Positions 1 to 64,000 of a stretch of 64,000 nt of DNA are shown one piece after another (positions within the stretch are counted from its first letter, which is position 1; every line of letters begins with the position of its first letter). The notes beneath the pieces were generated by a model. It was not told the origin of the DNA, made no database searches, and saw nothing but the letters and a program-made list of their open reading frames with translations. Position numbers and translations under genes: made by a program. Source of the stretch: Amycolatopsis thermoflava N1165 (lineage in GTDB: Bacteria > Actinomycetota > Actinomycetes > Mycobacteriales > Pseudonocardiaceae); NCBI RefSeq assembly GCF_000473265.1, contig NZ_KI421511.1:3571560-3635559 (forward strand). The letters run 5' to 3'.

Positions 1-2804
1 CTGTCGAGCACGACCCGCACCTGCACGACCTGACCGTCGGCGGAGGTGAGGGTGAACACGCCGGTGTTCTTGTCCAGCGCGATGCGACCGTCCGGCTGGA
101 AGCCCTCCAGGAACCGGGCCACGACGGACTTCGCCGCGTCGGGCCACTCCGTTGTGGACTCCGGTGTCTGGGGGCTCGCGAAGCGCTGGACGCCCGCCGC
201 TTCGGACCGGTGGTCGCTGGTCTTGGGACCGGCCGGCTCCCGTTCGCTTTCGGGGATCTGGTCGTCCGGCGTGCGGTGGCGCTGCTCGTCGAGACCGGGG
301 ACCTCGTCACCCGCCGCACGGCGGTCGGTGACCTTCAGGCCGCTCTCGTGTTCTTCCTCGCCGGTGGTGCGGTGGTCGTCACCGGTCCGGCCGCCATCCG
401 CGCTCCGGCCGTCGCCCTGACTGCCCGCGCTCGCGGCCTGGTCCTCACCAGTCCGCCCGCCATCCGCGGAACGTCCCTCGTCCTGTTCACCGGTGTTGGC
501 CGGCTGCCCGTCCCCGCGCTGACGCGGGTCCCCGGCCTGGTCGCCCGCCCGGCCCGTGCCGGCACCCTGGCCGTCGCCGCGCTGGCCCTGCCCCTCGCTC
601 TGCCGTCCGCTGCCGGCGTCGCCCTGGTTCGCCTGGCTGCTGTCGCCCGCCGTGTCGCGGCCGGTGTCCGCGCCGGACTCACCGCCGCGCGCCCCGGTTC
701 CGGCATCGGCCCCCTGGCCGGCGGCCGCCTGACGCCGTTCCGGCGTTGCGTTGTCCTCACTGGACCGCCGCCCGCTGTCGGCGCCGTCCGTCCGGCCGCC
801 CTGCTGCGCGCCGTCATCCGAAGTGGACCGCCGCGCGCCCTCGTCCGGAGCGGACCGCCGCGCCGAATCGTCCGGAGTGGACCGCTGCGCCGTGTTGCCG
901 CTGTCGGTCTGCCGCCCGCCCGAGCCGTTGCCGCCCTCCGCTCGAGTGGTCCCGCCCTGGCCCGGCGACTGGGCACGCGTCCCGGTGTCGCCTCCAGCCG
1001 TGGAGCCGCCACGTGCGGCGCTCCCGCCCTGCGCTCCCGCGGTGCCGGAACCACCGGAACCGCCGCCTCCGGTACCGCCCGAGGACCCCGCGCCGGCCGC
1101 GGGCCCGGGGTCCTGGTAGCCGCCCCAGGCGCCGACCGTCGACGGCGTCGCGGTGGGAGACGGCGCGACGAACCGGGTGTAGTCGATGTTCGTCAGGTGG
1201 TCCAGGCCGGCGTTGAAGACCTGGAAGTTGGTTCCCGCTTCCCTCCAGCTCGCCTCACCGATGTATTTCTCCCAGGCACCACCGACGGCACCACCCCACG
1301 CTGCCTGCTTGATCGCCTCCCAGCCGAGCGGGTTGTCGGCGCCACCACGCTGCGCCCCGGCCGGCACCACGTTCCCGTTGTTGTCGACCCCGTACTCGTT
1401 CCACTCGCCGGTGGTCACGAACTCCGCGAGGCTCTTCCCGAATCCCTTGAACGCTTCGGGGTTGGTGAACGCCACCGAACCGAACTGACCGGCCACGCCG
1501 CCGATCGCGCCCGTCGCCAGGTAGCCCGGCAGCTTCGTCGCCAGACCCAGCGGCGCGCCGCCGAGAGCGGCGCCGGCGAAGGCGCCCAGGGTGTTCATCC
1601 CGTTCCAGGAGAAATCACCGCCGATCTCCGAGCCGTCCTTGAGCTTGCCGAACTCCTGCAGCTGCAGATCGGTCTTGACCTGAGCCGCGACATCGGGGAT
1701 GACGCCGTAGATCGCCGCGCTGCGCAGGCCGTAGCCCATCACCCGCTTGCCCAGGACGTTCCTGGCCGTCATGCCCTCGACGCGGATCGCGTTCTTCACG
1801 GCGTCGTCGATCAACCCGCGCATGCCGGCGGGCACCCGGGCGCCCGCCGCGACCGCCTCCCCGCGGAACCCACGCCCGAGCTGCAGCGCGATCTCCCGCT
1901 GCACCGCGCTGCTGCCGAGGTTGCGAAGCTCCCGGAAGCCGAGCTGACGGCCGGCGGTGTTCTGCAGCGCCTGCCGGATCAGGTTCTGCTGGACCTCACG
2001 CGCGGCCGAGCGCCCCGCGACGTTCGTCAACCGGAGGCTCTGCGGGAGGTGGGCGATCGCCGTCGGAATGCGGCCGAGCGCCTGTCCGCCGCGCCGCGCT
2101 CCGGCGGCTCCCGCGTGGAGGAGGCCGCTGCCGAGGCGTTCGAGGCCGTCGGTCAGCCCGTGGAGCACGCCGGTCCGGACGCCGGCCCAGGTGAACTCGC
2201 GGAGGGCGAGCCGGATCACGAAGTCCTTGATCTGGTTCAAGGCCTCCATGACCAGGCGGCGAAGCGTGAACGACACCGTCGTGATGACGACCGGCACCTC
2301 GATCAGGGACGTGCCCCAGGTCGGCAGAGCCATGAACAGCGCCCGGCCGAGCTCGAACGCCATCATCGCGAGGTTGAGCTGGTAGCTGTTCTTCGTCAGC
2401 ACCACGGTCTGCAGGTACTTCTGGGCGGCCTCCATCATCTGGCGGTGGTTGTCGCCCAGCTGCATCACCGTGGTGGCGAACTGCGACATCATCGAGCCGT
2501 ACTCGGCCGGCGCCGCACCCTGGTAGACCTGCTGGATCTGCTCGGTCAGCTTCGACGCGGCGATCTGGAAGTCGTAGGCGGCCGCCTGCTGGTCGGCCCA
2601 GAACTTCACGACCTCGACGATCTTCTCCGGGTCGGCCTTCGGGTATTCGCCGAACAACCCCCGGATCAGGGTGGTGGTCTTGACCGGCACGAGGGTGACG
2701 CCCAGGAAGTTCTCCCAGGCCTCGATGAACTTGTCGACCTGACCGGCGAAGTCCATCATCGCGGTGGCGAAGGCTTCGGTCCAGTCGTCCGTAGGACTAC
2801 TCAC
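1..2804 (-). CDS. CpnT-like large T7SS effector, N-terminal part (cut by window edge)
   Basis: Reads leftward and runs off the window, so at least 934 residues with no stop seen. The GTG start at 2804 has a GGGGGAGG run just upstream. Residues 1-150 are a helical WXG100-like domain with several tryptophans, like the N-terminal domain of CpnT-type proteins. Residues 150-560 are mostly Ala/Gly-rich helical sequence. Residues 560-860 are a very low-complexity Gly/Asp/Arg/Gln linker, after which a folded C-terminal region begins (VFTLTSADGQVVQVRV). In this architecture the C-terminal domain is usually a toxin or enzyme, but here it lies outside the window. It is the last gene of a leftward group (EbfC-like, small helical protein, effector) beside the ESX machinery, which fits a secreted substrate. 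The family assignment rests on architecture; the toxin type is unknown. Confidence 0.75.
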   Translation of the reverse strand, partial: MSSPTDDWTEAFATAMMDFAGQVDKFIEAWENFLGVTLVPVKTTTLIRGLFGEYPKADPEKIVEVVKFWADQQAAAYDFQIAASKLTEQIQQVYQGAAPAEYGSMMSQFATTVMQLGDNHRQMMEAAQKYLQTVVLTKNSYQLNLAMMAFELGRALFMALPTWGTSLIEVPVVITTVSFTLRRLVMEALNQIKDFVIRLALREFTWAGVRTGVLHGLTDGLERLGSGLLHAGAAGARRGGQALGRIPTAIAHLPQSLRLTNVAGRSAAREVQQNLIRQALQNTAGRQLGFRELRNLGSSAVQREIALQLGRGFRGEAVAAGARVPAGMRGLIDDAVKNAIRVEGMTARNVLGKRVMGYGLRSAAIYGVIPDVAAQVKTDLQLQEFGKLKDGSEIGGDFSWNGMNTLGAFAGAALGGAPLGLATKLPGYLATGAIGGVAGQFGSVAFTNPEAFKGFGKSLAEFVTTGEWNEYGVDNNGNVVPAGAQRGGADNPLGWEAIKQAAWGGAVGGAWEKYIGEASWREAGTNFQVFNAGLDHLTNIDYTRFVAPSPTATPSTVGAWGGYQDPGPAAGAGSSGGTGGGGSGGSGTAGAQGGSAARGGSTAGGDTGTRAQSPGQGGTTRAEGGNGSGGRQTDSGNTAQRSTPDDSARRSAPDEGARRSTSDDGAQQGGRTDGADSGRRSSEDNATPERRQAAAGQGADAGTGARGGESGADTGRDTAGDSSQANQGDAGSGRQSEGQGQRGDGQGAGTGRAGDQAGDPRQRGDGQPANTGEQDEGRSADGGRTGEDQAASAGSQGDGRSADGGRTGDDHRTTGEEEHESGLKVTDRRAAGDEVPGLDEQRHRTPDDQIPESEREPAGPKTSDHRSEAAGVQRFASPQTPESTTEWPDAAKSVVARFLEGFQPDGRIALDKNTGVFTLTSADGQVVQVRVVLD

Positions 2805-2861
2805 CGAACACCTCCCCCACTCGCGTCACCACCACTGAAAACCCTGCTGGAAAAGAAGAAG

Positions 2862-3200
2862 CTACGTCTGGACGTCGTTCACGGTCTTGACGTTCTCCAG
2901 CTCGCCGTCGTTCTGGTGCAACGCCGCCCGCTTCACCTGCTGGCCGATCTCCTCCAGCTGGGTGCCGAGTTTACCCATGGCTGACAGCAGTTTGTTCGGG
3001 TTGTCGTCCTCGTCGTAGTTCGCCTTGAACTGGAGGCCCATCTTGTCGTTCCCGAAGGTGTCCGTGGTGGCGAGCTTGGCGTGCTCCCCCTTGGCCACCT
3101 CGGCGCGACCCGCGAACTCGCTGCCCACGTTGCTCTGCTGCCCGGCCAGCGACGCGATCTCGTAGGCGCTGGTGTTCATCGAAACGAAGCTACCGCTCAT
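2862..3200 (-). CDS. Small helical WXG100-like partner protein, 112 aa
   Basis: An all-helical protein of 112 residues that starts at ATG 3200, overlapping the stop of the upstream EbfC-like gene by 4 bp, and lies 57 bp before the large effector. It has the size and helix content of an Esx protein but no central W-x-G. The stretch YDEDD at about residue 61 fits the Y-x-x-x-D/E pattern of T7SS secretion signals, though it sits mid-protein. By analogy with the EsxE/EsxF genes next to CpnT in mycobacteria, it is probably a co-secreted partner or chaperone of the effector. That role is inferred from position and fold only. Confidence 0.65.
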   Translation of the reverse strand: MSGSFVSMNTSAYEIASLAGQQSNVGSEFAGRAEVAKGEHAKLATTDTFGNDKMGLQFKANYDEDDNPNKLLSAMGKLGTQLEEIGQQVKRAALHQNDGELENVKTVNDVQT

Positions 3201-3628
3201 CGCTCTGCCTTCCGCTCGGCCTTACGCTCGGCGTAGATCTCGGCGTCGGGACGGTGGAGGTAGTCCATCGCCCCGGCCCGCTCGGGCTGCACCTGTTCCT
3301 GCAGCTCGCTGAACGCGGGTGAGAAGTGTTCGGCCATCAGCTCCTGGATCTGGGCCTGCACCTGGGCCACGGCCTCCGCGGAGGCTTCGAGGATCATGGC
3401 CTGCAGCGCGGCCGCATCCGGCTTGCGGAACACCCGCGGATCGATCTCGAGGTCGACGAGCTGACCGCGAGGTCCGACGACCACCTTGACCGTGCGGTCC
3501 GGCGACCAGGCGATGCCGGTCATCTCCAGCATCCGCTGCTGCGCCGCGGGCAGGTTCGCCGTCGCCTGCTGCAGTTCCTCCAGCATCTCCTGGAAGACCG
3601 GATCCACTCTGTCGGCGGGGAACTCCAC
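3197..3628 (-). CDS. YbaB/EbfC-family DNA-binding-like protein
   Basis: 143 residues with the YbaB/EbfC pattern: an N-terminal helix (residues 10-40, MLEELQQATANLPAAQQR), a central beta region (VKVVVGPRGQLVDLEIDPRV), then a long helix. EbfC proteins form dimeric tweezers on DNA; in actinobacteria, paralogues are common inside ESX clusters, where their job is unknown. The GTG start at 3628 was chosen because GGGAGG lies 5 bases upstream and the family homology begins right there; a longer reading frame extends to 3736 but would cover the promoter side of the divergent mycosin gene. The C-terminal tail is charged and repetitive (AERKAERKAER). First gene of the effector operon. Confidence 0.8.
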   Translation of the reverse strand: MEFPADRVDPVFQEMLEELQQATANLPAAQQRMLEMTGIAWSPDRTVKVVVGPRGQLVDLEIDPRVFRKPDAAALQAMILEASAEAVAQVQAQIQELMAEHFSPAFSELQEQVQPERAGAMDYLHRPDAEIYAERKAERKAER

Positions 3629-3699
3629 TGCTACCTCCCATCCCTTCGTCCACCCGGCACAGTGGCGACATTGCCACATGTGACGGGCACTCCGATAGC

Positions 3700-4986
3700 A
3701 TGCGGCCCGTGCACGCCAAGCGTCTTCGATCGGCACTGGCCGCCGCGGTCACCGCGCTCGCCGTGGTCACGGTGAGCCCGCCGGCCGCGCAGGCCCAGCA
3801 GAACTGTGTCGTTCCGGGAGACCTTTTGGTTCCCGTTCCTTGGTCCCAGCAGATGCTGGCCCCCGATCGGGTGTGGCCGCTGAGCACCGGAGCCGGGCAG
3901 CGCGTCGCGGTGCTCAGCACGGGCATCACCGACAACCCGCTGCTCGCCGGGCGCATCGCGGAACGGGCGAACTTCGCGCCACCCGGCACCGGCCAGCAGA
4001 GCGGCCTGCCGGACTGCCTCGGCAGCGGAACCGGTGTCAGCGGCATCATCGCCGCCCAGCCCAGCCAGGCCGTGGGTTTCCACGGAATGGCGCCCGGAGC
4101 CCAGATCCTGTCCGCGAAGGTGGTCGGCGACCAGTACCCGTCCAACCGCAATCCCAGGGACACCGTGGCGCCGGAGACCCTCGCGGCGGCGGTGAACTGG
4201 GCCGTCGACCGCGGCGCGAGCGTCATCGCCGTCCCGACCATCACCTACGACGACAGCGCGGCACTGCGCGGCGCGGTGCAACGCGCGCTGTCGCGCAACA
4301 TCGTCGTGGTGGCGGCCGTCGGCGAAGCCGCGTCCAACGAACCCCCCGGCCTGGTTCCGTACCCGGCCGCCTACGACGGCGTGGTGGGCGTCGGCGCGAT
4401 CGGCGAGAACGGTCTCGCACTGGCCAGCACCCGGCCCGGCGCCGTCGACCTGGTGGCGCCGGGCGCCAACGTGATCACGACCTACCCGGGCTCGGGACTG
4501 GGAATGGCTTCCGGCACGCAGGTCGCCACCGCCTACGTCGCCGCGACGGTCGCGCTGGTGCGCTCCTACCGGCCGCAACTGTCCACCACGGACGTTGTGC
4601 AGCGGTTGTACGCCACCGCGACCCCGGCTCCCGAAGGCACCGGAAGCGCGTACTACGGCTTCGGGGTCGTCAACCCGTACCAGGCCGTGTCGGACGACGT
4701 GGTCGCCGGCAACCCGGTGACGCTTCCGCCGCTCACGCCCGTCGTCGTCGACCCGGCGGTCGCGGCGCGCCAGGCGGCCGAGAACCGCAGCGACGAGTGG
4801 GCCCTCATCCTGGCCGCCGCCGGGTTCGCGCTCGTGGTGCTGGTGACCGCGATCGTCGTGTTCGGACCGCGTGGCCGTCGCCGCCGTTGGCGAACCGGAC
4901 TCGCGGTCGTGCCCCAGGACCGGCCGGAGGACGAGCGTCCCGAGCCCCCGGTCGAACTGTTCAGCGACCGCCGCAAGCGGTCCTGA
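3700..4986 (+). CDS. mycP: Mycosin-family subtilase-like protein, catalytically dead
   Basis: 428 residues with the mycosin layout: signal peptide (about 1-32, AQA cleavage), subtilase-like domain (about 40-340), linker, one C-terminal transmembrane helix (about 361-384) and a basic cytoplasmic tail. Active mycosins use Asp, His and Ser plus an oxyanion Asn. Here the Asp position is Ser73 (VAVLSTGI), the His position Ser109 (GSGTGVSGIIAA), the nucleophile Gln274 (ASGTQVATAYVA), and the usual AAGN reads AVGE (Glu209). The surrounding fold motifs are intact, so the gene is not decayed. In mycobacteria MycP also stabilises the ESX membrane complex independently of proteolysis, and that scaffold role is the likely one here. 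Divergent from the EbfC-like gene and convergent with the WXG100 pair. Confidence 0.9.
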   Translation: MRPVHAKRLRSALAAAVTALAVVTVSPPAAQAQQNCVVPGDLLVPVPWSQQMLAPDRVWPLSTGAGQRVAVLSTGITDNPLLAGRIAERANFAPPGTGQQSGLPDCLGSGTGVSGIIAAQPSQAVGFHGMAPGAQILSAKVVGDQYPSNRNPRDTVAPETLAAAVNWAVDRGASVIAVPTITYDDSAALRGAVQRALSRNIVVVAAVGEAASNEPPGLVPYPAAYDGVVGVGAIGENGLALASTRPGAVDLVAPGANVITTYPGSGLGMASGTQVATAYVAATVALVRSYRPQLSTTDVVQRLYATATPAPEGTGSAYYGFGVVNPYQAVSDDVVAGNPVTLPPLTPVVVDPAVAARQAAENRSDEWALILAAAGFALVVLVTAIVVFGPRGRRRRWRTGLAVVPQDRPEDERPEPPVELFSDRRKRS

Positions 4987-5033
4987 TCCCCTGCCGCACA
5001 ACGATTCCCTCCTCGGACGTGCCAAGCGCCAGA

Positions 5034-5075
5034 GAAGCCGGTCCCGGAGCGCGGACACGCTCCGGGACCGGCTTC
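5034..5075. terminator. Perfect 18-bp hairpin between convergent genes
   Basis: Left arm 5034-5051 and right arm 5058-5075 are perfectly complementary (GAAGCCGGTCCCGGAGCG and its complement) with a 6-base loop. It lies between the mycosin stop (4986) and the WXG100 stop (5089), so it probably ends transcription in both directions. Confidence 0.8.
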
Positions 5076-5088
5076 GGCGATGTCGGCT

Positions 5089-5376
5089 TCAGATGTTGAA
5101 GAAGCCCCTCGCCTGCAGGTCCTTGTCGAACGCGTTCTCCGCCGCCTTGATCACGGCGTTACCCATGTCCTGGTGCGTGCTGGCGTAGTTGTTGACGCGC
5201 TGGTTCCAGATCTCCTGGGCCTCGTCGAACGCCGTGGCCGCGGCACCGTTCCAGTCGTCGGCCAGGATGGCCTTGGCCTTGTTCTTGAACTGCTCGAACA
5301 GCTGGATCAGTTCGCCGGACTTCGTGATGTTGGTCGAGCCGGTGTCGCCCACCGTGCCGTCGTAACGCAAAACCAT
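5089..5376 (-). CDS. WXG100 (ESAT-6-like) secreted protein
   Basis: 95 residues with the helix-turn-helix hairpin of the WXG100 family; the turn motif is W-N-G (ADDWNGAAATAFDEAQ, around residues 42-44). It begins MVLRYDG, like other actinobacterial EsxA-type proteins. Such proteins are exported as heterodimers through the EccC/EccB/EccD channel. Its upstream neighbour at 5407-5757 is a second WXG100 protein only 30 bp away, so the two form a likely secreted pair. EsxA- and EsxB-type cannot be told apart from sequence alone. Confidence 0.88.
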   Translation of the reverse strand: MVLRYDGTVGDTGSTNITKSGELIQLFEQFKNKAKAILADDWNGAAATAFDEAQEIWNQRVNNYASTHQDMGNAVIKAAENAFDKDLQARGFFNI

Positions 5377-5406
5377 GTCTGTCCCCTTCCGAAGCTGCCG
5401 GCGCCG

Positions 5407-5757
5407 TCAGACGGACGCGGTTCCGCCGAGCCGGCCGAAGTTCATGCCCCCGGAGCCCGGAGCGATGGCGTTGATGACGTTCTGGCTGTCCAGATCCTGG
5501 TTGGTCAACAGGTTCGTGGTGCCGGTGATGCCGTTGACCAGGGTGTCGAGGATGGGAGCCAGCTGGCTCTTCCAGAAGTTGAGCATCTCGTCCTGCTTGC
5601 CGAGCGCGGCGGTCGACGCGCCACCCAGCCAGCTCGCACCGACCACACCTGCGTAGTCGCCGTGGATGCTCGTGCAGATTGCCTCGCCCTGGTCCTTGGC
5701 GTCACTGAGGAGAGTCCTCAGGTTCTGAGTCTGTGTCTCGTCGAGCTTCAGGACCAT
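5407..5757 (-). CDS. WXG100-family protein, probable partner of the adjacent Esx protein
   Basis: 116 residues, helical, with a W-L-G turn (VGASWLGGASTAAL, around residues 43-45) and a longer C-terminal tail ending in a Gly-rich stretch (APGSGGMNFGRLGG). The tail could carry the export signal, although no clean Y-x-x-x-D/E is visible. First gene of the two-gene esx unit, transcribed leftward from the 148-bp gap downstream of eccB. It shares the MVLK/MVLR start with its neighbour, as paired Esx proteins often do. Confidence 0.8.
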   Translation of the reverse strand: MVLKLDETQTQNLRTLLSDAKDQGEAICTSIHGDYAGVVGASWLGGASTAALGKQDEMLNFWKSQLAPILDTLVNGITGTTNLLTNQDLDSQNVINAIAPGSGGMNFGRLGGTASV

Positions 5758-5905
5758 GCCTGATCACCCCCGTGTTGCGGACGTTTACCAGCAGAGTAGG
5801 CGCGGCGGCTGACATCCCCCCGTCGCCCCGTACCACCCTCGCATGGAGCAAAACCGCTGGTCAAGGCTTTCCGTCAGATCTTCACCGACGCCAGGTGCGG
5901 GCCGA

Positions 5906-7306
5906 CTACGGGACGGCCGACACCATCGCGGCCGACGGGTTCAGCGTCGGGCCCTCGGGGATGCGCTGCACCAGCGCCGCCGGCATGTCCACCGCCGACG
6001 AGGCCGCGTACCCCAGCTGACCGAGCACGTCCTCGGACGGCACCGGGTAGCGCAGGCCGGTGTCGGTGACCAGCGTGTACGCACCCGTGGTCGCCGTGGC
6101 CGATGGCAGCACCCGCACCACGGCGACGCTGCCCGGCGGGACCAGCACGCGGTCGGCCAGCTTCGTGCCGGTGCCGCTCTCCACGCTGGTCGTGATGGCC
6201 GCGGCCATGGCGTTCGGGTCACCGCCGACCGAGATCACCGGGTCGGTGCGGGCGTCGTGCGTCTCCGCGCACAGGGCCGCGCGGCCCTCGTCGGGTACGG
6301 TGGCCAGCTCCGGCGGCAGCGACGGCGGGGCCGCCTCGCCCTCGGCCGGCACCAGCGCGTTGCTGGTCGGCGCCGCGTTCGCGGCCGCGGCGGGGATCTC
6401 CTTGGGCTGCACGGAGTACTGGCCGGAGATGATCCGCACCTGCAACTCCGTCAGCGGGGCCAGTCCCTCCTGCCGGACCAGGTAGTACTGCACGCCGCGG
6501 GACAGCGGGTAGTAGACCACGTCGCCGACCTGGAAACCACTGAGCACAGAGGACGGTGCGCCCTGGCCGGGCACGTCGATGCGGCCGAGGTCCTGCCCCA
6601 CGGGAAGCCCGTTCAGCCAGGCGGTGCCCGCTTCGACGGGGCCGGCCTGAGCGCCGAACACCGAGCGGATCACGGCGGCGTCGGTGATCCGGTAGCGGTG
6701 GTTGTTCCACACCAGGTAGACGGTGCCGTCCGTGGAGTCGCGAGCCAGGATCGCGCGCTGCCCGAGCGGGACGCCGCCCGGCATCGACTGCCCGACCATC
6801 AACGTCGTCGTGGTCAGCGGTGCGCCGGCCAGATTCTGACCCAGCACCGAGCACATCGTCCACGGCGTCGCGGTCGCACGGTTCGCGGGCGGCAGCGAGG
6901 CCGGCGCGCCGGGGATGCCCACGGCGGGCTTGCGCGGCAGCCCGGCGAGGTCCTTGCCGGCCACGCGGTGCGGTCCGGCCTTGTCCGCGCTGGTCAGCAA
7001 CCGTGCGGAGGCGTAGTTCAGGGTCGGCTGCAGCTCGCCGGAGGAGTACACGAACGTCGCGCCGGTCTCCCGCTCGATGATCACCGCGCCGTCGGTTTTC
7101 CAGGACGTGCCACCGACTCCGGTGAACACCCCGTAAACGCCGAAGCCCGCGGCGACCAGCACCGCGATCATCACCCCGGCGAACACCGCGCCCACACCGC
7201 GCCGCAACGGGGTCAGCTCCGGATCGGTCTCGTGCACGATGAGCGCGGAGGTGACCCGCTGCATCATGAACTGGTAGGCCTGCAGCTGGTCGCGACGAGT
7301 GGGCAC
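5906..7306 (-). CDS. eccB: T7SS core component EccB
   Basis: 466 residues. The N-terminus MPTRRDQLQAYQFMMQRV is the EccB hallmark: a short cytoplasmic segment, then one transmembrane helix (about residues 38-60, GAVFAGVMIAVLVAAGFGVY) and a long extracytoplasmic region built of repeat domains. EccB is part of the hexameric membrane core with EccC, EccD and EccE, and its periplasmic part docks with mycosin. It lies 9 bp after eccD in the same leftward operon. Length is close to the mycobacterial family (about 480-500). Confidence 0.93.
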   Translation of the reverse strand: MPTRRDQLQAYQFMMQRVTSALIVHETDPELTPLRRGVGAVFAGVMIAVLVAAGFGVYGVFTGVGGTSWKTDGAVIIERETGATFVYSSGELQPTLNYASARLLTSADKAGPHRVAGKDLAGLPRKPAVGIPGAPASLPPANRATATPWTMCSVLGQNLAGAPLTTTTLMVGQSMPGGVPLGQRAILARDSTDGTVYLVWNNHRYRITDAAVIRSVFGAQAGPVEAGTAWLNGLPVGQDLGRIDVPGQGAPSSVLSGFQVGDVVYYPLSRGVQYYLVRQEGLAPLTELQVRIISGQYSVQPKEIPAAAANAAPTSNALVPAEGEAAPPSLPPELATVPDEGRAALCAETHDARTDPVISVGGDPNAMAAAITTSVESGTGTKLADRVLVPPGSVAVVRVLPSATATTGAYTLVTDTGLRYPVPSEDVLGQLGYAASSAVDMPAALVQRIPEGPTLNPSAAMVSAVP

Positions 7307-7315
7307 GCCTATCCC

Positions 7316-8716
7316 TCAGCCGATCGAGGCCATCAGGCCCTGGACGTATGCGAAGAATCCGGTGATGAATCCCGCGAACGGGATCAGGGCCACGATAGCC
7401 ATGACGTCCACGATGTCCGCGATGCGGCCGAACCACGGCGACGGGTTCTTGCGGCTGTAGACCAGCCCGGCGGCCGCGACCAGCAGCGCGATCACCACCA
7501 GCGCCAGCAGGAACAGCCCGATCCCGCCGTTGCCGGACGCGGTGCCGAAGCACCAGTCGGCCAGCAGCGCGAACACCCACAGCCCGGCGACCAGCAGCGG
7601 GATCCGCTGGCGCGGCACCGGGAACAGCCGGGCCCGCAGCAGCAGCGCCGCGCACGCGAGGATCAGCATGATCAACCGCGAGCCACCGCCGTGCGCGGCG
7701 AGGAAGATCGACGAGAACGCGCTGATCAGCGCGGCGCCGGTGAGGAAACCGGTGAGCAGTTCGTCGGCGCGCGCCGCGGCGTCGAACACGGCCGGGGTGG
7801 CCGGGTGCGGTTCGTCCTTGAGCAGGTCCGCCGACCGCTGCGGCAGCGCGGGCAGCGGGACCCGGCCCAGCCGCAGCGACAGCCACGGGTACCCGGGCAG
7901 CAGGCCGATCGCGATGGTCAGGACCAGCGCGCCGGCCGCGTCCGGGTCCATCCACCCGCCGAACAGCGCCCCCAGCGCGCCGAGGAACCCGGTGCTGATC
8001 GCGGCGACGAACACGCGGCTCATCGCGCCCACCCCGAGGTAGCCCACGATGCCGAAGACCAGCAGCGAAATGGTCCCCAGCAGCAACTGCGCCGAACCGA
8101 ACGAGAACAGCCCCTGGTGGTCCGGCGCGGTCGGCAGGTACCCGCCGAGGAAGGCGTACGGCAGCGCCGATCCGGCGAACACCGCCCCCGCGTACGCGTC
8201 CGGCACCGCCCGCGCCACCACGATGCCCAGCGCGGTCAGGACCACCGCGGCGGACAGCATGATCAGGCCCGCGTCCAGCCACGGTGGTTCGAACAACAGC
8301 GAGACCAGGCTGCCGCCGCACAACAGCACCGCGGCGACGACCAGCCCGGCGCGCCGGGTGGCCGCGCGGCCCCAGCTGCGGCCGTACCGCCGCGCGCCGC
8401 TGGCGATGGCCTCGACCAGGTCGTCGTACTCGATCTCGGGCCAGTCGACCGGGCCGGGGACGAGGTGCAGGATCTCGCCGTCGCGCACCTGCTGCGCGGC
8501 GAGCGTCTGCCTGCCTTCGAGCAGTTCGCCGGTGGGGCGCCGCAGCGACCAGCCGCCGTGCTGCTCGCCGGTGTCCGGCGCGTCCTCGCCCGCGTGCCGC
8601 AGGATGTAGGGCAGCAGTTCCGCGACCGGCACGTTCTCCGGGAGCGCGACGTCGATCCCGCGTTTCGGGGTCGTGATGCTCACCTTCGCGAGGGTCGTGC
8701 CCATCGCCGACGTCAT
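7316..8716 (-). CDS. eccD: T7SS integral membrane channel subunit EccD
   Basis: 466 residues: a ubiquitin-like cytoplasmic domain (about 1-95, with TTLAKVSITTPKRGIDVALP) followed by about eleven transmembrane helices, the standard EccD plan. Two copies per protomer line the ESX membrane vestibule. Start ATG 8716 has GGAGG about ten bases upstream; Met5 at 8704 is possible. It is the first gene of the eccD-eccB operon and diverges from eccC across 120 bp, an arrangement unlike the colinear mycobacterial ESX clusters. Confidence 0.93.
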   Translation of the reverse strand: MTSAMGTTLAKVSITTPKRGIDVALPENVPVAELLPYILRHAGEDAPDTGEQHGGWSLRRPTGELLEGRQTLAAQQVRDGEILHLVPGPVDWPEIEYDDLVEAIASGARRYGRSWGRAATRRAGLVVAAVLLCGGSLVSLLFEPPWLDAGLIMLSAAVVLTALGIVVARAVPDAYAGAVFAGSALPYAFLGGYLPTAPDHQGLFSFGSAQLLLGTISLLVFGIVGYLGVGAMSRVFVAAISTGFLGALGALFGGWMDPDAAGALVLTIAIGLLPGYPWLSLRLGRVPLPALPQRSADLLKDEPHPATPAVFDAAARADELLTGFLTGAALISAFSSIFLAAHGGGSRLIMLILACAALLLRARLFPVPRQRIPLLVAGLWVFALLADWCFGTASGNGGIGLFLLALVVIALLVAAAGLVYSRKNPSPWFGRIADIVDVMAIVALIPFAGFITGFFAYVQGLMASIG

Positions 8717-8836
8717 GCTGCCCCTACCTCCAAATTGGACCCCGAGACCGGCTGGGAGAGTATCAATTAAAGCGCGACACTAGGCTGGCGGAAAGCTCTA
8801 TGCTGGCGCACCCGGGCGCTCGGGAGGTTTTCGGTC
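8717..8836. promoter_or_regulatory. Divergent control region between eccD and eccC
   Basis: 120 bp between two divergent core operons. It contains an AT-rich patch (TATCAATTAA at 8760-8769) that stands out against the surrounding GC, plus the RBS of eccC (GGGAGG, 8822-8827). The promoters for both core operons must lie here, but I cannot fix -10/-35 pairs with confidence. Confidence 0.45.
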
Positions 8837-11800
8837 TTGGGAACGATCATAGTCAAGCGGCCACTCCGGCGGCCCGCGCCTGACCTGCCATCAGGCGACG
8901 TGGTGCTCGACCCGCCACCGGAGAACCCGCCGCCCGCGGGCAAGAGCTGGTCGCGGGTGCTGATGATCCTGCCCATGCTCGCCGGCACCGGCGGCATGGC
9001 CCTGCTGATCGGCGCGGGGCGGTCCGGTCCGCTGATGTACGTCGCCGGTGGTCTCTACGGCGTCGCGGTGCTCGGCATGATCCTGTTCCAGATCATCAGC
9101 CAGGGCGGGCAGGGCGCGAGCAAGCAGGAGATGATCGCCAACCGCCGCCGGTACATGCGACGGCTCTCGCAGCTGCGCGCGCAGGTGCGGGACACGATCG
9201 ACCAGCAGCGCAAGGCGATGTTCTACCGCCACCCGGACCCGTCGCGGCTGTGGTCGACGGCCCAGAGCGCGCGCGTGTGGGAACGCCGTCCCGGCGACTG
9301 GGACTTCACGGTCATCCGGATCGGGCTCGGCTCGCAGGAGCTGGCCACGCCCCTGGTGCCGCCGGAGACCAAACCGATCGACGAGCTGGAACCGCTGTGC
9401 GCGATGGCCCTGCGGAAGTTCGTCACCACCTATTCGACGGTGCCGGACCTGCCGGTCGCGGTCGCGCTGCGCGGGTTCTCGCGCATCTACCTGACCGGCG
9501 ACGACGACCGCAAGCGCGCGATGGCGCGGGCGCTGGTCGCGCAGCTGGGCACCTTCCACGCCCCCGGCGACGTGCTGACCGCGTTCTGCGTGCGCGAGCG
9601 TGAGCTGTGGGACTGGGCCAAGTGGCTGCCGCACGCGCTGCACCCGACCAAGACCGACGCGGTCGGCCAGATCCGGCTCGTCGCGCCGAGCGTCACCGCT
9701 CTGGAGGCCATGCTCGACGACGTGCTCGCCAACCGGCCGCGCTTCAACCCGGGCACGCAGCCGATCGAGGGCTCCACGCACGTGGTGGTGTTCGTCGACG
9801 GCGGCGACACCGGCGGGTCCGAGCACCTGATGATCGAGGGCGGCGTCGAGGGTGTCACGGTCATCGACCTCTCCGGCGAGCCGCCGCGCCTGCTCGACTC
9901 GGCCACGCTGGTCCTCGACGTCTCGCCCGAAGGCAACCTCACCAGCCGCACCATGGACGGCGCGGGCAACATCGGCACCGCCGACGGCCTGGACGTCGAG
10001 GAGATGCGCGGTCTCGTGCGCACCCTCGCGCCGCTGCGGTTGTCCGCGCTGACCGCGAGCGAGCAGCCGCTGTCCGGTTCGCTGGAGCTGACCGACCTGC
10101 TCGGGCTGGGCGACCCGTACGAGTTCGACCTCGCGAAGAGCTGGGAGGCGCGGTCCAACCGGGACCGGCTGCGCGTCCCGATCGGCATCACCGCCGACGG
10201 CCGCCCGATGGAGCTGGACCTCAAGGAGTCCGCACAGGACGGCATGGGCCCGCACGGCCTGCTGGTCGGCGCCACCGGCTCCGGCAAGTCCGAGCTGTTG
10301 CGCACGCTCGTGCTGGCGCTGGCCGTCACGCACGATTCGGAGATCCTGAACTTCGTGCTGGTGGACTTCAAGGGTGGCGCCACGTTCACCAAGCTCGACC
10401 GGCTGCCGCACACCAGCGCGGTGATCACCAACCTGGCCGACGAGCTGCACCTGGTGGACCGCATGCTCGACGCGATCGGCGGCGAGCTGGTGCGCAGGCA
10501 GGAGCTGCTGCGCAAGGCGGGCAACTACGGTTCCCAGCGCGACTACGAGAAGGCCCGCACCGCCGGCGCCCCGCTCGACCCGCTGCCCGCGCTGCTGATC
10601 GTGGTCGACGAGTTCTCCGAGCTGCTGACCGCGCGGCCGGACTTCATCGACATGTTCGTCCAGATCGGACGCGTCGGCCGTTCGCTCGGTGTTCACCTGC
10701 TGCTCGCGTCGCAGCGGCTGGAGGAGGGCAGGCTGCGCGGGCTGGACTCGCACCTGTCCTACCGCATAGCGCTGCGGACGTTCTCCGCGATGGAGAGCCG
10801 GGTCGTGCTCGGCACGCCGGACGCGTTCCAGCTGCCCCGCTCCCCCGGCAACGGCTTCCTCAAGACCGGTGTCGACGAGCTGACCCGGTTCAAGGCCGCC
10901 TACGTCTCCGGCGTGCACCGGCGCGGCACGGTCCAGCACACCGACGACGAGGGCCGGCAGATCGACCCGGTGCAGGACTACTCGACGGCGTACCTGCGGC
11001 CCCGCCTGGCGGAGAAGCCGCTGGAGCAGCCGAAGCCCGCCGAGTCCGACGAGCTCGGCGAGACGCTGATGGACGTGCTGGTCGAGCGACTCGAAGGCAA
11101 GGGCGTGGCGGCGCACCAGGTGTGGCTGCCGCCGCTGGCCGAGCCGCCGTCGCTGGACAAGCTGCTCGAACCCCTGGTGCACGACCCCCAGCGCGGCCTC
11201 ACGACGGGCCAGACCGAGTACGTCGGGGCGCTGCGGGCCGCGGCCGGCGTCATCGACCGCCCGGCCGACCAGCGCCGCGACGTGTGCTGGCTCGACCTCT
11301 CCGGCGCGGGCGGCAACATCGCCGTCGTCGGTGGCCCGCAGAGCGGCAAGAGCACCGTGATCCGCACGATCATCGGCAGTCTCGCGCTCACCCACACCCC
11401 CGCGGAGGTGCAGTTCTTCTGCCTCGACTTCGGCGGCGGCGGCCTGACCGCGATGCGGGACCTCGCCCACGTCGGCGGGGTGGCCACCCGCCGGGAGGTG
11501 GACCGCGTGCGGCGCAGCATCGCCGAGGCGCGGACGCTGCTCGCCGAGCGGGAACAGCGGTTCTCCGAGCACGGCATCGACGGCATGGCGACCTACCGGA
11601 AGCAGTTGCGCGAGGGCAGGTTCCCCGAGGACCGCTTCGGCGACCTGTTCCTGGTGATCGACGGCTGGGGCACGATCCGCTCGGAGTTCGAGGACCTCGA
11701 ACCGGCGATCAACGAGCTGATCAACCGCGGGCTGGCGTTCGGCATCCACGTCGTCACGAGCTCGAACCGCTGGCTGGACCTGCGGATGAACGTCCGCGAC

Positions 11801-12793
11801 ATGTTCGGCAGCCGGATCGAGCTTCGGCTCGGCGATCCCGTCGACTCCGTGATCGGGCGCCGTCAGGCCGCCGGTGTCCCGGAGCAGTCCCCCGGGCGCG
11901 GCCTGTCGCCGGACGGCATGCACTTCCTGTCCGGCGTGCCGCGGATCGACGGCAGGGAGACCGCCGACGATCTCGCCGACGGCGTCCAGCACCTGGTGGA
12001 GACGATCAGCGGCGTCTGGACCGGCCCGCGCGCCCCGCGGGTCCGCCTGCTCCCGGCCGAGCTGCCGTACTCCGAGTTGCCCGCACCGGACGGGAAGGGG
12101 ATCCCGATCGGCATCTCCGAGACCGACCTGCAGCCGGTCCGCCTGGACTTCGTCACCGAACCGCACCTGGTCCTCTTCGGCGACGTGGGGTCCGGAAAGA
12201 GCACGTTCCTGCGGGCGCTCGCCAAGAGCATCATGACCCGCTACAGCCCGGACGAGGCGCAGATCGCCCTCATCGACTTCCGGCGAAGCATGCTCGGCCT
12301 CGTCCCGGACGAGTACTTGATCGGTTACGCGACGACGAGCGGAACCGTTCAGGAAATGACGCGTCTGACCATTGACGCGATGCAGAAGCGACTGCCGGGA
12401 GGTGACATCACGCCGGAGCAGCTCCGCTCCCGGAGCTGGTGGAGCGGACCGGAGCTGTTCATCCTGGTCGACGACTACGACCTGGTCGCGCCGAACCCGC
12501 ACGACAACCCGCTGACCCACCTGCTGGAGTTCATGACCCAGGGGCGCGACATCGGGCTCCACCTGGTCGTCACCCGGCGCACCGGTGGCGCGGCGCGGGC
12601 GATGTTCGACCCGGTGATCGCCCGGATCCGGGACCTGGCCTCGCCGGGGATCCTGATGTCGGGCAGCCGGGAAGAGGGGCCGCTGCTGGGCAACATCAAG
12701 CCCCAGCAGTTGCCCCCGGGCCGCGGCTGGTTCATCACCCGTGGCGGCGGAGCGCGGCTGGTCCAGCTCGCGCACCTGCCCGCGGACGAATAG
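8837..12793 (+). CDS. eccC: T7SS motor ATPase EccC (fused EccCa/EccCb, three FtsK/SpoIIIE domains)
   Basis: 1318 residues. Two transmembrane helices near residues 35-85 are followed by a DUF domain and three FtsK-type ATPase domains. Walker A motifs are GATGSGKS (about 478-485), GGPQSGKS (about 832) and GDVGSGKS (about 1115); Walker B sequences are LLIVVDEFSE, LFLVIDGW and LFILVDDYD. All three Walker A lysines are kept. EccC recognises Esx substrates and drives export; the single-chain form is usual outside the ESX-1-type split. The TTG start at 8837 follows GGGAGG by nine bases. It is divergent from eccD and followed by the candidate substrate pair. Confidence 0.95.
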   Translation: MGTIIVKRPLRRPAPDLPSGDVVLDPPPENPPPAGKSWSRVLMILPMLAGTGGMALLIGAGRSGPLMYVAGGLYGVAVLGMILFQIISQGGQGASKQEMIANRRRYMRRLSQLRAQVRDTIDQQRKAMFYRHPDPSRLWSTAQSARVWERRPGDWDFTVIRIGLGSQELATPLVPPETKPIDELEPLCAMALRKFVTTYSTVPDLPVAVALRGFSRIYLTGDDDRKRAMARALVAQLGTFHAPGDVLTAFCVRERELWDWAKWLPHALHPTKTDAVGQIRLVAPSVTALEAMLDDVLANRPRFNPGTQPIEGSTHVVVFVDGGDTGGSEHLMIEGGVEGVTVIDLSGEPPRLLDSATLVLDVSPEGNLTSRTMDGAGNIGTADGLDVEEMRGLVRTLAPLRLSALTASEQPLSGSLELTDLLGLGDPYEFDLAKSWEARSNRDRLRVPIGITADGRPMELDLKESAQDGMGPHGLLVGATGSGKSELLRTLVLALAVTHDSEILNFVLVDFKGGATFTKLDRLPHTSAVITNLADELHLVDRMLDAIGGELVRRQELLRKAGNYGSQRDYEKARTAGAPLDPLPALLIVVDEFSELLTARPDFIDMFVQIGRVGRSLGVHLLLASQRLEEGRLRGLDSHLSYRIALRTFSAMESRVVLGTPDAFQLPRSPGNGFLKTGVDELTRFKAAYVSGVHRRGTVQHTDDEGRQIDPVQDYSTAYLRPRLAEKPLEQPKPAESDELGETLMDVLVERLEGKGVAAHQVWLPPLAEPPSLDKLLEPLVHDPQRGLTTGQTEYVGALRAAAGVIDRPADQRRDVCWLDLSGAGGNIAVVGGPQSGKSTVIRTIIGSLALTHTPAEVQFFCLDFGGGGLTAMRDLAHVGGVATRREVDRVRRSIAEARTLLAEREQRFSEHGIDGMATYRKQLREGRFPEDRFGDLFLVIDGWGTIRSEFEDLEPAINELINRGLAFGIHVVTSSNRWLDLRMNVRDMFGSRIELRLGDPVDSVIGRRQAAGVPEQSPGRGLSPDGMHFLSGVPRIDGRETADDLADGVQHLVETISGVWTGPRAPRVRLLPAELPYSELPAPDGKGIPIGISETDLQPVRLDFVTEPHLVLFGDVGSGKSTFLRALAKSIMTRYSPDEAQIALIDFRRSMLGLVPDEYLIGYATTSGTVQEMTRLTIDAMQKRLPGGDITPEQLRSRSWWSGPELFILVDDYDLVAPNPHDNPLTHLLEFMTQGRDIGLHLVVTRRTGGAARAMFDPVIARIRDLASPGILMSGSREEGPLLGNIKPQQLPPGRGWFITRGGGARLVQLAHLPADE

Positions 12794-12918
12794 GAAAGAA
12801 CTTCACGGGGGTTGACAGGGGATGGTTACCTGAGGGAGGCGGGTGCCGTCCGACCCCTACCCCCGGGCGGCATCCGCTGCCCAGCTCGCCAGGTAGCACG
12901 AGGTCAGGGAGGGACACC

Positions 12919-13917
12919 ATGGGGCCGGTACCGGATTCGGGGCCGACCCAGCCCATCGCCGGCTGGGTCTACGAGGGCAAACCGCTCAAGATGGAGCCGA
13001 CCTCGTTCCGGGGGTACGGCCAGAACATCGCGACGCTGCAGGGCAACCTCCAGGGCGACACGCTGGCTGCGTCGACCTCGCTGCAGGGCGTCGGCAAGGA
13101 CGTCTCGATGAGCACGGGCGGGTTCCCGCCCGGAGCGCAGATGCAGCAGCTCGCGGCGCGCAACGCCGGAGAGGTGGCGCAGTTCCTCCCCGCCATCGGT
13201 CAGAACTGCACGGCGATCGCCTCGGTCGCCCTCATCATGGCGGACGTGTTCGAGGGCATGGACGGCGACAACGCCGAAATGCTCAACGCGATCCAGTGGG
13301 CGCTGGGCATGCCCGGCGCCAAGAAGCCGGAGAACGCCCCGTACTACCTGGACGAGAAGAGCACGCTCTCCAGCCTGATGGAGAAGCAGGACGAAGAGAC
13401 CGCCGAGCCTGGCGAGGACAAGCTGATCGGTTCGTACAGCTATCCCGGCGGTACGGTGCAGGTCTACCGGACCGACGACGGGGGCACCCGCACCGTGAGC
13501 CGGACGTCGACGGGCATCACCGAGACGCTCACGGACAAGAAGGGCAACACCGTCTACGAGACCACGACCACGCCGGCCGGTGTGACGACCACCACCAACT
13601 ACGTCAACGGCAAACCGGCGGGCAAGAGCGAGGTCCGCACCAAGCCGGTCCAGGTGAAGCCGAACGTGGTCGACGAGGTCACGACCCACACCGAAACCGC
13701 AGCCAACGGCAAGCAAACGACGACTTACGACCACGTCGTCACCACCACTTTCCAGGACGGGACGCACATCCGGGACTACTACTCGGTGGACGAGCACGGG
13801 AACAAGTCCGAGACCCGCCACATCGGAGTCCAGGGCAACCCGGTCACCGGTCAGGACTGGGCGGACCTCGCGGAGAAGCGGATGGAGCAGGCGCGGCGGG
13901 CCGCCGGGGGGATGTGA
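12919..13917 (+). CDS. ESX-associated protein with helical N-domain and beta-repeat C-half, 332 aa
   Basis: Residues 1-125 look helical (an Esx/PE-like hairpin, with FRGYGQNIATLQGNLQ). Residues 165-310 are Thr/Tyr-rich short beta repeats such as GSYSYPGGTVQVYRTDDGG and TETLTDKKGNTVYETTTT, reminiscent of Rhs/YD-type strands. YYSVD near residue 280 fits Y-x-x-x-D. ATG 12919 has GGGAGGGAC just upstream. It sits directly after eccC and 6 bp before a large Pro-rich WXG protein, the place PE/PPE genes hold in mycobacterial loci, so it is a candidate secreted partner. No characterised family was recognised. Confidence 0.7.
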   Translation: MGPVPDSGPTQPIAGWVYEGKPLKMEPTSFRGYGQNIATLQGNLQGDTLAASTSLQGVGKDVSMSTGGFPPGAQMQQLAARNAGEVAQFLPAIGQNCTAIASVALIMADVFEGMDGDNAEMLNAIQWALGMPGAKKPENAPYYLDEKSTLSSLMEKQDEETAEPGEDKLIGSYSYPGGTVQVYRTDDGGTRTVSRTSTGITETLTDKKGNTVYETTTTPAGVTTTTNYVNGKPAGKSEVRTKPVQVKPNVVDEVTTHTETAANGKQTTTYDHVVTTTFQDGTHIRDYYSVDEHGNKSETRHIGVQGNPVTGQDWADLAEKRMEQARRAAGGM

Positions 13918-13923
13918 CGGACG

Positions 13924-16074
13924 ATGGCGGACGAGGACGACCCGTACTTCGGGTACAACACGAACTCACTGGAGCCGGGCTACACACCGGTCCCGTTCCT
14001 TCCCAACTACCAGCCACCGCGGCCCCCACTCATCGGTCCGAAGCCCTTCTACTACTCCGACATCCAGAACAACGAGAACGGGCAGACCGGCGACCAGGGA
14101 GACGGCGGCGGCCAGGACTCCGCCACGCAGGTCGAGAACGCCGACATCGAGCTCATCAACAAGTGGATCATGGGTGAGCAGCCCGGCACGACCGCCGACC
14201 GGTCCCAGCAGTGGAACAACATCTCGCAGCTTCTGCAGAACACCGCCGACACCCTCCGCGAGCAGACCAGGACGCTCGCGGAGAACTGGGAGTCGCCCGG
14301 CGCCAAGGAAGTGTTCCTGAGCAAGGTCGGCGAGACGCTGGCCTACCTGCGGGTCTGGCAGGACGCGGCCATCAAGAACTCGGTGGCGCTCTACGGTCTG
14401 TCGAACGTCATGTACGAGGCGCAGGCCGAGATGAAGAAGCTGTACACCGAATACGCCTACGTGACCGGCGCGCTGCAGTGGCTGGCCGACAAACCCGGGA
14501 CCGTGGCGCCCAACGGGCAGTACGTCGACATCATGCCCCAGCGCAAGGTCGAGGAGGAGAAGGAGAAGTACAACCAGAAGGCGCGGGATCTCGCCAACAG
14601 GTACATCGGTGAGTACGCGCCCTACATCGCGAAGCTCAACGCGGGCCGGGCGAAGGCGCTGAGCCCGCCGCTCGACGCGATCGTCCACCCCAGCGCGATC
14701 GGCGTCGACATCCCGACCCTGCCGCCGCCCACACCCCCCGGCACGCCCGGTGCCAACCCACCAGGGGTACCGAACGCCACGCCTCCTGGCGCGAACCCGC
14801 CCGGCGCACCGGACGCCACACCCCCGAACACGTCCAACGGGCAGCCGCCCGGCACCCCACCGGGCGATCCGAACGCCACACCGCCGACGACGAACGCGAC
14901 CCCACCGGCCGCCACCCCGCCGGCAACACCTGAGCTGGTCCCGCCGGGGACCCCGCCCGCCACGCCGAACGTGACCCCGCCGGGCGTCACACCTCCTGAT
15001 GCGCCCGGCGTCCCGCCGACCGCGTTCGGTGGGGTGCCGCCCCTGGCGACGCCGTTCGCGTTCAACGGCGGCGCCGGAAAGGTCCCACCGAACGCGTTTT
15101 CGGCGAACAACTTGTCGCCCAGCCTGTTCTCCGGCGCGAAGACCCCGCCGGCCACACCGCCGACCCTGGGCGACGTCTCGCTGAAGAACGCCGTTGGCGC
15201 GCCGCCCGGCGGGCTGCCGCCCTCGATGGCGCAGAACAGCCTCTACCCGCCGGGGACGATCACGCCACCGCCGGGCGGGCAGGTACCCCAGACGCCGCAG
15301 CAGAAGGCCCCGGGCGAGAACCAGCCAGGCATTCCTTCGTACGGCGAGCAGTCCTTCAACGACCACCTGGAGATGGAGGCGAAGGCTGTCGCGCAGCAGG
15401 CGACCGCGTCGACGCCGCCGCCTCCATTGCCACCCGGCACGTCGATGCCGAACTCCCGCGAGGTGGACAAGGCCGCACCGCCGGGAGGCTTCGCGGACGG
15501 TGGGTACACCGAGCAGGCCCCGGCGTTCCAGCCGCCGCCGACCACCGCTCCCCCGGTGCTGGAGAACAACACCAAGCGCACCCGGCGGGGCGGCAGCACG
15601 ACGGAAGCTCCGGCGACGCCGCCGGGCGGCCTGGGCATGGGGGCGCCGCCGGTGCTGTCCAACCCGCACCGGAAGCCGCCGCAGAAGACCTTCACGGAGA
15701 AGCAGCGCGAGCGCCCCAAGCGCCCGGTGCTGCCGGGGATGCCCGGTTCGGAGTTCGCGGCGAACCTGCCGACCGGCACGACCCCGGTGTTCGACGGGCG
15801 GTTCTCGGCAGAGGAGTACGTGGCTGCTCCGGCGGGTGAGATCCCCAACGTGCTGCAGGCGCCGACGCCGGTGGTCGTGGCCCCGGACCGGCACGCCAAG
15901 CCGGTCGTGCACGCCGATCAGGCCAAGCGGGTCGCCCGCAAGGACGAGGAGGCGCCCGTCAACGACGAGTCGGTCTTCGAGGTCGAGACGCCGGGTGGTC
16001 CTGTCGTGGCGGCCGGCGAGCCGGACAAGCGGTACCGGCCCGCGGAACCGTCCGCCTTGGACGGACGGAACTGA
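13924..16074 (+). CDS. Proline-rich WXG100/PPE-like putative T7SS substrate, 716 aa
   Basis: The N-terminal part (residues 1-65) is Pro/Tyr/Asn-rich. Residues 75-255 form a helical WXG100-like domain with W-E-S-P-G (AENWESPGAKEVF) in the turn. Residues 260-600 are Pro/Gly/Thr repeats (PPGTP, NATPPG) of collagen-like composition, and the C-terminus is charged. It lies 6 bp after the 332-residue protein, so the two are co-translated and may be exported together as PE/PPE pairs are. The extended Pro-rich stalk suggests a surface-exposed or cell-wall-spanning protein. Function unknown; substrate status is inferred from domain and position. Confidence 0.75.
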   Translation: MADEDDPYFGYNTNSLEPGYTPVPFLPNYQPPRPPLIGPKPFYYSDIQNNENGQTGDQGDGGGQDSATQVENADIELINKWIMGEQPGTTADRSQQWNNISQLLQNTADTLREQTRTLAENWESPGAKEVFLSKVGETLAYLRVWQDAAIKNSVALYGLSNVMYEAQAEMKKLYTEYAYVTGALQWLADKPGTVAPNGQYVDIMPQRKVEEEKEKYNQKARDLANRYIGEYAPYIAKLNAGRAKALSPPLDAIVHPSAIGVDIPTLPPPTPPGTPGANPPGVPNATPPGANPPGAPDATPPNTSNGQPPGTPPGDPNATPPTTNATPPAATPPATPELVPPGTPPATPNVTPPGVTPPDAPGVPPTAFGGVPPLATPFAFNGGAGKVPPNAFSANNLSPSLFSGAKTPPATPPTLGDVSLKNAVGAPPGGLPPSMAQNSLYPPGTITPPPGGQVPQTPQQKAPGENQPGIPSYGEQSFNDHLEMEAKAVAQQATASTPPPPLPPGTSMPNSREVDKAAPPGGFADGGYTEQAPAFQPPPTTAPPVLENNTKRTRRGGSTTEAPATPPGGLGMGAPPVLSNPHRKPPQKTFTEKQRERPKRPVLPGMPGSEFAANLPTGTTPVFDGRFSAEEYVAAPAGEIPNVLQAPTPVVVAPDRHAKPVVHADQAKRVARKDEEAPVNDESVFEVETPGGPVVAAGEPDKRYRPAEPSALDGRN

Positions 16075-16160
16075 ACCGCTTTCCGGCGCGTCGGATCCAC
16101 AACAGACGCTGAAGTCGTCCTAAGTGGACCGACGCACCGGAAAGAGAGTTGCACCCCTCC

Positions 16161-16769
16161 ATGAAGAGCACCCGTATCGTCGCAATGCCCGTTCTCGCCG
16201 CCGCTGTACTGGCGCTGTCGGCCTGTGGTGGGGGCGACGAGGAGCCGAGCAGCCCGGTCACCACCACGGCGGCTTCGTCGTCCTCGGCGGCGCCGAGCTC
16301 CTCGGCGCAGGCGGCGCCCGCCGGTGCGGCCGAGAAGACCGCCCCGGGCACCAAGCTCAAGGTCGGCGACCGCGCGGTCATCTCATGGGACAAGGGCACC
16401 GCGGCGGTCACCGTCACCGCGGTCGAGGCCGGTGACAAGGCTGCGATGGAGCAGCAGTACGGCGACCGCGCCAAGGGGCTGACGCCGTACTACATCCGGT
16501 ACACCGTGGAGAACGTCGACGGCGCGGACCACGCCTTCGCCTCGTCGCCGAACTTCGGCCTCGCCATGGCCGACGGCGGCCCGACCGGCGTGGTGATCAC
16601 CGGCGAGCTGGGCAGCTGCACCGACGACGGCGCCCCGAAGGACTTCACGACGGCGGGCGCCAAGTACGAGGCCTGCGACCTGTCCGCCACGCAGGACGGC
16701 GCGCAGATCGCCGGAGCCGAGTTCGACGACGACGAGTACAGCGACGCCCCGCTGATCTGGACGAAGTAG
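16161..16769 (+). CDS. Putative lipoprotein of the ESX locus
   Basis: About 202 residues. A lysine/arginine n-region, hydrophobic core and lipobox LSAC (Cys at residue 21) mark a lipoprotein exported by Sec and anchored at the outer face of the membrane. A Ser/Ala/Thr-rich linker (about 30-60) is followed by a beta-rich domain with two cysteines that may pair (GSCTDDG and YEACDL). ATG 16161 gives a normal signal peptide; TTG 16149 in the same frame is also possible because GGAAAG lies closer to it. Last gene of the rightward eccC operon and followed by a strong hairpin. The C-terminal domain resembles DUF4352-like telokin folds, but I am not certain. Confidence 0.75.
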   Translation: MKSTRIVAMPVLAAAVLALSACGGGDEEPSSPVTTTAASSSSAAPSSSAQAAPAGAAEKTAPGTKLKVGDRAVISWDKGTAAVTVTAVEAGDKAAMEQQYGDRAKGLTPYYIRYTVENVDGADHAFASSPNFGLAMADGGPTGVVITGELGSCTDDGAPKDFTTAGAKYEACDLSATQDGAQIAGAEFDDDEYSDAPLIWTK

Positions 16770-16782
16770 ACCTTCCGGAACT

Positions 16783-16820
16783 GCGCGGCCGCACTCTCCT
16801 GGGGGTGAGTGCGGCCGCGC
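16783..16820 (+). terminator. 14-bp GC hairpin ending the eccC operon
   Basis: Arms 16783-16796 and 16807-16820 (GCGCGGCCGCACTC and its complement) are perfect, with a 10-base loop, 13 bases after the lipoprotein stop. There is no T-tract, as is common in high-GC actinobacteria. Confidence 0.75.
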
Positions 16821-17145
16821 TGCCTTGCCCGGGAACGGCAAGCCGGCAACGCAACAGCACCGACCACCCAACCAGACCTCCCCCGCCCCCGATCCACAGC
16901 CGATCTTTGGTCGCCGACCGGGGTTGTCAAGGCACGCTTTCCCGCCTTGACAACCCCGCTCGGCGACTGAGACACAATCAGGCATCGGGGGCGGGGGAGG
17001 TCGCCCCAGCCACAAGGGACCAAGCGGGAGGCGGTCGGCCCCCAGCCACAAGAAATCGGGGGCGGGAGTGGTCGGCACCCGAGACCCAGCCGCAAGGGAC
17101 CGGGCGGGGAAGACCGGCAGGCGGGTCGGCCTTCCCCGCCCGGAG
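16821..17145. other. Gene-free gap with a long near-perfect palindrome and repeated G/C blocks
   Basis: 325 bp between convergent genes. A 58-bp palindrome spans 16910-16967 (separate entry). To its right, the block around 17000-17110 repeats short units (ACAAG followed by a GGGGCGG-type run, and GGTCGGC) three times with changes. No reading frame here looks coding. Confidence 0.6.
16910..16967. repeat. Long intergenic palindrome, 24-bp arms
   Basis: Left arm 16910-16933 and right arm 16944-16967 match at 23 of 24 positions around a 10-base loop; the core is GGGGTTGTCAAGGC with its complement. Much longer than a typical terminator, it looks like a mobile or regulatory intergenic palindrome. 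Could also act as a bidirectional terminator. Confidence 0.75.
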
Positions 17146-18195
17146 TCAGTACCGCCCGGGCCGTCCCAGGCGCGCTCGCTCGGCAGGCGCCGGGTCCACC
17201 CACACGTAGTGGTTGGTCTCCCCCGCCAGCACGGCCAGCATGTCGTCCCGCAGCATCTGCAACTGCTGGGTCGTCCGCTGGGCCAGCCGGAGCGCCGGGG
17301 CGAGCAGCGACGCCTCGTTGGGCGTGAGCCGCTGCATGAGCACCAGGTCCGAGCCCGGCACGGCACCCACCCGCTCGGGCGTGAGCCGCCGGTGCAGCAG
17401 CACCCGCGTCTGCCACGCCTCCGGCTCGCTCTGCGACTGGGGCGCGTCGTGCAGGCACAGCACGGGCGCGTCGGCGCTGGCGGTGACCGCGGGCGGCGAA
17501 CCCGGCGCCACCACGGCGACCCGGTCGGTGCGGCCGGTCGCCGACTGTCCGAGCTGGACCCAGTCCGCCGGGTGCTGCGAGAACACCAGCAGCCGCGCGC
17601 CGGCCCGCAACGCGCGGTACGCCATCAGCCGCGCCGCCCAGGCGCCGCCGATCAGGCTCACCGACACCGGCTCCGGGCGGAACAACGTCAGCGCCACCGG
17701 GAACCCGTTCTGGTCCCGCCCGAGCGGCAGCCCCACCGACGACGCGGACACCTGGAGCAACTCCAGCGCCGCGTCGGACGCGTGGTGCGCCCCGATGCGC
17801 AGCCGCGGGATCGAGCGGTGCCGCCGGGTACGCCAGTCGCGGTGCTCGCGCGCCGCGCCCGCGGCCGGGCCGGCCGGGCCGGGACCGGGCGGTTGCGGCG
17901 GCATCGGCGTCGGCACGCCGACGGCCAGCGCGGGACGGGCGACCTCGACCGTCGTCGCGGTGGCCGCCTCGGCCGAGCCTGCCTGCTGGGTCTGCGGCGC
18001 CGGGGCCGCCACGTTGACGACGGCGGGCGCCTGCGGCATCGCGGGCGCCCCGAGCACGGCCTGACCGGGCGGCATGTGCTGGTGTTGCTGCTGCGCGGGC
18101 GGCGGCCCGGGCTGGGCCTGCGCCGGCGGCATGGGCCGCGGCATCGCCTGTGCCGGCGGCTGCGGCCGCGACGGTGGGTACTGTCCAGCGTTCAT
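17146..18195 (-). CDS. ESX-associated protein translationally coupled to eccE, 349 aa
   Basis: ATG 18195 overlaps the eccE stop (ATGA) and has GGGGGAGG upstream. Residues 1-125 are Pro/Gln/Ala-rich and probably disordered. Residues 140-349 form an alpha/beta domain with LPLGRDQNGFPVALTLFR and SLIGGAWAARLMAYRAL, which recall a degenerate nucleotide-binding or EccE-like core without a Walker lysine. The tail is WVDPAPAERARLG. The coupling to eccE argues for a direct role in the T7SS complex. I do not recognise a named family. Confidence 0.7.
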   Translation of the reverse strand: MNAGQYPPSRPQPPAQAMPRPMPPAQAQPGPPPAQQQHQHMPPGQAVLGAPAMPQAPAVVNVAAPAPQTQQAGSAEAATATTVEVARPALAVGVPTPMPPQPPGPGPAGPAAGAAREHRDWRTRRHRSIPRLRIGAHHASDAALELLQVSASSVGLPLGRDQNGFPVALTLFRPEPVSVSLIGGAWAARLMAYRALRAGARLLVFSQHPADWVQLGQSATGRTDRVAVVAPGSPPAVTASADAPVLCLHDAPQSQSEPEAWQTRVLLHRRLTPERVGAVPGSDLVLMQRLTPNEASLLAPALRLAQRTTQQLQMLRDDMLAVLAGETNHYVWVDPAPAERARLGRPGRY

Positions 18196-19373
18196 CGTGC
18201 ACCTCCCCCGCTCGGTGCCGAAGCATACACGGCCGGGCCGTGCTGACCGTCCAAACGCGACACCCGGGCGCCGTTGCGCCCGGCCAGCGTCTTCACCAGG
18301 TCGCACACCTGCGGATACCGCTGCGCCGTCGCGGCGACCCGGACCAGGCAGCGCAGCGTGGTCCCGTCGAACGACGGCTCCAGCAGCAGCGCGATGCTGA
18401 CCAGGTCCGCGGGCAGCTCGGCCAGCGCGGCGAGCAGCCCGGTGCCGCGGTCGGGGTCCGGCCAGGACTGGATCCAGAAGCACCCGTGGGTCAGGCGCGT
18501 GGAGTGCCACGACTCCCAGGCCTCGTGCACCCGCGCCGGGCCGCCACCGGGCAGCAGGTCGCAGGAGCGGGCGAGCGCGTCGACGACCTCGTCCGCGGTC
18601 AGCATCCGCGCCCGCAGCCCGCGCCGGCGCAGCACGCGCTCGGCGCGGCGGGTGATCTCGGCCAGCACGGCGGGCACGTCGAGGCGCCCGCCCGGCGAAT
18701 CGATCATCGACTCGGCGACGGCCCGCGCGTCCAGGCGCACCGCGACCCACAGGGCGCGGTCACGCGTCCCGGGCTCGCGGCCGGGCACCGAGTGCGTGAC
18801 GACCTGCATCACCACGCCCGCCTGCTCGGCCTCGGCGGCGGTGCGGGCCAGCGCGGCCAGCGGCACCGGCGGGGTCGCCACGTCCGCGCCGCCGGACACC
18901 TCGAGCACGGCGAACCAGCCCGCCTCGTCACTGCCCATGCCGAGCTTGGTCTCCCCCGGCCCGTCGATGTCCTCGACGACGAGGTCCGGCGCCAGCTCGC
19001 ACAGCGCGGTCAACCGCGGGTCGTCCCGCTTCTCCCCCGAAGTGCCGCGGCGCGACCGGAAACCCATCCACAGCATCAGGCTCTCGGTCCACCAGCGGCC
19101 CTTCGAGCGGCCGAACATCCCGACGATCACCGCGAGCCCGATCACGCCCGCGGCGATCAGCGCCCACAGTTCCTGCACGCCGACCGCGGCGACGACCACC
19201 AGCACGATCTCGAACGCCAGCAGCCGGGCGAGGCTCACCACACCGAGCCGCCCGCGGCCGCGCACGGGCCGGAACCACGCCTGCCCTCTGGCCTGGGCGC
19301 GCAGCTCGGCGGAGCCGCCGCCGCGCGCGTCGAACTGCGCGGCTGCCTGCGGCTGCTGGCCAGTCGTGATCAC
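18192..19373 (-). CDS. eccE: T7SS membrane component EccE
   Basis: 393 residues. Two closely spaced transmembrane helices (about 42-85, LARLLAFEIVLVVVAAVGV then ALIAAGVIGLAVIVGMFG) precede a cytoplasmic alpha/beta domain, the EccE plan. EccE sits on the periphery of the ESX core and contacts EccB/EccC/EccD. GTG 19373 is preceded by GGAAGGGG at a suitable distance. Operon with the 349-residue protein; divergent from the sigma factor gene across 249 bp. N-terminal about 30 residues are Gln/Ala-rich. Confidence 0.85.
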   Translation of the reverse strand: MITTGQQPQAAAQFDARGGGSAELRAQARGQAWFRPVRGRGRLGVVSLARLLAFEIVLVVVAAVGVQELWALIAAGVIGLAVIVGMFGRSKGRWWTESLMLWMGFRSRRGTSGEKRDDPRLTALCELAPDLVVEDIDGPGETKLGMGSDEAGWFAVLEVSGGADVATPPVPLAALARTAAEAEQAGVVMQVVTHSVPGREPGTRDRALWVAVRLDARAVAESMIDSPGGRLDVPAVLAEITRRAERVLRRRGLRARMLTADEVVDALARSCDLLPGGGPARVHEAWESWHSTRLTHGCFWIQSWPDPDRGTGLLAALAELPADLVSIALLLEPSFDGTTLRCLVRVAATAQRYPQVCDLVKTLAGRNGARVSRLDGQHGPAVYASAPSGGGAR

Positions 19374-19622
19374 CTGCGGAGCCCCTTCCACCAGCCAACG
19401 ATATCCCCGGACCCGGCCGTGATCACCCGGCGAAAATCCGCGGTGCGCACGGCGGTCCCGTAGCCGACCCGCACCGTACCGCACTCCGGCGCGACCGGGT
19501 TTCCGATGACCTGGCCTTTTCCGCTTCGACGCACGCCGCCCGGCTGTCGGTTCCGTGCCAGCGCGTTCGGCCACTCTGTCAGGCGTAGCAGACTCCCCCT
19601 GGCTTGTCGGAGGCAACGGCAG

Positions 19623-20543
19623 GTGACCCCACCGCTCTTCGAGCCGGCCGATCCGGTCCGCGCGTACCTCACCGGCATCAGCCGCGCCGGCCTCCTGACC
19701 ATCGAGGAGGAGGTCACGCTCGCCAAACGGATCGAGGCCGGGCTCTACGCCCAGCACCTGCTCGCGACCACGCGGGTGCTCGATCCGCAGCGGCGCGCCG
19801 ACCTGCTCACGATCGCCGAGGAGGGCCGGGAGGCCAAGAACCGGCTGCTGGAGGCGAACCTGCGGCTGGTGGTGAGCATCGCCAAGCGCTACACCGGCCG
19901 CGGCATGTCGCTGCTGGACCTCATCCAGGAGGGCAACCTCGGTCTGATCCGCGCCGTGGAGAAGTACGACTACACGCCAGGCTTCAAGTTCTCCACCTAC
20001 GCGACGTGGTGGATCCGGCAGGCGATCAGCCGCGCGCTGGCCGACCAGTCCCGCACCATCCGCATCCCGGTGCACCTGGCCGAACAGGTCAACCGCGTGC
20101 TGGCCGCGCGCCGCGAACTGGCCGCGCGGCTGGGCCGGGAGCCGGGCCACGAGGACATCGCCGCGGAGCTGAGCCTGACGCCGTTCCAGGTGATCGAGCT
20201 GCTCTCCTACAACGAAGAGCCGATCAGCCTCGACCAGACCGTCGGCACGGACGGCAGCAGCGTGCTCGCGGATCTGTTGTGCCACCCGGACCGGCCCGGC
20301 GTGCCCGCGTCCTACCACGTGCTGCGCCGGGAGATCGACGAGCTGCTGTCCACGCTGAAACCACGGGAGCAGCAGGTGATCCGGCTGCGCTGCGGTCTGG
20401 ACGACGGCCGTCAGCGCACGCTCGAGGAGGTCGGGCGCGAGCTGGGCGTGACGCGCGAGCGGATCCGCCAGATCGAGCGGCGGACGCTGGGCAAGCTGCG
20501 GGAGGAATCGCGCACCGCGCGGCTGCAGGCCTACGTCTCCTGA
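19623..20543 (+). CDS. Group 2 sigma-70 family RNA polymerase sigma factor
   Basis: 306 residues with regions 1.2 ([17 protein letters not shown]), 2 ([37 protein letters not shown]), 3 and 4.2 ([17 protein letters not shown]). It lacks the long acidic N-terminus of the primary sigma and is thus SigB/HrdD-like. GTG 19623 was chosen because CGGAGG lies nine bases upstream; an in-frame upstream extension to 19506 is poorly conserved. Such sigmas serve stationary-phase or stress transcription. It diverges from eccE, but nothing in the sequence proves it controls the ESX genes. Confidence 0.93.
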
Positions 20544-20695
20544 GTCCGTCGTGGACACCCGCAGCCCCGCCGTGGTCGCGCCGTACCGGACCTTCTGACC
20601 TGCGGTTTCGATCTTCGCGGGCGGTCAGGCGGGTGCGGTCGATCCGCCAGCGCCGCGGCGCACACTCGATCGGGTAACGACCATCGAGGGGGAAG

Positions 20696-20872
20696 ATGGG
20701 CAGGCTGACCATGGCTGACACGAGCACCCTCTGCCGGACGTGCGGGGACTCGGGGGGCTGGATCCTGGAGACCGACGTCGATCCCGTGACCGGTCTGATC
20801 ACTTCGCGCGAGGCGCCGTGCCCCCGGTGCAGGCCGGCCCCGCGGAGGCAGGACGACCTCTTCGGTTTTTGA
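20696..20872 (+). CDS. Tiny zinc-ribbon protein, 58 aa
   Basis: 58 residues with two C-x-x-C knuckles (CRTCGD near residue 13 and CPRCRP near 46), a one-domain zinc ribbon. Start at ATG 20696 follows GAGGGGG; an in-frame ATG at 20711 (MADTSTLC) is equally plausible. The sequence between the knuckles (ETDVDPVTGLITSREA) is balanced coding sequence, not repeat. Located between the sigma factor and pxpC, own transcription unit likely. Function unknown; DNA, RNA or protein binding are all possible. Confidence 0.65.
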   Translation: MGRLTMADTSTLCRTCGDSGGWILETDVDPVTGLITSREAPCPRCRPAPRRQDDLFGF

Positions 20873-20902
20873 CGTTTCGGGTTCATCTGTCACAGATTCC
20901 TC

Positions 20903-20931
20903 TTGCAGGATCGTTCAACAATCTGTACGGT
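20903..20931 (+). promoter_or_regulatory. Promoter of pxpC with an inverted repeat in the spacer
   Basis: TTGCAG (20903-20908), a 17-base spacer and TACGGT (20926-20931) fit a housekeeping promoter. The spacer begins with GATCGTTCAACAATC (20909-20923), an imperfect dyad with 6 of 7 matching arm positions, in the style of GntR-family operators. A repressor bound there would block the promoter. Assignment is by eye. Confidence 0.5.
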
Positions 20932-20960
20932 CACGGCACCCGAAACGAATCGGAGTTGTC

Positions 20961-21836
20961 ATGGCCGCCGTGCTCGAGGTCGTCGACAGCGGTCCGTTGT
21001 CGACCGTGCAGGACCTGGGCCGGCCCGGGTACGCCGACATCGGCGTGACGGAGTCCGGCGCCGCTGACCGGGCCTCGCTGCGGTTGGCGAACCGCTTGGC
21101 GGGCAACGACGAAGGCGCTGCCGGGATCGAGGTGACCTTCGGCGGCTTCGCGGCGCGCGCGACCGCCGAGGTGACGATCGCGGTGACCGGCGCGCCGTGC
21201 CCGATCACGATCGACCGGATGGGCGCGCCGATGAACGCCGCGCTGCGGGTCCCGGCCGGGGCCGAGTTCCGGCTGGGCTGGCCGGCGACCGGGTTGCGCA
21301 GTTACGTGGCCGTGCGGGGCGGCATCGCGGTGGAGCCGGTGCTCGGCTCCCGGGCGACCGACCTGTTGTCCGGCTTGGGCCCGGACCCGTTGCGGCGCGG
21401 GGTGTTGCTGCCGATCGGGGCGGCTGCCGCGCCGCCGCTGCCGCCGCGCTTCACGCCGGTCGCGGCGCCCCCGTCGGACGAACTGGCGCTGCGGATCCTG
21501 CCCGGGCCGCGGGACGACTGGTTCACGGAGTCGGCGTTGCGGACGCTGCTGGCCCAGCCGTACGCGGTGACGTCGGAGAGCAACCGGATCGGAATTCGGC
21601 TGGAGGGCCCGGTGCTGCCGCGGGCGCGGCACGGCGAGCTGGTGAGCGAGGGCATGGTGACCGGGGCGCTACAGGTGCCGCCGTCCGGGAAGCCGACGCT
21701 GTTCCTCGCCGACCACCCGGTGACCGGCGGCTACCCGGTGATCGCGGTGGTGGTGGCCGAGGACGTCGACAAGGCGGCACAGGCGCGGCCGGGGTTGCAG
21801 GTGCGGTTCGACCTGGCGGAGCCGGCGCGGGTTTGA
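20961..21836 (+). CDS. pxpC: 5-oxoprolinase subunit C family (PxpC/KipA, biotin-dependent carboxyltransferase fold)
   Basis: 291 residues spanning the full family domain: STVQDLGRPGYADIGVTESGAAD at the N-terminus, VAVRGGI in the middle, and SNRIGIRLEGP and PTLFLADHPVTGGYPVIAVV towards the end. In PxpABC the C subunit works with B (KipI) and A (LamB) to open 5-oxoproline with ATP; B and C usually lie side by side, often fused. Here neither partner is adjacent: a zinc ribbon lies before and a repeat block after. Either the partners are elsewhere or this copy has another role. Confidence 0.88.
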   Translation: MAAVLEVVDSGPLSTVQDLGRPGYADIGVTESGAADRASLRLANRLAGNDEGAAGIEVTFGGFAARATAEVTIAVTGAPCPITIDRMGAPMNAALRVPAGAEFRLGWPATGLRSYVAVRGGIAVEPVLGSRATDLLSGLGPDPLRRGVLLPIGAAAAPPLPPRFTPVAAPPSDELALRILPGPRDDWFTESALRTLLAQPYAVTSESNRIGIRLEGPVLPRARHGELVSEGMVTGALQVPPSGKPTLFLADHPVTGGYPVIAVVVAEDVDKAAQARPGLQVRFDLAEPARV

Positions 21837-22563
21837 GCGCTCGGCGGCGGTCGGTTGTGTAGCGAGGGCGGGTTTGCGCGGCCGGCGGTGCGGGTGCGCG
21901 TGACTGGTGGCGCGGGGTCGCGGTCGGCGGCGCGGGTCCGCACGGCTGTCGGCGCGGGTTCCCACGCTGGTGGCGAGGGTTCGCGCGCCTGGCGACCCGA
22001 GTCCGCATGGCGGCGGGCGCGGGGTCGCACGGCGGCGGGCGCGAGTCCGCACGGGCGGCGGCGCGAGTCCGCACGGGCGGCGGGCGCGGGGTCGCACGGG
22101 CGGCCGGCGCGAGTCCGCACAGGCGGCCGGCGCGGGTTCGTCTTGCCAGCGCGGGTTCGCACCGCTGCCGGCCGGGGTTCGCCCGTAGCCTCCACGCAGG
22201 TTCGCACTGCCAGGCCGCATTGCGCGCCGCCGGCCCCATTCGCCTTCGCCGGGGGCAGTCGTGCCGTTGCCGAGCCGCGAGATGACCACCCGCACCGCTG
22301 CGAGTGGCCCGCTCGTACGCCCGACAGGTTCCCTCGCGCGACACCGGCCGAAGACCAGCAGTTAAACCCCTGCTACAACACGTAGCCGCACGCACGCCTG
22401 CGAAACCCGCAAGCGGATGGTGTTCTAATTCACCATTCCGGGTGTATACCGTTTCGTGATCGGTGCCCTGGGAATTCGGTCGCTGGTTCTGACTCCGGCC
22501 GGTGGGTCAGTTCCGGAAAGAAGAACCGAAATGCCTTCAAGGACTGAAGGAGGGGTTCATACC
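21837..22563. other. Gene-free gap: tandem repeats, then an AT-richer upstream region of the NlpC/P60 gene
   Basis: 727 bp without a supported gene. The left half is a degenerate tandem repeat array (separate entry); its long open frames on both strands come from composition only. From about 22360 the sequence becomes less GC-rich (TGTTCTAATTCACC, GTGTATACCGTTTCG), as expected for a promoter of the hydrolase. I looked for a ydaO-type c-di-AMP riboswitch, common before such genes in actinobacteria, and did not find the expected conserved blocks. Confidence 0.6.
21860..22225. repeat. Degenerate tandem repeats of about 20-23 bp
   Basis: Roughly 14 head-to-tail copies of a unit like GGCGGGCGCGAGTCCGCACG, best kept between about 21985 and 22145, where neighbouring units differ by only a few bases, and decaying at both flanks. 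GTCCGCAC, GTTCGCAC and GGTCGCAC variants alternate. Unit length is not a constant multiple of three, which argues against a coding repeat. Confidence 0.8.
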
Positions 22564-23016
22564 GTGCCCACTCGAATACGCAGGATGATCGCCATTCCGA
22601 TCACCTGCGCCATCGCGACCGCCGCCCTGCTGGGGTTCACCGCGCCGGCCGGCGCGACCCAGCTGTCCACCGGTGATCGCATCGTGAACGCGGCCGCTGC
22701 ACAGGCCGGGACGCCCTACCGATCGGGCGGTGAGACACCCGGCGGGTTCGACTGCTCCGGCCTGACGCAGTACGCCCACAAGCAGGTCGGGATCGATCTG
22801 CCGCGCACCGCCCGCGACCAGCGGGCCGCCGTGCGCAGTGTGTCCAAGTCGGACATGCGGCCCGGTGACCTGGTGTTCTTCTCCAGCGGTGGCAGCGTCT
22901 ACCACGTGGGGATCTACGCCGGGAACAACAAGATCTGGGCCGCCCCCGAATCCGGCGACACGGTCCGGCTGCAGAACATCTGGACCAGTTCCTACTCCGT
23001 CGGACGGGCCTGGTAA
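22564..23016 (+). CDS. Secreted NlpC/P60 peptidoglycan hydrolase
   Basis: 150 residues: signal peptide (about 1-31, ending PAGA) and one NlpC/P60 domain. The catalytic Cys is in GGFDCSGLTQYA, the His in YHVGIYAG, and RPGDLVFF is the usual strand between them. Such enzymes cut the D-Glu-to-diaminopimelate bond in peptide stems outside the membrane. GTG 22564 has AAGGAGGGG eight bases upstream; ATG 22531 in frame is less likely. There is no extra cell-wall-binding domain. It converges on a TetR gene and overlaps its 3' end by 25 bp. Confidence 0.9.
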   Translation: MPTRIRRMIAIPITCAIATAALLGFTAPAGATQLSTGDRIVNAAAAQAGTPYRSGGETPGGFDCSGLTQYAHKQVGIDLPRTARDQRAAVRSVSKSDMRPGDLVFFSSGGSVYHVGIYAGNNKIWAAPESGDTVRLQNIWTSSYSVGRAW

Positions 23017-23621
23017 CCGGGTCCACCGATAACCGGCAAAGCCGAACAGGCCGCGTCCCGCGCGGCCTGTTCGGCCATTTCCGCCTGCGGCGGTTCACCC
23101 ATTAGGACGAGCCGGTGGTAAAGCGGCGCCGTCGCGGCCACCAGCAACCGGTGCGCGTCCACCTCGCCCACGATTTCGCCGCGCCGCCGAGCCCGCGAAA
23201 CGACCACCTCGCACCGCCGGTACCGGTCCCGCCAGAACCCGCGCAACGCCGCCGCGGCCTGCGCGGACCGGAACGACGCGGCGATCAGCGCCCGCGTCAC
23301 CGACGTCTCGTCCCGCAACGACTCGAACACCTCCTGGTTGAGCGCGATGAGGTCGCCGACGAGCGAACCCGTGTCGGCCGGGACCCACTCGTCCCCCGCG
23401 GCCGCGTCGAACACGTCCGCCAGCAATCCGCCCACGTCCCGCCACCGCCGGTAGACCGTGGCCCGGTGCACACCCGAGCGCTCCGCCACCGCGTCGATGC
23501 TCAGCCCGTCGTACCCGGCCTCCACCAGCAGGGACGTCACGGCGTCGAGCACAAGCGCACGCGTGCGGGCGGTGCGGCCGCCGGGCCTGCGCAATCCGGT
23601 TGCGGGTGCCGAGTCGTTCAT
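22992..23621 (-). CDS. TetR-family transcriptional regulator
   Basis: 209 residues: N-terminal helix-turn-helix (residues 20-66, with LSIDAVAERSGVHRATVYRRW) and an alpha-helical ligand domain of the TetR C-terminal AcrR type. Divergent from the Vgb-like gene at 23666 with only 44 bp between starts, where an imperfect dyad lies, so it probably controls that gene and itself. Its last 25 bp overlap the 3' end of the NlpC/P60 gene on the other strand. Confidence 0.9.
   Translation of the reverse strand: MNDSAPATGLRRPGGRTARTRALVLDAVTSLLVEAGYDGLSIDAVAERSGVHRATVYRRWRDVGGLLADVFDAAAGDEWVPADTGSLVGDLIALNQEVFESLRDETSVTRALIAASFRSAQAAAALRGFWRDRYRRCEVVVSRARRRGEIVGEVDAHRLLVAATAPLYHRLVLMGEPPQAEMAEQAARDAACSALPVIGGPGYQARPTE
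23041..23075 (+). terminator. 15-bp perfect hairpin inside the TetR 3' end
   Basis: Arms 23041-23055 and 23061-23075 (GCCGAACAGGCCGCG and its complement) with a 5-base loop, 25 bases after the NlpC/P60 stop. It lies within the TetR coding region, so it would end the rightward transcript while being read through in the opposite direction. Confidence 0.6.
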
Positions 23622-23631
23622 GCCATCATCT

Positions 23632-23653
23632 TAGCGCGACAACCGTCGCATTA
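23632..23653. promoter_or_regulatory. Candidate TetR operator between the divergent starts
   Basis: TAGCGCGAC (23632-23640), a 4-base spacer and GTCGCATTA (23645-23653) pair at 7 of 9 positions. It occupies most of the 44-bp divergent gap and would cover both promoters. Confidence 0.5.
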
Positions 23654-23665
23654 GGGAGGCGGCAC

Positions 23666-24517
23666 GTGCAGATCGACGAACTCACCGTCCCGGGCAAGGG
23701 GCCCTACGGGATCACCGCCGGGCCGGACGGCGCCGTGTGGGTCACGCTCGTCCACAGTGGCCAGATCGCGCGAATCTCCGGCGGCACACGGGTTTTCGAC
23801 CTCGATCCGGGCTGCGGGCCGGCCGTCGTCGCCCCCGGCCCGGACGGCGCGCTCTGGTTCAGCCGCCTGCACGACCACCGCATCGGCCGGATCACCACCG
23901 ACGGCACGGCGACCTCCGTCGAACTCCCGCCGGAGTGCGGTCCGTACGGAATCACCGCGGGCCCGGACGGCGCGATGTGGTTCACCGAGATGAACACCGA
24001 TCGCGTGGGCCGCCTCGCCGACGGCGCCATCGAGGAATTCCCCCTGGGAGTAAACGGTTCCTATCCGTCCACAATAGTCACCGGGCCGGACGGCGCGCTG
24101 TGGGTGACGCTGAACCAGGCGGACACGATCACGCGCGTCACCACCGGCGGTGCGGTCACCCACTTCGCCCTGCCCACCGAAAAGGCCGCCCCGGTCGGCA
24201 TCACCGCGGACGACCAGGCGGTGTGGTTCGTCGAGATCGGCGCCGGGCAGGTCGGCCGCGTCACGCCGGACGGCGAGGTCACCGAATTCCCGCTGCCCGA
24301 CCGCGAAGCGCGCCCGCACGCGATCGTCCCGGACGGCGACGGCGGCTGCTGGTTCACCGAATGGGGCGCGAACCGCGTCGGGCACATCACCGCCGACGGC
24401 GAGTTCGACCACCACCCGCTGCCGACCCCGGGCTCCGAACCCCACGGCCTGACCGTCCTGGACGACGAGGTGTGGGTCGCGCTCGAGACCGGCAAGGTGG
24501 CCACCCTGCGCCCGTAG
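23666..24517 (+). CDS. Virginiamycin B lyase (Vgb)-family beta-propeller
   Basis: 283 residues made of repeated blades, each with the pattern G-P-D-G-A-x-W-F/V (YGITAGPDGAVWVT, VVAPGPDGALWFS, YGITAGPDGAMWFTE, TIVTGPDGALWVT). The C-terminal blade HAIVPDGDGGCWFTEWGANR matches the region holding the metal and catalytic residues of Vgb. True Vgb linearises streptogramin B antibiotics; many chromosomal homologues have other or unknown lactone substrates. GTG 23666 has GGGAGG seven bases upstream. Control by the divergent TetR is likely. Family is secure; substrate is not. Confidence 0.85.
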   Translation: MQIDELTVPGKGPYGITAGPDGAVWVTLVHSGQIARISGGTRVFDLDPGCGPAVVAPGPDGALWFSRLHDHRIGRITTDGTATSVELPPECGPYGITAGPDGAMWFTEMNTDRVGRLADGAIEEFPLGVNGSYPSTIVTGPDGALWVTLNQADTITRVTTGGAVTHFALPTEKAAPVGITADDQAVWFVEIGAGQVGRVTPDGEVTEFPLPDREARPHAIVPDGDGGCWFTEWGANRVGHITADGEFDHHPLPTPGSEPHGLTVLDDEVWVALETGKVATLRP

Positions 24518-24578
24518 CACCTCACATCCGCGGCCGCCGCGTCGTCGGACTTCCAGCAACCATCGAGAAAGGAAGCCG

Positions 24579-25058
24579 ATGACCACTCTTCGCTCGCGCC
24601 TGCCCGACCCCGCCCGCTACATCCCCGAAGTGGGCACGATCGCCGGCGCCACACAGCAGGCCATCCACAACGGGGCCGTCCCGGACACCACGATCCATCT
24701 GGTGCAACTGCGCGCCGGTCAGCTGGTCGGCAGCACCTACCAAACCATCGGGCAAACCGAGCAGCTGCGCAAAGCCGGGGAGACCGAGGAACGCATCACC
24801 GCGGTGGCGTCGTGGCGGAACGCGCCGTACTTCACCGACGCGGAGCGGGTCGCGCTGGAGCTGACCGAGGCCGTGCTCACCCCGAACCCGTCCGGCGAGC
24901 GCGTTCCCGACGAACTGTTCACCAGGGCGGCCGCCCACTACGACGAACGGGAACTGTGGACGCTCACCCTGGTGATCGCCCAGATCTGCTTCTTCGTCCC
25001 GGTCGCGCTCATCGCCAAGCCGATTCCCGGCGTCGCACCCGGCGAGAACTACAGCTGA
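24579..25058 (+). CDS. AhpD/carboxymuconolactone decarboxylase-fold protein lacking the active-site cysteines
   Basis: 159 residues with the AhpD-like helical fold: RAGQLVGSTYQTIGQTEQLRKAGETEERI, then SWRNAPYFTDAERVALELTEAV. In peroxidase members the first segment reads like N-G-C-x-x-C with a nearby His; here the cysteine positions are Ser and Gln and the His is Gln. The only cysteine in the protein (QICFFVP) is far away. The protein cannot run the usual disulphide chemistry and may bind a ligand or do something different. It follows the Vgb-like gene by 61 bp with its own RBS (GAAAGGAAG). Confidence 0.85.
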   Translation: MTTLRSRLPDPARYIPEVGTIAGATQQAIHNGAVPDTTIHLVQLRAGQLVGSTYQTIGQTEQLRKAGETEERITAVASWRNAPYFTDAERVALELTEAVLTPNPSGERVPDELFTRAAAHYDERELWTLTLVIAQICFFVPVALIAKPIPGVAPGENYS

Positions 25059-25065
25059 ACACGCA

Positions 25066-25095
25066 GGAGGGCGGCCGCACCCGCGGCCGCCCTCC
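25066..25095. terminator. 13-bp hairpin between convergent genes
   Basis: Arms 25066-25078 and 25083-25095 (GGAGGGCGGCCGC and its complement) with a 4-base loop, filling the 43-bp gap between the AhpD-fold gene and tctA. Serves both directions. Confidence 0.8.
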
Positions 25096-25101
25096 CGGAT
25101 C

Positions 25102-26595
25102 TCACACCTTCGCCGGTTCGCGACGGCGCACCAGCTTGCGCGCCAGTGGCCACGCCAGCAGCACCGCGACCAGCACGTACACGCCGATCGCGAGTGGCGA
25201 GTTCACCAGCCCGGTCAGGTCGCCGTCGCTGATCTGCAGCGCCCGCCGCATCTGCTGCTCCGCGGCCGGGCCGAGGATGACGCCGATGATCGCCGGCAGC
25301 ACGGGCAACCCGAAGCGCCGCATGGCGAACCCGATCACCCCGATCACGTACAACAGGACCAGGTCGATCACCGAGCCGCTGACCGCGTAGGCCCCGACGC
25401 TGGCGAAGAACAGGATCCCGGCGTACAGGTAGGGCCGCGGGATCCGCAGCAGCTTCGCCCACACCGGCGCCATCGGCAGGTTGATCAGCAGCAACAGCAC
25501 CAGCCCGATGAACAGGCTCGCGATCAGCGCCCACACCAGCGCCGACTCGCGCTGGAACAGCAGCGGCCCCGGCTGGATGCCGTACTGCTGGAACGCCGCC
25601 AGCATCACCGCGGCGACCGCCGTGGTCGGCAGGCCCAGGGTCAGCATCGACACCAGCGTGCCCGCCGCCGACGCGCTCGCCGTCGACTCCGGCCCGGCGA
25701 CGCCCTCGATCGCGCCCTTGCCGAACTCGTCCTGCCTGCGGGACAAGCGCTTCTCGGTCACGTACGACAGGAACGTCGGGATCTCCGCGCCACCGGCGGG
25801 GATCGCGCCGAACGGGAACCCGATCACCGGCCCGCGCAGCCACGGCTTCCACGTCCGCCGCAGGTCCGGCCGGGACAGCCAGGGCCGCCCGACCGGGATC
25901 GCCTCGGCCTGGTTGTGCCGGAGGTGCGCGGCCACCCACAGTGACTCGCCGACGGCGAACAGGCCGACCGCGACGATCACCACGTCGATGCCGTCCGCCA
26001 GGTGCAGCGCACCGAACGTCAGCCGCGACTGGCCGGTCATCTCGTCGAGCCCGACCAGGCCGATCGTCAGCCCGATCAGCAGCGAGGCGTACCCGCGCAC
26101 GCGGGACTTGCCCAGCACGGAGGTCACCGCGACGAACGACAACACCATGATCGCGAAGTAGTCCGGCGCCCCGATGTCCACGGCCAGGTCGGCGATCAGC
26201 GGCGCGAGCAGCACCAGCGCGATCGTGCCGATGATGCCGCCGGTGAAGTGCCCGATCGCCGCCGCGGCCAGCGCCTGCGGGCCGCGGCCCCGGCGTGCCA
26301 TGGGATTGCCCTCGATCGCGGTGACCACCGCCGCGCTCTCCCCCGGCGTGTTCAGCAGGATCGACGTCGTCGAGCCGCCGAACATGCCGCCGTAGTAGAT
26401 GCCGGCGAACATGATGAACGCCGCGGTCGGGTCGAGGCCGTAGGTCACCGGCAGCAGCAGCGCCACCGCCATCGCCGGGCCGATGCCCGGCAGCACGCCG
26501 ATCGCGGTGCCCAGCAGGACACCGATCGCGGCGAACATCAGGTGCGACGGGGTCAGCGCGGTGGCGAAGCCCGCCCACAGGTTGGACAGGTCCAT
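25102..26595 (-). CDS. tctA: Tripartite tricarboxylate transporter, large permease TctA
   Basis: 497 residues, about twelve transmembrane helices. The signature loop [20 protein letters not shown] and the following [19 protein letters not shown] are the TctA hallmarks. With TctB and the binding protein TctC it forms a cation-driven uptake system for citrate or other carboxylates. Third gene of tctC-tctB-tctA, 3 bp after tctB. Confidence 0.95.
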
Positions 26596-26598
26596 GAG

Positions 26599-27126
26599 CT
26601 ACAGCACCCCCATCAGCGGGCCGCCGGGCAGCGGAACGCCCAGCAGCACCGTGAAGACGAACCAGGTGACCAGCGAGACGCCGGCCGCGATCAGCGGATC
26701 CCGCACCAGGTGCCTGCTGCCCAGCGCGTAGGCCGCACCCCAGAACATGATCGCCGACGACAGCGGGAACCCGAGCGTGTCGATCAGCGCCGCGTTCGCC
26801 AAGAACGCGCCCGACAGCAGCAGCACCGTGCGCCAGTCCGCGGGGGCGTCCAGGTCGACGTCCTCCCCCGCCTCCGCCTCGCCCCGGCCGCCACGCAGCA
26901 CGTCGCGCGCCAGCAGCAGCGACACGAGCAGCAGCAGCGAGCCGACGAGGATCGGCACCGCCTTCGGGCCGACCGGCCCGCGCTGCGTGAAGTCGGTCGG
27001 GATGCTCAGCGCGTCGACGAGCACCAGCACGCCGACGGCGAACAGGAACACGCAGACACCCAGCTCGGAGTGCGTTCGCCACCAGGACTTCGGCGCGGAG
27101 GCCGTCTTCTCCTCGATCACGCTCAT
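26599..27126 (-). CDS. tctB: Tripartite tricarboxylate transporter, small permease TctB
   Basis: 175 residues with four predicted transmembrane helices and an N-terminal cytoplasmic segment; LGVCVFLFAVGVLVLVDAL is the first helix. TctB is poorly conserved, so length, topology and place between tctC and tctA carry the call. The start overlaps the tctC stop by 4 bp. Confidence 0.9.
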   Translation of the reverse strand: MSVIEEKTASAPKSWWRTHSELGVCVFLFAVGVLVLVDALSIPTDFTQRGPVGPKAVPILVGSLLLLVSLLLARDVLRGGRGEAEAGEDVDLDAPADWRTVLLLSGAFLANAALIDTLGFPLSSAIMFWGAAYALGSRHLVRDPLIAAGVSLVTWFVFTVLLGVPLPGGPLMGVL

Positions 27127-28109
27127 GCGAGCCCCAGCTCCTTCAGCACCGCGGCCACCCGATCGTTCTCCGTCTTGAGGAACGCCGCGAAGTCGTCACC
27201 CGGCTGGAACGCCGGCGTCCACCCGTTGCGCTGCAACGCTTCCCGCCACTGCGACGTGTCCTGCAGTCGCGTGAACAGCCCGATGAGCCGTTCCCGGTCG
27301 CTGTCGGACAGACCCGGCGGCGCGACGATGCCGCGCCAGTTGGTGAACGAGACGTCCACACCGGACTCCTGGAGCGTCGGCGCGTCGATGCCCGGCACCC
27401 GTTGCGGGCTGGTCACCGCCAGCGCCCGCAACGCACCGGAGGCGATCTGGTCGCGGGTCTCGCCGATGCCGGAGACGCCGAACCCGACCTTGCCGCCCAG
27501 CACGGACGCCATCAGCTCGCCACCGCCGTCGAACGGGATGTAGTTGACCCGCGTCGGCGGGATCCCGGCCGCCTGCGCCATCAGCATCGGCGCCAGGTGG
27601 TCCGGCCCGCCGGGCGCCGAGCCGCCGCCGACCGGGACGCTGCCCGGATCGGCGCGCCACGCCTCGACCAGCTGCTGGATCGTCTGGTACGGCGAGTCCT
27701 TGCTGACCACGACGATGTCGGCCTCTTCGGTCAGCTTCGCGATCGCGGTGGTGTCCTGCAGCGACGACGGCGACTTGTTGGTGTAGACCGAGCCGACCAC
27801 GCCCAGCCCCATGGACATGGCGAGCTTGCCGTTGCCGCGCTCGTTCACCAGACGGCCCAGGCCGACGGTGCCGCCCGCGCCGGGCAGGTTGAACACCTCG
27901 ATGTTGCCGTTGAGCCCGGCGTCCTCGACCGCCTTCACGGCCGTGCGGGCGGTGATGTCGTAGCCGCCGCCGGGCGAGTTGGGGACCATCATCCGCAGGC
28001 CCCTGATCTGGGGCCCGGTCTCCTCGCCGCCCGCCGACACCAGCGGGGGGACGAGGAGGAGAGCCACGGCCGCGCCGAGAACGGCGAGCCAGCCCTTGCG
28101 ATTCTTCAT
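27123..28109 (-). CDS. tctC: Tripartite tricarboxylate transporter, substrate-binding protein TctC
   Basis: 328 residues: signal peptide (about 1-28; no lipobox Cys) and the Bug/TctC fold with MMVPNSPGGGYDITAR, FNLPGAGGTVGLGRLV and YIPFDGGGELMASVLGG. Extracellular capture of the carboxylate for TctAB. The ATG at 28109 (MKNRKGWLAV) has GAGGTG upstream. First gene of the transporter operon, divergent from the sensor kinase gene; the gap between them holds a direct repeat. Confidence 0.93.
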   Translation of the reverse strand: MKNRKGWLAVLGAAVALLLVPPLVSAGGEETGPQIRGLRMMVPNSPGGGYDITARTAVKAVEDAGLNGNIEVFNLPGAGGTVGLGRLVNERGNGKLAMSMGLGVVGSVYTNKSPSSLQDTTAIAKLTEEADIVVVSKDSPYQTIQQLVEAWRADPGSVPVGGGSAPGGPDHLAPMLMAQAAGIPPTRVNYIPFDGGGELMASVLGGKVGFGVSGIGETRDQIASGALRALAVTSPQRVPGIDAPTLQESGVDVSFTNWRGIVAPPGLSDSDRERLIGLFTRLQDTSQWREALQRNGWTPAFQPGDDFAAFLKTENDRVAAVLKELGLA

Positions 28110-28193
28110 CAGCGCACCTCGTTGTGGACCTTCGTTGCCCGGCATCGTGCACCGGGGCCGCGCCGCTGTCACCCGTTAGGCACCTATCGGTCG

Positions 28194-28211
28194 TTGTGGT
28201 CATTGTGGTCA
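28194..28211. promoter_or_regulatory. Tandem 9-bp direct repeat in the tctC/kinase divergent region
   Basis: TTGTGGTCA occurs twice head to tail (28194-28202 and 28203-28211), 85 bp upstream of tctC and 38 bp upstream of the kinase start. Tandem half-sites are typical for response regulators, so this is a candidate site for the CitB/DcuR-like regulator next door. Confidence 0.5.
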
Positions 28212-28248
28212 CGGCACGATCCGGCGTCGCGGATGCGATAGTGAGGGC

Positions 28249-29808
28249 GTGGGTGCGCAAGGATCGCTGGCCCGCCAGCTGCTGGGCTGGCAGCTGATCA
28301 TCGTGTTCGCCCTGCTCGCGTGCGTGTTCGGCTACTCCGCCGTGCAGTCCGACCGGACGTTCACCGACACGCAGGGCCGCAAGCTGCTCGCCGTCGCCGA
28401 ACAGGTCGCCGCGACCGCCGGGGTGCGGGCGAGCCTGGCCGACCCGGTCCGGCGCGACGCGCTGCCCGCCTTCGCCGAGTCCGCGCGGACGCTGTCCGGG
28501 GCGGACTCGGTGATCATCGCCGCGCCCGACCGGATCGTGCTCACCTCCCCGGACCCGAACCAGCTGCGTACCGAACTGCCGCTGGGCGCGAGCACCGTGC
28601 TGCAGGGGCGTGCGTGGGTCGGCGAGATCTCCGGGCAGCTGGTCGCGCACGTGCCGGTGATCGGGGACGCCGGGCAGATCGTCGGGATCGTCGCGGCGGG
28701 CACCGAGACGCCCGGCCTGTTCGAGGGCGTGGCGAACTCGCCCAGCGCGGCGCTGACGATGCTGGGGCTCGCGACCGTGGTCGGGGTCGCCGGGTCGCTG
28801 CTGCTCACCTGGCGTGTGAAACGGCAGACGCTGGGCATGGAACCGCGCGAGATCACCGCGCTGGCCGAGCACCGGGAAGCGCTGCTGCACGGCATCAAGG
28901 AGGGTGTGCTCGGCCTGGACTCCCAGCACCGGGTCACGCTCGTCAACGACCAGGCCCGCGACCTGCTGGCGCTGCCGGCGGACTGCGTCGGGCGGCCGGT
29001 CGCGGAACTGGGGCTCAACGAGCGCCTCACCGACGTGCTCACCGGACGCGCGCACGGCGTCGACCAGATCGGCCTGCGGGCGGGGCGGGTGCTGGCGCTC
29101 AACCGGATGCCGATCGCGCGCGGCGCGGTCGTGACGCTGCGGGACCGCACCGAGCTGGCCGCGCTCCGCGAGGAGCTGGAGGCGACATCGCGGGCCACGG
29201 ACACGTTGCGCGCGCAGGCCCACGAGTTCAGCAACCGCCTGCACACCATCGCCGGGTTGATCGAGCTGGGCGAGTACGACGAGGTGCGGCACTACGTCGA
29301 CCTGGTCAGCGAGGCCCAGACGAAGTGGCAGGAGGAGGTCACCGCGCACATCGCCGACTCGGCGGTCGCGGCGCTGCTCATCGCGAAGGCCAGCCTGGCC
29401 GCCGAGCGGGGCGTCGGACTGCGGCTCGCACCCGGGACCGGACTGGACGATGTGGACGACCGGTTGTCGGCGGACCTGGTGACCGTGGTCGGCAACCTCG
29501 TCGACAACGCACTGGACGCGCTGGCCGGGCGGGACGGCGACTGGATCGAGGTCGAGATCCGGCAGGACGCGGACGCGGTTTCGGTGGTGGTGCGGGATTC
29601 CGGGCCGGGGGTGGCGCCGGAGATCGCGACCGAGGTGTTCACGCACGGGTTCACCACGAAGGCGGCCGAGCACGGCGGCAGGCGCGGGCTCGGGCTGGCG
29701 CTGACGCGGCAGACCTGCCTGCGCCGCGGCGGTTCGGTGGCCGTGCACAACGCCGACGGCGCGGTGTTCACCGCCGTCCTGCCGACGCGAGCGGAGGTGC
29801 CCCGGTGA
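28249..29808 (+). CDS. CitA/DcuS-type sensor histidine kinase
   Basis: 519 residues. A transmembrane helix (about 12-34), an extracytoplasmic PAS-like sensor domain (about 35-165), a second helix (about 166-188), a cytoplasmic PAS domain (about 200-300), then the kinase. The phospho-acceptor His lies in AHEFSNRLHTIAGL and the ATP-binding N-box in NLVDNALDAL, with GLGLAL as the G-box. CitA-like kinases sense citrate or C4-dicarboxylates outside the cell. It pairs with the regulator at 29808 (stop/start TGATG overlap) and is divergent from tctCBA, so it probably controls that uptake system. Confidence 0.93.
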   Translation: MGAQGSLARQLLGWQLIIVFALLACVFGYSAVQSDRTFTDTQGRKLLAVAEQVAATAGVRASLADPVRRDALPAFAESARTLSGADSVIIAAPDRIVLTSPDPNQLRTELPLGASTVLQGRAWVGEISGQLVAHVPVIGDAGQIVGIVAAGTETPGLFEGVANSPSAALTMLGLATVVGVAGSLLLTWRVKRQTLGMEPREITALAEHREALLHGIKEGVLGLDSQHRVTLVNDQARDLLALPADCVGRPVAELGLNERLTDVLTGRAHGVDQIGLRAGRVLALNRMPIARGAVVTLRDRTELAALREELEATSRATDTLRAQAHEFSNRLHTIAGLIELGEYDEVRHYVDLVSEAQTKWQEEVTAHIADSAVAALLIAKASLAAERGVGLRLAPGTGLDDVDDRLSADLVTVVGNLVDNALDALAGRDGDWIEVEIRQDADAVSVVVRDSGPGVAPEIATEVFTHGFTTKAAEHGGRRGLGLALTRQTCLRRGGSVAVHNADGAVFTAVLPTRAEVPR

Positions 29809-30482
29809 TGCGGGTCCTGGTGGTGGACGACGACTTCATGGTCGCGAAGGTCCACAGTGGATACGTCTCGCGCGCGCCCGGGTTCACCGTCGCCGGGGTG
29901 GCGCACACCGGGGCCGAGGCGCTGCGCGCGGCGCGGGAGCTGCACCCGGACCTGGTGCTGCTGGACATCTACCTGCCCGATGTGGACGGCCTGTCGGTGC
30001 TGCGGCAGCTGCGGGCCGACCCGGCGACGCAGGACATCGACGTCCTGATCATCACGGCCGCGCGGGACGTGGAGACCGTGCGCGGCGCCCTGCGTGGTGG
30101 CGCGCTGCACTACCTGATCAAGCCGTTCTCGTCGTCGGCGCTGCAGGCGCAGCTGGAGGAGTTCGCCACGCTGCGGCGGAAGCTGCACCGGCTGGCGCAG
30201 CGCAGCACGGCCGGGCAGGAGGACGTGGACGCGGTCTTCGGGGCCCGCACGCCGAAAGCGCTGCCGAAGGGGCTGACCGAGCAGACGGCCGACCTGGTGC
30301 GGCAGGCGTTGCAGGCGCATCCGGACGGCCTGTCGGCGAGCGAGTGCGCCGGGGTGACCGACCTGTCGCGGCCCAGCGCGCGGCGGTACCTGGAGCATTT
30401 CGTGGCCGCCGGGCGGGCGGAGGTGCGGCTGCGCTACGGCGGAACGGGGCGGCCGGAGCGGCAGTACCACTGGCGCGGTTGA
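29808..30482 (+). CDS. CitB/DcuR-type response regulator
   Basis: 224 residues. Receiver domain (1-120) with acidic pocket VVDDD, phospho-acceptor Asp in LVLLDIYLPDVDG and Lys in YLIKPF. The C-terminal part (about 165-224) is a helix-turn-helix, GLSASECAGVTDLSRPSARR, ending in the RPERQYHW motif common in this subfamily. Start ATG 29808 shares a base with the kinase stop. Likely activator of tctCBA through the tandem repeat at 28194-28211. Confidence 0.93.
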   Translation: MRVLVVDDDFMVAKVHSGYVSRAPGFTVAGVAHTGAEALRAARELHPDLVLLDIYLPDVDGLSVLRQLRADPATQDIDVLIITAARDVETVRGALRGGALHYLIKPFSSSALQAQLEEFATLRRKLHRLAQRSTAGQEDVDAVFGARTPKALPKGLTEQTADLVRQALQAHPDGLSASECAGVTDLSRPSARRYLEHFVAAGRAEVRLRYGGTGRPERQYHWRG

Positions 30483-30557
30483 GTTCGTACCTCCACCGCG
30501 ACCGGCCGGGGCGGCGATCCCACTGACGCGACCCACCGCGCGCTAGGGTGTCGCGCG

Positions 30558-31559
30558 GTGAGCACTTCCGAGGCGATTCCCGTGGTCCTGGTCGCCGGTT
30601 ACCTGGGCTCGGGCAAGACGACACTGGTCAACCACCTCCTTACGCACGCCCGCGACCACCGCATCGGCGTGATCGTCAACGACTTCGGCCGCGTCAACGT
30701 GGACGCGCTGGCCGTCGCCGGGCAGGTCGACGCCATGCTGCCGATGGGCAACGGCTGCCTGTGCTGCGCGGTCGACACCGCGGGCCTGGACCGGATGCTG
30801 GAGCGGCTCGCCGAGCCGGAGCTGGGCATCGACGCGATCGTCATCGAAGCCAGTGGCCTCGCCGAGCCGCGCGACCTGGTCCGGATGCTGCTGTCCAGCG
30901 AGAACCCGCGCGTCGCCTACGGCGGGCTCGTCGAGGTGGTGGACGCCGTCGAGTTCGAGGCCAACCGGGTGCGCCACCCCGAGCTGGACGAGCACCTGCG
31001 CTTCGCCGACCTGGTGGTGCTGAACAAGACCGACCGGCGCGACGATCCCGGCCTGGTCGAGCTGGTGCGCAAGGTGAGCGACGGGCGGCCGGTGGTGCGG
31101 TCGGCGTTCGGCGCGATCGACCCCGGGCTGCTGTTCGACGCGCGGGAGCGTAAGCCGGTGGCGCGGCAGTTGTCGTTCGACGACCTGCGGCACTCCGACG
31201 GCGCGGTCCACGAACACCTGCACGACGCCTACCGCAGCGTCGAGTTCTCGTGCGACACGCCGCTCCACCCGCGGCGGCTGCTGGCGTTCCTGACCGAGCG
31301 GCCTGCCGGGCTGTACCGGATGAAGGGGCCGGTGCGCTTCGCTGTGCCCGGCTACGACGACCGGTTCCTGCTGCAGACCGTCGGCCCGTACCTGCGGTTC
31401 CACCGGTCGCCGTGGGGCGCGGAGGCCCCGGCCACGCGCCTGGTGCTGATCGGGACCGGCCTCGACGAGGACGACCTGCTGTCGCGGCTGGCGGCGTGCG
31501 CGGAACCGGCGGAGCTGCCGGAACGGGCGATCCTGCCGCTGCTCAAGTACTGCGAATAG
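30558..31559 (+). CDS. CobW/COG0523 G3E-family metallochaperone GTPase
   Basis: 333 residues. Walker A GYLGSGKTTL at residue 14, the metal-binding GCLCC motif at about 72-76, VLNKTD for guanine recognition, and a C-terminal CobW_C domain (about 230-330). These GTPases deliver zinc, cobalt or iron to client enzymes; the sequence does not tell which metal. No zinc-uptake genes or visible Zur box are nearby. GTG start. Confidence 0.9.
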   Translation: MSTSEAIPVVLVAGYLGSGKTTLVNHLLTHARDHRIGVIVNDFGRVNVDALAVAGQVDAMLPMGNGCLCCAVDTAGLDRMLERLAEPELGIDAIVIEASGLAEPRDLVRMLLSSENPRVAYGGLVEVVDAVEFEANRVRHPELDEHLRFADLVVLNKTDRRDDPGLVELVRKVSDGRPVVRSAFGAIDPGLLFDARERKPVARQLSFDDLRHSDGAVHEHLHDAYRSVEFSCDTPLHPRRLLAFLTERPAGLYRMKGPVRFAVPGYDDRFLLQTVGPYLRFHRSPWGAEAPATRLVLIGTGLDEDDLLSRLAACAEPAELPERAILPLLKYCE

Positions 31560-31624
31560 CAACGCAGGTAACCCCGCACCGCCGGGGCGCGATAGGCGAA
31601 GCAACCCGGCAAGGAGTGGTTCCC

Positions 31625-31831
31625 ATGCGCGCATCCGCCATCCGGTGGTTCTGGCTGCTCGTGGCGCTCGCCTTCGCGGGCACCGCCGCGGCCGAGGTCT
31701 ACCTGGCCGTCACCATGGGCGCGGCCTGGGCGTGGGCGCTGGCCGGGGTGCTCGTGCTCGCCTCCGCGGCCTGCGTCGCGGCGGCCTTCCGTCGGGACCG
31801 CGTCAGCCCACCGAGGGACCCCGGAATCTGA
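31625..31831 (+). CDS. Small two-helix membrane protein, 68 aa
   Basis: 68 residues: two hydrophobic helices (about 8-27 and 32-52, WLLVALAFAGTAAAEVYLAV and AWALAGVLVLASAACVAAAF) and a short basic tail. ATG 31625 has AAGGAG about 9 bases upstream. Lies between the CobW gene and the ANTAR gene. No family recognised. Confidence 0.65.
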   Translation: MRASAIRWFWLLVALAFAGTAAAEVYLAVTMGAAWAWALAGVLVLASAACVAAAFRRDRVSPPRDPGI

Positions 31832-31866
31832 TAGGAGGGGGCTGCCCCTGTCGCCGCCGGGGGGCC

Positions 31867-32598
31867 ATGCATGAGACTGTCCAGGTGACGGACGAACTCA
31901 TCAAGCCGGCCGACCTCGAGCTCGCGGACGCGCTCAGCGCGGTGGTGCGCACGCTCGAACCGGAGCCGGACGTCGAGCAGACGGTCGCGAACATCGTGCA
32001 GGCCGTCGCGGCGACGGTCCCGGGCACCGAGGACGCCGGCATCTCCCTGCTGGAGTCGGGCAGCCTGAAGTCCGTCGCCCCGTCCAGCGAGCGGGTCTCG
32101 CAGCTCGACCAGCTGCAGCACAAGCTGGGCGAGGGCCCCTGCGTTGACGCGGTGTTCACCGACATCGTCTACCGCACGTCCGACATCGCCGCGGACGAGC
32201 GCTGGCCGAAGTTCGGCTACGCCGCCGCCGAGCTGGGGATCAACTCGATGCTCGCGGTGCGCCTGTTCACCGGCAAGACGCTGCTCGGCGCGCTCAACCT
32301 GTACTCGACCCAACCGAGCGCGTTCGACGACTCCGCCGAGCATGTGGCCGGCCTGTTCGCCGCGCACGCGGCCGTCGCGCTGGCCGGGTCGCGCGCGCAG
32401 GCGCAGCTGCGCAACGCGCTGGAGTCGCGCGACGTCATCTCGATGGCCAAGGGCATCCTGATGGAACGCCACCAGGTGACCGACGACCAGGCGTTCGACC
32501 TGCTGGTCCGCGCCTCGCAGAACACGAACCGCAAGCTGCACGAGGTCGCGCGCTGGCTCGTGACCGGCACGAACAACGCGATCAACGAGAACGGCTAG
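31867..32598 (+). CDS. GAF-ANTAR domain RNA-binding antiterminator
   Basis: 243 residues: GAF sensor domain (about 40-175, with GEGPCVDAVFTDIVYR) and C-terminal ANTAR domain (about 180-235, RDVISMAKGILMERHQVTDD). ANTAR proteins bind paired hairpins in nascent RNA and prevent termination. The GAF type resembles the widespread actinobacterial stand-alone regulators. ATG 31867 follows a GGGGGG run. The target RNA is not evident locally. Confidence 0.9.
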   Translation: MHETVQVTDELIKPADLELADALSAVVRTLEPEPDVEQTVANIVQAVAATVPGTEDAGISLLESGSLKSVAPSSERVSQLDQLQHKLGEGPCVDAVFTDIVYRTSDIAADERWPKFGYAAAELGINSMLAVRLFTGKTLLGALNLYSTQPSAFDDSAEHVAGLFAAHAAVALAGSRAQAQLRNALESRDVISMAKGILMERHQVTDDQAFDLLVRASQNTNRKLHEVARWLVTGTNNAINENG

Positions 32599-32617
32599 CC
32601 GATCAGGCCGGCGCGCT

Positions 32618-32803
32618 GGTGGTGCTCCGCGTCCGCGCCCGGCCCATCGCCCCGACGGGGAAAGAGGCACGAGCGCACCCGCTGTCCGCTGGTGGTGCTC
32701 CACGTGCCTGGGCCGACCCGAACCGCGACGGTGCCGGTCGACTGCGCCAGTTGACGGCCCGCCACGTCGCGGAGCGCCCGCCACCCTTGGGTGGTGCTCC
32801 GCG
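32618..32803. repeat. Three spaced copies of a 14-bp motif downstream of the ANTAR gene
   Basis: GGTGGTGCTCCGCG at 32618-32631, GGTGGTGCTCCACG at 32691-32704 and GGTGGTGCTCCGCG at 32790-32803, all in the same orientation. They span the 213-bp gap between convergent genes. Possible RNA elements, an intergenic repeat family, or debris. Confidence 0.6.
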
Positions 32804-32811
32804 CGGCAGCG

Positions 32812-33582
32812 CTACTCGAACGAACCGCCCCGCCCCGCGCCGGCTGCGAAGCGTTGTGCGCCGCGCACCGCGTCGGCGGCCAGCGAGACCATGCCGTGCC
32901 GCCATTCGTTCGCCATCGCGGCCTGCTCGTCCATCCCGTCCTGCTCCAGCAGCGACAGCCGGTCCTCCCGCAGGCACGTCTGCGGGAACCCGGCGATCGC
33001 CGCGGCGAGCTCCTCCGCCGCGGCGCGCTCGGTGCCCGCAGGCACGACCCGGTTCGCCAGGCCCATCCGCAGCGCCTCCTCGGCCGGCACCGGGCGACCG
33101 GTCAGCACCAGGTCCATCGCCTGGCTCACCCCGATCAGCCGGGGCAGCCGCACGGTCCCGCCGTCGATCAGCGGCACCCCCCAGCGCCGGCAGAACACCC
33201 CGAACACCGCGTCCTCGGCGGCGACCCGCAAATCGCACCACAGCGCGAGTTCCAGCCCGCCCGCGACGGCGTGCCCGGCGATCGCCGCGATCACCGGCTT
33301 GCCCAGCCGCAGCCGCGTCGGCCCCATCGGGCCGGGGCCGTCCTCGCCCAGCCGGTTGCCGCGCTCGGTGCCGATCGCCTTGAGGTCGGCGCCCGCGCAG
33401 AACGTGCCGCCCTCGCCCCACAGCACGGCGACCGCGGCGGAGTCGTCGGCGTCGAACGCCTCGAAGGCCTCCAGCAGCGCCTGGGCGGTCGGGCCGTCGA
33501 CGGCGTTGCGCGCGTGCGGGCGGGACAGGATCACGGTGTGGACGGGGCCGCTGCGCTCGACCCGGACGGCAGGTTCGACCAT
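32812..33582 (-). CDS. Crotonase (enoyl-CoA hydratase/isomerase) family protein
   Basis: 256 residues with the crotonase fold. Oxyanion-hole segments are GTFCAGADLKAIG and AGHAVAGGLELALWCDL; a Glu of hydratases is placed near VFGVFCRRWGVPLIDGGTV. This GVPLIDGG type is typical of actinobacterial paralogues with unassigned substrates. Monocistronic between the Fe-S-type regulator and the convergent ANTAR gene. A role in acyl-CoA metabolism is all that can be said. Confidence 0.88.
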   Translation of the reverse strand: MVEPAVRVERSGPVHTVILSRPHARNAVDGPTAQALLEAFEAFDADDSAAVAVLWGEGGTFCAGADLKAIGTERGNRLGEDGPGPMGPTRLRLGKPVIAAIAGHAVAGGLELALWCDLRVAAEDAVFGVFCRRWGVPLIDGGTVRLPRLIGVSQAMDLVLTGRPVPAEEALRMGLANRVVPAGTERAAAEELAAAIAGFPQTCLREDRLSLLEQDGMDEQAAMANEWRHGMVSLAADAVRGAQRFAAGAGRGGSFE

Positions 33583-33666
33583 GCCGCCACGTTGTCACAA
33601 CCCCCCGTGCGTGTCACTCAGCCGAGTGTCACGCGCGCCGACCTGCCGGGCGCCGCTATCGGCTGC

Positions 33667-34359
33667 TCAGGACCTGGCGCGCAGTTCCACGCAGCACTCC
33701 CCCGCGCGCGGTTCCAGGGCCGCCTCCACGCTCGCCGCGTCGAGGCCGTCCAGCAGTCCACCGAGGAAGGACTGGTTGATCCCGCACACCACGGCCGGTT
33801 CGCGCGCGGCCAGCGGGTGGAACGGGCAGTTGCGCAGCCGCACGCACACCGGGGACTCGCGGCTGGGTTCGAAGCCGTGCCGTTCCACGACCTCCGTGGC
33901 GACGGTCAGCGCCCGCTCGGCGCCGAGGCGCCCCGGCCGCGTCCGCTCGCGCTCGGCGGTCCCGACCGCCCGGCCCCGCTCACGGGCGACGCGCAGCGCG
34001 GCGTCGCGGGCGGTCTCGCGTTCGCCTTCGTCCAGCACCGCGCCGAGGAGGATGTCGGCGAGCAGGTCGTGGTGGCGGGGTGGGATGCTGACCCGCACCT
34101 CTTCGCCGGAGGGCTCGTAGACCTTGGGAGTGCGGCCCGCGCCCCGGCGTTCGCCGACGAACTCGTAGCGCGCCCGCAGCAACCCGGCCGCCACGAGCTT
34201 GTCGAGGTGGAACGCGGCGAGCTTGCGCGAGATGCCGGCGGAGGCGGCGGCCTCGTCCCGCGTGACCGGGCGCCGCGCCTGGCGGATGAAGGCGTACATG
34301 CTGCGCCGCAGCTCGTCGTCGAGCGCGGCCAGCGCCCGGATCGGCCCCTCGCTCATCAT
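33667..34359 (-). CDS. ArsR/SufR-like winged-helix regulator with C-terminal cysteine cluster
   Basis: 230 residues. N-terminal winged helix (about 5-75, ARRPVTRDEAAASAGISRKL) and a C-terminal domain with cysteines in PVCVRLRNCPFHPLA, VVCGINQSFLGG and GECCVEL, spaced as in SufR-type iron-sulphur or metal-sensing regulators. Start ATG 34359 or 34356. Divergent from the DUF2231 gene; the gap holds TTGACG at 34401-34406. It could sense redox state and control the neighbour, which is an inference. Confidence 0.8.
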   Translation of the reverse strand: MMSEGPIRALAALDDELRRSMYAFIRQARRPVTRDEAAASAGISRKLAAFHLDKLVAAGLLRARYEFVGERRGAGRTPKVYEPSGEEVRVSIPPRHHDLLADILLGAVLDEGERETARDAALRVARERGRAVGTAERERTRPGRLGAERALTVATEVVERHGFEPSRESPVCVRLRNCPFHPLAAREPAVVCGINQSFLGGLLDGLDAASVEAALEPRAGECCVELRARS

Positions 34360-34462
34360 GTCACGATATCACCCAATCTCACCTGTGCAATTGCCCGCTC
34401 TTGACGTTCACGAGCAATAAGACCAAACTTCATTGGCGAAAACCGAGTAGCCGGAGGTCGTC

Positions 34463-34987
34463 ATGGCAGACGCGAAACGGCCGGCGAGCGCCGCGCTCGC
34501 CGGGCCCTACGGTCACCCGTTCCACCCGATCCTGGTGACGGTGCCGATCGGGGCGTGGGTGAGCAGCCTGGTGTTCGACATCGGGTCCCGGATCGTCGCC
34601 GGGCCGGGGTTCCTGACACTGGGATCGGTCTGGCTCATCGCCATCGGGATCGTCGGCGCACTGCTGGCCGCGGCCACCGGCGCGCTCGACCTGCTGGCGG
34701 TGCCGCGCGGCACCCGGGCCTTCCGGACCGGGCTCACGCACATGGGGCTCAACCTCACGGTCACCGGCGCGTTCGCCGCCGGTTTCTTCTGGCGGCAGGG
34801 CGAGCTCGACGGGCGGGTCGGCATCGGCCCGCTGGTGCTGTCCGCGGTCGCGCTGGCGGCCTTGGCGGTGTCCGGTTACCTCGGCGGCAAGCTCGCCTAC
34901 CGCTTCGGCGTCCGCGTCGCCGCCGAGGAGGTGCAGGCCGAGGGGTACCGCCCGCGGCCCGCCCACCGCACCCGCCCCGCCCACTGA
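34463..34987 (+). CDS. DUF2231 integral membrane protein
   Basis: 174 residues with four transmembrane helices. The N-terminal GHPFHPILVTVPIGAW is the DUF2231 signature, with two histidines at the membrane edge that could hold a metal or haem. RBS GGAGG ahead of ATG 34463. Followed 25 bp later by folE and probably co-transcribed. Function of the family is unknown. Confidence 0.85.
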   Translation: MADAKRPASAALAGPYGHPFHPILVTVPIGAWVSSLVFDIGSRIVAGPGFLTLGSVWLIAIGIVGALLAAATGALDLLAVPRGTRAFRTGLTHMGLNLTVTGAFAAGFFWRQGELDGRVGIGPLVLSAVALAALAVSGYLGGKLAYRFGVRVAAEEVQAEGYRPRPAHRTRPAH

Positions 34988-35012
34988 CCCAACCCGACCG
35001 AAAGGCACGTCC

Positions 35013-35612
35013 GTGCAGTCCGAAACCGCCCTGCGAGTCGTCCACGAGCCCGCCGAGGGAGTCGACCTCGCCGCCGCCGAGCTCCACGCCGCCCAGTTCC
35101 TCGAAGCCCTGGGCGTGTCGCTGGAGTCGGAGAGCCTCCGCGGAACGCCCGGCCGGATGGCCCGCGCCTACGCCGAGCTGTTCTCGCCGCGGCCGTTCGA
35201 CCTGACCACGTTCCCCAACGACGAGGGGTACGACGAGCTGGTGCTGGCGCGGGGGATCCCGGTGCGGTCGGTGTGCGAGCACCACCTGCTGCCGTTCGTC
35301 GGCGTCGCGCACGTCGGCTACCTGCCCGGCGAGCGCATCCTGGGCCTGTCCAAGCTGGCCCGGATCGTCGAGCACTTCGCGCGGCGCCCGCAGGTGCAGG
35401 AACGGCTCACCAAGCAGGTGGCGGACTGGCTCGCCGAGCACGTCCACCCGAAGGGCGTCGGGGTGGTGATCGAGGCCGAGCACACCTGCATGACGCTGCG
35501 CGGCGTGCAGGCCGTGGGTTCGAGCACCGTCACCTCGACACTGCTCGGCACGCTGCGCGAGGACGCCCGGTCCCGGCAGGAGTTCTTCGCGCTGACCGGC
35601 GTCAACCCCTGA
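35013..35612 (+). CDS. folE: GTP cyclohydrolase I
   Basis: 199 residues, full length. Zinc and catalytic residues lie in SVCEHHLLPFVGVAHVGY and EAEHTCMTLRGV; GLSKLARIVE and the STVTSTLLG stretch complete the family set. It makes dihydroneopterin triphosphate for folate or other pterins. GTG start. No other folate gene is near, so this may be a specialised second copy; its neighbour is a B12-dependent MerR regulator, an association known from light-responsive clusters. The two genes converge with 3 bp between their stops. Confidence 0.93.
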   Translation: MQSETALRVVHEPAEGVDLAAAELHAAQFLEALGVSLESESLRGTPGRMARAYAELFSPRPFDLTTFPNDEGYDELVLARGIPVRSVCEHHLLPFVGVAHVGYLPGERILGLSKLARIVEHFARRPQVQERLTKQVADWLAEHVHPKGVGVVIEAEHTCMTLRGVQAVGSSTVTSTLLGTLREDARSRQEFFALTGVNP

Positions 35613-35615
35613 CGC

Positions 35616-36497
35616 TCAGGCCAGGGCCTCGACCGCCTCGGCCAGGTTGCGCAGGTGCCGCGTCCCGTCGGGGAGGGCGAGGCCGTCCCAGCCGGGGCCG
35701 GCCACGAAGAGCCGCGTGCCGGTCAGCTCGTCCGCCGGGACCTGGCGGGCCAGCTCGGGCGTGTGCGCCCACACGACCGTCGCCGCCGGCTTGCGCACCG
35801 TCACGGTCGCGAGCAGGGACCGCGGGGGCACCCGCGCGCCGAGCGAGATCGCGCCGCGACCGCGTTCGGCGAGCGCGTGCCGCAGGACCTCCAGCGGCAG
35901 CGAGTGCTGTTCGTCCGGCGCGCACGCCAGCAGCACGGACGCCGAACCGGTGCCGCCCAGCGGGACCGCGTGCAGTGCCGCGATGATCCCGTCTGTGGCG
36001 AGGTGCTCGACCTCGACGGGCCCGCCCGGCTCGGCGCACCGCTCGCCCAGCTCCTGCAGGAACGGGACGAGCAGCTTCTGCCAGGTGTCGACGGTGCCGT
36101 GCCGGTCGAGGAAGCCGACCACTATGCGGCGGAACGCGTCCGGGTCGAGCTTCTCGGCGGCTCCGCGCAGTGACCGCCGCCGGCGGCTCGCCACCCGGTC
36201 GGGCACCTGACCGGGCGGGGCGATCGGGGGCGCCGCACCCGCGCTCACGCTCGCGGCCGCGCTCGCCACCGGCACGCCCTGGCGCACCAGGTGCACCACA
36301 CGCTCCAGGCGGCGCAGGTCGCCGACCGTGTACCGGCGGTGCCGACCCGGTTCGCGGGAACTCGGCCCCAGCCCGTGCCTGCGGTCCCAGCTGCGCAGTG
36401 TCGCGACCGCGACACCGAGCCTGCTCGCCACCGCGGCAGGGGTCAGCACCGCTTCGGGCGGTACCGCTTCACGCGCGGCCTGCCCCGTGCGGCTCAT
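35616..36497 (-). CDS. MerR-type regulator with B12-binding domain (CarH/LitR-like)
   Basis: 293 residues. MerR helix-turn-helix (residues 15-75, LTPAAVASRLGVAVATLRSW), a helical bundle (about 110-175) and a Rossmann-like cobalamin domain (about 185-290). CarH-type photoreceptors carry W-x9-EH in the bundle and E-x-H in the Rossmann part. Here the bundle reads C154-x9-EH (Glu164, His165) and the lower ligand motif DEQHSLP keeps His198. The Trp is replaced by Cys, and the next residue, His in Thermus CarH, is Ala. So B12 binding seems kept but the light chemistry may differ. Confidence 0.82.
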   Translation of the reverse strand: MSRTGQAAREAVPPEAVLTPAAVASRLGVAVATLRSWDRRHGLGPSSREPGRHRRYTVGDLRRLERVVHLVRQGVPVASAAASVSAGAAPPIAPPGQVPDRVASRRRRSLRGAAEKLDPDAFRRIVVGFLDRHGTVDTWQKLLVPFLQELGERCAEPGGPVEVEHLATDGIIAALHAVPLGGTGSASVLLACAPDEQHSLPLEVLRHALAERGRGAISLGARVPPRSLLATVTVRKPAATVVWAHTPELARQVPADELTGTRLFVAGPGWDGLALPDGTRHLRNLAEAVEALA

Positions 36498-36632
36498 CAG
36501 TTCACGCCTCCCGATGACTTCCGGTCACCGCCCCACCGGGCGGATGCATCATTCGATTGTGCAACATTCGCGCCTCTCTTGGTTGACGATCAACTCGATA
36601 ATCGGGCAGCAGGGGCGCCCACAGACCAGGGT

Positions 36633-36652
36633 TACTGGAACGATCGGTTGGC
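36633..36652. promoter_or_regulatory. Candidate TetR operator, copy 1 (upstream of the tetR gene)
   Basis: TACTGGAACGATCGGTTGGC matches the site at 37274-37293 at 16 of 20 positions and lies 21 bp before the TetR start. Shared sites before the regulator and the efflux gene suggest autoregulation. Confidence 0.6.
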
Positions 36653-36672
36653 AATGCGCTACGCTGCCGATC

Positions 36673-37251
36673 ATGGCGAGGACCAAAGAGTTCGACCCCG
36701 ACGTCGCGTTGCACGCAGCACTGGAGCTGTTCTGGCGGCAGGGCTACGAAGCCACCTCGATGCAGGACCTGGTCGACCACGTCGGCGTCAACCGCGCCAG
36801 CCTGTACGCCACCTACGGCAGCAAGCACGACCTCTACCTGCGCGCCCTGGACCGCTACTGCGAACTGCGCGGCATCGAGACGATGACCGCGCTGAACCGG
36901 CCCGGCCCGGCACTCGACGCGGTCCGCGACTTCATCCGCTCCTACGTCACCGAATGCCACGAGGACGCGGAAAGCAAGGGCTGCCTGGTCACCAACACCG
37001 CGACCGAACTGCTGCCCCGGGACGCGAAGGCGGCCCGCCGGGTGGACATCGCCTTCGGGGAGCTGGAGGCCGCGCTGGCAGGCACTCTCTCCCGCGCCCA
37101 GCAGGAGGGCGACCTCCCGCCGGACAAGGACCCGCGGGCGCTGGCCCGGTTCCTGGTCACGTTCATCCAGGGCGTCCGCGTGGTCGGCAAGACCGACGAC
37201 GCCCGCCGCCTGGACGAGGCCGTCGACCAGGCCTTGTCGCTGCTCGCCTGA
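36673..37251 (+). CDS. TetR-family regulator of the adjacent MFS gene
   Basis: 192 residues: helix-turn-helix (about 10-56, TSMQDLVDHVGVNRASLY) and a C-terminal domain of the type with CHEDAESKGCLVTNTATEL. This subgroup is mostly a repressor of efflux or detoxification genes. ATG 36673 was chosen because the family homology starts there (MARTKEFDPD). Followed by the MFS gene 58 bp downstream, with a matching candidate operator before each gene. Confidence 0.9.
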   Translation: MARTKEFDPDVALHAALELFWRQGYEATSMQDLVDHVGVNRASLYATYGSKHDLYLRALDRYCELRGIETMTALNRPGPALDAVRDFIRSYVTECHEDAESKGCLVTNTATELLPRDAKAARRVDIAFGELEAALAGTLSRAQQEGDLPPDKDPRALARFLVTFIQGVRVVGKTDDARRLDEAVDQALSLLA

Positions 37252-37273
37252 AAGCCCTCGCGGCTTGACCTGA

Positions 37274-37293
37274 TTCTGGAACGTACGGTTGTC
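37274..37293. promoter_or_regulatory. Candidate TetR operator, copy 2 (upstream of the MFS gene)
   Basis: TTCTGGAACGTACGGTTGTC shares the core CTGGAACG-NN-CGGTTG with the site at 36633-36652. It overlaps the spacer after a TTGACC -35-like box at 37265-37270. Confidence 0.6.
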
Positions 37294-37309
37294 TATGAAG
37301 GGAGTGCGC

Positions 37310-38476
37310 ATGCCGCGCGCGATCTACGTGCTGAGCCTCGGCGTGTTCGCGATGGTCACGAGCGAGTTCGTCGTCGCCGGGCTGATGCCCCAGCTGGCGG
37401 ACGGGCTCGGCGTCACGGTGCCGCAGATCGGCTACCTGATCACCGCGTTCGCGGTCGCGATGGCGGCAGGCGGTCCGGTCCTCACCGTCGCCCTGATGCG
37501 GCTTGCGCCGAAGACCGCGCTGATGCTGCTGTTCGCGGTCTTCCTGGCGGGCAACGTGCTGGCCGCGACCGCGACCGGCTACGGCACGATGCTGGTCGCC
37601 CGCGTCGTGACGGGCGTCGCCGCGCAGGCGTTCTTCGGCATCGGCATCTCGCTGACCGCGCAGCTCACCCGCCCTGAGGTCCGCGGCCGCGCGATCGCCG
37701 TGGTGATGAACGGCCTGATGCTCGGCACCCTGCTCGGCCTGCCGCTCGCCACGGTCGTCGGCGAGAACCTCGGCTGGCGCGCGACGTTCTGGGCGATCGG
37801 GGTGCTGGCCGTGGTAGCGGCGCTGGCCACGCTCGCCGGCGTGCCCGCGCTCGCCGCATCGGCCGACGGCGGCACCTTCCGTGAGGAACTGGGCGTGTTC
37901 CGCGCCCCGCGGCTGTGGCTGGCACTGTCCACCAGCACGCTCATCATCGGCGCCACATTCTCCGCGTTCAGCTACTTCACGCCGATCCTCACCGAGGTCA
38001 CCGGGTTCGACCGCGGCACCGTGCCGCTGCTGCTCGTCGCCTACGGCGCGGCCACCGTCGTGGGCAACGTCGTCGTCGGGCGCCTCGCCGACCGGCACAC
38101 CGTGCCCGTCCTGGTGGCCGGCCTCGCACTGAACCTGGTCTTCCTCGCCGCGTTCGCCGTGCTCGCCGACCTGCCCGCGCCCGCGCTGGTGGCGATGCTC
38201 GGCATCGGGCTGGTCGGCGTCACGATGAACCCGGCGATGGTGACCCGCGTGCAGCGCGCCGGCAACGCCCGGCCGCTGGTCAACACCGTGCACTCGTCGT
38301 TCATCACGCTCGGCGTCATCCTCGGGTCGTCGCTCGGCGGGCTGGTGATCGAGACGTCCGGACTGCGCGCACCGCTGTGGCTCGGCGCCGGTCTCGCGGC
38401 GCTCGGCCTGCTGACCGTGCTGCCCGAACTGCTGCGCCGCCGGGTGCCCGCGCCGGTCGTGCAGCCGTGCGCCTGA
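37310..38476 (+). CDS. Major facilitator superfamily drug/sugar efflux transporter (AraJ-like)
   Basis: 388 residues with twelve transmembrane helices. The first helix (YVLSLGVFAMVTSEFVVAGL) and RPEVRGRAIAVVMNG loop are typical of the AraJ/YdhP (DHA1) group. ATG 37310 is preceded by AAGGGAG; ATG 37295 in frame lies before that Shine-Dalgarno run. Likely repressed by the TetR upstream until an exported compound appears. Substrate unknown. Confidence 0.9.
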   Translation: MPRAIYVLSLGVFAMVTSEFVVAGLMPQLADGLGVTVPQIGYLITAFAVAMAAGGPVLTVALMRLAPKTALMLLFAVFLAGNVLAATATGYGTMLVARVVTGVAAQAFFGIGISLTAQLTRPEVRGRAIAVVMNGLMLGTLLGLPLATVVGENLGWRATFWAIGVLAVVAALATLAGVPALAASADGGTFREELGVFRAPRLWLALSTSTLIIGATFSAFSYFTPILTEVTGFDRGTVPLLLVAYGAATVVGNVVVGRLADRHTVPVLVAGLALNLVFLAAFAVLADLPAPALVAMLGIGLVGVTMNPAMVTRVQRAGNARPLVNTVHSSFITLGVILGSSLGGLVIETSGLRAPLWLGAGLAALGLLTVLPELLRRRVPAPVVQPCA

Positions 38477-38504
38477 CCGGCGGCACACCCGGGCGGCAGG
38501 ACCG

Positions 38505-39078
38505 TCACCCCGACGGTCGACGGCTGGAGGAGCCGCACACCGTCAACGCGGCTGACGGTGGCGGCGTACATCCGGGCGATCGAGTGCGCGTCGGCGACCA
38601 TGTTCGCGGCCGGGAACTCCGCCGCACGCCAGGCGCGCGTGGTGAAGTAGCTGGTCGTGTTGTCGAAGGCGCCGCCGAGCTCGGGCGGTCACCCACGCGG
38701 TGACCGTGTCCGCGTGGCTACACTTCGAGCGCCCGGATGACCGGGTGCCAGGCGCACGCGTCCGCGAAGGTCAGCGGCCCGTCCAGGACCGGCAGGCCGG
38801 CCTGGTGGGACAGCAGCCATCGCACGGGGATCGTGTCCTTGCCGCGCGCGCCGAACTCCGGCCAGTACCGGACGACCGGCGCATCCAGGTCCAGCAGACC
38901 GCGCTGCACCAGCAGGTGCGCGCAAATCGCGGTGGCGCCCTTCGTCGTCGAGGCGACCTGCGCGATGGTGTTCGCGCGCCACGGCCGGTTCGCCTCGCGA
39001 TCGGCGAGGCCGTCCCAGAGGTTGACCACGAGGCGGCCGTCGACGTAGACGCTGCACGCCTGAGGTGGAAGCAGACAT
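38505..39078 (-). pseudogene. Scrambled beta-lactamase-family serine hydrolase
   Basis: Two pieces of one gene remain, both leftward. The upstream piece (about 38718-39056) has YVDGRLVVNLWDG, the S-x-x-K motif in VASTTKGA and PVRWLLSHQAGLPVLDG. The downstream piece (about 38505-38690) has GAFDNTTSYFTTRAWRAAEF and SIARMYAATVSRVDGVRLL, from the C-terminal part of the same family. A start with GGAGGAG sits at 39078, but the frame shifts near 39055; the region between the two pieces is deleted, and the 3' end runs into the MFS gene. No full-length product is possible. Confidence 0.8.
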
Positions 39079-39578
39079 GACACATCTCCTCCGTGTTCGT
39101 CACCACCGCCGGGCCGGTCCGCCTGGCGGAGGAGTGCGGCGGCCAGGAGTTCTGGGCCCGCCGGGTCGCAGTGGCGTGCTGCACCACCTGGGCGCCGTGC
39201 TGGAGGATCCGGTCCGCGGTCCCGAGGGCGACGAGCGTGGACAACCCCGCCGCGGCGTGGTTCGCGCACGTCGTGGGCGGATACACGATATCGGCGTGCT
39301 CATTTTCCGCGAACCGCAGAAAACCGGTCCGGCTCGCTATTTTTCGGACATTCATTCCGCGACCGTGCAACACGGCCAGAAACGGCAGTCCGCAATGGGA
39401 GTATTTCGCCAATACCGCCCTCGAAGTTCCCTGCCACAAAGCGAAATCGTGCGGTCCATACCGGACCGTCACCGGGAGCACGGGGGTGCGCACAGCGTTT
39501 TCTCAGGCGGTTCTCACCGGCCGCCCAGAAAGGGGGACGACCCTCGGCCGGGTCGTTCGCCGAACCGGAGGAGTGCAG
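39079..39578. other. Gene-poor, lower-GC stretch upstream of the sulfonate-type operon
   Basis: 500 bp. Counted by hand, 39301-39420 is 56 percent GC, well below its surroundings. A leftward open frame (39493 to about 39090) gives MRTPVLPVTVRYGPHDFAL and FAENEHADIVYPPTT, which do not look like a shadow of another gene but match no family I know. It may be a second gene remnant or an imported fragment. The last 20 bases contain the RBS of the ligase gene. Confidence 0.5.
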
Positions 39579-41048
39579 ATGGCCGTCGTTTCCCGGATGC
39601 TGGAGGTCCGCGCCCAGGACCGGCCGGACGAGGTGGCCTTCCTCGACGGCGCGGACGGGCGCGAGCTGACCTGGCGTTCGGTCGCGGCCGCCGCGCGGCG
39701 CTGGCGCGAACTCGCCAGGGACCTGCCGCCCCGCACCCGGATCGGTCTGGTGGCGGCCGATCCGCTGGCGTTCACCGCCGCCTACCTCGGCTGCCTCGCC
39801 GCGGGCCTGACCGCGGCGCCGGTCGACCCCCGCCTCACCACGGCCGAACTGGGCACCGCGCTCGACCGGGTGCGCGCCGCCGTCGTCGCGACCGACCGGC
39901 CGGACCTCGTCCCCGGCCGCCCGACCTGGGCACTCGACCGCGACGGGCCGCGCCCCGTCCGGACCGCTCGCATCCGTGCCGACGGCGCCGCGCTGCGGCC
40001 CGCGGTGCTGCTGACCAGTTCCGGCACCACCGGAGCGCCCAAGGGGATCCCGCTGAGCGAGTGGCAGCTCGTGCGCACCGCCCGCCGCGTCGCGCGGCAC
40101 CACCGGTTCGGCCCCGGCGAGCGCGGGTACACGCCGCTCCCCCTCTTCCACGTGAACGCGCAGGTGATGGGCCTGCTGGCGACGGTGATCAGCGGCGGCT
40201 CGCTGGTCCTCGACCGGAGGTTCAGCGCCGGCGATTACTGGGACCGCGTCGAACGCTGGTCGCCGACCTGGCTCAACACCGTCCCCGCGATCCTCGCCTC
40301 GCTCGCCCGGCGGCCCGCGCCGCCGGACCACGTCGCCCGCCGCATCCGGTTCGCGCGCTCGGCGTCGGCGCCGCTGTCACCGGAGATCGCGCGGCGCTTC
40401 ACCGAGCGAACCGGCGTCGGTGTGCTGGAGACCTACGGGATGTCCGAGGCCGCCGGGCAGATCACCGCGAACCCGCTCGACCCCTGGCTGCGCCGCGCCG
40501 GTTCGGTCGGTCTGCCCGTCGGGGTGGGGCTCGTCGTCGCCGGGCCGGACGGCGAGGTGCTGCCGCCCGGCGAACGCGGCGAGGTGCGGCTGCGCGGCCG
40601 CCAGGTCGTGAGCCGGTACCTGGAGCTGGACGGACTCGGCGAACGGAGTCGCCCGGCCCGGACGCCGGACGGGTGGCTGCGGACCGGTGACGTGGGCGTG
40701 CTCGACGAGCACGGGTACCTCACGCTCGCCGGGCGCGTGGACGACGTCATCAACCGCGGCGGCGAGAAGATCTACCCGCACGAGATCGAGGACGTCCTGC
40801 TCGCGCACCCGGCGGTCACCGCGGTCGCGGTCGTCGGCGCGCCGGACGAGCGTCTCGGCCAAGTGCCGGTCGCGTTCGTGACGGGACGGCCGGAACCCGG
40901 GCTGGCGCGGGCGTTGCACGGCTGGTGCGAACAGCGGCTGGCCCGCTACAAGCGGCCGTCGGTGATCGAGGTGACGGCGGCGCTGCCGCTCGGCCCGACC
41001 GGGAAGGTGCTGCGCCGTGAACTGCGGGCCGCGGCGGGCGGGCGGTGA
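39579..41048 (+). CDS. AMP-forming acyl-CoA/acid ligase (ANL superfamily)
   Basis: 489 residues. Core motifs: TSSGTTGAPKGIP (phosphate loop), ETYGMSEAAGQI, LRTGDVGVLDEHGYL and the GRVDDVINRGGEKI hinge; the C-terminal catalytic Lys is in LPLGPTGKVLRREL. It adenylates a carboxylic acid and passes it to CoA or another thiol. Nearest types are short-acyl, oxalyl or o-succinylbenzoate ligases. ATG 39579 has GGAGGAG five bases before. First gene of a six-gene run with 4-bp overlaps. The substrate could be sulfolactate or a fatty acid, which is inference. Confidence 0.88.
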   Translation: MAVVSRMLEVRAQDRPDEVAFLDGADGRELTWRSVAAAARRWRELARDLPPRTRIGLVAADPLAFTAAYLGCLAAGLTAAPVDPRLTTAELGTALDRVRAAVVATDRPDLVPGRPTWALDRDGPRPVRTARIRADGAALRPAVLLTSSGTTGAPKGIPLSEWQLVRTARRVARHHRFGPGERGYTPLPLFHVNAQVMGLLATVISGGSLVLDRRFSAGDYWDRVERWSPTWLNTVPAILASLARRPAPPDHVARRIRFARSASAPLSPEIARRFTERTGVGVLETYGMSEAAGQITANPLDPWLRRAGSVGLPVGVGLVVAGPDGEVLPPGERGEVRLRGRQVVSRYLELDGLGERSRPARTPDGWLRTGDVGVLDEHGYLTLAGRVDDVINRGGEKIYPHEIEDVLLAHPAVTAVAVVGAPDERLGQVPVAFVTGRPEPGLARALHGWCEQRLARYKRPSVIEVTAALPLGPTGKVLRRELRAAAGGR

Positions 41049-42166
41049 GCCGGCGCGGCGAGCACCTGCACTACGTCGACCTGGTGCGCGTCCTGACCGT
41101 CGGGCTGGTGATCGGCCTGCACGTGCTGGCGCTGGCGCCGTTCGCACCGGGGGTGCCGATCGGCGGACTGATCGTCGTCTTCCACGTCAGCCGCGAGGTG
41201 TTCTTCCTGCTGACCGCGTTCGTGCTCACCTACAGCACGGCGCGCAAGCCGCGGTGGCGCGAGTTCTGGCGACGGCGCTACCTGTTCGTCGTCGTGCCGT
41301 ATCTGCTGTGGACGGTCGTCTACTTCCTCGCGGACGGCGGGCCGTACTCGGCGGTGGCGTTCTTCAGCGAGCTGCTGACCGGGACCGCGCGCTACCACCT
41401 GTACTTCCTGCTGGTGTCGATGCAGATCTACCTGGTGTGGCCGGCGGTCCGGGGGCTGATCGCGGTGACCCGGCGGTACCACTGGGCGCTGCTGGCCTTC
41501 GCGGTGGCGTTCCAGCTGGTGTTCTCGCTCGCCGTGCAGCAGCAGTGGAACCTCGGCGGGTTGTCCGGGTGGGTGCACGCGCCGGACGCCTGGCTGCCCA
41601 GCTACCTCGGCTACGTGCTGGTCGGCGCGCTGGCCGGGACGCACCGGGAACGGCTTGTGGCGTGGACCCGCGCGCACGTGCGGGTGGTCCTCGGCGGGTG
41701 CGCGGCGGCGCTGGCGCTCGGCGTGGCTGTCTACTTAGGACAGGTCTACCTGGCCGGGCAACCGCCGCTGGTGGCGAGCATCGTGTTCCAGCCCGTCGTC
41801 GCGGTGGAGAGTTTCGCCGTGGCCTGGGCGTTCCTCGCCTTCGGTCTGGTGTGGACGGAGCGCGGGACGCCGTGGTGCGGCGTGGTCCGCGCGACCTCCG
41901 ACGCGTCGTTCGGCGTGTACCTGATCCACCCGCTGCTGCTGCAGGGCCTGCTCCTCGCGGTCGCCGCCGCCGGCCCCGCGCAGCCGCCGGACGCGGTGCT
42001 GCTGCCCGTGCTGGTGCTGGCGGTCGTCCCGCTCGTCTACTCCGTGTCCGGCCTGGTCACCGCACTGGCGCGGCGCACCCCGGCCAGCCTCGCCCTCACC
42101 GGGCGGGCCCGGGTGCGCGCACGCGTGCCCGCACCCGCCCTCGTCCCCACAGGAGGAACCCGATGA
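41045..42166 (+). CDS. Integral membrane acyltransferase (acyltransferase 3/OafA family)
   Basis: 373 residues with about ten transmembrane helices. The N-terminus LHYVDLVRVLTVGLVIGLHV carries the family's R...H arrangement in helix 1. These enzymes move acyl groups onto sugars, lipids or antibiotics at the membrane. GTG 41045 overlaps the ligase stop, so the two are made together. The C-terminus is a basic, disordered tail (RARVRARVPAPALVP). Probable acyl acceptor: the product of the ComA-like enzyme or a lipid carrier (inference). Confidence 0.85.
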   Translation: MSRRGEHLHYVDLVRVLTVGLVIGLHVLALAPFAPGVPIGGLIVVFHVSREVFFLLTAFVLTYSTARKPRWREFWRRRYLFVVVPYLLWTVVYFLADGGPYSAVAFFSELLTGTARYHLYFLLVSMQIYLVWPAVRGLIAVTRRYHWALLAFAVAFQLVFSLAVQQQWNLGGLSGWVHAPDAWLPSYLGYVLVGALAGTHRERLVAWTRAHVRVVLGGCAAALALGVAVYLGQVYLAGQPPLVASIVFQPVVAVESFAVAWAFLAFGLVWTERGTPWCGVVRATSDASFGVYLIHPLLLQGLLLAVAAAGPAQPPDAVLLPVLVLAVVPLVYSVSGLVTALARRTPASLALTGRARVRARVPAPALVPTGGTR

Positions 42167-42906
42167 ACACCGGTGTGACCATGGTGATCGACCCCGGTCT
42201 GCCGACCGGTGCGTTCACCGACCTGGTGACCAGCCACGGCGACCACATCGACCTGCTCAAGTTCGGCTGGGGCACCGCACTGGTGACCAGGGACCTGCAC
42301 CGCAAGGTCGCCGTGCTGCGCGAAGCCGGGATCGGCTGCTACTTCGGCGGCACGCTGTTCGAGCACTACCTGGTGCGCGACCGGCTGGACGACTGCCTCG
42401 CGTTCGTCGACGACGCCGGCGCCACGCACATCGAGGTGTCCAACGGAACGATCCCGTTGTCGCAGCACGACAAGGCGCCCTACGTCGAGCGGATGACCCG
42501 GTACCGGCCGGTGCTCGCCGAGGTCGGCTACAAGGACGCGGGCCGTTCGGCGTGCCTCGGGCCGGCGGACTGGGTCGGCGCGATCACCGAGGACCTCGCG
42601 GCCGGCGCGGACTTCGTGATCACCGAGACGCGCGAGAGCGGCCGCAGCGGCCTGGCCCGGCCGGACGGGCACGTGCGCGAGGACGTGCTGCACGCGGTGA
42701 TTTCCGCGGTCGACCACCGGCGCCTGCTGTTCGAGGCGCCGACCAAGGAGCTGCAGGTCGAACTGATCCAGGCGCTCGGGCCGTCGGTGAACCTCGGCAA
42801 CATCGCCACCACCGACGTGCTCGGCGTGGAAACCCTGCGGCGCGGGCTGCGCGCCGACACCCTCGTCCAGCTCACCCCGACCCTGAAGGGAACCGTCCAT
42901 GCGTGA
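42163..42906 (+). CDS. Phosphosulfolactate synthase-like protein (ComA family)
   Basis: 247 residues, full-length ComA TIM barrel: TMVIDPGLPTGAF, HIDLLKFGWGT, IEVSNGTIPL, the Lys in AEVGYKDAG (Lys124, matching the catalytic Lys region), FVITETRESGRSG and EAPTKELQVELIQALGP. ComA adds sulfite to phosphoenolpyruvate to give 2-phospho-3-sulfolactate, the first step of coenzyme M in methanogens and of sulfolactate in Bacillus spores. ATG 42163 overlaps the acyltransferase stop and has AGGAGG upstream. No ComB phosphatase gene is present; a histidine phosphatase lies two genes on. Confidence 0.88.
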   Translation: MNTGVTMVIDPGLPTGAFTDLVTSHGDHIDLLKFGWGTALVTRDLHRKVAVLREAGIGCYFGGTLFEHYLVRDRLDDCLAFVDDAGATHIEVSNGTIPLSQHDKAPYVERMTRYRPVLAEVGYKDAGRSACLGPADWVGAITEDLAAGADFVITETRESGRSGLARPDGHVREDVLHAVISAVDHRRLLFEAPTKELQVELIQALGPSVNLGNIATTDVLGVETLRRGLRADTLVQLTPTLKGTVHA

Positions 42907-43298
42907 CCCTCGCGATGCCTGCCACGTTGCCATCCCGGCCCGCGACCTCGACGAGGCCGTCGAGTTCTACGTGTTCGGCCTCGGCGCGAAGCTGGCCCCG
43001 CCGCTACGACGACCGTGTGACGTTCGACTTCTTCGGCGACCAGCTCGTGTGCCATCTGTCGGAGAACGTGCCCGCGGAGGCGGTGGCCTACCCGCGGCAC
43101 TTCGGTGTGAGCTTCGCGCGGGCCGAGGACTTCGACCGGCTGGTGCGGGTCGTCGAGCACCGGAAGCTGACGGTGCTGTCCGGGCCGTCGCTGCGGTTCG
43201 AGGGGACGGCCGAGCAGCACCGGACGTTGTTCCTGGTGGATCCATCGAACAACGTGCTGGAGTTCAAGAACTACGACGACCCGCGGTTGCAGTACTGA
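42899..43298 (+). pseudogene. VOC-superfamily protein, frameshifted
   Basis: The N-terminus (CHVAIPARDLDEAVEFYV) and the remainder (YDDRVTFDFFGDQLVCHL ... LFLVDPSNNVLEFKNYDD) are a single small VOC protein of about 132 residues, but they lie in different frames. The break is at the four-C run 42996-42999: one C fewer restores GCC-CGC-CGC-TAC and full homology. Because a homopolymer is involved, this may be a sequencing error, a real inactivation or a slippage site. VOC domains use a metal on lactoyl, dioxygen or epoxide chemistry. The start overlaps the ComA-like stop; the end overlaps the phosphatase start (TGATG). Confidence 0.85.
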
Positions 43299-43840
43299 TG
43301 GCCGTGCACCTGGTACGGCACGGGCAGAGCGCGTGGAACGTCGCCGGCCGTGTGCAGGGGCAGTCGCCGCGGGCGGGTTCGCTGACCGCGGCGGGGCGGG
43401 CGCAGGCGGCCGCGCTGGACGTGACCGGGACGGTGCTCGTGTCGAGCGATCTGCCCAGGGCGCGGGAGACGGCGGAGATCATCGCGGCCCGGCTGGGGTT
43501 GCCGGTGCTGGTCGACGCCGGATTGCGGGAGCAGCGGCTCGGCGCGCTGGAGGGCAGGCGGTTCGCCGAGGTGCAGCCGGTGATCGACGGCCTGTGGGCG
43601 CACCCGCTGCGGCTGCCGCCCGGTGGCGGGGAGAGCGTGGCCGACCTGCACCTGAGGGTGCGGCGGACGCTGGGCAGGCTGGCGGCGCGGCACGCCGGGG
43701 AGGAGCTGGTCGTGGTGACGCACGGCGGCCCGATCCGCGTGGCGACGACCGGGGTGGACCCGGTGTCGGGGTCCGCGGTGCCGCGGGTGGCGGTCGGGAA
43801 TGCGGCGGTGATCACTGTGCGTCCGGGCGCGGCCGTCTAG
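43298..43840 (+). CDS. Histidine phosphatase superfamily protein
   Basis: 180 residues. RHGQSAWN at the start (phospho-His), SSDLPRARETAEI, GLREQRLGALEGRRF and VTHGGPIR at the end complete the phosphoglycerate-mutase-like active site. The enzyme could remove the phosphate left by the ComA-like step, the job done by unrelated ComB in methanogens; that is an inference from position. Start shares one base with the VOC stop. Confidence 0.9.
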   Translation: MAVHLVRHGQSAWNVAGRVQGQSPRAGSLTAAGRAQAAALDVTGTVLVSSDLPRARETAEIIAARLGLPVLVDAGLREQRLGALEGRRFAEVQPVIDGLWAHPLRLPPGGGESVADLHLRVRRTLGRLAARHAGEELVVVTHGGPIRVATTGVDPVSGSAVPRVAVGNAAVITVRPGAAV

Positions 43841-43851
43841 TCTGCGGCCTT

Positions 43852-44622
43852 GTGACTGTGCGCCTGGATCTCGAGCCCACCGGACTGGCCGTGCTGACGA
43901 TCGATGCCGGGCCGCTCAACCTGTACACGCTCGAGCTGCACGCGGACTTCGACGCCGCGCTGGACCGCCTCGGGGATGCGCGGGCGCTGCTGATCCGTGC
44001 CGAGGGCAAGATCGTCAGCGGCGGGGTCGACGTGTCGCTGTTCGCCGCGCAGGAGACACCCGGGCAGGCGAAGGAGCTGTTCGACCGGATGCTGGCGCTG
44101 CCGGACCGGATCGCGGCGCTGGAGATCCCGACGGTGTTCGCGGCGCACGGGTTGTGCCTGACGTGGGCTTTTGAGGTCGCGGTGGCGTGCGACCTGATCC
44201 TCGCGGCGGAGCGGGCGTCGTTCGGCCTGGTCGAGAAGGTCGTCGGCCTGACCCCGACGATGGGCGGCACGCAGCGCCTGGCCGCGCGGGCCGGCGTCGG
44301 GCGGGCCGCGGAATTCGTGATGACGGGCGACCGCTACCCGGCGGCCGAGCTGGCGCGGTGGGGCGTGGTGAACCGGGTGCTGCCGGACGCCGGGTTCGAC
44401 GAGGCCGCCCGGTCCTTCGCGGCATCGCTGGCGGAGGGCCCGACGCGCGCCCACGCGGCGACGAAGAAGGTGCTGTCGCACTTCGCGAACGGCGGCGTCG
44501 CCGAGGCGAACAAGCACATCACGTCGCTCGCGGCGGACCTGTACCGCACGGAAGACCTGCGCAACGCGGTGCGGTCTTTCCTGGCGGAGGGGCCAGGGAA
44601 GGCGAAGTTCACCGGCCGCTGA
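43852..44622 (+). CDS. Crotonase-family protein, last gene of the ComA-like operon
   Basis: 256 residues. The crotonase fold is clear (GKIVSGGVDVSLFA, HGLCLTWAFEVAVACDLILA, GLTPTMGGTQRLAARAG). The first oxyanion segment is normal, but the second, AHGLCLTWAFEVA, has Leu-Thr-Trp where G-G-G is usual, so the CoA chemistry may be unusual. GTG 43852 is 11 bp after the phosphatase gene. It probably acts on the CoA ester formed by the ligase. Confidence 0.85.
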   Translation: MTVRLDLEPTGLAVLTIDAGPLNLYTLELHADFDAALDRLGDARALLIRAEGKIVSGGVDVSLFAAQETPGQAKELFDRMLALPDRIAALEIPTVFAAHGLCLTWAFEVAVACDLILAAERASFGLVEKVVGLTPTMGGTQRLAARAGVGRAAEFVMTGDRYPAAELARWGVVNRVLPDAGFDEAARSFAASLAEGPTRAHAATKKVLSHFANGGVAEANKHITSLAADLYRTEDLRNAVRSFLAEGPGKAKFTGR

Positions 44623-44660
44623 CCGGGCACACCGGTGGCTCGGCGGAGCCGCCGTGTACT

Positions 44661-44690
44661 ACCCTTTCACTACTTGATTAGTGAAAGGGT
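44661..44690. promoter_or_regulatory. GntR operator overlapping the RBS of its own gene
   Basis: A perfect 12-bp dyad, ACCCTTTCACTA (44661-44672) and TAGTGAAAGGGT (44679-44690), with a 6-base spacer. It ends four bases before the GTG start at 44695 and its right arm holds the Shine-Dalgarno AAAGGG. The ACTA-N-TAGT core is typical of YtrA-subfamily GntR operators. Binding would shut off the operon. Confidence 0.8.
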
Positions 44691-44694
44691 TCTT

Positions 44695-45078
44695 GTGATC
44701 GAGTTCCGGATCGACCGGCGCAGCGGCGTGGCCACGTACCTGCAGTTGGTGCAGCAGGTCGAACAGGCGTTGCGGCTCGGCCGGCTCCAGCCGGGCGACC
44801 GGTTGCCCACCGCCAAGGAGGTGGTGAGCAGCATCGCGATCAACCCGAACACGGTGCTCAAGGCGTACCGCGAACTCGAACGCGAAGGCCTCGTCGAGGC
44901 GCGGCGCGGGCTCGGCACCTTCGTCCGGCGTTCGCTCGGGCACGGCGACGCGGTGGACGGCGCCCTGCTGCGCCAGAAGCTGGAGAGCTGGATCCGGGAG
45001 TCGCGCGCGGCGGGGCTGGAGCGGGAGGACGTCGAAGCGCTGGTCAAGTCGGTACTCGACGAACACCACTGGACGTGA
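44695..45078 (+). CDS. GntR-family (YtrA subfamily) transcriptional regulator
   Basis: 127 residues: winged helix (about 10-75, YLQLVQQVEQALRLGRLQPG, AINPNTVLKAYRELEREGLV, ARRGLGTFV) and a short C-terminal tail with no ligand domain, as in YtrA. YtrA regulators repress ABC transporters encoded with them. GTG 44695 is placed four bases after the perfect palindromic operator. First gene of a three-gene operon. Confidence 0.92.
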   Translation: MIEFRIDRRSGVATYLQLVQQVEQALRLGRLQPGDRLPTAKEVVSSIAINPNTVLKAYRELEREGLVEARRGLGTFVRRSLGHGDAVDGALLRQKLESWIRESRAAGLEREDVEALVKSVLDEHHWT

Positions 45079-45088
45079 AGGAGGGGGC

Positions 45089-45967
45089 ATGGCGAGCAGC
45101 GACGCGTTGACGGCGACCGGTCTCGGCAAGCGGTATCGCCGGGGCTGGGCGCTGCGGGACTGCGACTTTTCCGTGCCACACGGCCGGATCAGCGCGCTGG
45201 TCGGCCCCAACGGCGCGGGCAAGACGACGTTGATGGCGCTGGCGACCGGCCTGCTCGAACCAACCGAGGGGCAGGTGCGGGTGATGGGTCGCGTGCCGGA
45301 CAGGCGGGGGATTCCCGCGGACCTGGCGTTCCTCGCCCAGGACAAGCCGTTGTACCGCGGGTTCACGGTGGCGGACATGCTGCGTGCGGGCCGGGCGCTC
45401 AACACCACGTGGGACCAGGCCTACGCGGAGCGGCTCCTCTCCGAGGCGGGTGTCCCGCGCGCCGCGCGCATCGGGACCTTGTCGGGGGGCCAGCGCACGC
45501 GGGTGGCGCTCGCGATGGCTCTGGGCCGGCGTCCGCGCGTGCTCATGCTCGACGAGCCGCTCGCGGATCTGGACCCGATCGCCCGGGACGAGGTCATGCG
45601 GACGCTGATGGCCGAAGCAGCCGACACCGGGATGACCGTGCTGCTCTCCTCGCACGTGCTGTCGGACCTCGAAAACGTGTGCGATCACCTGCTGCTGCTC
45701 GCCGACGGGCGGACGCGGCTGTGCGGCGACGTGGCGGACCTGCTCGCCGGGCACCGGCTTCTGGTCGGCCCCGCGGACGGTGACCTCGCCCCGGACACGG
45801 TGGTCGAGCGGCGCAAGACGGCACGGCAGGTCACGGCCCTGGTACGGGGACGCGGGCCGGCGCCCGCTCCCGGCTGGGAATCACACGAACCCACGTTGGA
45901 GGAACTGGTGATGGCGCACCTGCGGGCGGGCAGCGCCGCGGCACCCGCGCGGGAGGTGGCCGCGTGA
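45089..45967 (+). CDS. ABC transporter ATP-binding protein
   Basis: 292 residues. Walker A GPNGAGKTT, signature LSGGQRTR, Walker B VLMLDEPLADLDP and H-loop SSHVLSD are all intact. The type matches the YtrB/BcrA group used for antibiotic or lipid export. Follows the GntR gene by 10 bp (RBS AAGGAGG) and overlaps the permease gene by 4 bp. Confidence 0.93.
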   Translation: MASSDALTATGLGKRYRRGWALRDCDFSVPHGRISALVGPNGAGKTTLMALATGLLEPTEGQVRVMGRVPDRRGIPADLAFLAQDKPLYRGFTVADMLRAGRALNTTWDQAYAERLLSEAGVPRAARIGTLSGGQRTRVALAMALGRRPRVLMLDEPLADLDPIARDEVMRTLMAEAADTGMTVLLSSHVLSDLENVCDHLLLLADGRTRLCGDVADLLAGHRLLVGPADGDLAPDTVVERRKTARQVTALVRGRGPAPAPGWESHEPTLEELVMAHLRAGSAAAPAREVAA

Positions 45968-46902
45968 CCTGGGTGACCTGGCGGCTGCACCGCCTGCAGC
46001 TGCTGCTCGGTCTCGGACTGACCGCGGCCGTCGCGGTGGTGCTGGTCGTCGAGCACGTGCAGGCGACCGGTTACCTGGCGGCCCACGGCATCGAGGGGTG
46101 CCAGGTGGTCGACAGTGGACGGTGCACCGCCCCGGCGATGGCGGCGTTCGAGGACGAGTTCCAGAGCTTCGCGCGCAACTTCCCGATGGTGCTTCTCGGC
46201 CTCCCCGTGCTGCTCGGCATGTTCACCGGCGCTCCGCTGTTCGCGCGCGAATTCGAGCAGGGGACCCACATCCTCGGGCTGACGCAGTCGGTGAGCCGGT
46301 TCCGTTGGTGGCTGAGCAAGCTGCTCGTGGTGGGTACGCCGATCCTCCTCGGCATGTTCGCGCTTGGCTTGGTGAGCGCCTGGGCGTTCGAACCGCTGCA
46401 CTACGTGACTCGCGGTGCGATCATGACACCGGGCTTCGAGACGCAGGGGCCGGTCCTGGGCGCCTACACCGTGCTCGCGTTCGCCGTCGGCGCGACGGCG
46501 GGGCTGTTCTTCCGCAACACGCTCGCCGCGATGGCGGCGACACTGCTCGTCTACCTGGTGGTCGTGGTCGGGGTCGCGAACCTGGCCAGGCCGGGCTTCG
46601 CCGAGCCCGCCCAGGCCACGGCCTCCGTCGCCGCGACGAACCCCGTCCCGTACGACGCCTGGCGGCTCGGGGCGGCGTACTACGACGCGAGCGGCCACGA
46701 GGTCGCGTTCGAACCGTCCGCCTGCACGTCCGCCGACACCGCGCGGAGTTGCCTGGAGAACCAGGGGGTGGCGGCGCAGCGGGCCGCGTTCCACCCCGCC
46801 GACCGGTTCTGGCGATTCCAGGGGATCGAGAGCGGGATCCACGTGGTGCTGGGCGGTCTGGTCCTGGCGGCCGGCTTGTGGCGGGTGCGGCGGGTGCTGT
46901 GA
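45964..46902 (+). CDS. ABC transporter permease
   Basis: 312 residues with about six transmembrane helices. Extracellular loops carry cysteines (EGCQVVDSGRCTAP and SACTSADTARSCLEN) that may be disulphide-bonded. The pattern fits ABC-2 type permeases of the BcrB/YtrC group. GTG 45964 overlaps the ATPase stop. Ends 50 bp before the convergent fahA stop, with a pair of overlapping hairpins in between. Confidence 0.9.
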   Translation: MTWVTWRLHRLQLLLGLGLTAAVAVVLVVEHVQATGYLAAHGIEGCQVVDSGRCTAPAMAAFEDEFQSFARNFPMVLLGLPVLLGMFTGAPLFAREFEQGTHILGLTQSVSRFRWWLSKLLVVGTPILLGMFALGLVSAWAFEPLHYVTRGAIMTPGFETQGPVLGAYTVLAFAVGATAGLFFRNTLAAMAATLLVYLVVVVGVANLARPGFAEPAQATASVAATNPVPYDAWRLGAAYYDASGHEVAFEPSACTSADTARSCLENQGVAAQRAAFHPADRFWRFQGIESGIHVVLGGLVLAAGLWRVRRVL

Positions 46903-46907
46903 CAGTG

Positions 46908-46961
46908 CGGGCTCCGGCCAAGCGCTGACGCGCCAGGCCGGAGCCCGGCGCGTCAGCGCTT
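46908..46961. terminator. Two overlapping, mutually exclusive hairpins between convergent genes
   Basis: Hairpin A: arms 46908-46919 and 46936-46947 (CGGGCTCCGGCC, 12 bp perfect). Hairpin B: arms 46920-46934 and 46947-46961 (AAGCGCTGACGCGCC, 15 bp perfect). The right arm of B includes the last codons and stop of fahA. The arms are interleaved, so only one hairpin can form at a time. Bidirectional termination is the simplest role. Confidence 0.75.
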
Positions 46962-48134
46962 GGCTTCGGTGGCCGGCAGGATCCGCCCCCGCACCTCGCC
47001 GAAACCGATGCGGCCTGCCGATCCCGGGGCGGTCGCCGTGATCGCCACCTCGTCGCCGTCCAGGAGGAACGTTCGCGGCTCGCCGTTGACCTCGACCGGC
47101 TCCTTGCCGCCCCAGGTCAGCTCGATGAACGCGCCGCGCTGGTTCTTCTCCGGGCCGGAGATCGTGCCGGACGCGTACAGGTCGCCCGTGCGCGACGACG
47201 CCCCGTTGACCGTCATGTGCGCCAGCATCTGCGCCGGCGACCAGTACATCTCCCGGTACGGCGGGCGGCTGACCTCCTGCCCGTTCCACGACACCGACAA
47301 CGCGATGTCCAGCCCCCACGGCGACGACTCCCGCAGGTACGGCAACGGCTCCGGCGACTGCTCCGGCGTCGGGACCCGCGCGGCCTCCAGCGCCAGCAGC
47401 GGCACCACCCACGGCGAGATCGACGTCGCGAAGCTCTTGCCGAGGTTCGGGCCCAGCGGGACGTATTCCCAGGCCTGGATGTCCCGCGCCGACCAGTCGT
47501 TCACCAGCACCGCGCCGAACACGTGCCGCGCGAAGTCCTCCGTCCGGACACCCGAACCGAGCGGCGACGGGACGCCGACGATGAACCCCAGCTCCGCCTC
47601 GATGTCCAGCCGCCGCGACTCGCCGAACGACGGCGCGTCCTCGTCCGGCGCCTTGCGCTGCCCGCACGGCCGCACGATGTCCGTGCCGGACACCACGATC
47701 GTCCCGGCCCGCCCGTGGTAGCCCACCGGCAGGTGCTTCCAGTTCGGCATCAGCGGCTCGGCGTCCGGCCGGAACAGCCGCCCCAGGTTGGCCGCGTGGT
47801 GCTCGGACGCGTAGAAGTCCACGTAGTCCGCGACCTCGACGGGCAGGTGCAGCTCCACTTCGGACACCGGGAAGACCGCCTCGGCGGGCACCTCACCCCG
47901 CACGAGCTCCGAGATACGCGCCCGCACCTCTACCCACCGGTCGTAGCCCTGCGCCATGAACGCGTTCAACGACGGCCGCGCGAACACGTCGTCGCCCAGC
48001 GCCACCGCCAGGTCGACCACGGAATCGCCCACCCGCACGCCGACCCGCGGCTGCGTCCCCGGCGTGGAGAACACGCCGTAGGGCAGGTTGTCCAGCCCGA
48101 ACAGCGACCCCTCGGGGATGTCGATCGTGGTCAC
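46953..48134 (-). CDS. fahA: Fumarylacetoacetase
   Basis: 393 residues, full length. The N-terminal SH3-like domain (about 1-115) is followed by the catalytic domain with DYVDFYASEHHAANLGRLFR (metal and His), YHGRAGTIVV, VLVNDWSARDIQAWEYVPLG and GGKEPVE. It splits fumarylacetoacetate into fumarate and acetoacetate, the last step of homogentisate breakdown. The start overlaps the stop of the preceding unknown gene (ATGA). Third gene of the operon hmgA-unknown-fahA. Confidence 0.95.
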   Translation of the reverse strand: MTTIDIPEGSLFGLDNLPYGVFSTPGTQPRVGVRVGDSVVDLAVALGDDVFARPSLNAFMAQGYDRWVEVRARISELVRGEVPAEAVFPVSEVELHLPVEVADYVDFYASEHHAANLGRLFRPDAEPLMPNWKHLPVGYHGRAGTIVVSGTDIVRPCGQRKAPDEDAPSFGESRRLDIEAELGFIVGVPSPLGSGVRTEDFARHVFGAVLVNDWSARDIQAWEYVPLGPNLGKSFATSISPWVVPLLALEAARVPTPEQSPEPLPYLRESSPWGLDIALSVSWNGQEVSRPPYREMYWSPAQMLAHMTVNGASSRTGDLYASGTISGPEKNQRGAFIELTWGGKEPVEVNGEPRTFLLDGDEVAITATAPGSAGRIGFGEVRGRILPATEAKR

Positions 48135-48955
48135 GCCGTCACTCCTCCTTCCAGCGCCGAAGCCGGGACCAGTCCGAGGTCCACCAGTTCGGCCACCGGT
48201 TCGTCGATGCTGCAGGTCCCGAACGACCGGAACGACTCACGCGCCGCAGGGTCCACTTCGGACACCAGCTCGGCCACCCGCGCGCCGTCCCGCTCCGCGA
48301 GCAACGCGACGAGCTCGTCCTCGCCCGCGCCGGAGCGGGCCGCCGCCGTCGCCAGCAGCAGGTTCAGGAACCCGTGCTGCTCGAACCCGGTGGACGGGTC
48401 CGTGTTCCGCACCGCGTGGTGCAGCCCGGCGGTCGCCTTGAACGGCACCCCCGCCCGCACCACGGCGTGCACGGCCGCGGCCAGCTCCGCCTCGTCCGGG
48501 TACAGCTCGGCTTTCACCCCGCCGGTCCGGAACTTCGCGGCGTGCCCGGTCTTCGCGCAGGTCGCGATCACCTCGGCCCGGCGGGGGTCCCGTGGCACCT
48601 CGACGAACACCGGCACGTCACCGGCCACCTCCAGCGCGCGGAAGAACTCCGGCACCGACGACTCCGCGGGCACCGCGACCTCGAACCCGGCCAGCCGCAC
48701 CGGCAGGTCGGCGGCCCGGCCCAGAGCGTCCGGCAGCTGGGCCGGGCCGCCCGGCGCGGTCACCGACAGATCGAGCGGCTCGGCAGCGACCGCGCCGAGC
48801 TCCGCGAGCGCCGGCGCGGCCAGGACCAGCGGGCCGACCAGTTCGCCGTAGCCCGACGCGAGGTGCGTGGCGTGGTCCGGCACTGCCTGCGGCAGGGGCT
48901 TCAGACCGGGCGGGAACACCGCCGCGTCGTCGAGGAAGCCGGCGAACACACTCAC
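48131..48955 (-). CDS. Unknown protein coupled to hmgA and fahA, 274 aa
   Basis: GTG 48955 overlaps the hmgA stop and the stop overlaps the fahA start, so translation is coupled on both sides. VSVFAGFLDDAAVFPPGLKPL starts a predicted alpha/beta protein with KFRTGGVKAELYPDEAELAA and HAVRNTDPSTGFEQHGFLNLL as the conserved-looking parts. The pattern recalls a barrel fold. There is no signal peptide or transmembrane segment. Maleylacetoacetate isomerase, the missing enzyme between HmgA and FahA, is usually glutathione-dependent, but actinobacteria lack glutathione, so this gene is a candidate for that step. That is inference; no known isomerase motif was recognised. Confidence 0.8.
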   Translation of the reverse strand: MSVFAGFLDDAAVFPPGLKPLPQAVPDHATHLASGYGELVGPLVLAAPALAELGAVAAEPLDLSVTAPGGPAQLPDALGRAADLPVRLAGFEVAVPAESSVPEFFRALEVAGDVPVFVEVPRDPRRAEVIATCAKTGHAAKFRTGGVKAELYPDEAELAAAVHAVVRAGVPFKATAGLHHAVRNTDPSTGFEQHGFLNLLLATAAARSGAGEDELVALLAERDGARVAELVSEVDPAARESFRSFGTCSIDEPVAELVDLGLVPASALEGGVTA

Positions 48956-50142
48956 TTCGGCCCCCGCCCGGCCCAGGTCCACGCGTAGTTCGGGTCCTCG
49001 GCCGCGCGGCCGCCCTCACCCAGCTCCAGCGGGCGGAACGTGTCGACCATGACCGCCAGCTCGTCGAAGAACTCCACGCCGATGCTGCGCTCGTAGGCGC
49101 CCGGCTGCGGGCCGTGCGAGTGGCCGCCCGGGTGCAGCGAGATCGAGCCCTGCCCGATGCCCGAGCCCTTGCGCGCCTCGTAGTCGCCGCCGCAGTAGAA
49201 CATGACCTCGTCCGAGTCCACATTGGAGTGGTAGTACGGCACCGGGATGGACAGCGGGTGGTAGTCCACCTTGCGCGGCACGAAGTTGCAGACGACGAAG
49301 TTGTCGCCCTCGAACACCTGGTGCACCGGCGGCGGCTGGTGCACGCGGCCGGTGATCGGCTCGAAGTCGCTGACGTTGAACGTGTACGGGTAGAGGCAGC
49401 CGTCCCAGCCGACCACGTCGAACGGGTGCTGCGGGTACACGAACCGGGTGCCGACGATCCCGGTGCTGCCGCGGTGCTTGATCAGCACCTCGACGTCGGT
49501 GCCCTCGACCAGCAGCGGCTCGGTGGGCCCGTGCAGGTCGCGCTCGCAGTACGGCGCGTGCTCCAGCAGCTGGCCGTACTTCGACAGGTACCGCTTCGGC
49601 GGCGTGATGTGCGAGTTCGCCTCGATCGCGTACGCCCGCACCGGGCCGTCCGGCACCCAGCGGTGGGTGGTGGCGCGCGGCAGGATCACGTAGTCGCCCT
49701 GGCGGAACGGCAGCACGCCGAACACGGTCTCGACGACGCCCTCACCGGACTCGATGTAGACGCACTCGTCGCCGATCGAGTTGCGGTACAGCGGGGAGGC
49801 CTCGCCCGCCACGACGTAGGAGATGCGCACGTCGCCGTTGCCGAGCACGAGCCGGCGCCCGGTGACGACGTCGTTGGACTTCCACTCCTCGCCCGGGAAC
49901 AGCTCGTGCAGCTTGAGGTGCCGCGGCCGGAGCGGGTGGTTGGCCTCGGTGGTCAGGTCCGGGAGCTCCCAGACCGTCGAGTCGACGATCGCCGACGGGA
50001 TGTTGCGGTGGTAGAGCAGCGACGAATCGCTGGAGAAGCCCTCCTCCCCCATCAGCTCCTCGTAGTACAGGCCACCCTCGGGGGTGCGGTGCTGCGTGTG
50101 CCGCTTCGGCGGAACCGCACCGACCTGCCGGTAGTACGCCAT
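48952..50142 (-). CDS. hmgA: Homogentisate 1,2-dioxygenase
   Basis: 396 residues, double-stranded beta-helix (cupin) protein. YYEELMGEEGFSSDSSLLYH near the N-terminus, HQVFEGDNFVVCNFVPRK, PYYHSNVDSDEVMFYCGGDY and SLHPGGHSHGPQPGAYE contain the iron-binding His/Glu residues of the family. It opens the ring of homogentisate, the central intermediate of tyrosine breakdown. ATG 50142 was chosen for the AAGGAGG upstream; a longer frame to 50202 would cross a palindromic operator. First gene of the operon, controlled from 50168-50187. Confidence 0.95.
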   Translation of the reverse strand: MAYYRQVGAVPPKRHTQHRTPEGGLYYEELMGEEGFSSDSSLLYHRNIPSAIVDSTVWELPDLTTEANHPLRPRHLKLHELFPGEEWKSNDVVTGRRLVLGNGDVRISYVVAGEASPLYRNSIGDECVYIESGEGVVETVFGVLPFRQGDYVILPRATTHRWVPDGPVRAYAIEANSHITPPKRYLSKYGQLLEHAPYCERDLHGPTEPLLVEGTDVEVLIKHRGSTGIVGTRFVYPQHPFDVVGWDGCLYPYTFNVSDFEPITGRVHQPPPVHQVFEGDNFVVCNFVPRKVDYHPLSIPVPYYHSNVDSDEVMFYCGGDYEARKGSGIGQGSISLHPGGHSHGPQPGAYERSIGVEFFDELAVMVDTFRPLELGEGGRAAEDPNYAWTWAGRGPK

Positions 50143-50167
50143 GACCTCGCCTCCTTGCCGGTCCGAT

Positions 50168-50187
50168 GTAGTAAATGTATGTACTAC
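50168..50187. promoter_or_regulatory. MarR operator upstream of hmgA
   Basis: GTAGTA (50168-50173), 8-base spacer, TACTAC (50182-50187), a perfect dyad in an AT-rich island 26 bp before the hmgA start. A second site of the same form lies at 50756-50775 ahead of the MarR gene. Confidence 0.8.
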
Positions 50188-50205
50188 TTCGCTCGTGCGC
50201 AAGGG

Positions 50206-50730
50206 TCAGTTGCGGCCACGCACGTCGAACTGGTCGCGGTTGGTGATCAGCTTGTCCAGCAGCATCACCAGGATCCGCTGCTCGGCCTCGGTGAGCACGC
50301 TGGTCCACTCGTGCTCGCGCTCGTTGTGCTCGCGGAACACCTCGACCATCTCGGCGCGGCCGCGCTCGGACAGCGACAGCAGCACCGAGCGGCCGTCGTG
50401 CTCGCCGGGCGTGCGCTCCAGCAGCCCGTCGGCCACCAGGGTCTTCGACAGGTTGGACACCGCCGCGCGGCTCATGCCGGTCAGCTCGGCGGCCTTCTTC
50501 GCCTCCAGCGGGCCGGCCAGCCAGGTGACGAACAGCAGCCGGAACCCGGACCAGGACTGGCCGCGCGGCCGGTGGACGCTGGCCTCCAGGTCGTAGGTGA
50601 CGATGTTGGAGGCCCGGTTCAGCGTGAGCAGCACCTCGGTGGCGAGCTGGTGCCGGAAGCCGAACTCCTCGGCGAGCCTGCGGTTGGCGAGCTCGACGAA
50701 GGACCAGAAGTCGAGCTCGCCATCCGCCAT
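50206..50730 (-). CDS. MarR-family regulator of the homogentisate operon
   Basis: 174 residues. MarR winged helix (about 60-130, LTGMSRAAVSNLSKTLVADGLLERTPGEHDGRS) flanked by dimerisation helices. It is immediately upstream of hmgA (63 bp) on the same strand. Palindromes GTAGTW-N8-WACTAC precede both this gene and hmgA, so the protein probably represses both and is released by homogentisate or a related acid. Confidence 0.9.
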   Translation of the reverse strand: MADGELDFWSFVELANRRLAEEFGFRHQLATEVLLTLNRASNIVTYDLEASVHRPRGQSWSGFRLLFVTWLAGPLEAKKAAELTGMSRAAVSNLSKTLVADGLLERTPGEHDGRSVLLSLSERGRAEMVEVFREHNEREHEWTSVLTEAEQRILVMLLDKLITNRDQFDVRGRN

Positions 50731-50755
50731 GACCGCAACCCTATCGCCGGAGGAA

Positions 50756-50775
50756 GTAGTTAATATCTAAACTAC
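50756..50775. promoter_or_regulatory. MarR operator upstream of its own gene
   Basis: GTAGTT (50756-50761), 8-base spacer, AACTAC (50770-50775), a perfect 6-bp dyad with the same spacing as the hmgA site. It lies 26 bp before the marR start and overlaps the last codons and stop of the MFS gene upstream. Confidence 0.8.
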
Positions 50776-52089
50776 CTCGTGGGCCGCCGCGGCGCCACGC
50801 CGTTCCTTCGTCACCTTGAGGAAGGACAGCATCACCGCGCAGATGACCAGGCACGCGATCGGGAAGTACAGGCCCACCGACACGTCGTCGGCGGTGGCGT
50901 TCTTGCCGATCACGTACGGCCCGAAGAACCCGCCCAGCGCGGCGATCGAGTTGATCGCGGCCAGCCCGACCGCGGTGTGCTCCTTGGACAGCACCCGCGA
51001 GGCCAGCGCCCAGTAGGGCGCGAGGTAGCCGAGCACGCCGATCGCGACCAGCGACAGGCAGATCAGCGCCGCCACCGGGGTGTGCCGGAACTGGATCGTG
51101 CCGAACAGGCCGACCGCGGCCAGCAGCATCATCGCGACGACGTGCCCGCGCCGCTCCCCCGTCCGGTCGGAGTTGCGGGCCACCAGCAGCATGCCCACCG
51201 CGCCGACGATCCACGGGATCACGCCGAGGAAACCGATGTTGGTCGCTGAGTAGGACGGGTCCATCTGCTTGACGATCTGCGGCAGGAAGAAGGTGAACCC
51301 GTACAGGCCGCACGCGGCGAACAGGTTCGCGAAGGCCATGTAGAGCACCTTGCGGTCCTTCATGACCCGCAGCTGGCCGAGGAAGGTCTCCTTCTGCTCC
51401 GGCGCGTAGTCCTTGTTGATCTCCGTTTCCAGCCACTCGCTCTCCTCCCGCGAGAGGAAACGCGCCTGGCTGGGCTTGTTCGGCAGATACGCGAGCACGA
51501 CCAGGCCGACCAGCACCGCGGGCAGGCCCTGCAGGATGAACACCCAGCGCCAGCCGGACAGGCCGAACCAGTTGATGTGGTCGAGGATCAGGCCGCCGGT
51601 GAGGCTGCCGAGGATCATCGCGACCGGCTGCGCGATCGCCAGCGTCGCGATGGCGCGGCCGCGTTCCTTCGGGCGGAACCACAGCGTCAGGTACAGCAGC
51701 AGGCCCGGGTAGAGCCCGGCCTCGGCGACGCCGAGGACGATCCGCGCGATGTAGAGCTGCGGGATGTTCTGCACGAACCCGGTGACGGCGGTGACGATGC
51801 CCCAGCTGATGGCGATGCGCGCGAGCCAGATCCGCGCGCCGATCTTCTTCATGATCATGTTGCTGGGGATCTCGAACACCACGTAGGCGAGGAAGAAGAT
51901 CGCCGACGCGGTGCCGAACACGGCCGTGGTGATCAGCAGCTCGTGCTGCATGCCCAGCTGGGCGTAGCTGATGTTCGACCGGTCCATGTAGTTGAACACG
52001 TACAGCAGCGCGACCAGCGGCAGGACTCTCTTGCTGACCTTGCGGATCGTGCGGCTGCCGAGTTCCCCGGCAGCGGTGGTTTCGCTCAT
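50767..52089 (-). CDS. MFS transporter, anion:cation symporter (ACS) family
   Basis: 440 residues, twelve transmembrane helices. VLPLVALLYVFNYMDRSNISYAQLG is the classical start of ACS carriers for aromatic or organic acids; NMIMKKIGARIWLARI and LGVAEAGLYPGLLLYLTLWF are conserved loops. Last gene of the IclR-controlled catabolic operon, 25 bp after the FAD gene. It probably imports the operon's substrate. Its 3' end carries the operator of the marR gene. Confidence 0.92.
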   Translation of the reverse strand: MSETTAAGELGSRTIRKVSKRVLPLVALLYVFNYMDRSNISYAQLGMQHELLITTAVFGTASAIFFLAYVVFEIPSNMIMKKIGARIWLARIAISWGIVTAVTGFVQNIPQLYIARIVLGVAEAGLYPGLLLYLTLWFRPKERGRAIATLAIAQPVAMILGSLTGGLILDHINWFGLSGWRWVFILQGLPAVLVGLVVLAYLPNKPSQARFLSREESEWLETEINKDYAPEQKETFLGQLRVMKDRKVLYMAFANLFAACGLYGFTFFLPQIVKQMDPSYSATNIGFLGVIPWIVGAVGMLLVARNSDRTGERRGHVVAMMLLAAVGLFGTIQFRHTPVAALICLSLVAIGVLGYLAPYWALASRVLSKEHTAVGLAAINSIAALGGFFGPYVIGKNATADDVSVGLYFPIACLVICAVMLSFLKVTKERRGAAAAHEVV

Positions 52090-52114
52090 GTCTCTCCTCG
52101 TTGAGTGTGCGAAG

Positions 52115-53521
52115 TCAGGCCGCGGCGTTGACGCCGGCGAGGCGGCCCATGGTCAGGGCGTTGGCGACGGCGTTGCCGCCCCCGACGTAGCGCTGCCCGA
52201 GCACACCGGCTCCGGCCTCGCCCGCGGCGAACAGGCCCGCGATGGCCTCGCCGCGTTCGTCGCGCACCGCGGCGCGCGCGTCGATCTCCAGTCCGGCGTG
52301 CGTGCACACCAGCTCCGCGGGCAGCAGGCGCGCCGCGTAGAACGGGGGTTCGCCGATCGGGTCCGGGTGGCCGGCCGAGCCCTTGTTGGCGAGCGTGCGG
52401 TGCCGCAGGAACTCCGGGTCGTGCCCGGACGGCAGCTGCTCGTTCCACCGGCGCACGGTCGCGACCAGCGCGTCGGCGGGGATCCCGGCCTTGCCGGCCA
52501 GCTCCTCGAGGCTACCGGCGCGCAGCGTGCGCCCGGCTTCCGCCTCGGCCAGCACGTGGCCGGCGTCCCAGTGCGCGTACCCCGCGGGCAGGCTGCGGCG
52601 GGCGCGCTCGTCGAAAATCGCCCACGCGCTCCCGCCCTGCCGCTCGATGATGCCGCTGGACACCGCGTAGGAGGCGTCCTCGTCCATGAACCGGCGGCCG
52701 GCCCCGTTGACGTAGATCCGCGACTTCGGCGGGAACCCGGACTGCCAGTGGTGCAGTCGCTGGAAGTAGGCGGTGGGCAGCAGCAGGCCCCAGCCGTCGC
52801 CGGTGACGCCCGCGCCGACCTGCTCGCCGAAGCGCAGGTGGTCGCCGCGGCTGCCGTCGGCGGCGACGACGAACAGGTCCTCGCCCGCCCGCAGCGCCGC
52901 CGGGTAGTAGCGGGCCAGCAGGTCCGGGTCCTGGGCGAACCCGCCGCTGGCGACCACCACCGCGCCCGCGCGCACCTCGATGCCGTCGGCGACGACGCCG
53001 CAGACCCGGCCGTCGTCTTCGACGAGCCGCTCGACGCGGGTGTTGAGGACGATCTCGACGCCCCGGGCGCGGGCGGCCTTGGCGAGCACCTGGACCACGC
53101 CGTAGCCCTGGTCTTTCGGCACGTGGCCGCGCCACACGTCCTCGACCCCGGCCTGGCACAGGCCCGGCGTGTGCGCGTTGCCGGACACCTTGGCCGGGAT
53201 CTCCACGCCGAGGCCGATCAGCCACTCCAGCGTCGGGCCGGAGTGGCGGCAGAACGCCTCGATCAGCCCGGGGTTGAGCTGCCAGGAGTTGAGGTCCATG
53301 TAGTGCTGGAAGAACCGCTCCGCGGAGTCCTCGACGCCCAGCGCGGCCTGCACGCTCGTGCCGGCGGCGGTGAACATGCCCGCGGACAGCTGGGTCGAGC
53401 CGCCGAGCTCGGTCTCCGACTCGAACAGCAGCACCGACGCGCCCCGCTCGGCGGCGGAGGTGGCCGCGGCGAGCCCGGCGCCGCCGCCTCCGACGACCAC
53501 CACGTCCCAGTCGTCGTTCAT
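52115..53521 (-). CDS. FAD-dependent oxidoreductase of the fumarate reductase/KstD type
   Basis: 468 residues. Rossmann motif VVVVGGGGAGLAAATSAAERG at the start, SGGFAQDPDLLARYYP in the middle, FDERARRSLPAGY, and GQRYVGGGNAVANALTMGRLAG at the end fit the FAD_binding_2 group (flavocytochrome c, KstD, Delta1-dehydrogenases). It would dehydrogenate or reduce a C=C bond next to a carbonyl. ATG 53521 overlaps the SDR stop. Substrate unknown; the operon has two SDRs and a SnoaL-like protein, so an alicyclic or steroid-like acid is plausible. Confidence 0.88.
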   Translation of the reverse strand: MNDDWDVVVVGGGGAGLAAATSAAERGASVLLFESETELGGSTQLSAGMFTAAGTSVQAALGVEDSAERFFQHYMDLNSWQLNPGLIEAFCRHSGPTLEWLIGLGVEIPAKVSGNAHTPGLCQAGVEDVWRGHVPKDQGYGVVQVLAKAARARGVEIVLNTRVERLVEDDGRVCGVVADGIEVRAGAVVVASGGFAQDPDLLARYYPAALRAGEDLFVVAADGSRGDHLRFGEQVGAGVTGDGWGLLLPTAYFQRLHHWQSGFPPKSRIYVNGAGRRFMDEDASYAVSSGIIERQGGSAWAIFDERARRSLPAGYAHWDAGHVLAEAEAGRTLRAGSLEELAGKAGIPADALVATVRRWNEQLPSGHDPEFLRHRTLANKGSAGHPDPIGEPPFYAARLLPAELVCTHAGLEIDARAAVRDERGEAIAGLFAAGEAGAGVLGQRYVGGGNAVANALTMGRLAGVNAAA

Positions 53522-54294
53522 GCCAGGTCTCCTCCGGTCTCGGCGATGATGCGGTGGTAGAGGCCGTTGGACACCAGGCCGCCGTCCACGGTGACCTCGC
53601 TGCCGGTCATGTAGCTGGACCTGCTGGACAGCAGGAACAACACGGCCTCGGTGATCTCCGCCGGCCGCGCCATGCGCCCGGCCGGGATGCTGGCCACCGC
53701 GGATTCCACGAACGAATCGGCACCGGCGAGCAGCGCGGTCTCGACGAGTCCGGGGTGGACGGAGTTGACCCGGATGCCCCACTTGGCGAAGTTGCCCGCG
53801 GCCGACTTGGACAGCCCGGTCAGGCCCCACTTGCTGGAGCTGTACGCGGGCGAGAAGTAGCCGATCTGGCCGGAGATCGACGAGATGTTGACGATCGAAC
53901 CGCCACCGGAGTCGCGCATCAGCTCCGCGACGGCCTTCATGCCGTAGAACGGGCCGAACAGGTTGATGCGGAGGACCTGTTCCCAGACCTCGTCGGTGGT
54001 GTCCAGGAACTCCAGGCGGCGCGAGATGCCCGCGTTGTTGACGAGGCCGGTGAGGCGGCCGCGCGCTTCCTGGATTTCGTCGACGACGCGGGCCCACGCC
54101 TGCGGGTCGGTGACATCCAGTTCGTGCGCGGACGCCGAGCCGCCGTCGTTCTCGATCTCCTCGACGACCGGGGTGGCGTCGGCGACGTCGGCGAGGCACA
54201 CGTGCGTGCCGAGCTTGGCCAGGGCCCGGGCGTGGCTGGCGCCCATGCCGGCGGCGGCGCCGGTGACGAGCACCGTGTCCGGGTACTCAGACAT
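53518..54294 (-). CDS. Short-chain dehydrogenase/reductase
   Basis: 258 residues, classical SDR. Cofactor motif TGAAAGMGASHARAL, NNAG motif, catalytic S-Y-K in NISSISGQIGYFSPAYSSSKWG and C-terminal GSEVTVDGGLVSNG. NAD is more likely since an Asp (LADVAD) follows the second strand. ATG 54294 (MSEYPDTV) lies 8 bp inside the 3' end of the upstream SDR. Third gene of the operon. Confidence 0.92.
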   Translation of the reverse strand: MSEYPDTVLVTGAAAGMGASHARALAKLGTHVCLADVADATPVVEEIENDGGSASAHELDVTDPQAWARVVDEIQEARGRLTGLVNNAGISRRLEFLDTTDEVWEQVLRINLFGPFYGMKAVAELMRDSGGGSIVNISSISGQIGYFSPAYSSSKWGLTGLSKSAAGNFAKWGIRVNSVHPGLVETALLAGADSFVESAVASIPAGRMARPAEITEAVLFLLSSRSSYMTGSEVTVDGGLVSNGLYHRIIAETGGDLA

Positions 54295-55093
54295 GCCGCG
54301 ACCCACCATCGACGGCGATGCTGTGGCCGGTCACGTAGCGGGCGCTGTCGGAGAGCAGGAACAGCAGCGGGCCGACGACCTCCTCGGGCGAACCGAGCCG
54401 GTGCAGCGGCACGACGTCGAGCGCGTGCCGCAGCGCGGCCGGGTCCTCCTTGACCCAGCGGGTCATCTCGGTGTCGATGTAGCCGGGGGCGATCGCGTTG
54501 ACCCGGATGCCGCGGTCGCCGAACTCCACGGCGAGCGATTCGGTGAGGTGCGCGACGGCGGCCTTGGAGGTGCAGTAGGCGGCGCGGCCGCGGCGGACGC
54601 GGACCGCCGACACCGACGACATGTTCACGATCGCGCTGCCGGGTTCCATGTGCCGCGCCGCGGTCTGCGCCCCGTAGAGGACGCCCTCGACGTTGACCGA
54701 CAGGGTCGCGTTGATCTGCTCGGGCGTGATCTCGTCGGCGAGGGCGAACGGGAAGATGCCGGCGTTGTTGACCCAGAAGTCGATGCGCCCGAACCGCTCC
54801 AGCGCCAGCTGTGCCACGGTTTCGTGGTCCTCGGGCTTGGTGACGTCGATGCGGGCGCCGACGATCTGGCCCGGCTTGTCGCTGCTGGCGAGTTCCGCGG
54901 TGAGTTCGTTCGCGGTCGCCAGCATCTGCTCTTCGTTGATGTCGGCGCCGACGACGTGCACGCCGCGGCCGGCGAGCGCGGCGGTGAAGCGCGCGCCCAT
55001 GCCGCGGGCCGCGCCGGTGACGACCGCGACCTTGCCCGCGAATTCCGGGTAGACGGCCGTCATCGGCTCGTGCTGGGCGCGTGTGTCGCTCAT
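54287..55093 (-). CDS. Short-chain dehydrogenase/reductase
   Basis: 268 residues, classical SDR: TGAARGMGARFTAAL, VNNAGIFPFALADE, catalytic region SSVSAVRVRRGRAAYCTSKAA and GHSIAVDGGSRHV. ATG 55093 has GGAGAACCG upstream and overlaps the SnoaL-like stop by 4 bp. It and the following SDR are both 'glucose/ribitol' type paralogues, which often oxidise successive alcohols on one carbon skeleton. Confidence 0.92.
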   Translation of the reverse strand: MSDTRAQHEPMTAVYPEFAGKVAVVTGAARGMGARFTAALAGRGVHVVGADINEEQMLATANELTAELASSDKPGQIVGARIDVTKPEDHETVAQLALERFGRIDFWVNNAGIFPFALADEITPEQINATLSVNVEGVLYGAQTAARHMEPGSAIVNMSSVSAVRVRRGRAAYCTSKAAVAHLTESLAVEFGDRGIRVNAIAPGYIDTEMTRWVKEDPAALRHALDVVPLHRLGSPEEVVGPLLFLLSDSARYVTGHSIAVDGGSRHV

Positions 55094-55497
55094 CGGTTCT
55101 CCTTCGTGTCGTCGCGGCGCACCGTCCGGCGGCGGATGCGCCACGTGCCCGCGTGGCGGACCAGGTGGTCGGTGATCGTGGTCAGGCGGAGGAGTTCGGG
55201 CGGACTGTCCGGGAGGGTGCGCACGATCTGCAGGTAGGCGCGCGCGGTGAGGCCGTCGTCCGCGGGCGTGACGTGCAGGTTGGTGAGGACGTGCCGGGTG
55301 ACGCCTGGTTGCGCGGCGAAGTCCTCGGCGAACTTCGCGAGTGCCGCCGTGCCCATCACCGGAGCCGGATAGCTGGGTGAGTGGAATTCCCCGTCCGGGG
55401 TGAAGGTGTGCGCCCATTCGGTGGCCCGGCCCTCGTCGATGTAGTGGCTCTGCGCGCCGTACAGCTGGTGCACGAGCACGAGCGTCTCCACGTCCAC
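55090..55497 (-). CDS. SnoaL-like (NTF2-fold) protein, 135 aa
   Basis: 135 residues with the NTF2/SnoaL-like cone: LVLVHQLYGAQSHYIDEGRA, WAHTFTPDGEFHSPSYPAP, HVLTNLHVTPADDGLTARAYL. Members are ring cyclases, isomerases, dehydratases or the small subunits of dioxygenases. GTG 55497 was chosen because GGAGGAGG lies five bases upstream. First gene of the operon divergent from iclR; operator at 55544-55560. Confidence 0.82.
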   Translation of the reverse strand: MDVETLVLVHQLYGAQSHYIDEGRATEWAHTFTPDGEFHSPSYPAPVMGTAALAKFAEDFAAQPGVTRHVLTNLHVTPADDGLTARAYLQIVRTLPDSPPELLRLTTITDHLVRHAGTWRIRRRTVRRDDTKENR

Positions 55498-55543
55498 GAT
55501 GACCTCCTCCGGGGGCTTGCGCGCTGCGATCGGCGTGCTATTA

Positions 55544-55560
55544 TCGCACGCAGCGTGCGA
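55544..55560. promoter_or_regulatory. Perfect 17-bp palindrome in the IclR divergon
   Basis: TCGCACGC-A-GCGTGCGA, 8-bp arms around one base, 47 bp before the SnoaL-like start and 52 bp before the IclR start. A neighbouring TATTAT (55539-55544) looks like a -10 element. Best candidate for the IclR binding site controlling both directions. Confidence 0.7.
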
Positions 55561-55611
55561 ACTACGGAAACAGTAGGTCGCGGTCCGGTTCGTCGTCAAG
55601 GGGGTGCCCGC

Positions 55612-56283
55612 GTGTCCGAAGTCGACTCGGGGATGTCGAAAACGCTGCACAACGGGTTGCAGATCCTGGAACTGCTCGTCGCGCACCCGCAGGGGATGAC
55701 GCTGACGGAGATCGCCGAAGGGGTGGGCGTGCACCGGACGGTGGCGCACCGGCTCGTGCGGACGCTGGAGGCGCACCGGTTGTGCCGGCGGGACCGGTTC
55801 AAGCGGATCTCGCTCGGGACGGGCCTGGTGCGGCTGGCCGAGCCGGTGGAGCAGGACCTGCGGACGCTCGCGCGGCCCGTGCTGGAGGAGCTGACGGACC
55901 TCACCCAGGCGACGGCGCACCTGGTGGTGCGGGAGGGCGCGGACGAGGTGCGGATGCTGATGATCGTCGAGCCGCGGCAGGCGCGGATGCACGTGAGCTT
56001 CCGGCCCGGCCAGGTGGACCCGATCGACCGCGGTTCGGCAGGCTTGGCACTGCTGTCCGCGGCGCCGGCGGCGGAAGGCGAGCGGGAGGAGGTCGCGCTG
56101 GCCCGCAAGCGCGGATTTGCCGTGTCCTACGGGGAAATCGCGCCGTCGATCATCGGGATCTCCGCGGTGGTGCCCGGACGGGACGTCAGCATCGGCCTGT
56201 CACTGTTCTCCGCACCCGACGAGGAATCGCTGGGCCGCACGGTGGTCGACGCGGCCCAGCGACTGGGTTCCTTGCTGCGGTAG
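55612..56283 (+). CDS. IclR-family transcriptional regulator
   Basis: 223 residues: winged helix (about 10-70, MTLTEIAEGVGVHRTVAHRLV) and an effector-binding domain (about 85-223, DPIDRGSAGLALLSAAP and ISAVVPGRDVSIGLSLF). GTG 55612 has AGGGGG about eight bases before; ATG 55633 is a possible later start. Divergent from the SnoaL-SDR-SDR-FAD-MFS operon, which it very probably controls through the palindrome at 55544-55560. IclR proteins in this setting often act as substrate-induced switches. Confidence 0.92.
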   Translation: MSEVDSGMSKTLHNGLQILELLVAHPQGMTLTEIAEGVGVHRTVAHRLVRTLEAHRLCRRDRFKRISLGTGLVRLAEPVEQDLRTLARPVLEELTDLTQATAHLVVREGADEVRMLMIVEPRQARMHVSFRPGQVDPIDRGSAGLALLSAAPAAEGEREEVALARKRGFAVSYGEIAPSIIGISAVVPGRDVSIGLSLFSAPDEESLGRTVVDAAQRLGSLLR

Positions 56284-56535
56284 GGAAAGCGCCGGCACGC
56301 GCTGCCTTCGAGCTGTTCGCGGGACAGTACATCGCCGCCCACGTGGCCATGAACCCCACGTGGTCGATCGTGGACATCGGCCGGGCGGCGAGCAGCCCGG
56401 TCCGTCAAGGACGGGGCCGCCCACCTGCGGCCACCCACGCATCCGATGACCGCAGCGCCGGTTTTCCGGCGGGTTCCCGAGTTCGCCGTCTCCTCGGCGC
56501 CCGTGTCGACGAGACGCGGGAACGGCTCGGCGTAC

Positions 56536-57234
56536 CTAAGCCGCCGGGCGGACGATGATCTCGTTCACGTCCACCTCCGCGGGCTGCTCGATCGCGAACG
56601 CGATCGCGCGGGCGATCGCCGCGGCGGGGATTGTCTTCGCGCGGTAGCTTCGCATTCCCTCGGCGGCCTCCGCGTCCGTGATGCTGTCCGCCAGCTCCGA
56701 CTCGGTCACGCCCGGCGAGATCGTCGTCACCCGGATGTCCGGGCCCGTCTCCTGGCGCAGCCCCTCCGACAGCGCCCACACCGCGTACTTGGTCGCGCAG
56801 TAGACCGCCGCCGTCGGCACCACCTCGTGCGCCCCGATCGACGCCACGTTCACGAAGTGCCCGCCGCCCTGCCGGCGCATCACCGGCAGCCCCGCGGCGA
56901 TCCCGTGCAGCACGCCCCGGATGTTCACGTCGATCATCCGGTTCCACTCGTCCAGCTTCAGCCGGTCCAAAGCGGACAGTGGCATCACGCCGGCGTTGTT
57001 GACGATCACGTCGACCCGGCCGTGCTCGGCCACCGCCCAGTCCATGAAGGACCGCACGTCCTCCGCGTCCGTCACGTCCAGCCTCCGGTACGAGCCCCCG
57101 ATTCGCGCGGCCAGCTCCTTCAGCCGCTGTTCCCGGCGCGCGCCCAGCACGACCTGGTGCCCCGCCGCCGCCAGCGCCTCCGCGGTGGCCCGCCCGATTC
57201 CACTGCTCGCTCCCGTGATGACGATGACCGGCAT
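56536..57234 (-). CDS. Short-chain dehydrogenase/reductase (YdfG-like)
   Basis: 232 residues. TGASSGIGRATAEAL, VNNAGVMPLSALDRLKLDEW, catalytic SIGAHEVVPTAAVYCATKYA and SPGVTESELADSI. The set fits the NADP-dependent serine/3-hydroxy-acid dehydrogenase-like group. ATG 57234 has AGGAGAACG upstream. It stands alone between the IclR gene and the LAxTG micro-protein. The 252 bp between it and iclR hold no supported gene. Confidence 0.9.
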   Translation of the reverse strand: MPVIVITGASSGIGRATAEALAAAGHQVVLGARREQRLKELAARIGGSYRRLDVTDAEDVRSFMDWAVAEHGRVDVIVNNAGVMPLSALDRLKLDEWNRMIDVNIRGVLHGIAAGLPVMRRQGGGHFVNVASIGAHEVVPTAAVYCATKYAVWALSEGLRQETGPDIRVTTISPGVTESELADSITDAEAAEGMRSYRAKTIPAAAIARAIAFAIEQPAEVDVNEIIVRPAA

Positions 57235-57306
57235 TTCCGTTCTCCTTTCCGTCGAAATCCAGTTTCGACGGGTAGAACGACGCCAGCCAGGGCGCGCTGC
57301 ACCCAC

Positions 57307-57459
57307 TCAGGCCTGCCCCTTGCGCGGCACCAGCTTGACCAGCGCCACTCCGGCGAGCAACAGCATCAGCCCCGCCAGGATCGTCCACGCCGCGCCGAAC
57401 CCGGTGTAGGCCAGCGCGGCCGAACCGGAACCGGCGGCGGTGAAACCCTTTCCGTACAT
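57307..57459 (-). CDS. 50-residue protein with LAxTG-like sorting tail
   Basis: 50 residues: a short Gly/Ser/Ala N-terminus, LAYTG at residues 16-20, a hydrophobic helix (WTILAGLMLLLAGVALV) and the basic tail KLVPRKG. This is the layout of a sortase E-type sorting signal (LAxTG, helix, positive tail) with almost no mature protein before it and no signal peptide. ATG 57459 has GGGGGTG upstream and lies only 5 bp after the glycosyltransferase stop, so the two are co-translated. It might instead be a small membrane accessory of the glycosyltransferase. Confidence 0.65.
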   Translation of the reverse strand: MYGKGFTAAGSGSAALAYTGFGAAWTILAGLMLLLAGVALVKLVPRKGQA

Positions 57460-57464
57460 GTCTT

Positions 57465-58574
57465 TCACCCCCTCACAGCCGTCAGGTGGTGCCATCCGGC
57501 CGTACGCCGCAGCACCGCGTCCCGCCACCCGGCCAGGTACACGGCCAGGCGGAAGAAGTCGTAGTACATCTCGGGCAGGAACAGCAGCGTCAGCACGATC
57601 CCGCGCCAGCCCGCCTTCCGCACCGTCACCACCCGGTCGACCAGGCACACCACGCCCATCGCGAGCCAGAACGGGTGCAGCACCAACGGCATCCCGGCCG
57701 CCAGCGACAGGCCCAGCAGCAGCGGGTAGCCCACGATCACCAGAAACCCCAGCACCGCCCACAGCTGCTGCCCCAGGTACGGCAACGTGACGCGGTTGAC
57801 GCCGTGCGAGCGCAGGTTGTCGATCGCGCCGCGCTGCCAGCGCACACGCTGCCGCCACAGGTCCCGCCACGTCGGCATCAGTTCGGTCGTCGTCGCACAC
57901 CGCGCCGGCGACACACACCGGTAGCCGAGCCTGAGGCTCGCCAGCGTGATCTCCATGTCCTCGGTCAGCGCGCGCCGGTCGTAGAACTCCCCAGCCCGCC
58001 CCGGCAACACCGCACCACGCGCCGCGGCGATCTCGCGCAGCACCGACACCCGGAACAACGTGGAGGTGCCGGTCAACACCCAGACACCCTTGCCACGCCG
58101 CAGCACGTCCCGGGCGTAGCGGACGTACTCGTTGCGCTGCAACTGTTCGATCAGCCCCGCGCGCCCCTCGCCGTAGAAGATGCCGCCGACCGCACCGACC
58201 CCCGGCCGCTCCATCACGGCGAGCGCGGTTTCGATCCACTCCGGAGCGAGCAGCGAGTCCGCGTCGATGACCAGGACGCGGTCGTCCCCGTCGAGCTGGG
58301 GCAGGACGACCTCGAGTGCCTGGTTCAGCGCGCCGGCTTTCTTGTCGGTGTTGCCGACGGTTTCCAGCACTCGCGCGCCGTGCGCCACCGCGATCGCGGC
58401 CGTGTCGTCGGAGCAGTTGTCGGCGACGACGAAGATCGCGTCCGGCGGGACGGTCTGCGCCAGTGCGGAGTCGATCGTCGCGCCGACGCTCGCGGCTTCG
58501 TCGTGCGCCGGGATCACGACGACCACGCGGTCCCGGCCCACTGAATGACGAGGAGTCACCAACATGACCGGCAT
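57465..58574 (-). CDS. Membrane glycosyltransferase family 2 (polysaccharide synthase type)
   Basis: 369 residues. GT-A motifs VVIPAHDEAASVGATI, ADNCSDD, VLVIDADS, catalytic TEDME and Q-x-x-R-W in RQRVRWQRG, followed by about three to four C-terminal transmembrane helices. It is built like chitin, cellulose, hyaluronan or N-acetylglucosaminyl transferases that polymerise and export sugar. Start ATG 58574 or 58565. A CRP-like site lies 39 bp upstream. The downstream partner is the 50-residue LAxTG protein. Confidence 0.9.
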   Translation of the reverse strand: MPVMLVTPRHSVGRDRVVVVIPAHDEAASVGATIDSALAQTVPPDAIFVVADNCSDDTAAIAVAHGARVLETVGNTDKKAGALNQALEVVLPQLDGDDRVLVIDADSLLAPEWIETALAVMERPGVGAVGGIFYGEGRAGLIEQLQRNEYVRYARDVLRRGKGVWVLTGTSTLFRVSVLREIAAARGAVLPGRAGEFYDRRALTEDMEITLASLRLGYRCVSPARCATTTELMPTWRDLWRQRVRWQRGAIDNLRSHGVNRVTLPYLGQQLWAVLGFLVIVGYPLLLGLSLAAGMPLVLHPFWLAMGVVCLVDRVVTVRKAGWRGIVLTLLFLPEMYYDFFRLAVYLAGWRDAVLRRTAGWHHLTAVRG

Positions 58575-58612
58575 ATAGGAAGTTCGGAGCAGGTCATTAG
58601 CCCGAACAGATA

Positions 58613-58626
58613 GTGACGCACGTCAC
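58613..58626. promoter_or_regulatory. CRP/GlxR-like site upstream of the glycosyltransferase gene
   Basis: GTGACGCACGTCAC is a perfect dyad that fits the GTGA-N6-TCAC core of CRP/GlxR-type cAMP regulators. Located 39 bp before the glycosyltransferase start and 129 bp before the yciO start on the other strand. Confidence 0.5.
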
Positions 58627-58754
58627 ACTTCACCACGCTGTGTGATCGACACGGAGAGTCGACAACCGGGACGCAGAATGTGCCGAACGGCCCCGCGGGC
58701 TCGGGTCTTTCGCCTCTGTCGGCGGGCCGGGAGGCAAGATCCTAAGCTCTGGGG

Positions 58755-59375
58755 ATGGCGAAGTACTTCGACGTGCACCCGGACAACCCCCAGCGCCGGT
58801 CGATCGGCCAGATCGTCGACCTGCTGCGGCAGGACGGCCTGATCGTCTACCCGACCGACTCCGCCTACGCCCTCGGCTGCCAGCTCGGCAACCGCGACGG
58901 GCTGGACCGCATCCGCGCCATCCGGCACCTCGACGACCGGCACCACTTCACGCTCGTCTGCCGCGACTTCGCCCAGCTCGGGCAGTTCGCGCACGTCGAC
59001 AACACCGTCTTCCGCGCGATCAAGGCCGCCACCCCGGGCAGCTACACCTTCATCCTCCCGGCCACGAAAGAAGTGCCGCGGCGGCTGCTGCACCCGAAGA
59101 AGAAGACCGTCGGCGTGCGCATCCCGGACCACGTCGTCGCGCAGGCCCTGCTCGACGAGCTTGGCGAGCCGCTGGTCTCCAGCACGCTGCTGCTGCCCGA
59201 CCACGAGGAGCCGCTCACCCAGGGCTGGGAGATCAAGGACGAGCTGGACCACGTGGTCGACGCGGTGGTCGACTCCGGCGACTGCGGCACCGAGCCCACC
59301 ACCGTGATCGACTTCTCCAGCGGCGAGCCGGAGATCGTCCGAACGGGTGCTGGGGACACCGCGCGTTTCGAATAG
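58755..59375 (+). CDS. YciO/Sua5-family threonylcarbamoyl-AMP synthase-like protein
   Basis: 206 residues with the YrdC fold: GLIVYPTDSAYALGCQL, HLDDRHHFTLVCRDFAQL, PGSYTFILPATKEVPR, KKTVGVRIPDHVV and TTVIDFSSGEPEIVRTG. The K-x-R and S-x-N-type residues of threonylcarbamoyl-AMP synthase are partly present. YciO paralogues differ from TsaC/Sua5 and may act on other substrates or repair RNA. Monocistronic. The hairpin CCCGCG-TT-CGCGGG at about 59387-59400 may end its transcript. Confidence 0.88.
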   Translation: MAKYFDVHPDNPQRRSIGQIVDLLRQDGLIVYPTDSAYALGCQLGNRDGLDRIRAIRHLDDRHHFTLVCRDFAQLGQFAHVDNTVFRAIKAATPGSYTFILPATKEVPRRLLHPKKKTVGVRIPDHVVAQALLDELGEPLVSSTLLLPDHEEPLTQGWEIKDELDHVVDAVVDSGDCGTEPTTVIDFSSGEPEIVRTGAGDTARFE

Positions 59376-59442
59376 CTCTGGACATCCCCGCGTTCGCGGG
59401 TCACGCTGGAAAAACGCACCCGTGATCCGCGAGGAGGCTGCG

Positions 59443-59580
59443 ATGAGACTGGGCCGGAAGCTTGCCGTGGGCGTCGTCGAAGAATCCAAGGCCGAAGAGG
59501 TCACCCCGATCGAGGAGCCGCGCGAAACCGCCGAAACCCCCGAACCGGAGCGCCCCGCCCCCGTCACCGCCGATCGCTGA
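59443..59580 (+). CDS. Very small acidic protein, 45 aa
   Basis: 45 residues: a basic start (MRLGRKLAVG) and a Glu/Pro-rich tail (KAEEVTPIEEPRETAETPE). ATG 59443 has GAGGAGG five bases upstream, a strong sign that it is translated. Ends 3 bp before the next gene, with which it is probably co-expressed. No family recognised. Confidence 0.6.
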   Translation: MRLGRKLAVGVVEESKAEEVTPIEEPRETAETPEPERPAPVTADR

Positions 59581-59583
59581 GCC

Positions 59584-60264
59584 ATGGCGGGCAGGCTGTC
59601 GTTGCGCCGCACGCCCCAGGAACGGCGCGACGTCCCGCTGCGCGGCTACAAGCTCGCCTACCCGATGCTCTCCGCCGACGGCACCGAGGCGGGGTTCACC
59701 GGCGTGTCGCTCGGCCGCACGCACGCCTACCGGGTGACAGCCGAGGCGAAGTGCGCGCAGAGCAGCCGTCACCAGAGCCCGTCCCGCCTGTGCGACTGCG
59801 GGTTCTACTGCTTCCACGAACTCGCCGACGCCCGCGCGCTGGCCTGCGATCCGCAGTACCAGCAGAGCGTGCTGCTGGAGGTGGACGCCGCGGGGCGCTA
59901 CTTCCTGTACGAGCGGGGCGTGCGGTACTCGAAGCAGACGGTGACGGCCGTGCACGCCGGGTTGTGCGCGTGCGGCTGGCCGGCGCAGGTGTTCGTGGCC
60001 ACCGGCACCGGGGTCGTGGGGTGGCGCAAGCTGCTGCCGGTGTGCTCGACGTGCGCGGGCAACCGCCCGCCGCTCACGCTGGAGCACTTCAGCAGGCTGG
60101 CCGGAGTGCCGGTGCACCGGGACGACCGGGCGGTCGCCTTCACCACCGGCTCGACCACGTCGGCGCCGGAGCTGGTGCCGCTGCTGTCGGCCGAGGTCGC
60201 GCTGCTGCACGCGCGGCTCGACGAGCTGCAGACCCAGCTGGACAAGCTCACAAAGGGCAGTTGA
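59584..60264 (+). CDS. Cysteine-rich protein of unknown function, 226 aa
   Basis: Eight cysteines in pairs: KCAQSSRHQSPSRLCDCGFYCFHE (about 60-80), GLCACGWPAQV (about 125-135) and PVCSTCAGN (about 156-164), which suggests two zinc-binding sites. The N-terminal region (RRTPQERRDVPLRGYKLAYP) is basic, and the C-terminal 40 residues form a leucine-rich coiled helix (LSAEVALLHARLDELQTQLDKL), likely an oligomerisation segment. ATG is preceded by the small acidic gene. I recognise no family beyond general actinobacterial hypothetical proteins. Confidence 0.75.
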   Translation: MAGRLSLRRTPQERRDVPLRGYKLAYPMLSADGTEAGFTGVSLGRTHAYRVTAEAKCAQSSRHQSPSRLCDCGFYCFHELADARALACDPQYQQSVLLEVDAAGRYFLYERGVRYSKQTVTAVHAGLCACGWPAQVFVATGTGVVGWRKLLPVCSTCAGNRPPLTLEHFSRLAGVPVHRDDRAVAFTTGSTTSAPELVPLLSAEVALLHARLDELQTQLDKLTKGS

Positions 60265-60318
60265 GGAGCGGCCCGGTCAGGTGTGCAGGCGGCAACGGCC
60301 GGCCCCCGAGCTTGCGAC

Positions 60319-60552
60319 TCAAGTACGCGGGCGCTGCGCCGCGCTGATGGCTTCCGGACGGTGAGCAAGCCATTCGTCCGGCCCGATCGCCGCGCCGTTC
60401 GGCCCGCCGCCGCAGTCCGCGACCACCGTCACCGATCCGTCCGGCGACACCCGCGACAACGTCCCGCGCTCGATCTCCACGACGAGCACCGAGCCGTCGT
60501 CCAGCGCGACCCGGCCCTCCGGGAACCGCAGCCCGATCGCGATCTCCTTCAC
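60319..60552 (-). pseudogene. Truncated SMP-30/gluconolactonase-like gene
   Basis: The first 57 or so residues (GLRFPEGRVALDDGSVLVVE and CGGGPNGAAIGPD) match the N-terminal blade of SMP-30-type beta-propeller lactonases, which are about 290 residues long. After GPD the sequence becomes unrelated and stops at 60319. ATG 60552 overlaps the stop of the upstream gene (ATGA), so it was once the next gene of the leftward operon. The rest of the gene is not in the window. Confidence 0.75.
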
Positions 60553-61844
60553 GCCGTCTCCAGGTACTTCGGGTTCGCCACCAGCAACCGGTCCGTCACG
60601 TCGGCCCGCACGGCGGCGACCACGTCCGCCACGTCCACGGCGCCCGACCGCACCGCCCGCGCCAGCTCCGCGTGCGTCGCGAACCCCAGCGCCGCGAGCC
60701 GGTCCACGTGCCGCCGCTCTTGCGCGGTGCCCAGGCGCAGCTCGCGCGACACGATGCCCAGCACATTCGCCGCCACCCGCGCCTGGAACGACACCCGCCC
60801 CTCGGTGCCCGGCATGACGTCGGCCCGCAGGAACTCCGCCACCGCCTCAACCAGCTCGGCCGCGGTCGGCCTGCCGTGCAGGTCCGGCGCCGGATCCGGC
60901 GCCGCGGCCACCGGGACGGCGGGCGTGCCGAGCGCCGTCAGCAGGTCGTGCTCCTGCTCGCACACCCGCCGCCCGACCGCAGCCAGCTCGACCGACCGGA
61001 TCCGCCCGCTCAGGTGCCGGTCGGCCTGCCGCAGGCAGAGCACCGCCCACCGGAACGTGCCGAACACCTCCCACCAGTGCACGGCCGCGGGATCCGGGCG
61101 GAACCCGGCGACCTCGGCGTACCCGTCGAGCAGCTCCTCCCGGGTGCCGAACCCGCCCGCGGGCAGCGGCGAGGAGAACCGCCACGCCTTCACGCACAAC
61201 CAGCCGAGGTCCTCCAGCGGATCGCCGCGGTGCGCCAGTTCCCAGTCCAGCACCGCGGCCAGCCCGTCCGGGCCGATGATCAGGTTGCCGGTGCGGAAGT
61301 CGCCGTGCACCACGGTGTTCCCCGCCGGCTCCGGGCGGTGTGCGCGCAACCAGCGCAACCCGATTTCCAGCGACGGCAACGGCTGGTCCAGCTCGTCGTA
61401 CAGCTCCACCAGCGACTCCAGCGGGTCCGCCGAGGGCAGCCCCGGCACGTCCGGCATGGCGTGGATGCGCGCCGCGACGCGCCCCAGCTCCGCCGCGAGC
61501 TTCGGCCGCACGTCCGCGAACTCCGGGTCCCGTAGCAACCGCCGCGGGATCGTCTCGCCGTCGACATGCTCGGTGATCAGGTACGGCGAGCCGAGCACGT
61601 CCGGCCCGTGGTCCACCAGCCGCGGCACCGGCACCCCGGCTTCGCGCGCGGCCCGGATCAACGCCGCCTCCCGCGCCATCTCCGCCGGGCGGCACTCCCC
61701 CGGCGGATCCCGCCGCAGCACCAGCCGCCCGCCCGGCTCGGCGGTGAACGCCCAGGTCTCCCGGCTCGCGCCGCCGCTCAGCCGCCGCAGCCCGGTGATC
61801 TGCGCGCCCAGCCGCCGTCCGAGCGCCTCCGCCAGCCCGGTCAT
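60549..61844 (-). CDS. Aminoglycoside phosphotransferase-fold kinase (ACAD10-like domain)
   Basis: 431 residues. Residues 1-270 are the APH/choline-kinase fold: RRLSGGASRETWAF, HGDFRTGNLIIGPDGLAAVLDWELAHRGDP (catalytic and metal residues). Residues 320-431 are an extra helical domain with LRLGTAQERRHVDRLAALGF. In humans ACAD10/11 carries this kinase next to an acyl-CoA dehydrogenase and phosphorylates 4-hydroxy acyl-CoA. The start overlaps the acyl-CoA dehydrogenase stop by 4 bp, giving the same pairing here. So it probably acts on hydroxy-acyl-CoA, not antibiotics. Confidence 0.88.
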   Translation of the reverse strand: MTGLAEALGRRLGAQITGLRRLSGGASRETWAFTAEPGGRLVLRRDPPGECRPAEMAREAALIRAAREAGVPVPRLVDHGPDVLGSPYLITEHVDGETIPRRLLRDPEFADVRPKLAAELGRVAARIHAMPDVPGLPSADPLESLVELYDELDQPLPSLEIGLRWLRAHRPEPAGNTVVHGDFRTGNLIIGPDGLAAVLDWELAHRGDPLEDLGWLCVKAWRFSSPLPAGGFGTREELLDGYAEVAGFRPDPAAVHWWEVFGTFRWAVLCLRQADRHLSGRIRSVELAAVGRRVCEQEHDLLTALGTPAVPVAAAPDPAPDLHGRPTAAELVEAVAEFLRADVMPGTEGRVSFQARVAANVLGIVSRELRLGTAQERRHVDRLAALGFATHAELARAVRSGAVDVADVVAAVRADVTDRLLVANPKYLETA

Positions 61845-63094
61845 CGCTTGTCCGGCCCCGCGAACCCGAACAGGTAACCGGCGATCTTGCGCATCTGGAT
61901 CTCCTCGGCGCCCTCGGTGATCCGGTAGCGGCGGTGGTGCCGGTAGATGTGCTCGAACGGGGTGTGCCGCGTGTAGCCGAGCCCGCCGTGCACCTGCATC
62001 GCGCGGTCGGCGGCGTCGCACACCAGCCGGTTGGCGCGGTAGTTGCACATCGACACCTTGTCGCTGATCAGCATGTGGTCGGTGCGGTCGAGCTCCCACG
62101 CCGTCTTGCGCACGAGGGTGCGCACCAGCTCGGCCTCGGTCTGCAGCTCGACCAGCGGCCACTGGATGGCCTGCCGTTCGGCGAGCGGGCGGCCGAACGT
62201 CCGGCGCTCCCGCGCGTACGCCACGCTCCGGTCGATGCAGTACTGCGCCGCGCCGACCCCGGAGGCGGCCTGCCGGATCCGGTTCTCGTGCACGAAGTGC
62301 TGGGCCAGCGCGAGGCCGTTGCCGACCTCGCCGAACACCGCGGTGGCGGGCACGCGGACGTCGGTCAGCGTGACCTCGGCGTGGTCGGTGGGCATGTTGA
62401 ACGTCCACCAGTGGAAGTCGACGGAGAACCCCGGCGTGTCGGTGGGCACGATGAACGCGGTGATGCCGCGGGGATCCCCGCCGTCGCCGGAGGTGCGGGC
62501 GAAGATCACGTCGTGGGTCGCCGAGTGCAGGCCGGAGTTGAACCGCTTGGCGCCGTTGAGGATCCAGCCGTCGCCGTCCGGCACGGCGGTGGTCTCCAGC
62601 CAGGTCGCGTCGCTGCCGTGGTCCGGTTCGGTCAGTCCGAACGCGACCCGCTTGCGCCCGGTGATCATGTCCTCGACGAACTCGCTCTGCTGCTCCGGCG
62701 TGCCCGCGGCGAGGAACATGTGCACGAACGGGAAGTTGCCGACGACCGAGGACTCGTTCTGCAGGTCGTTGTGCAGGCCGAGGCCCTTCGCGGCGAGGTG
62801 CTCGCGGATCACGGCCATGTCAAGGTTGCTGCCGTCGCTGCCGCCGACGGATTTCGGCAGCCCGTACCGCAGCCAGCCCGCACGGTCGGCGCGCCGGAAC
62901 ATCTCCCTCAGCAGCTCTTCCCATTCACGGCGCGGGGTGCCGCCCGCCTCGAAGTCGGTGCGCGCGAACTCCCGGCGGTGGTCGAAGAAGCGCTCGTTGT
63001 CGTCCTGTCGTTGCAGCGGCCAGATCTCGTCCTCGAGGAACTGGTCCAGGTCGGTGAGCAGCTGCCGCAACGCCGCGGGCAACTCGAAGTCCAT
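61841..63094 (-). CDS. Acyl-CoA dehydrogenase family protein
   Basis: 417 residues with the ACAD layout: N-terminal helices, a beta domain with FGLTEPDHGSDATWLETTAV, and a C-terminal helical domain with QVHGGLGYTRHTPFEHIYRHHR. This is the ACAD11/CaiA-like subgroup. It needs FAD and uses acyl-CoA. Divergent from the SDR gene at 63142 with 47 bp between starts. Operon with the APH-fold kinase and the truncated SMP-30 gene, so the pair likely handles hydroxy-acyl-CoA degradation. Confidence 0.93.
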   Translation of the reverse strand: MDFELPAALRQLLTDLDQFLEDEIWPLQRQDDNERFFDHRREFARTDFEAGGTPRREWEELLREMFRRADRAGWLRYGLPKSVGGSDGSNLDMAVIREHLAAKGLGLHNDLQNESSVVGNFPFVHMFLAAGTPEQQSEFVEDMITGRKRVAFGLTEPDHGSDATWLETTAVPDGDGWILNGAKRFNSGLHSATHDVIFARTSGDGGDPRGITAFIVPTDTPGFSVDFHWWTFNMPTDHAEVTLTDVRVPATAVFGEVGNGLALAQHFVHENRIRQAASGVGAAQYCIDRSVAYARERRTFGRPLAERQAIQWPLVELQTEAELVRTLVRKTAWELDRTDHMLISDKVSMCNYRANRLVCDAADRAMQVHGGLGYTRHTPFEHIYRHHRRYRITEGAEEIQMRKIAGYLFGFAGPDKR

Positions 63095-63141
63095 GGGGCA
63101 ACTCCTTGCGTGGCGGAGGAAAACTGGGGCACTATCCGCGG

Positions 63142-63909
63142 ATGACCAACCCGTTCGACCTCACCGGGCACGCATCCGTCATCACCGGCGGCAATTCGGG
63201 GATCGGCCTCGCGATGGCCGGCGCGCTCGCCGCCGCCGGCGCCGACGTCGCGATCTGGGGCACCAACGCCGAACGCAACGACGAAGCCGTCGCCGAGCTG
63301 TCCCGGCACGGCACCAAGGTCCTCGCCGTGCGCTGCGACGTCGGCGACGAGGACCAGGTGGAGCCCGCGATGGCGCGCAGCGTGGAAGCGCTGGGGCGCC
63401 TGGATTCCTGCTTCGTCAACGCCGGTGTGGCCGGGGTGGGCAGCCGGTTCACCGAGACGTCGCTGGCGGAGTTCCGCCGAGTCACCCGGGTCGACCTGGA
63501 CGGCGCGTTCCTGACCTTGCGCGCGGCGGCGAGGGTGATGCTGGCGCAGGGCACCGGCGGGAGCCTGGTCGGCACGTCGAGCGTGGCGTCGGTCCAGGGC
63601 CAGCCGCGCGGGCAGGCGTACGCGGCGAGCAAGGCCGGGCTCACCGCGATGATCAAGTCGATCGCGGTCGAGCTGGCCAGGCACGGCATCCGCGCCAACG
63701 CGGTCCTGCCCGGCTGGGTGCACACGCCGCTGGCGGCCCCGGCGCTGGACTCCGAAGGGTTCCAGCGCCGGGTGCTGCCGCGGATGCCGGTCGGCCGCTG
63801 GGGCAGGCCGGACGACTTCGGCGCGCTCGCCGTGTACCTGGCGAGCCCGGCCAGCGCGTTTCACACCGCCGACACGATCACCGTGGACGGCGGCTACCTC
63901 AGCTTCTGA
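63142..63909 (+). CDS. Short-chain dehydrogenase/reductase
   Basis: 255 residues. ITGGNSGIGLAMAGALAAAG (cofactor), CFVNAGVAGVG, catalytic SSVASVQGQPRGQAYAASKAG and DTITVDGGYLSF. The usual N-N-A-G is V-N-A-G. ATG 63142 begins the family homology (MTNPFDLTGHASV); no clear Shine-Dalgarno precedes it, so it may be leaderless. Divergent from the acyl-CoA dehydrogenase operon. Confidence 0.9.
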   Translation: MTNPFDLTGHASVITGGNSGIGLAMAGALAAAGADVAIWGTNAERNDEAVAELSRHGTKVLAVRCDVGDEDQVEPAMARSVEALGRLDSCFVNAGVAGVGSRFTETSLAEFRRVTRVDLDGAFLTLRAAARVMLAQGTGGSLVGTSSVASVQGQPRGQAYAASKAGLTAMIKSIAVELARHGIRANAVLPGWVHTPLAAPALDSEGFQRRVLPRMPVGRWGRPDDFGALAVYLASPASAFHTADTITVDGGYLSF

Positions 63910-63922
63910 CCGGGCCACCGGC

Positions 63923-64000
63923 TCACGGGGTCCCGGGGAACGGCGGGACCCCGTCCGGGTAGTCCACGGAGACGCGGCCGGGGAAGGCCGGCGCGCGCTT
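63923..64000 (-). CDS. C-terminal fragment of a coding region cut by the right edge
   Basis: The last 25 codons of a leftward frame are visible, ending RVSVDYPDGVPPFPGTP at a stop at 63923. The codons are GC-rich at third positions, as in real genes here. Too short for a family call; it converges on the SDR at 63909 with 13 bp between stops. Confidence 0.5.
   Translation of the reverse strand, partial: KRAPAFPGRVSVDYPDGVPPFPGTP

What the first reader, a model, noticed from the sequence alone, without database searches (positions are those of the whole stretch)
39579..44622. Candidate sulfonate-metabolite operon built around a ComA-like phosphosulfolactate synthase
Six co-directional genes, mostly overlapping by 1-8 bp: AMP-forming ligase, membrane acyltransferase, ComA-like synthase with its Lys124, VOC protein, histidine phosphatase and an atypical crotonase. 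ComA chemistry would make phosphosulfolactate, the phosphatase could give sulfolactate, and the ligase and acyltransferase could activate and attach it. No coenzyme M genes (comB-E) or methanogen context are present. I know no described pathway with this set.
Basis: partly seen in the sequence, partly recalled or inferred. Interest (0 to 1): 0.8.

Follow-up and report, generated by a model that had tools for sequence, protein, structure and literature searches.

The report
Sulfolactate-ester pathway of soil actinobacteria
A set of genes that travels together in many soil actinobacteria, built around a relative of the enzyme that joins sulfite to phosphoenolpyruvate, likely makes the sulfonate sulfolactate and is predicted to attach it as an ester to something outside the cell; no described pathway with this set turned up in the literature searches made here.

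Summary
The observation largely holds and proves more interesting than stated. Window 39579-43840 carries ligase, AT3 membrane acyltransferase, ComA, VOC protein and histidine phosphatase, overlapping by 1-8 bp. They form a cassette found across Actinomycetota. Of the 80 named loci nearest in ComA (best of 376), 77 have the VOC gene directly downstream, 70 the ligase, 63 the AT3, 45 the phosphatase. In a class-wide sample (23 ComA genomes besides the window's) 7 have the VOC; 6 of those 7 also have ligase and AT3; 0 of the 16 without VOC have any partner. Arrangements vary, and four loci fuse partners into one ORF. The phosphatase and secreted ester-hydrolase slots are filled by unrelated families.

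Most likely pathway: PEP + sulfite -> phosphosulfolactate -> sulfolactate -> sulfolactyl-CoA -> ester outside the membrane, cleaved or transferred by the secreted hydrolase. All chemistry is inferred.

The VOC role and the ester acceptor are unknown.

The parts
39077..39427 (-). eroded remnant of the conserved secreted CE1/PHB-depolymerase-like esterase (two pieces; the stretch with the nucleophile motif is gone)
   Evidence: tblastn of the A. tucumanensis (L053) esterase and blastn blocks show several deletions; a divergent esterase gene lies here in 13 of 25 relatives' loci
39579..41048 (+). AMP-forming acyl-CoA ligase, nearest solved relatives oxalate-CoA ligases
   Evidence: PF00501 + PF13193; best PDB hits 6qjz, 8aff, 5ie0; present in 70 of 80 named ComA loci
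41045..42166 (+). AT3 (Acyl_transf_3) membrane acyltransferase
   Evidence: PF01757; R15 and H26 of the R-X10-H motif invariant in 59 of 59 aligned; 63 of 80 loci
42163..42906 (+). ComA-like (2R)-phospho-3-sulfolactate synthase
   Evidence: PF02679 242 bits; 1u83 E 6e-59; the only PF02679 match in the genome
42899..43298 (+). VOC-fold protein gene, frameshifted by one base at about 42998-43001
   Evidence: two frames; intact orthologues in relatives; solved relative 3rri, E 3e-47 to the A. tucumanensis orthologue
43298..43840 (+). histidine phosphatase, proposed phosphosulfolactate phosphatase
   Evidence: PF00300; relatives of it beside 45 of 80 ComA loci, either strand
43852..44622 (+). crotonase-family protein; adjacent but not part of the conserved cassette
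   Evidence: PF00378; 1 of 80 named loci

Best explanation
This is a conserved actinobacterial gene cassette that likely makes (R)-3-sulfolactate from phosphoenolpyruvate and sulfite, and is predicted to activate it and pass it across the membrane into an ester on an acceptor outside the cell. Shown by comparison: in this branch of ComA the VOC gene follows ComA in 77 of 80 named loci; ligase and AT3 acyltransferase are present in most; a phosphatase and a secreted ester hydrolase are frequent, and unrelated families serve in those places. Inferred steps: ComA makes 2-phospho-3-sulfolactate; the histidine phosphatase (ComB or a HAD protein elsewhere) removes the phosphate; the ligase forms sulfolactyl-CoA; the AT3 protein moves the sulfolactyl group to a hydroxyl outside, most likely of an envelope or extracellular glycan; the secreted hydrolase removes it or completes the transfer. 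The VOC protein would act with ComA or the phosphatase on a small sulfonate by an unknown, probably metal-dependent, step. In the window's own strain the VOC frameshift and the eroded esterase suggest that the cassette may be failing.
For: Class-wide ComA sample: 7 of 23 non-own genomes have the VOC, 6 of those 7 also ligase + AT3; 0 of 16 without the VOC have any partner within 6 kb. All 5 non-own VOC genomes of a 396-genome phylum sample have ComA-VOC-ligase-AT3 together. VOC orthologues (160 bits or more; next best 84) occur in 20 of 150 relatives (own included), 19 of them with ComA; the 4 ComA genomes without VOC share coenzyme-M neighbours. 62 of 80 loci have VOC+ligase+AT3, in 30 arrangements with at least six orders of the core genes alone. 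One-ORF fusions: AT3-ligase (L080, L106), ligase-ComA (L107, L129). Beside ComA-VOC stand HisP (45 of 80), ComB (L110) or a HAD hydrolase (L104). Secreted hydrolases of two folds, CE1-like and GDSL. ComA groups with B. subtilis 1u83 apart from the coenzyme-M ComAs (100/99). AT3 proteins pass acyl-CoA-derived groups, succinyl included, to outside acceptors (PMC9833829, PMC9558356, passages).
Against: No enzyme was assayed. G012 keeps esterase, ligase, AT3 and VOC but has lost ComA, so the rest may have another use. Kutzneria (L064, L065, L071) lacks a linked AT3; 16 of 40 full-flank core loci lack a linked HisP and 12 lack a linked hydrolase. ComB and HAD were each seen in one locus only, so their place there could be chance. 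The ligase label does not form one clade on the ComA tree: at least 6 gains or losses. The ligase's acid is unknown: the AAE3 residue recalled as oxalate-binding His319 is Ser or Gly in all 55 aligned. The second AT3 motif (RXXR) is not kept. The GDSL proteins look most like extracellular lipases, which also suits a lipid ester. The VOC role is unknown. In this strain two of the genes are broken.
Confidence: 0.48

Rival explanations
1. Sulfolactate is the acyl acceptor: the ligase activates another acid (fatty or short), the AT3 protein esterifies the hydroxyl of sulfolactate, and an O-acyl-sulfolactate surfactant or sulfonolipid is exported and later cleaved by the secreted lipase-like hydrolase.
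For: The ligase's nearest NCBIfam model is the FadD7-type fatty-acid-CoA ligase (296 bits, far below the cut-off of 650); GDSL partners resemble Streptomyces extracellular lipase and phospholipase A1; CE1-like partners also resemble PHB depolymerases.
Against: No fatty-acid gene was recognised in the cassette; the nearest solved ligases act on oxalate, a very small diacid; the CE1-like partner is nearest to acetyl-xylan and feruloyl esterases, which act on acylated glycans.
Confidence: 0.22
2. The end product is free sulfolactate or a close derivative (compatible solute, sulfite sink or sporulation solute as in Bacillus); ligase and AT3 serve an unrelated surface acylation that merely travels with it.
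For: Seven of 51 full-flank loci have ComA-VOC without ligase; of these L063 and L068 have HisP, L104 a HAD hydrolase, L110 ComB and MFS transporters; G012 shows the rest without ComA.
Against: Ligase-ComA fusions, and ligase in 70 of 80 loci through many arrangements; 6 of 7 in the class sample.
Confidence: 0.15
3. The cassette makes a small diffusible sulfonated natural product, with the AT3 protein acylating it and the secreted hydrolase activating or detoxifying it.
For: Stand-alone AT3 proteins acylate macrolide antibiotics in Streptomyces (PMC9833829 and PMC9558356, passages); patchy distribution across genera.
Against: No further gene family recurs in most loci: the next commonest neighbour cluster, a short-chain-dehydrogenase-like one, is in 14 loci. 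Not every neighbour was annotated.
Confidence: 0.1
4. The ComA homologue has changed its reaction and makes no sulfonate.
For: It misses the archaeal ComA equivalog cut-off (218 of 280 bits); positions 159 and 195 vary among cassette-type ComAs.
Against: It groups with B. subtilis 1u83; 24 of 26 inspected positions are invariant or nearly so in 71 sequences; a Bacillota locus pairs the same ComA-VOC with ComB, the phosphosulfolactate phosphatase family.
Confidence: 0.05

Closest known systems
Bacillus ComA/ComB sulfolactate synthesis (YitD/YitC; names and role recalled)
   Same: ComA of the same branch (1u83 inside the same well-supported group); a phosphatase follows; L110 has ComB beside ComA-VOC.
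   Different: Cassette adds VOC, ligase, AT3 and secreted hydrolase; the linked phosphatase is usually of the histidine type.
Bacterial coenzyme M pathway (Xcb)
   Same: Starts with a ComA homologue (recalled); such loci occur in the same family, and G004 and G020 have both kinds.
   Different: The six such loci have none of the cassette partners; their ComAs form a separate clade (100/97). In L033 the XcbA match passes its cut-off; XcbC, D and E matches stay below theirs.
Methanogen coenzyme M pathway (ComA-E)
   Same: ComA family and conserved residues.
   Different: No linked comB or comC relative; archaeal ComA equivalog cut-off missed.
AT3-based surface acylation (OafB, OatA, IcaC, OpgC)
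   Same: AT3 protein with R-X10-H, plus in many loci a secreted SGNH or other ester hydrolase that could complete or reverse the transfer.
   Different: Acyl group proposed here is a sulfonate supplied by a dedicated synthase and ligase; the hydrolase is a separate protein.
Oxalyl-CoA synthetases (AAE3/Pcs60)
   Same: Closest solved relatives of the ligase.
   Different: Two aligned positions differ in all 55 cassette ligases (AAE3 His216 to Asn, His319 to Ser/Gly; AAE3 numbers counted by hand on the alignment).

Membership tests
Phosphosulfolactate synthase (ComA) | PF02679 over curated cut-off | tested here: met
   242.4 bits, cut-off 25.2
Phosphosulfolactate synthase (ComA) | residues conserved between the M. 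jannaschii and B. subtilis proteins | tested here: met
   26 positions inspected, all kept in the window's protein; in 71 aligned ComAs 159 and 195 vary; which of them are catalytic is recalled
Phosphosulfolactate synthase (ComA) | PEP + sulfite to phosphosulfolactate | not testable with these tools
   needs enzyme assay
Archaeal ComA equivalog (TIGR03849) | score over cut-off 280 bits | tested here: not met
   218.2 bits
Coenzyme M biosynthesis (com or Xcb) | linked comB, comC or xcbD relatives | tested here: not met
   genome searches gave one PF04029, two PF02615 and XcbD-like proteins (best 294.7 of 600 bits), none inside the window
Coenzyme M biosynthesis (com or Xcb) | comD/E or xcbA/C/E relatives in the genome | not tested
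   no genome-wide search was run for these
AT3 acyltransferase | PF01757 and R-X10-H motif | tested here: met
   R15 and H26 invariant in 59 of 59 aligned
AT3 acyltransferase | RXXR motif on helix 3 | tested here: not met
   any RXXR in residues 61-130 in 12 of 59; a single Arg78 invariant
Oxalyl-CoA synthetase | oxalate-binding residues (His214, Ser289, His319 of AAE3; recalled) | tested here: not met
   first two kept in 55 of 55, the third in 0 of 55
CE1/PHB-depolymerase-like secreted esterase | esterase fold with nucleophile Ser motif and catalytic His | tested here: met
   in relatives only: G164, S166, D213, H280 invariant in 20 aligned; AlphaFold pLDDT 85.8, Foldseek to acetyl xylan/feruloyl esterases; hydrophobic N-terminus by eye; in the window the gene is eroded
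Fos-type fosfomycin-modifying VOC enzymes | NCBIfam Fos family cut-offs | tested here: not met
   best 27.8 of 295 bits, on a relative's intact VOC
Phosphosulfolactate phosphatase activity of the histidine phosphatase | dephosphorylation of phosphosulfolactate | not testable with these tools
   inferred from its place, taken by ComB in L110 and a HAD protein in L104

The most novel reading that the evidence does not exclude
These bacteria coat an extracellular or envelope glycan with O-linked sulfolactyl esters, a sulfonate decoration with its own de novo synthesis, activation, trans-membrane transfer and secreted eraser, which would keep the surface negatively charged even in acid soils where carboxylate groups lose their charge.
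Probability: 0.28. Interest if true: 0.9.

Novelty: new variant of a known kind. Interest (0 to 1): 0.7.

Why it matters
It would be a third fate for ComA chemistry besides coenzyme M and Bacillus sulfolactate, present across Actinomycetota. It would give a genetic handle on biogenic C3 sulfonates in soil, point to a function for a VOC family that already has a solved structure (3rri), and predict a sulfonated ester on bacterial surfaces or secretions that the searched literature listings do not mention.

Tried and rejected
Chance neighbourhood: rejected, since partners persist through many arrangements and fusions while 0 of 16 VOC-less ComA loci of the class sample have any; 5 of those 16 contigs end within 4 kb of ComA on one side. 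Coenzyme M: rejected for the window's locus, with comD/E and xcbA/C/E not searched genome-wide. Crotonase as a pathway member: rejected. GntR/ABC genes 44698-46902 and the tyrosine-degradation genes after them: same order only in close relatives. CitMHS/ArsB-like permease, ClC-like channel and other neighbours in Acidimicrobiaceae loci: confined to one lineage, not interpreted. VOC as a fosfomycin enzyme: only weak similarity. Sequence search of the GDSL alignment against the PDB found nothing; a fold search did. A paper search for 3RRI with glyoxalase and Alicyclobacillus found none; one for oxalyl-CoA synthetase structures gave four listings that I did not open; sulfolactyl-type terms gave six listings, none on an ester decoration judging by titles and abstract starts.

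Limits: the 80 named loci are the best of 376 by similarity to this ComA, so they favour relatives; the profiles used to count partners were built from those same loci. Alignment counts (71 ComA, 59 AT3, 55 ligases) include the window's protein twice. Some of the 30 arrangements differ only through contig ends or missing accessory genes. Gene calls were made by my own simple caller; counts come from six-frame profile searches. AAE3 residue roles, Lys124 as catalytic, VOC metal-ligand analogy, Xcb order and Yit names are recalled.
Full report
WHAT IS IN THE WINDOW. The six reported genes are at 39579-44622 on the + strand, overlapping by 4, 4, 8 and 1 bp, then an 11-bp gap before the crotonase. 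Families: AMP-binding ligase, Acyl_transf_3, ComA, VOC/glyoxalase superfamily (read from an intact relative), histidine phosphatase, enoyl-CoA hydratase/isomerase. ComA is the only PF02679 match in the 8.69 Mb genome. The closest named relative found is Amycolatopsis tucumanensis, 95% identical in ComA.

The VOC gene is split by a one-base frameshift at about 42998-43001; relatives have intact copies. Each half still shows dN/dS near 0.03 against A. tucumanensis, while ComA shows 0.23, ligase 0.15, phosphatase 0.16, crotonase 0.08 and AT3 0.46; so the shift is recent or an assembly error. Upstream, 39077-39427 minus holds two pieces of a secreted esterase whose middle, with the nucleophile motif, is gone; further deletions mark this strip. 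A close relative, G014, has ComA and the phosphatase in broken frames, AT3 in two pieces and no ligase found by tblastn. The cassette therefore looks to be decaying in part of this lineage, if those assemblies are right.

THE CASSETTE. I fetched the surroundings of the ComA genes found in 150 relatives (25 loci besides the window's own) and the 80 best of 376 confirmed loci from a scan of GTDB species. Clustering of neighbours and profile searches gave, within 6 kb of ComA in the 80: VOC 77 (all directly downstream, same strand), ligase 70, AT3 63, histidine phosphatase 45, CE1-like esterase 27, two GDSL families 13 and 6 (any secreted hydrolase 45), crotonase 1. In the 51 loci with at least 5.5 kb on both sides: VOC 50, ligase 44, AT3 41, phosphatase 29, hydrolase 29; VOC+ligase+AT3 40, of which 28 have a hydrolase and 24 a histidine phosphatase. 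Of the three loci without VOC (L089, L096, L103), L096 ends at a contig edge; a genome with a contig of the same length, G094, carries VOC-ligase-AT3-esterase at the start of another contig (L135). The 62 loci with VOC+ligase+AT3 show 30 arrangements, some differing only by accessory genes or contig ends, with at least six orders of the core genes alone. AT3 and ligase are one ORF in L080 and L106; ligase and ComA are one ORF in L107 and L129.

SAMPLES DRAWN BY TAXONOMY. Of 394 class genomes, 24 have ComA. I fetched all 23 other than the window's: 7 have VOC next to ComA, 6 of these also ligase and AT3, the seventh (L174) two histidine phosphatases; the other 16 have no partner. Nine of the 28 contigs fetched end within 4 kb of ComA on one side, 5 of them among the 16. 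In a 396-genome phylum sample, 6 genomes have the VOC orthologue; all 6 have ComA, and the 5 besides the window's have ComA-VOC-ligase-AT3 together; 38 of the 396 have some ComA. In 150 relatives (own included), VOC orthologues at 160 bits or more occur in 20 genomes with a clear gap to the next (84 bits); 19 of these have ComA, and 4 ComA genomes lack the VOC. Those four (G053, G054, G087, G108) are among six loci with coenzyme-M-type neighbours: in L033 NCBIfam matched XcbA over its cut-off and XcbC, D and E below theirs, and the other five share one to four of those four gene clusters. The six loci have no hit to any cassette partner. The exception on the other side is G012: esterase, ligase, AT3 and VOC in order, with 43 bp between the matched ends of AT3 and VOC and no ComA.

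PLACES TAKEN BY UNRELATED FAMILIES. Beside ComA-VOC stands a histidine phosphatase in 45 of 80 loci; ComB (PF04029, E 3e-36) in a Bacillota MAG (L110); a HAD hydrolase in Humibacter (L104). The last two are single observations. The secreted hydrolase is CE1/PHB-depolymerase-like, with a lipobox-like motif by eye in several Amycolatopsis, or GDSL/SGNH. AlphaFold models: esterase pLDDT 85.8, nearest solved folds acetyl xylan esterase B, feruloyl esterases and PHB depolymerase; GDSL pLDDT 77.5, nearest Streptomyces rimosus extracellular lipase at modest similarity. Different enzymes of one class in the same place argue that dephosphorylation and ester cleavage or transfer are real steps.

COMA, LIGASE, AT3, VOC. 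The ComA tree (90 rows) puts the 80 named ComAs, the window's and B. subtilis 1u83 in one group (100/99), coenzyme-M ComAs in another (100/97), with M. jannaschii outside; loci with a linked ligase do not form one clade (8 changes, at least 6 forced by well-supported branches), so the ligase has been gained or lost repeatedly or missed in some loci. Of 26 conserved positions inspected, 22 are invariant and 2 nearly so in 71 aligned ComAs; 159 and 195 vary. The ligase is nearest to oxalate-CoA ligases among solved structures, but two aligned positions differ in all 55, so its acid is small by analogy yet not oxalate by that test. All 59 aligned AT3 proteins keep R-X10-H; RXXR is not kept (motifs from passages of PMC9833829). 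The review PMC9558356 (passages) asks whether AT3-only proteins need a partner protein; here a secreted hydrolase is a candidate. The VOC family has a solved member, 3rri (E 3e-47), and invariant H9, H52, H67 and E121 in 37 of 37, plausible metal ligands by analogy with VOC enzymes (recalled).

BEST READING. PEP + sulfite -> phosphosulfolactate (ComA) -> sulfolactate (phosphatase) -> sulfolactyl-CoA (ligase) -> O-sulfolactyl ester outside (AT3) -> cleaved or moved on by the secreted hydrolase. The ligase needs a carboxylic acid, and sulfolactate is the only one the cassette is predicted to supply; that is the reason to prefer sulfolactate as donor. Gene association is shown; every reaction is inferred. 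The VOC step, the acceptor, and whether sulfolactate is donor or acceptor are open. Several hosts have acid-habitat names or sources (Amycolatopsis acididurans and acidicola, Pseudonocardia acidicola, Acidiferrimicrobium, bog and palsa MAGs), which fits a charge-retaining sulfonate, though A. alkalitolerans is also among them and no test was made.

LITERATURE. Full-text searches for phosphosulfolactate synthase (31 papers), sulfolactate with Amycolatopsis (2), sulfolactate with actinobacteria and biosynthesis (21, 15 listed), sulfolactyl-type terms (6) and coenzyme M with Xanthobacter and phosphosulfolactate (2) showed no title or abstract start describing this set (listings). PMC10562698 (passages) notes comA in Alicyclobacillus without this context. 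Subscription journals are mostly not covered.

Noticed in passing
L134 (G012) 4776-8806: A same-genus genome keeps esterase, ligase, AT3 and VOC but lacks ComA between AT3 and VOC, and has no PF02679 match elsewhere.
   Followed up: partly
L052 (G014) 7774-11195: A close relative's cassette shows broken frames in ComA and the phosphatase, AT3 in two pieces and no ligase; either decay or a low-quality assembly.
   Followed up: no
L028, L030, L033-L036: Coenzyme-M (Xcb-type) neighbourhoods in the same family and order; two of these genomes (G004, same genus, and G020) also have the cassette.
   Followed up: partly
L051 (G015) 9803-10669: A very divergent ComA homologue (branch length over 4) with no cassette partner nearby, in a genome that also has the cassette.
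   Followed up: no
L121, L130, L132: Cassette loci in MAGs labelled Proteobacteria, Saccharibacteria and Acidobacteria; the last two sit inside Acidimicrobiaceae in the ComA tree, so those labels may be wrong; L121 sits near Bacillota.
   Followed up: no
window 38510-39097: Next to the esterase remnant a second gene, intact in A. tucumanensis (L053 3043-4389 minus), is also eroded; its pieces read like a serine beta-lactamase/esterase-family protein (recalled).
   Followed up: partly
window 46953-50202: Homogentisate/fumarylacetoacetate degradation genes (recognised by eye) lie on the minus strand beside the cassette, also in close relatives.
   Followed up: no
G000 C1:3955072-3955488: An unlinked ComB-family (PF04029) protein, 53 bits, 340 kb from the cassette.
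   Followed up: no
L092, L094, L097, L101, L118, L122, L124-L126: Acidimicrobiaceae-type loci place a CitMHS/ArsB-like permease and a ClC-like channel (the latter by eye) around the cassette; possible anion exporters or plain synteny.
   Followed up: no
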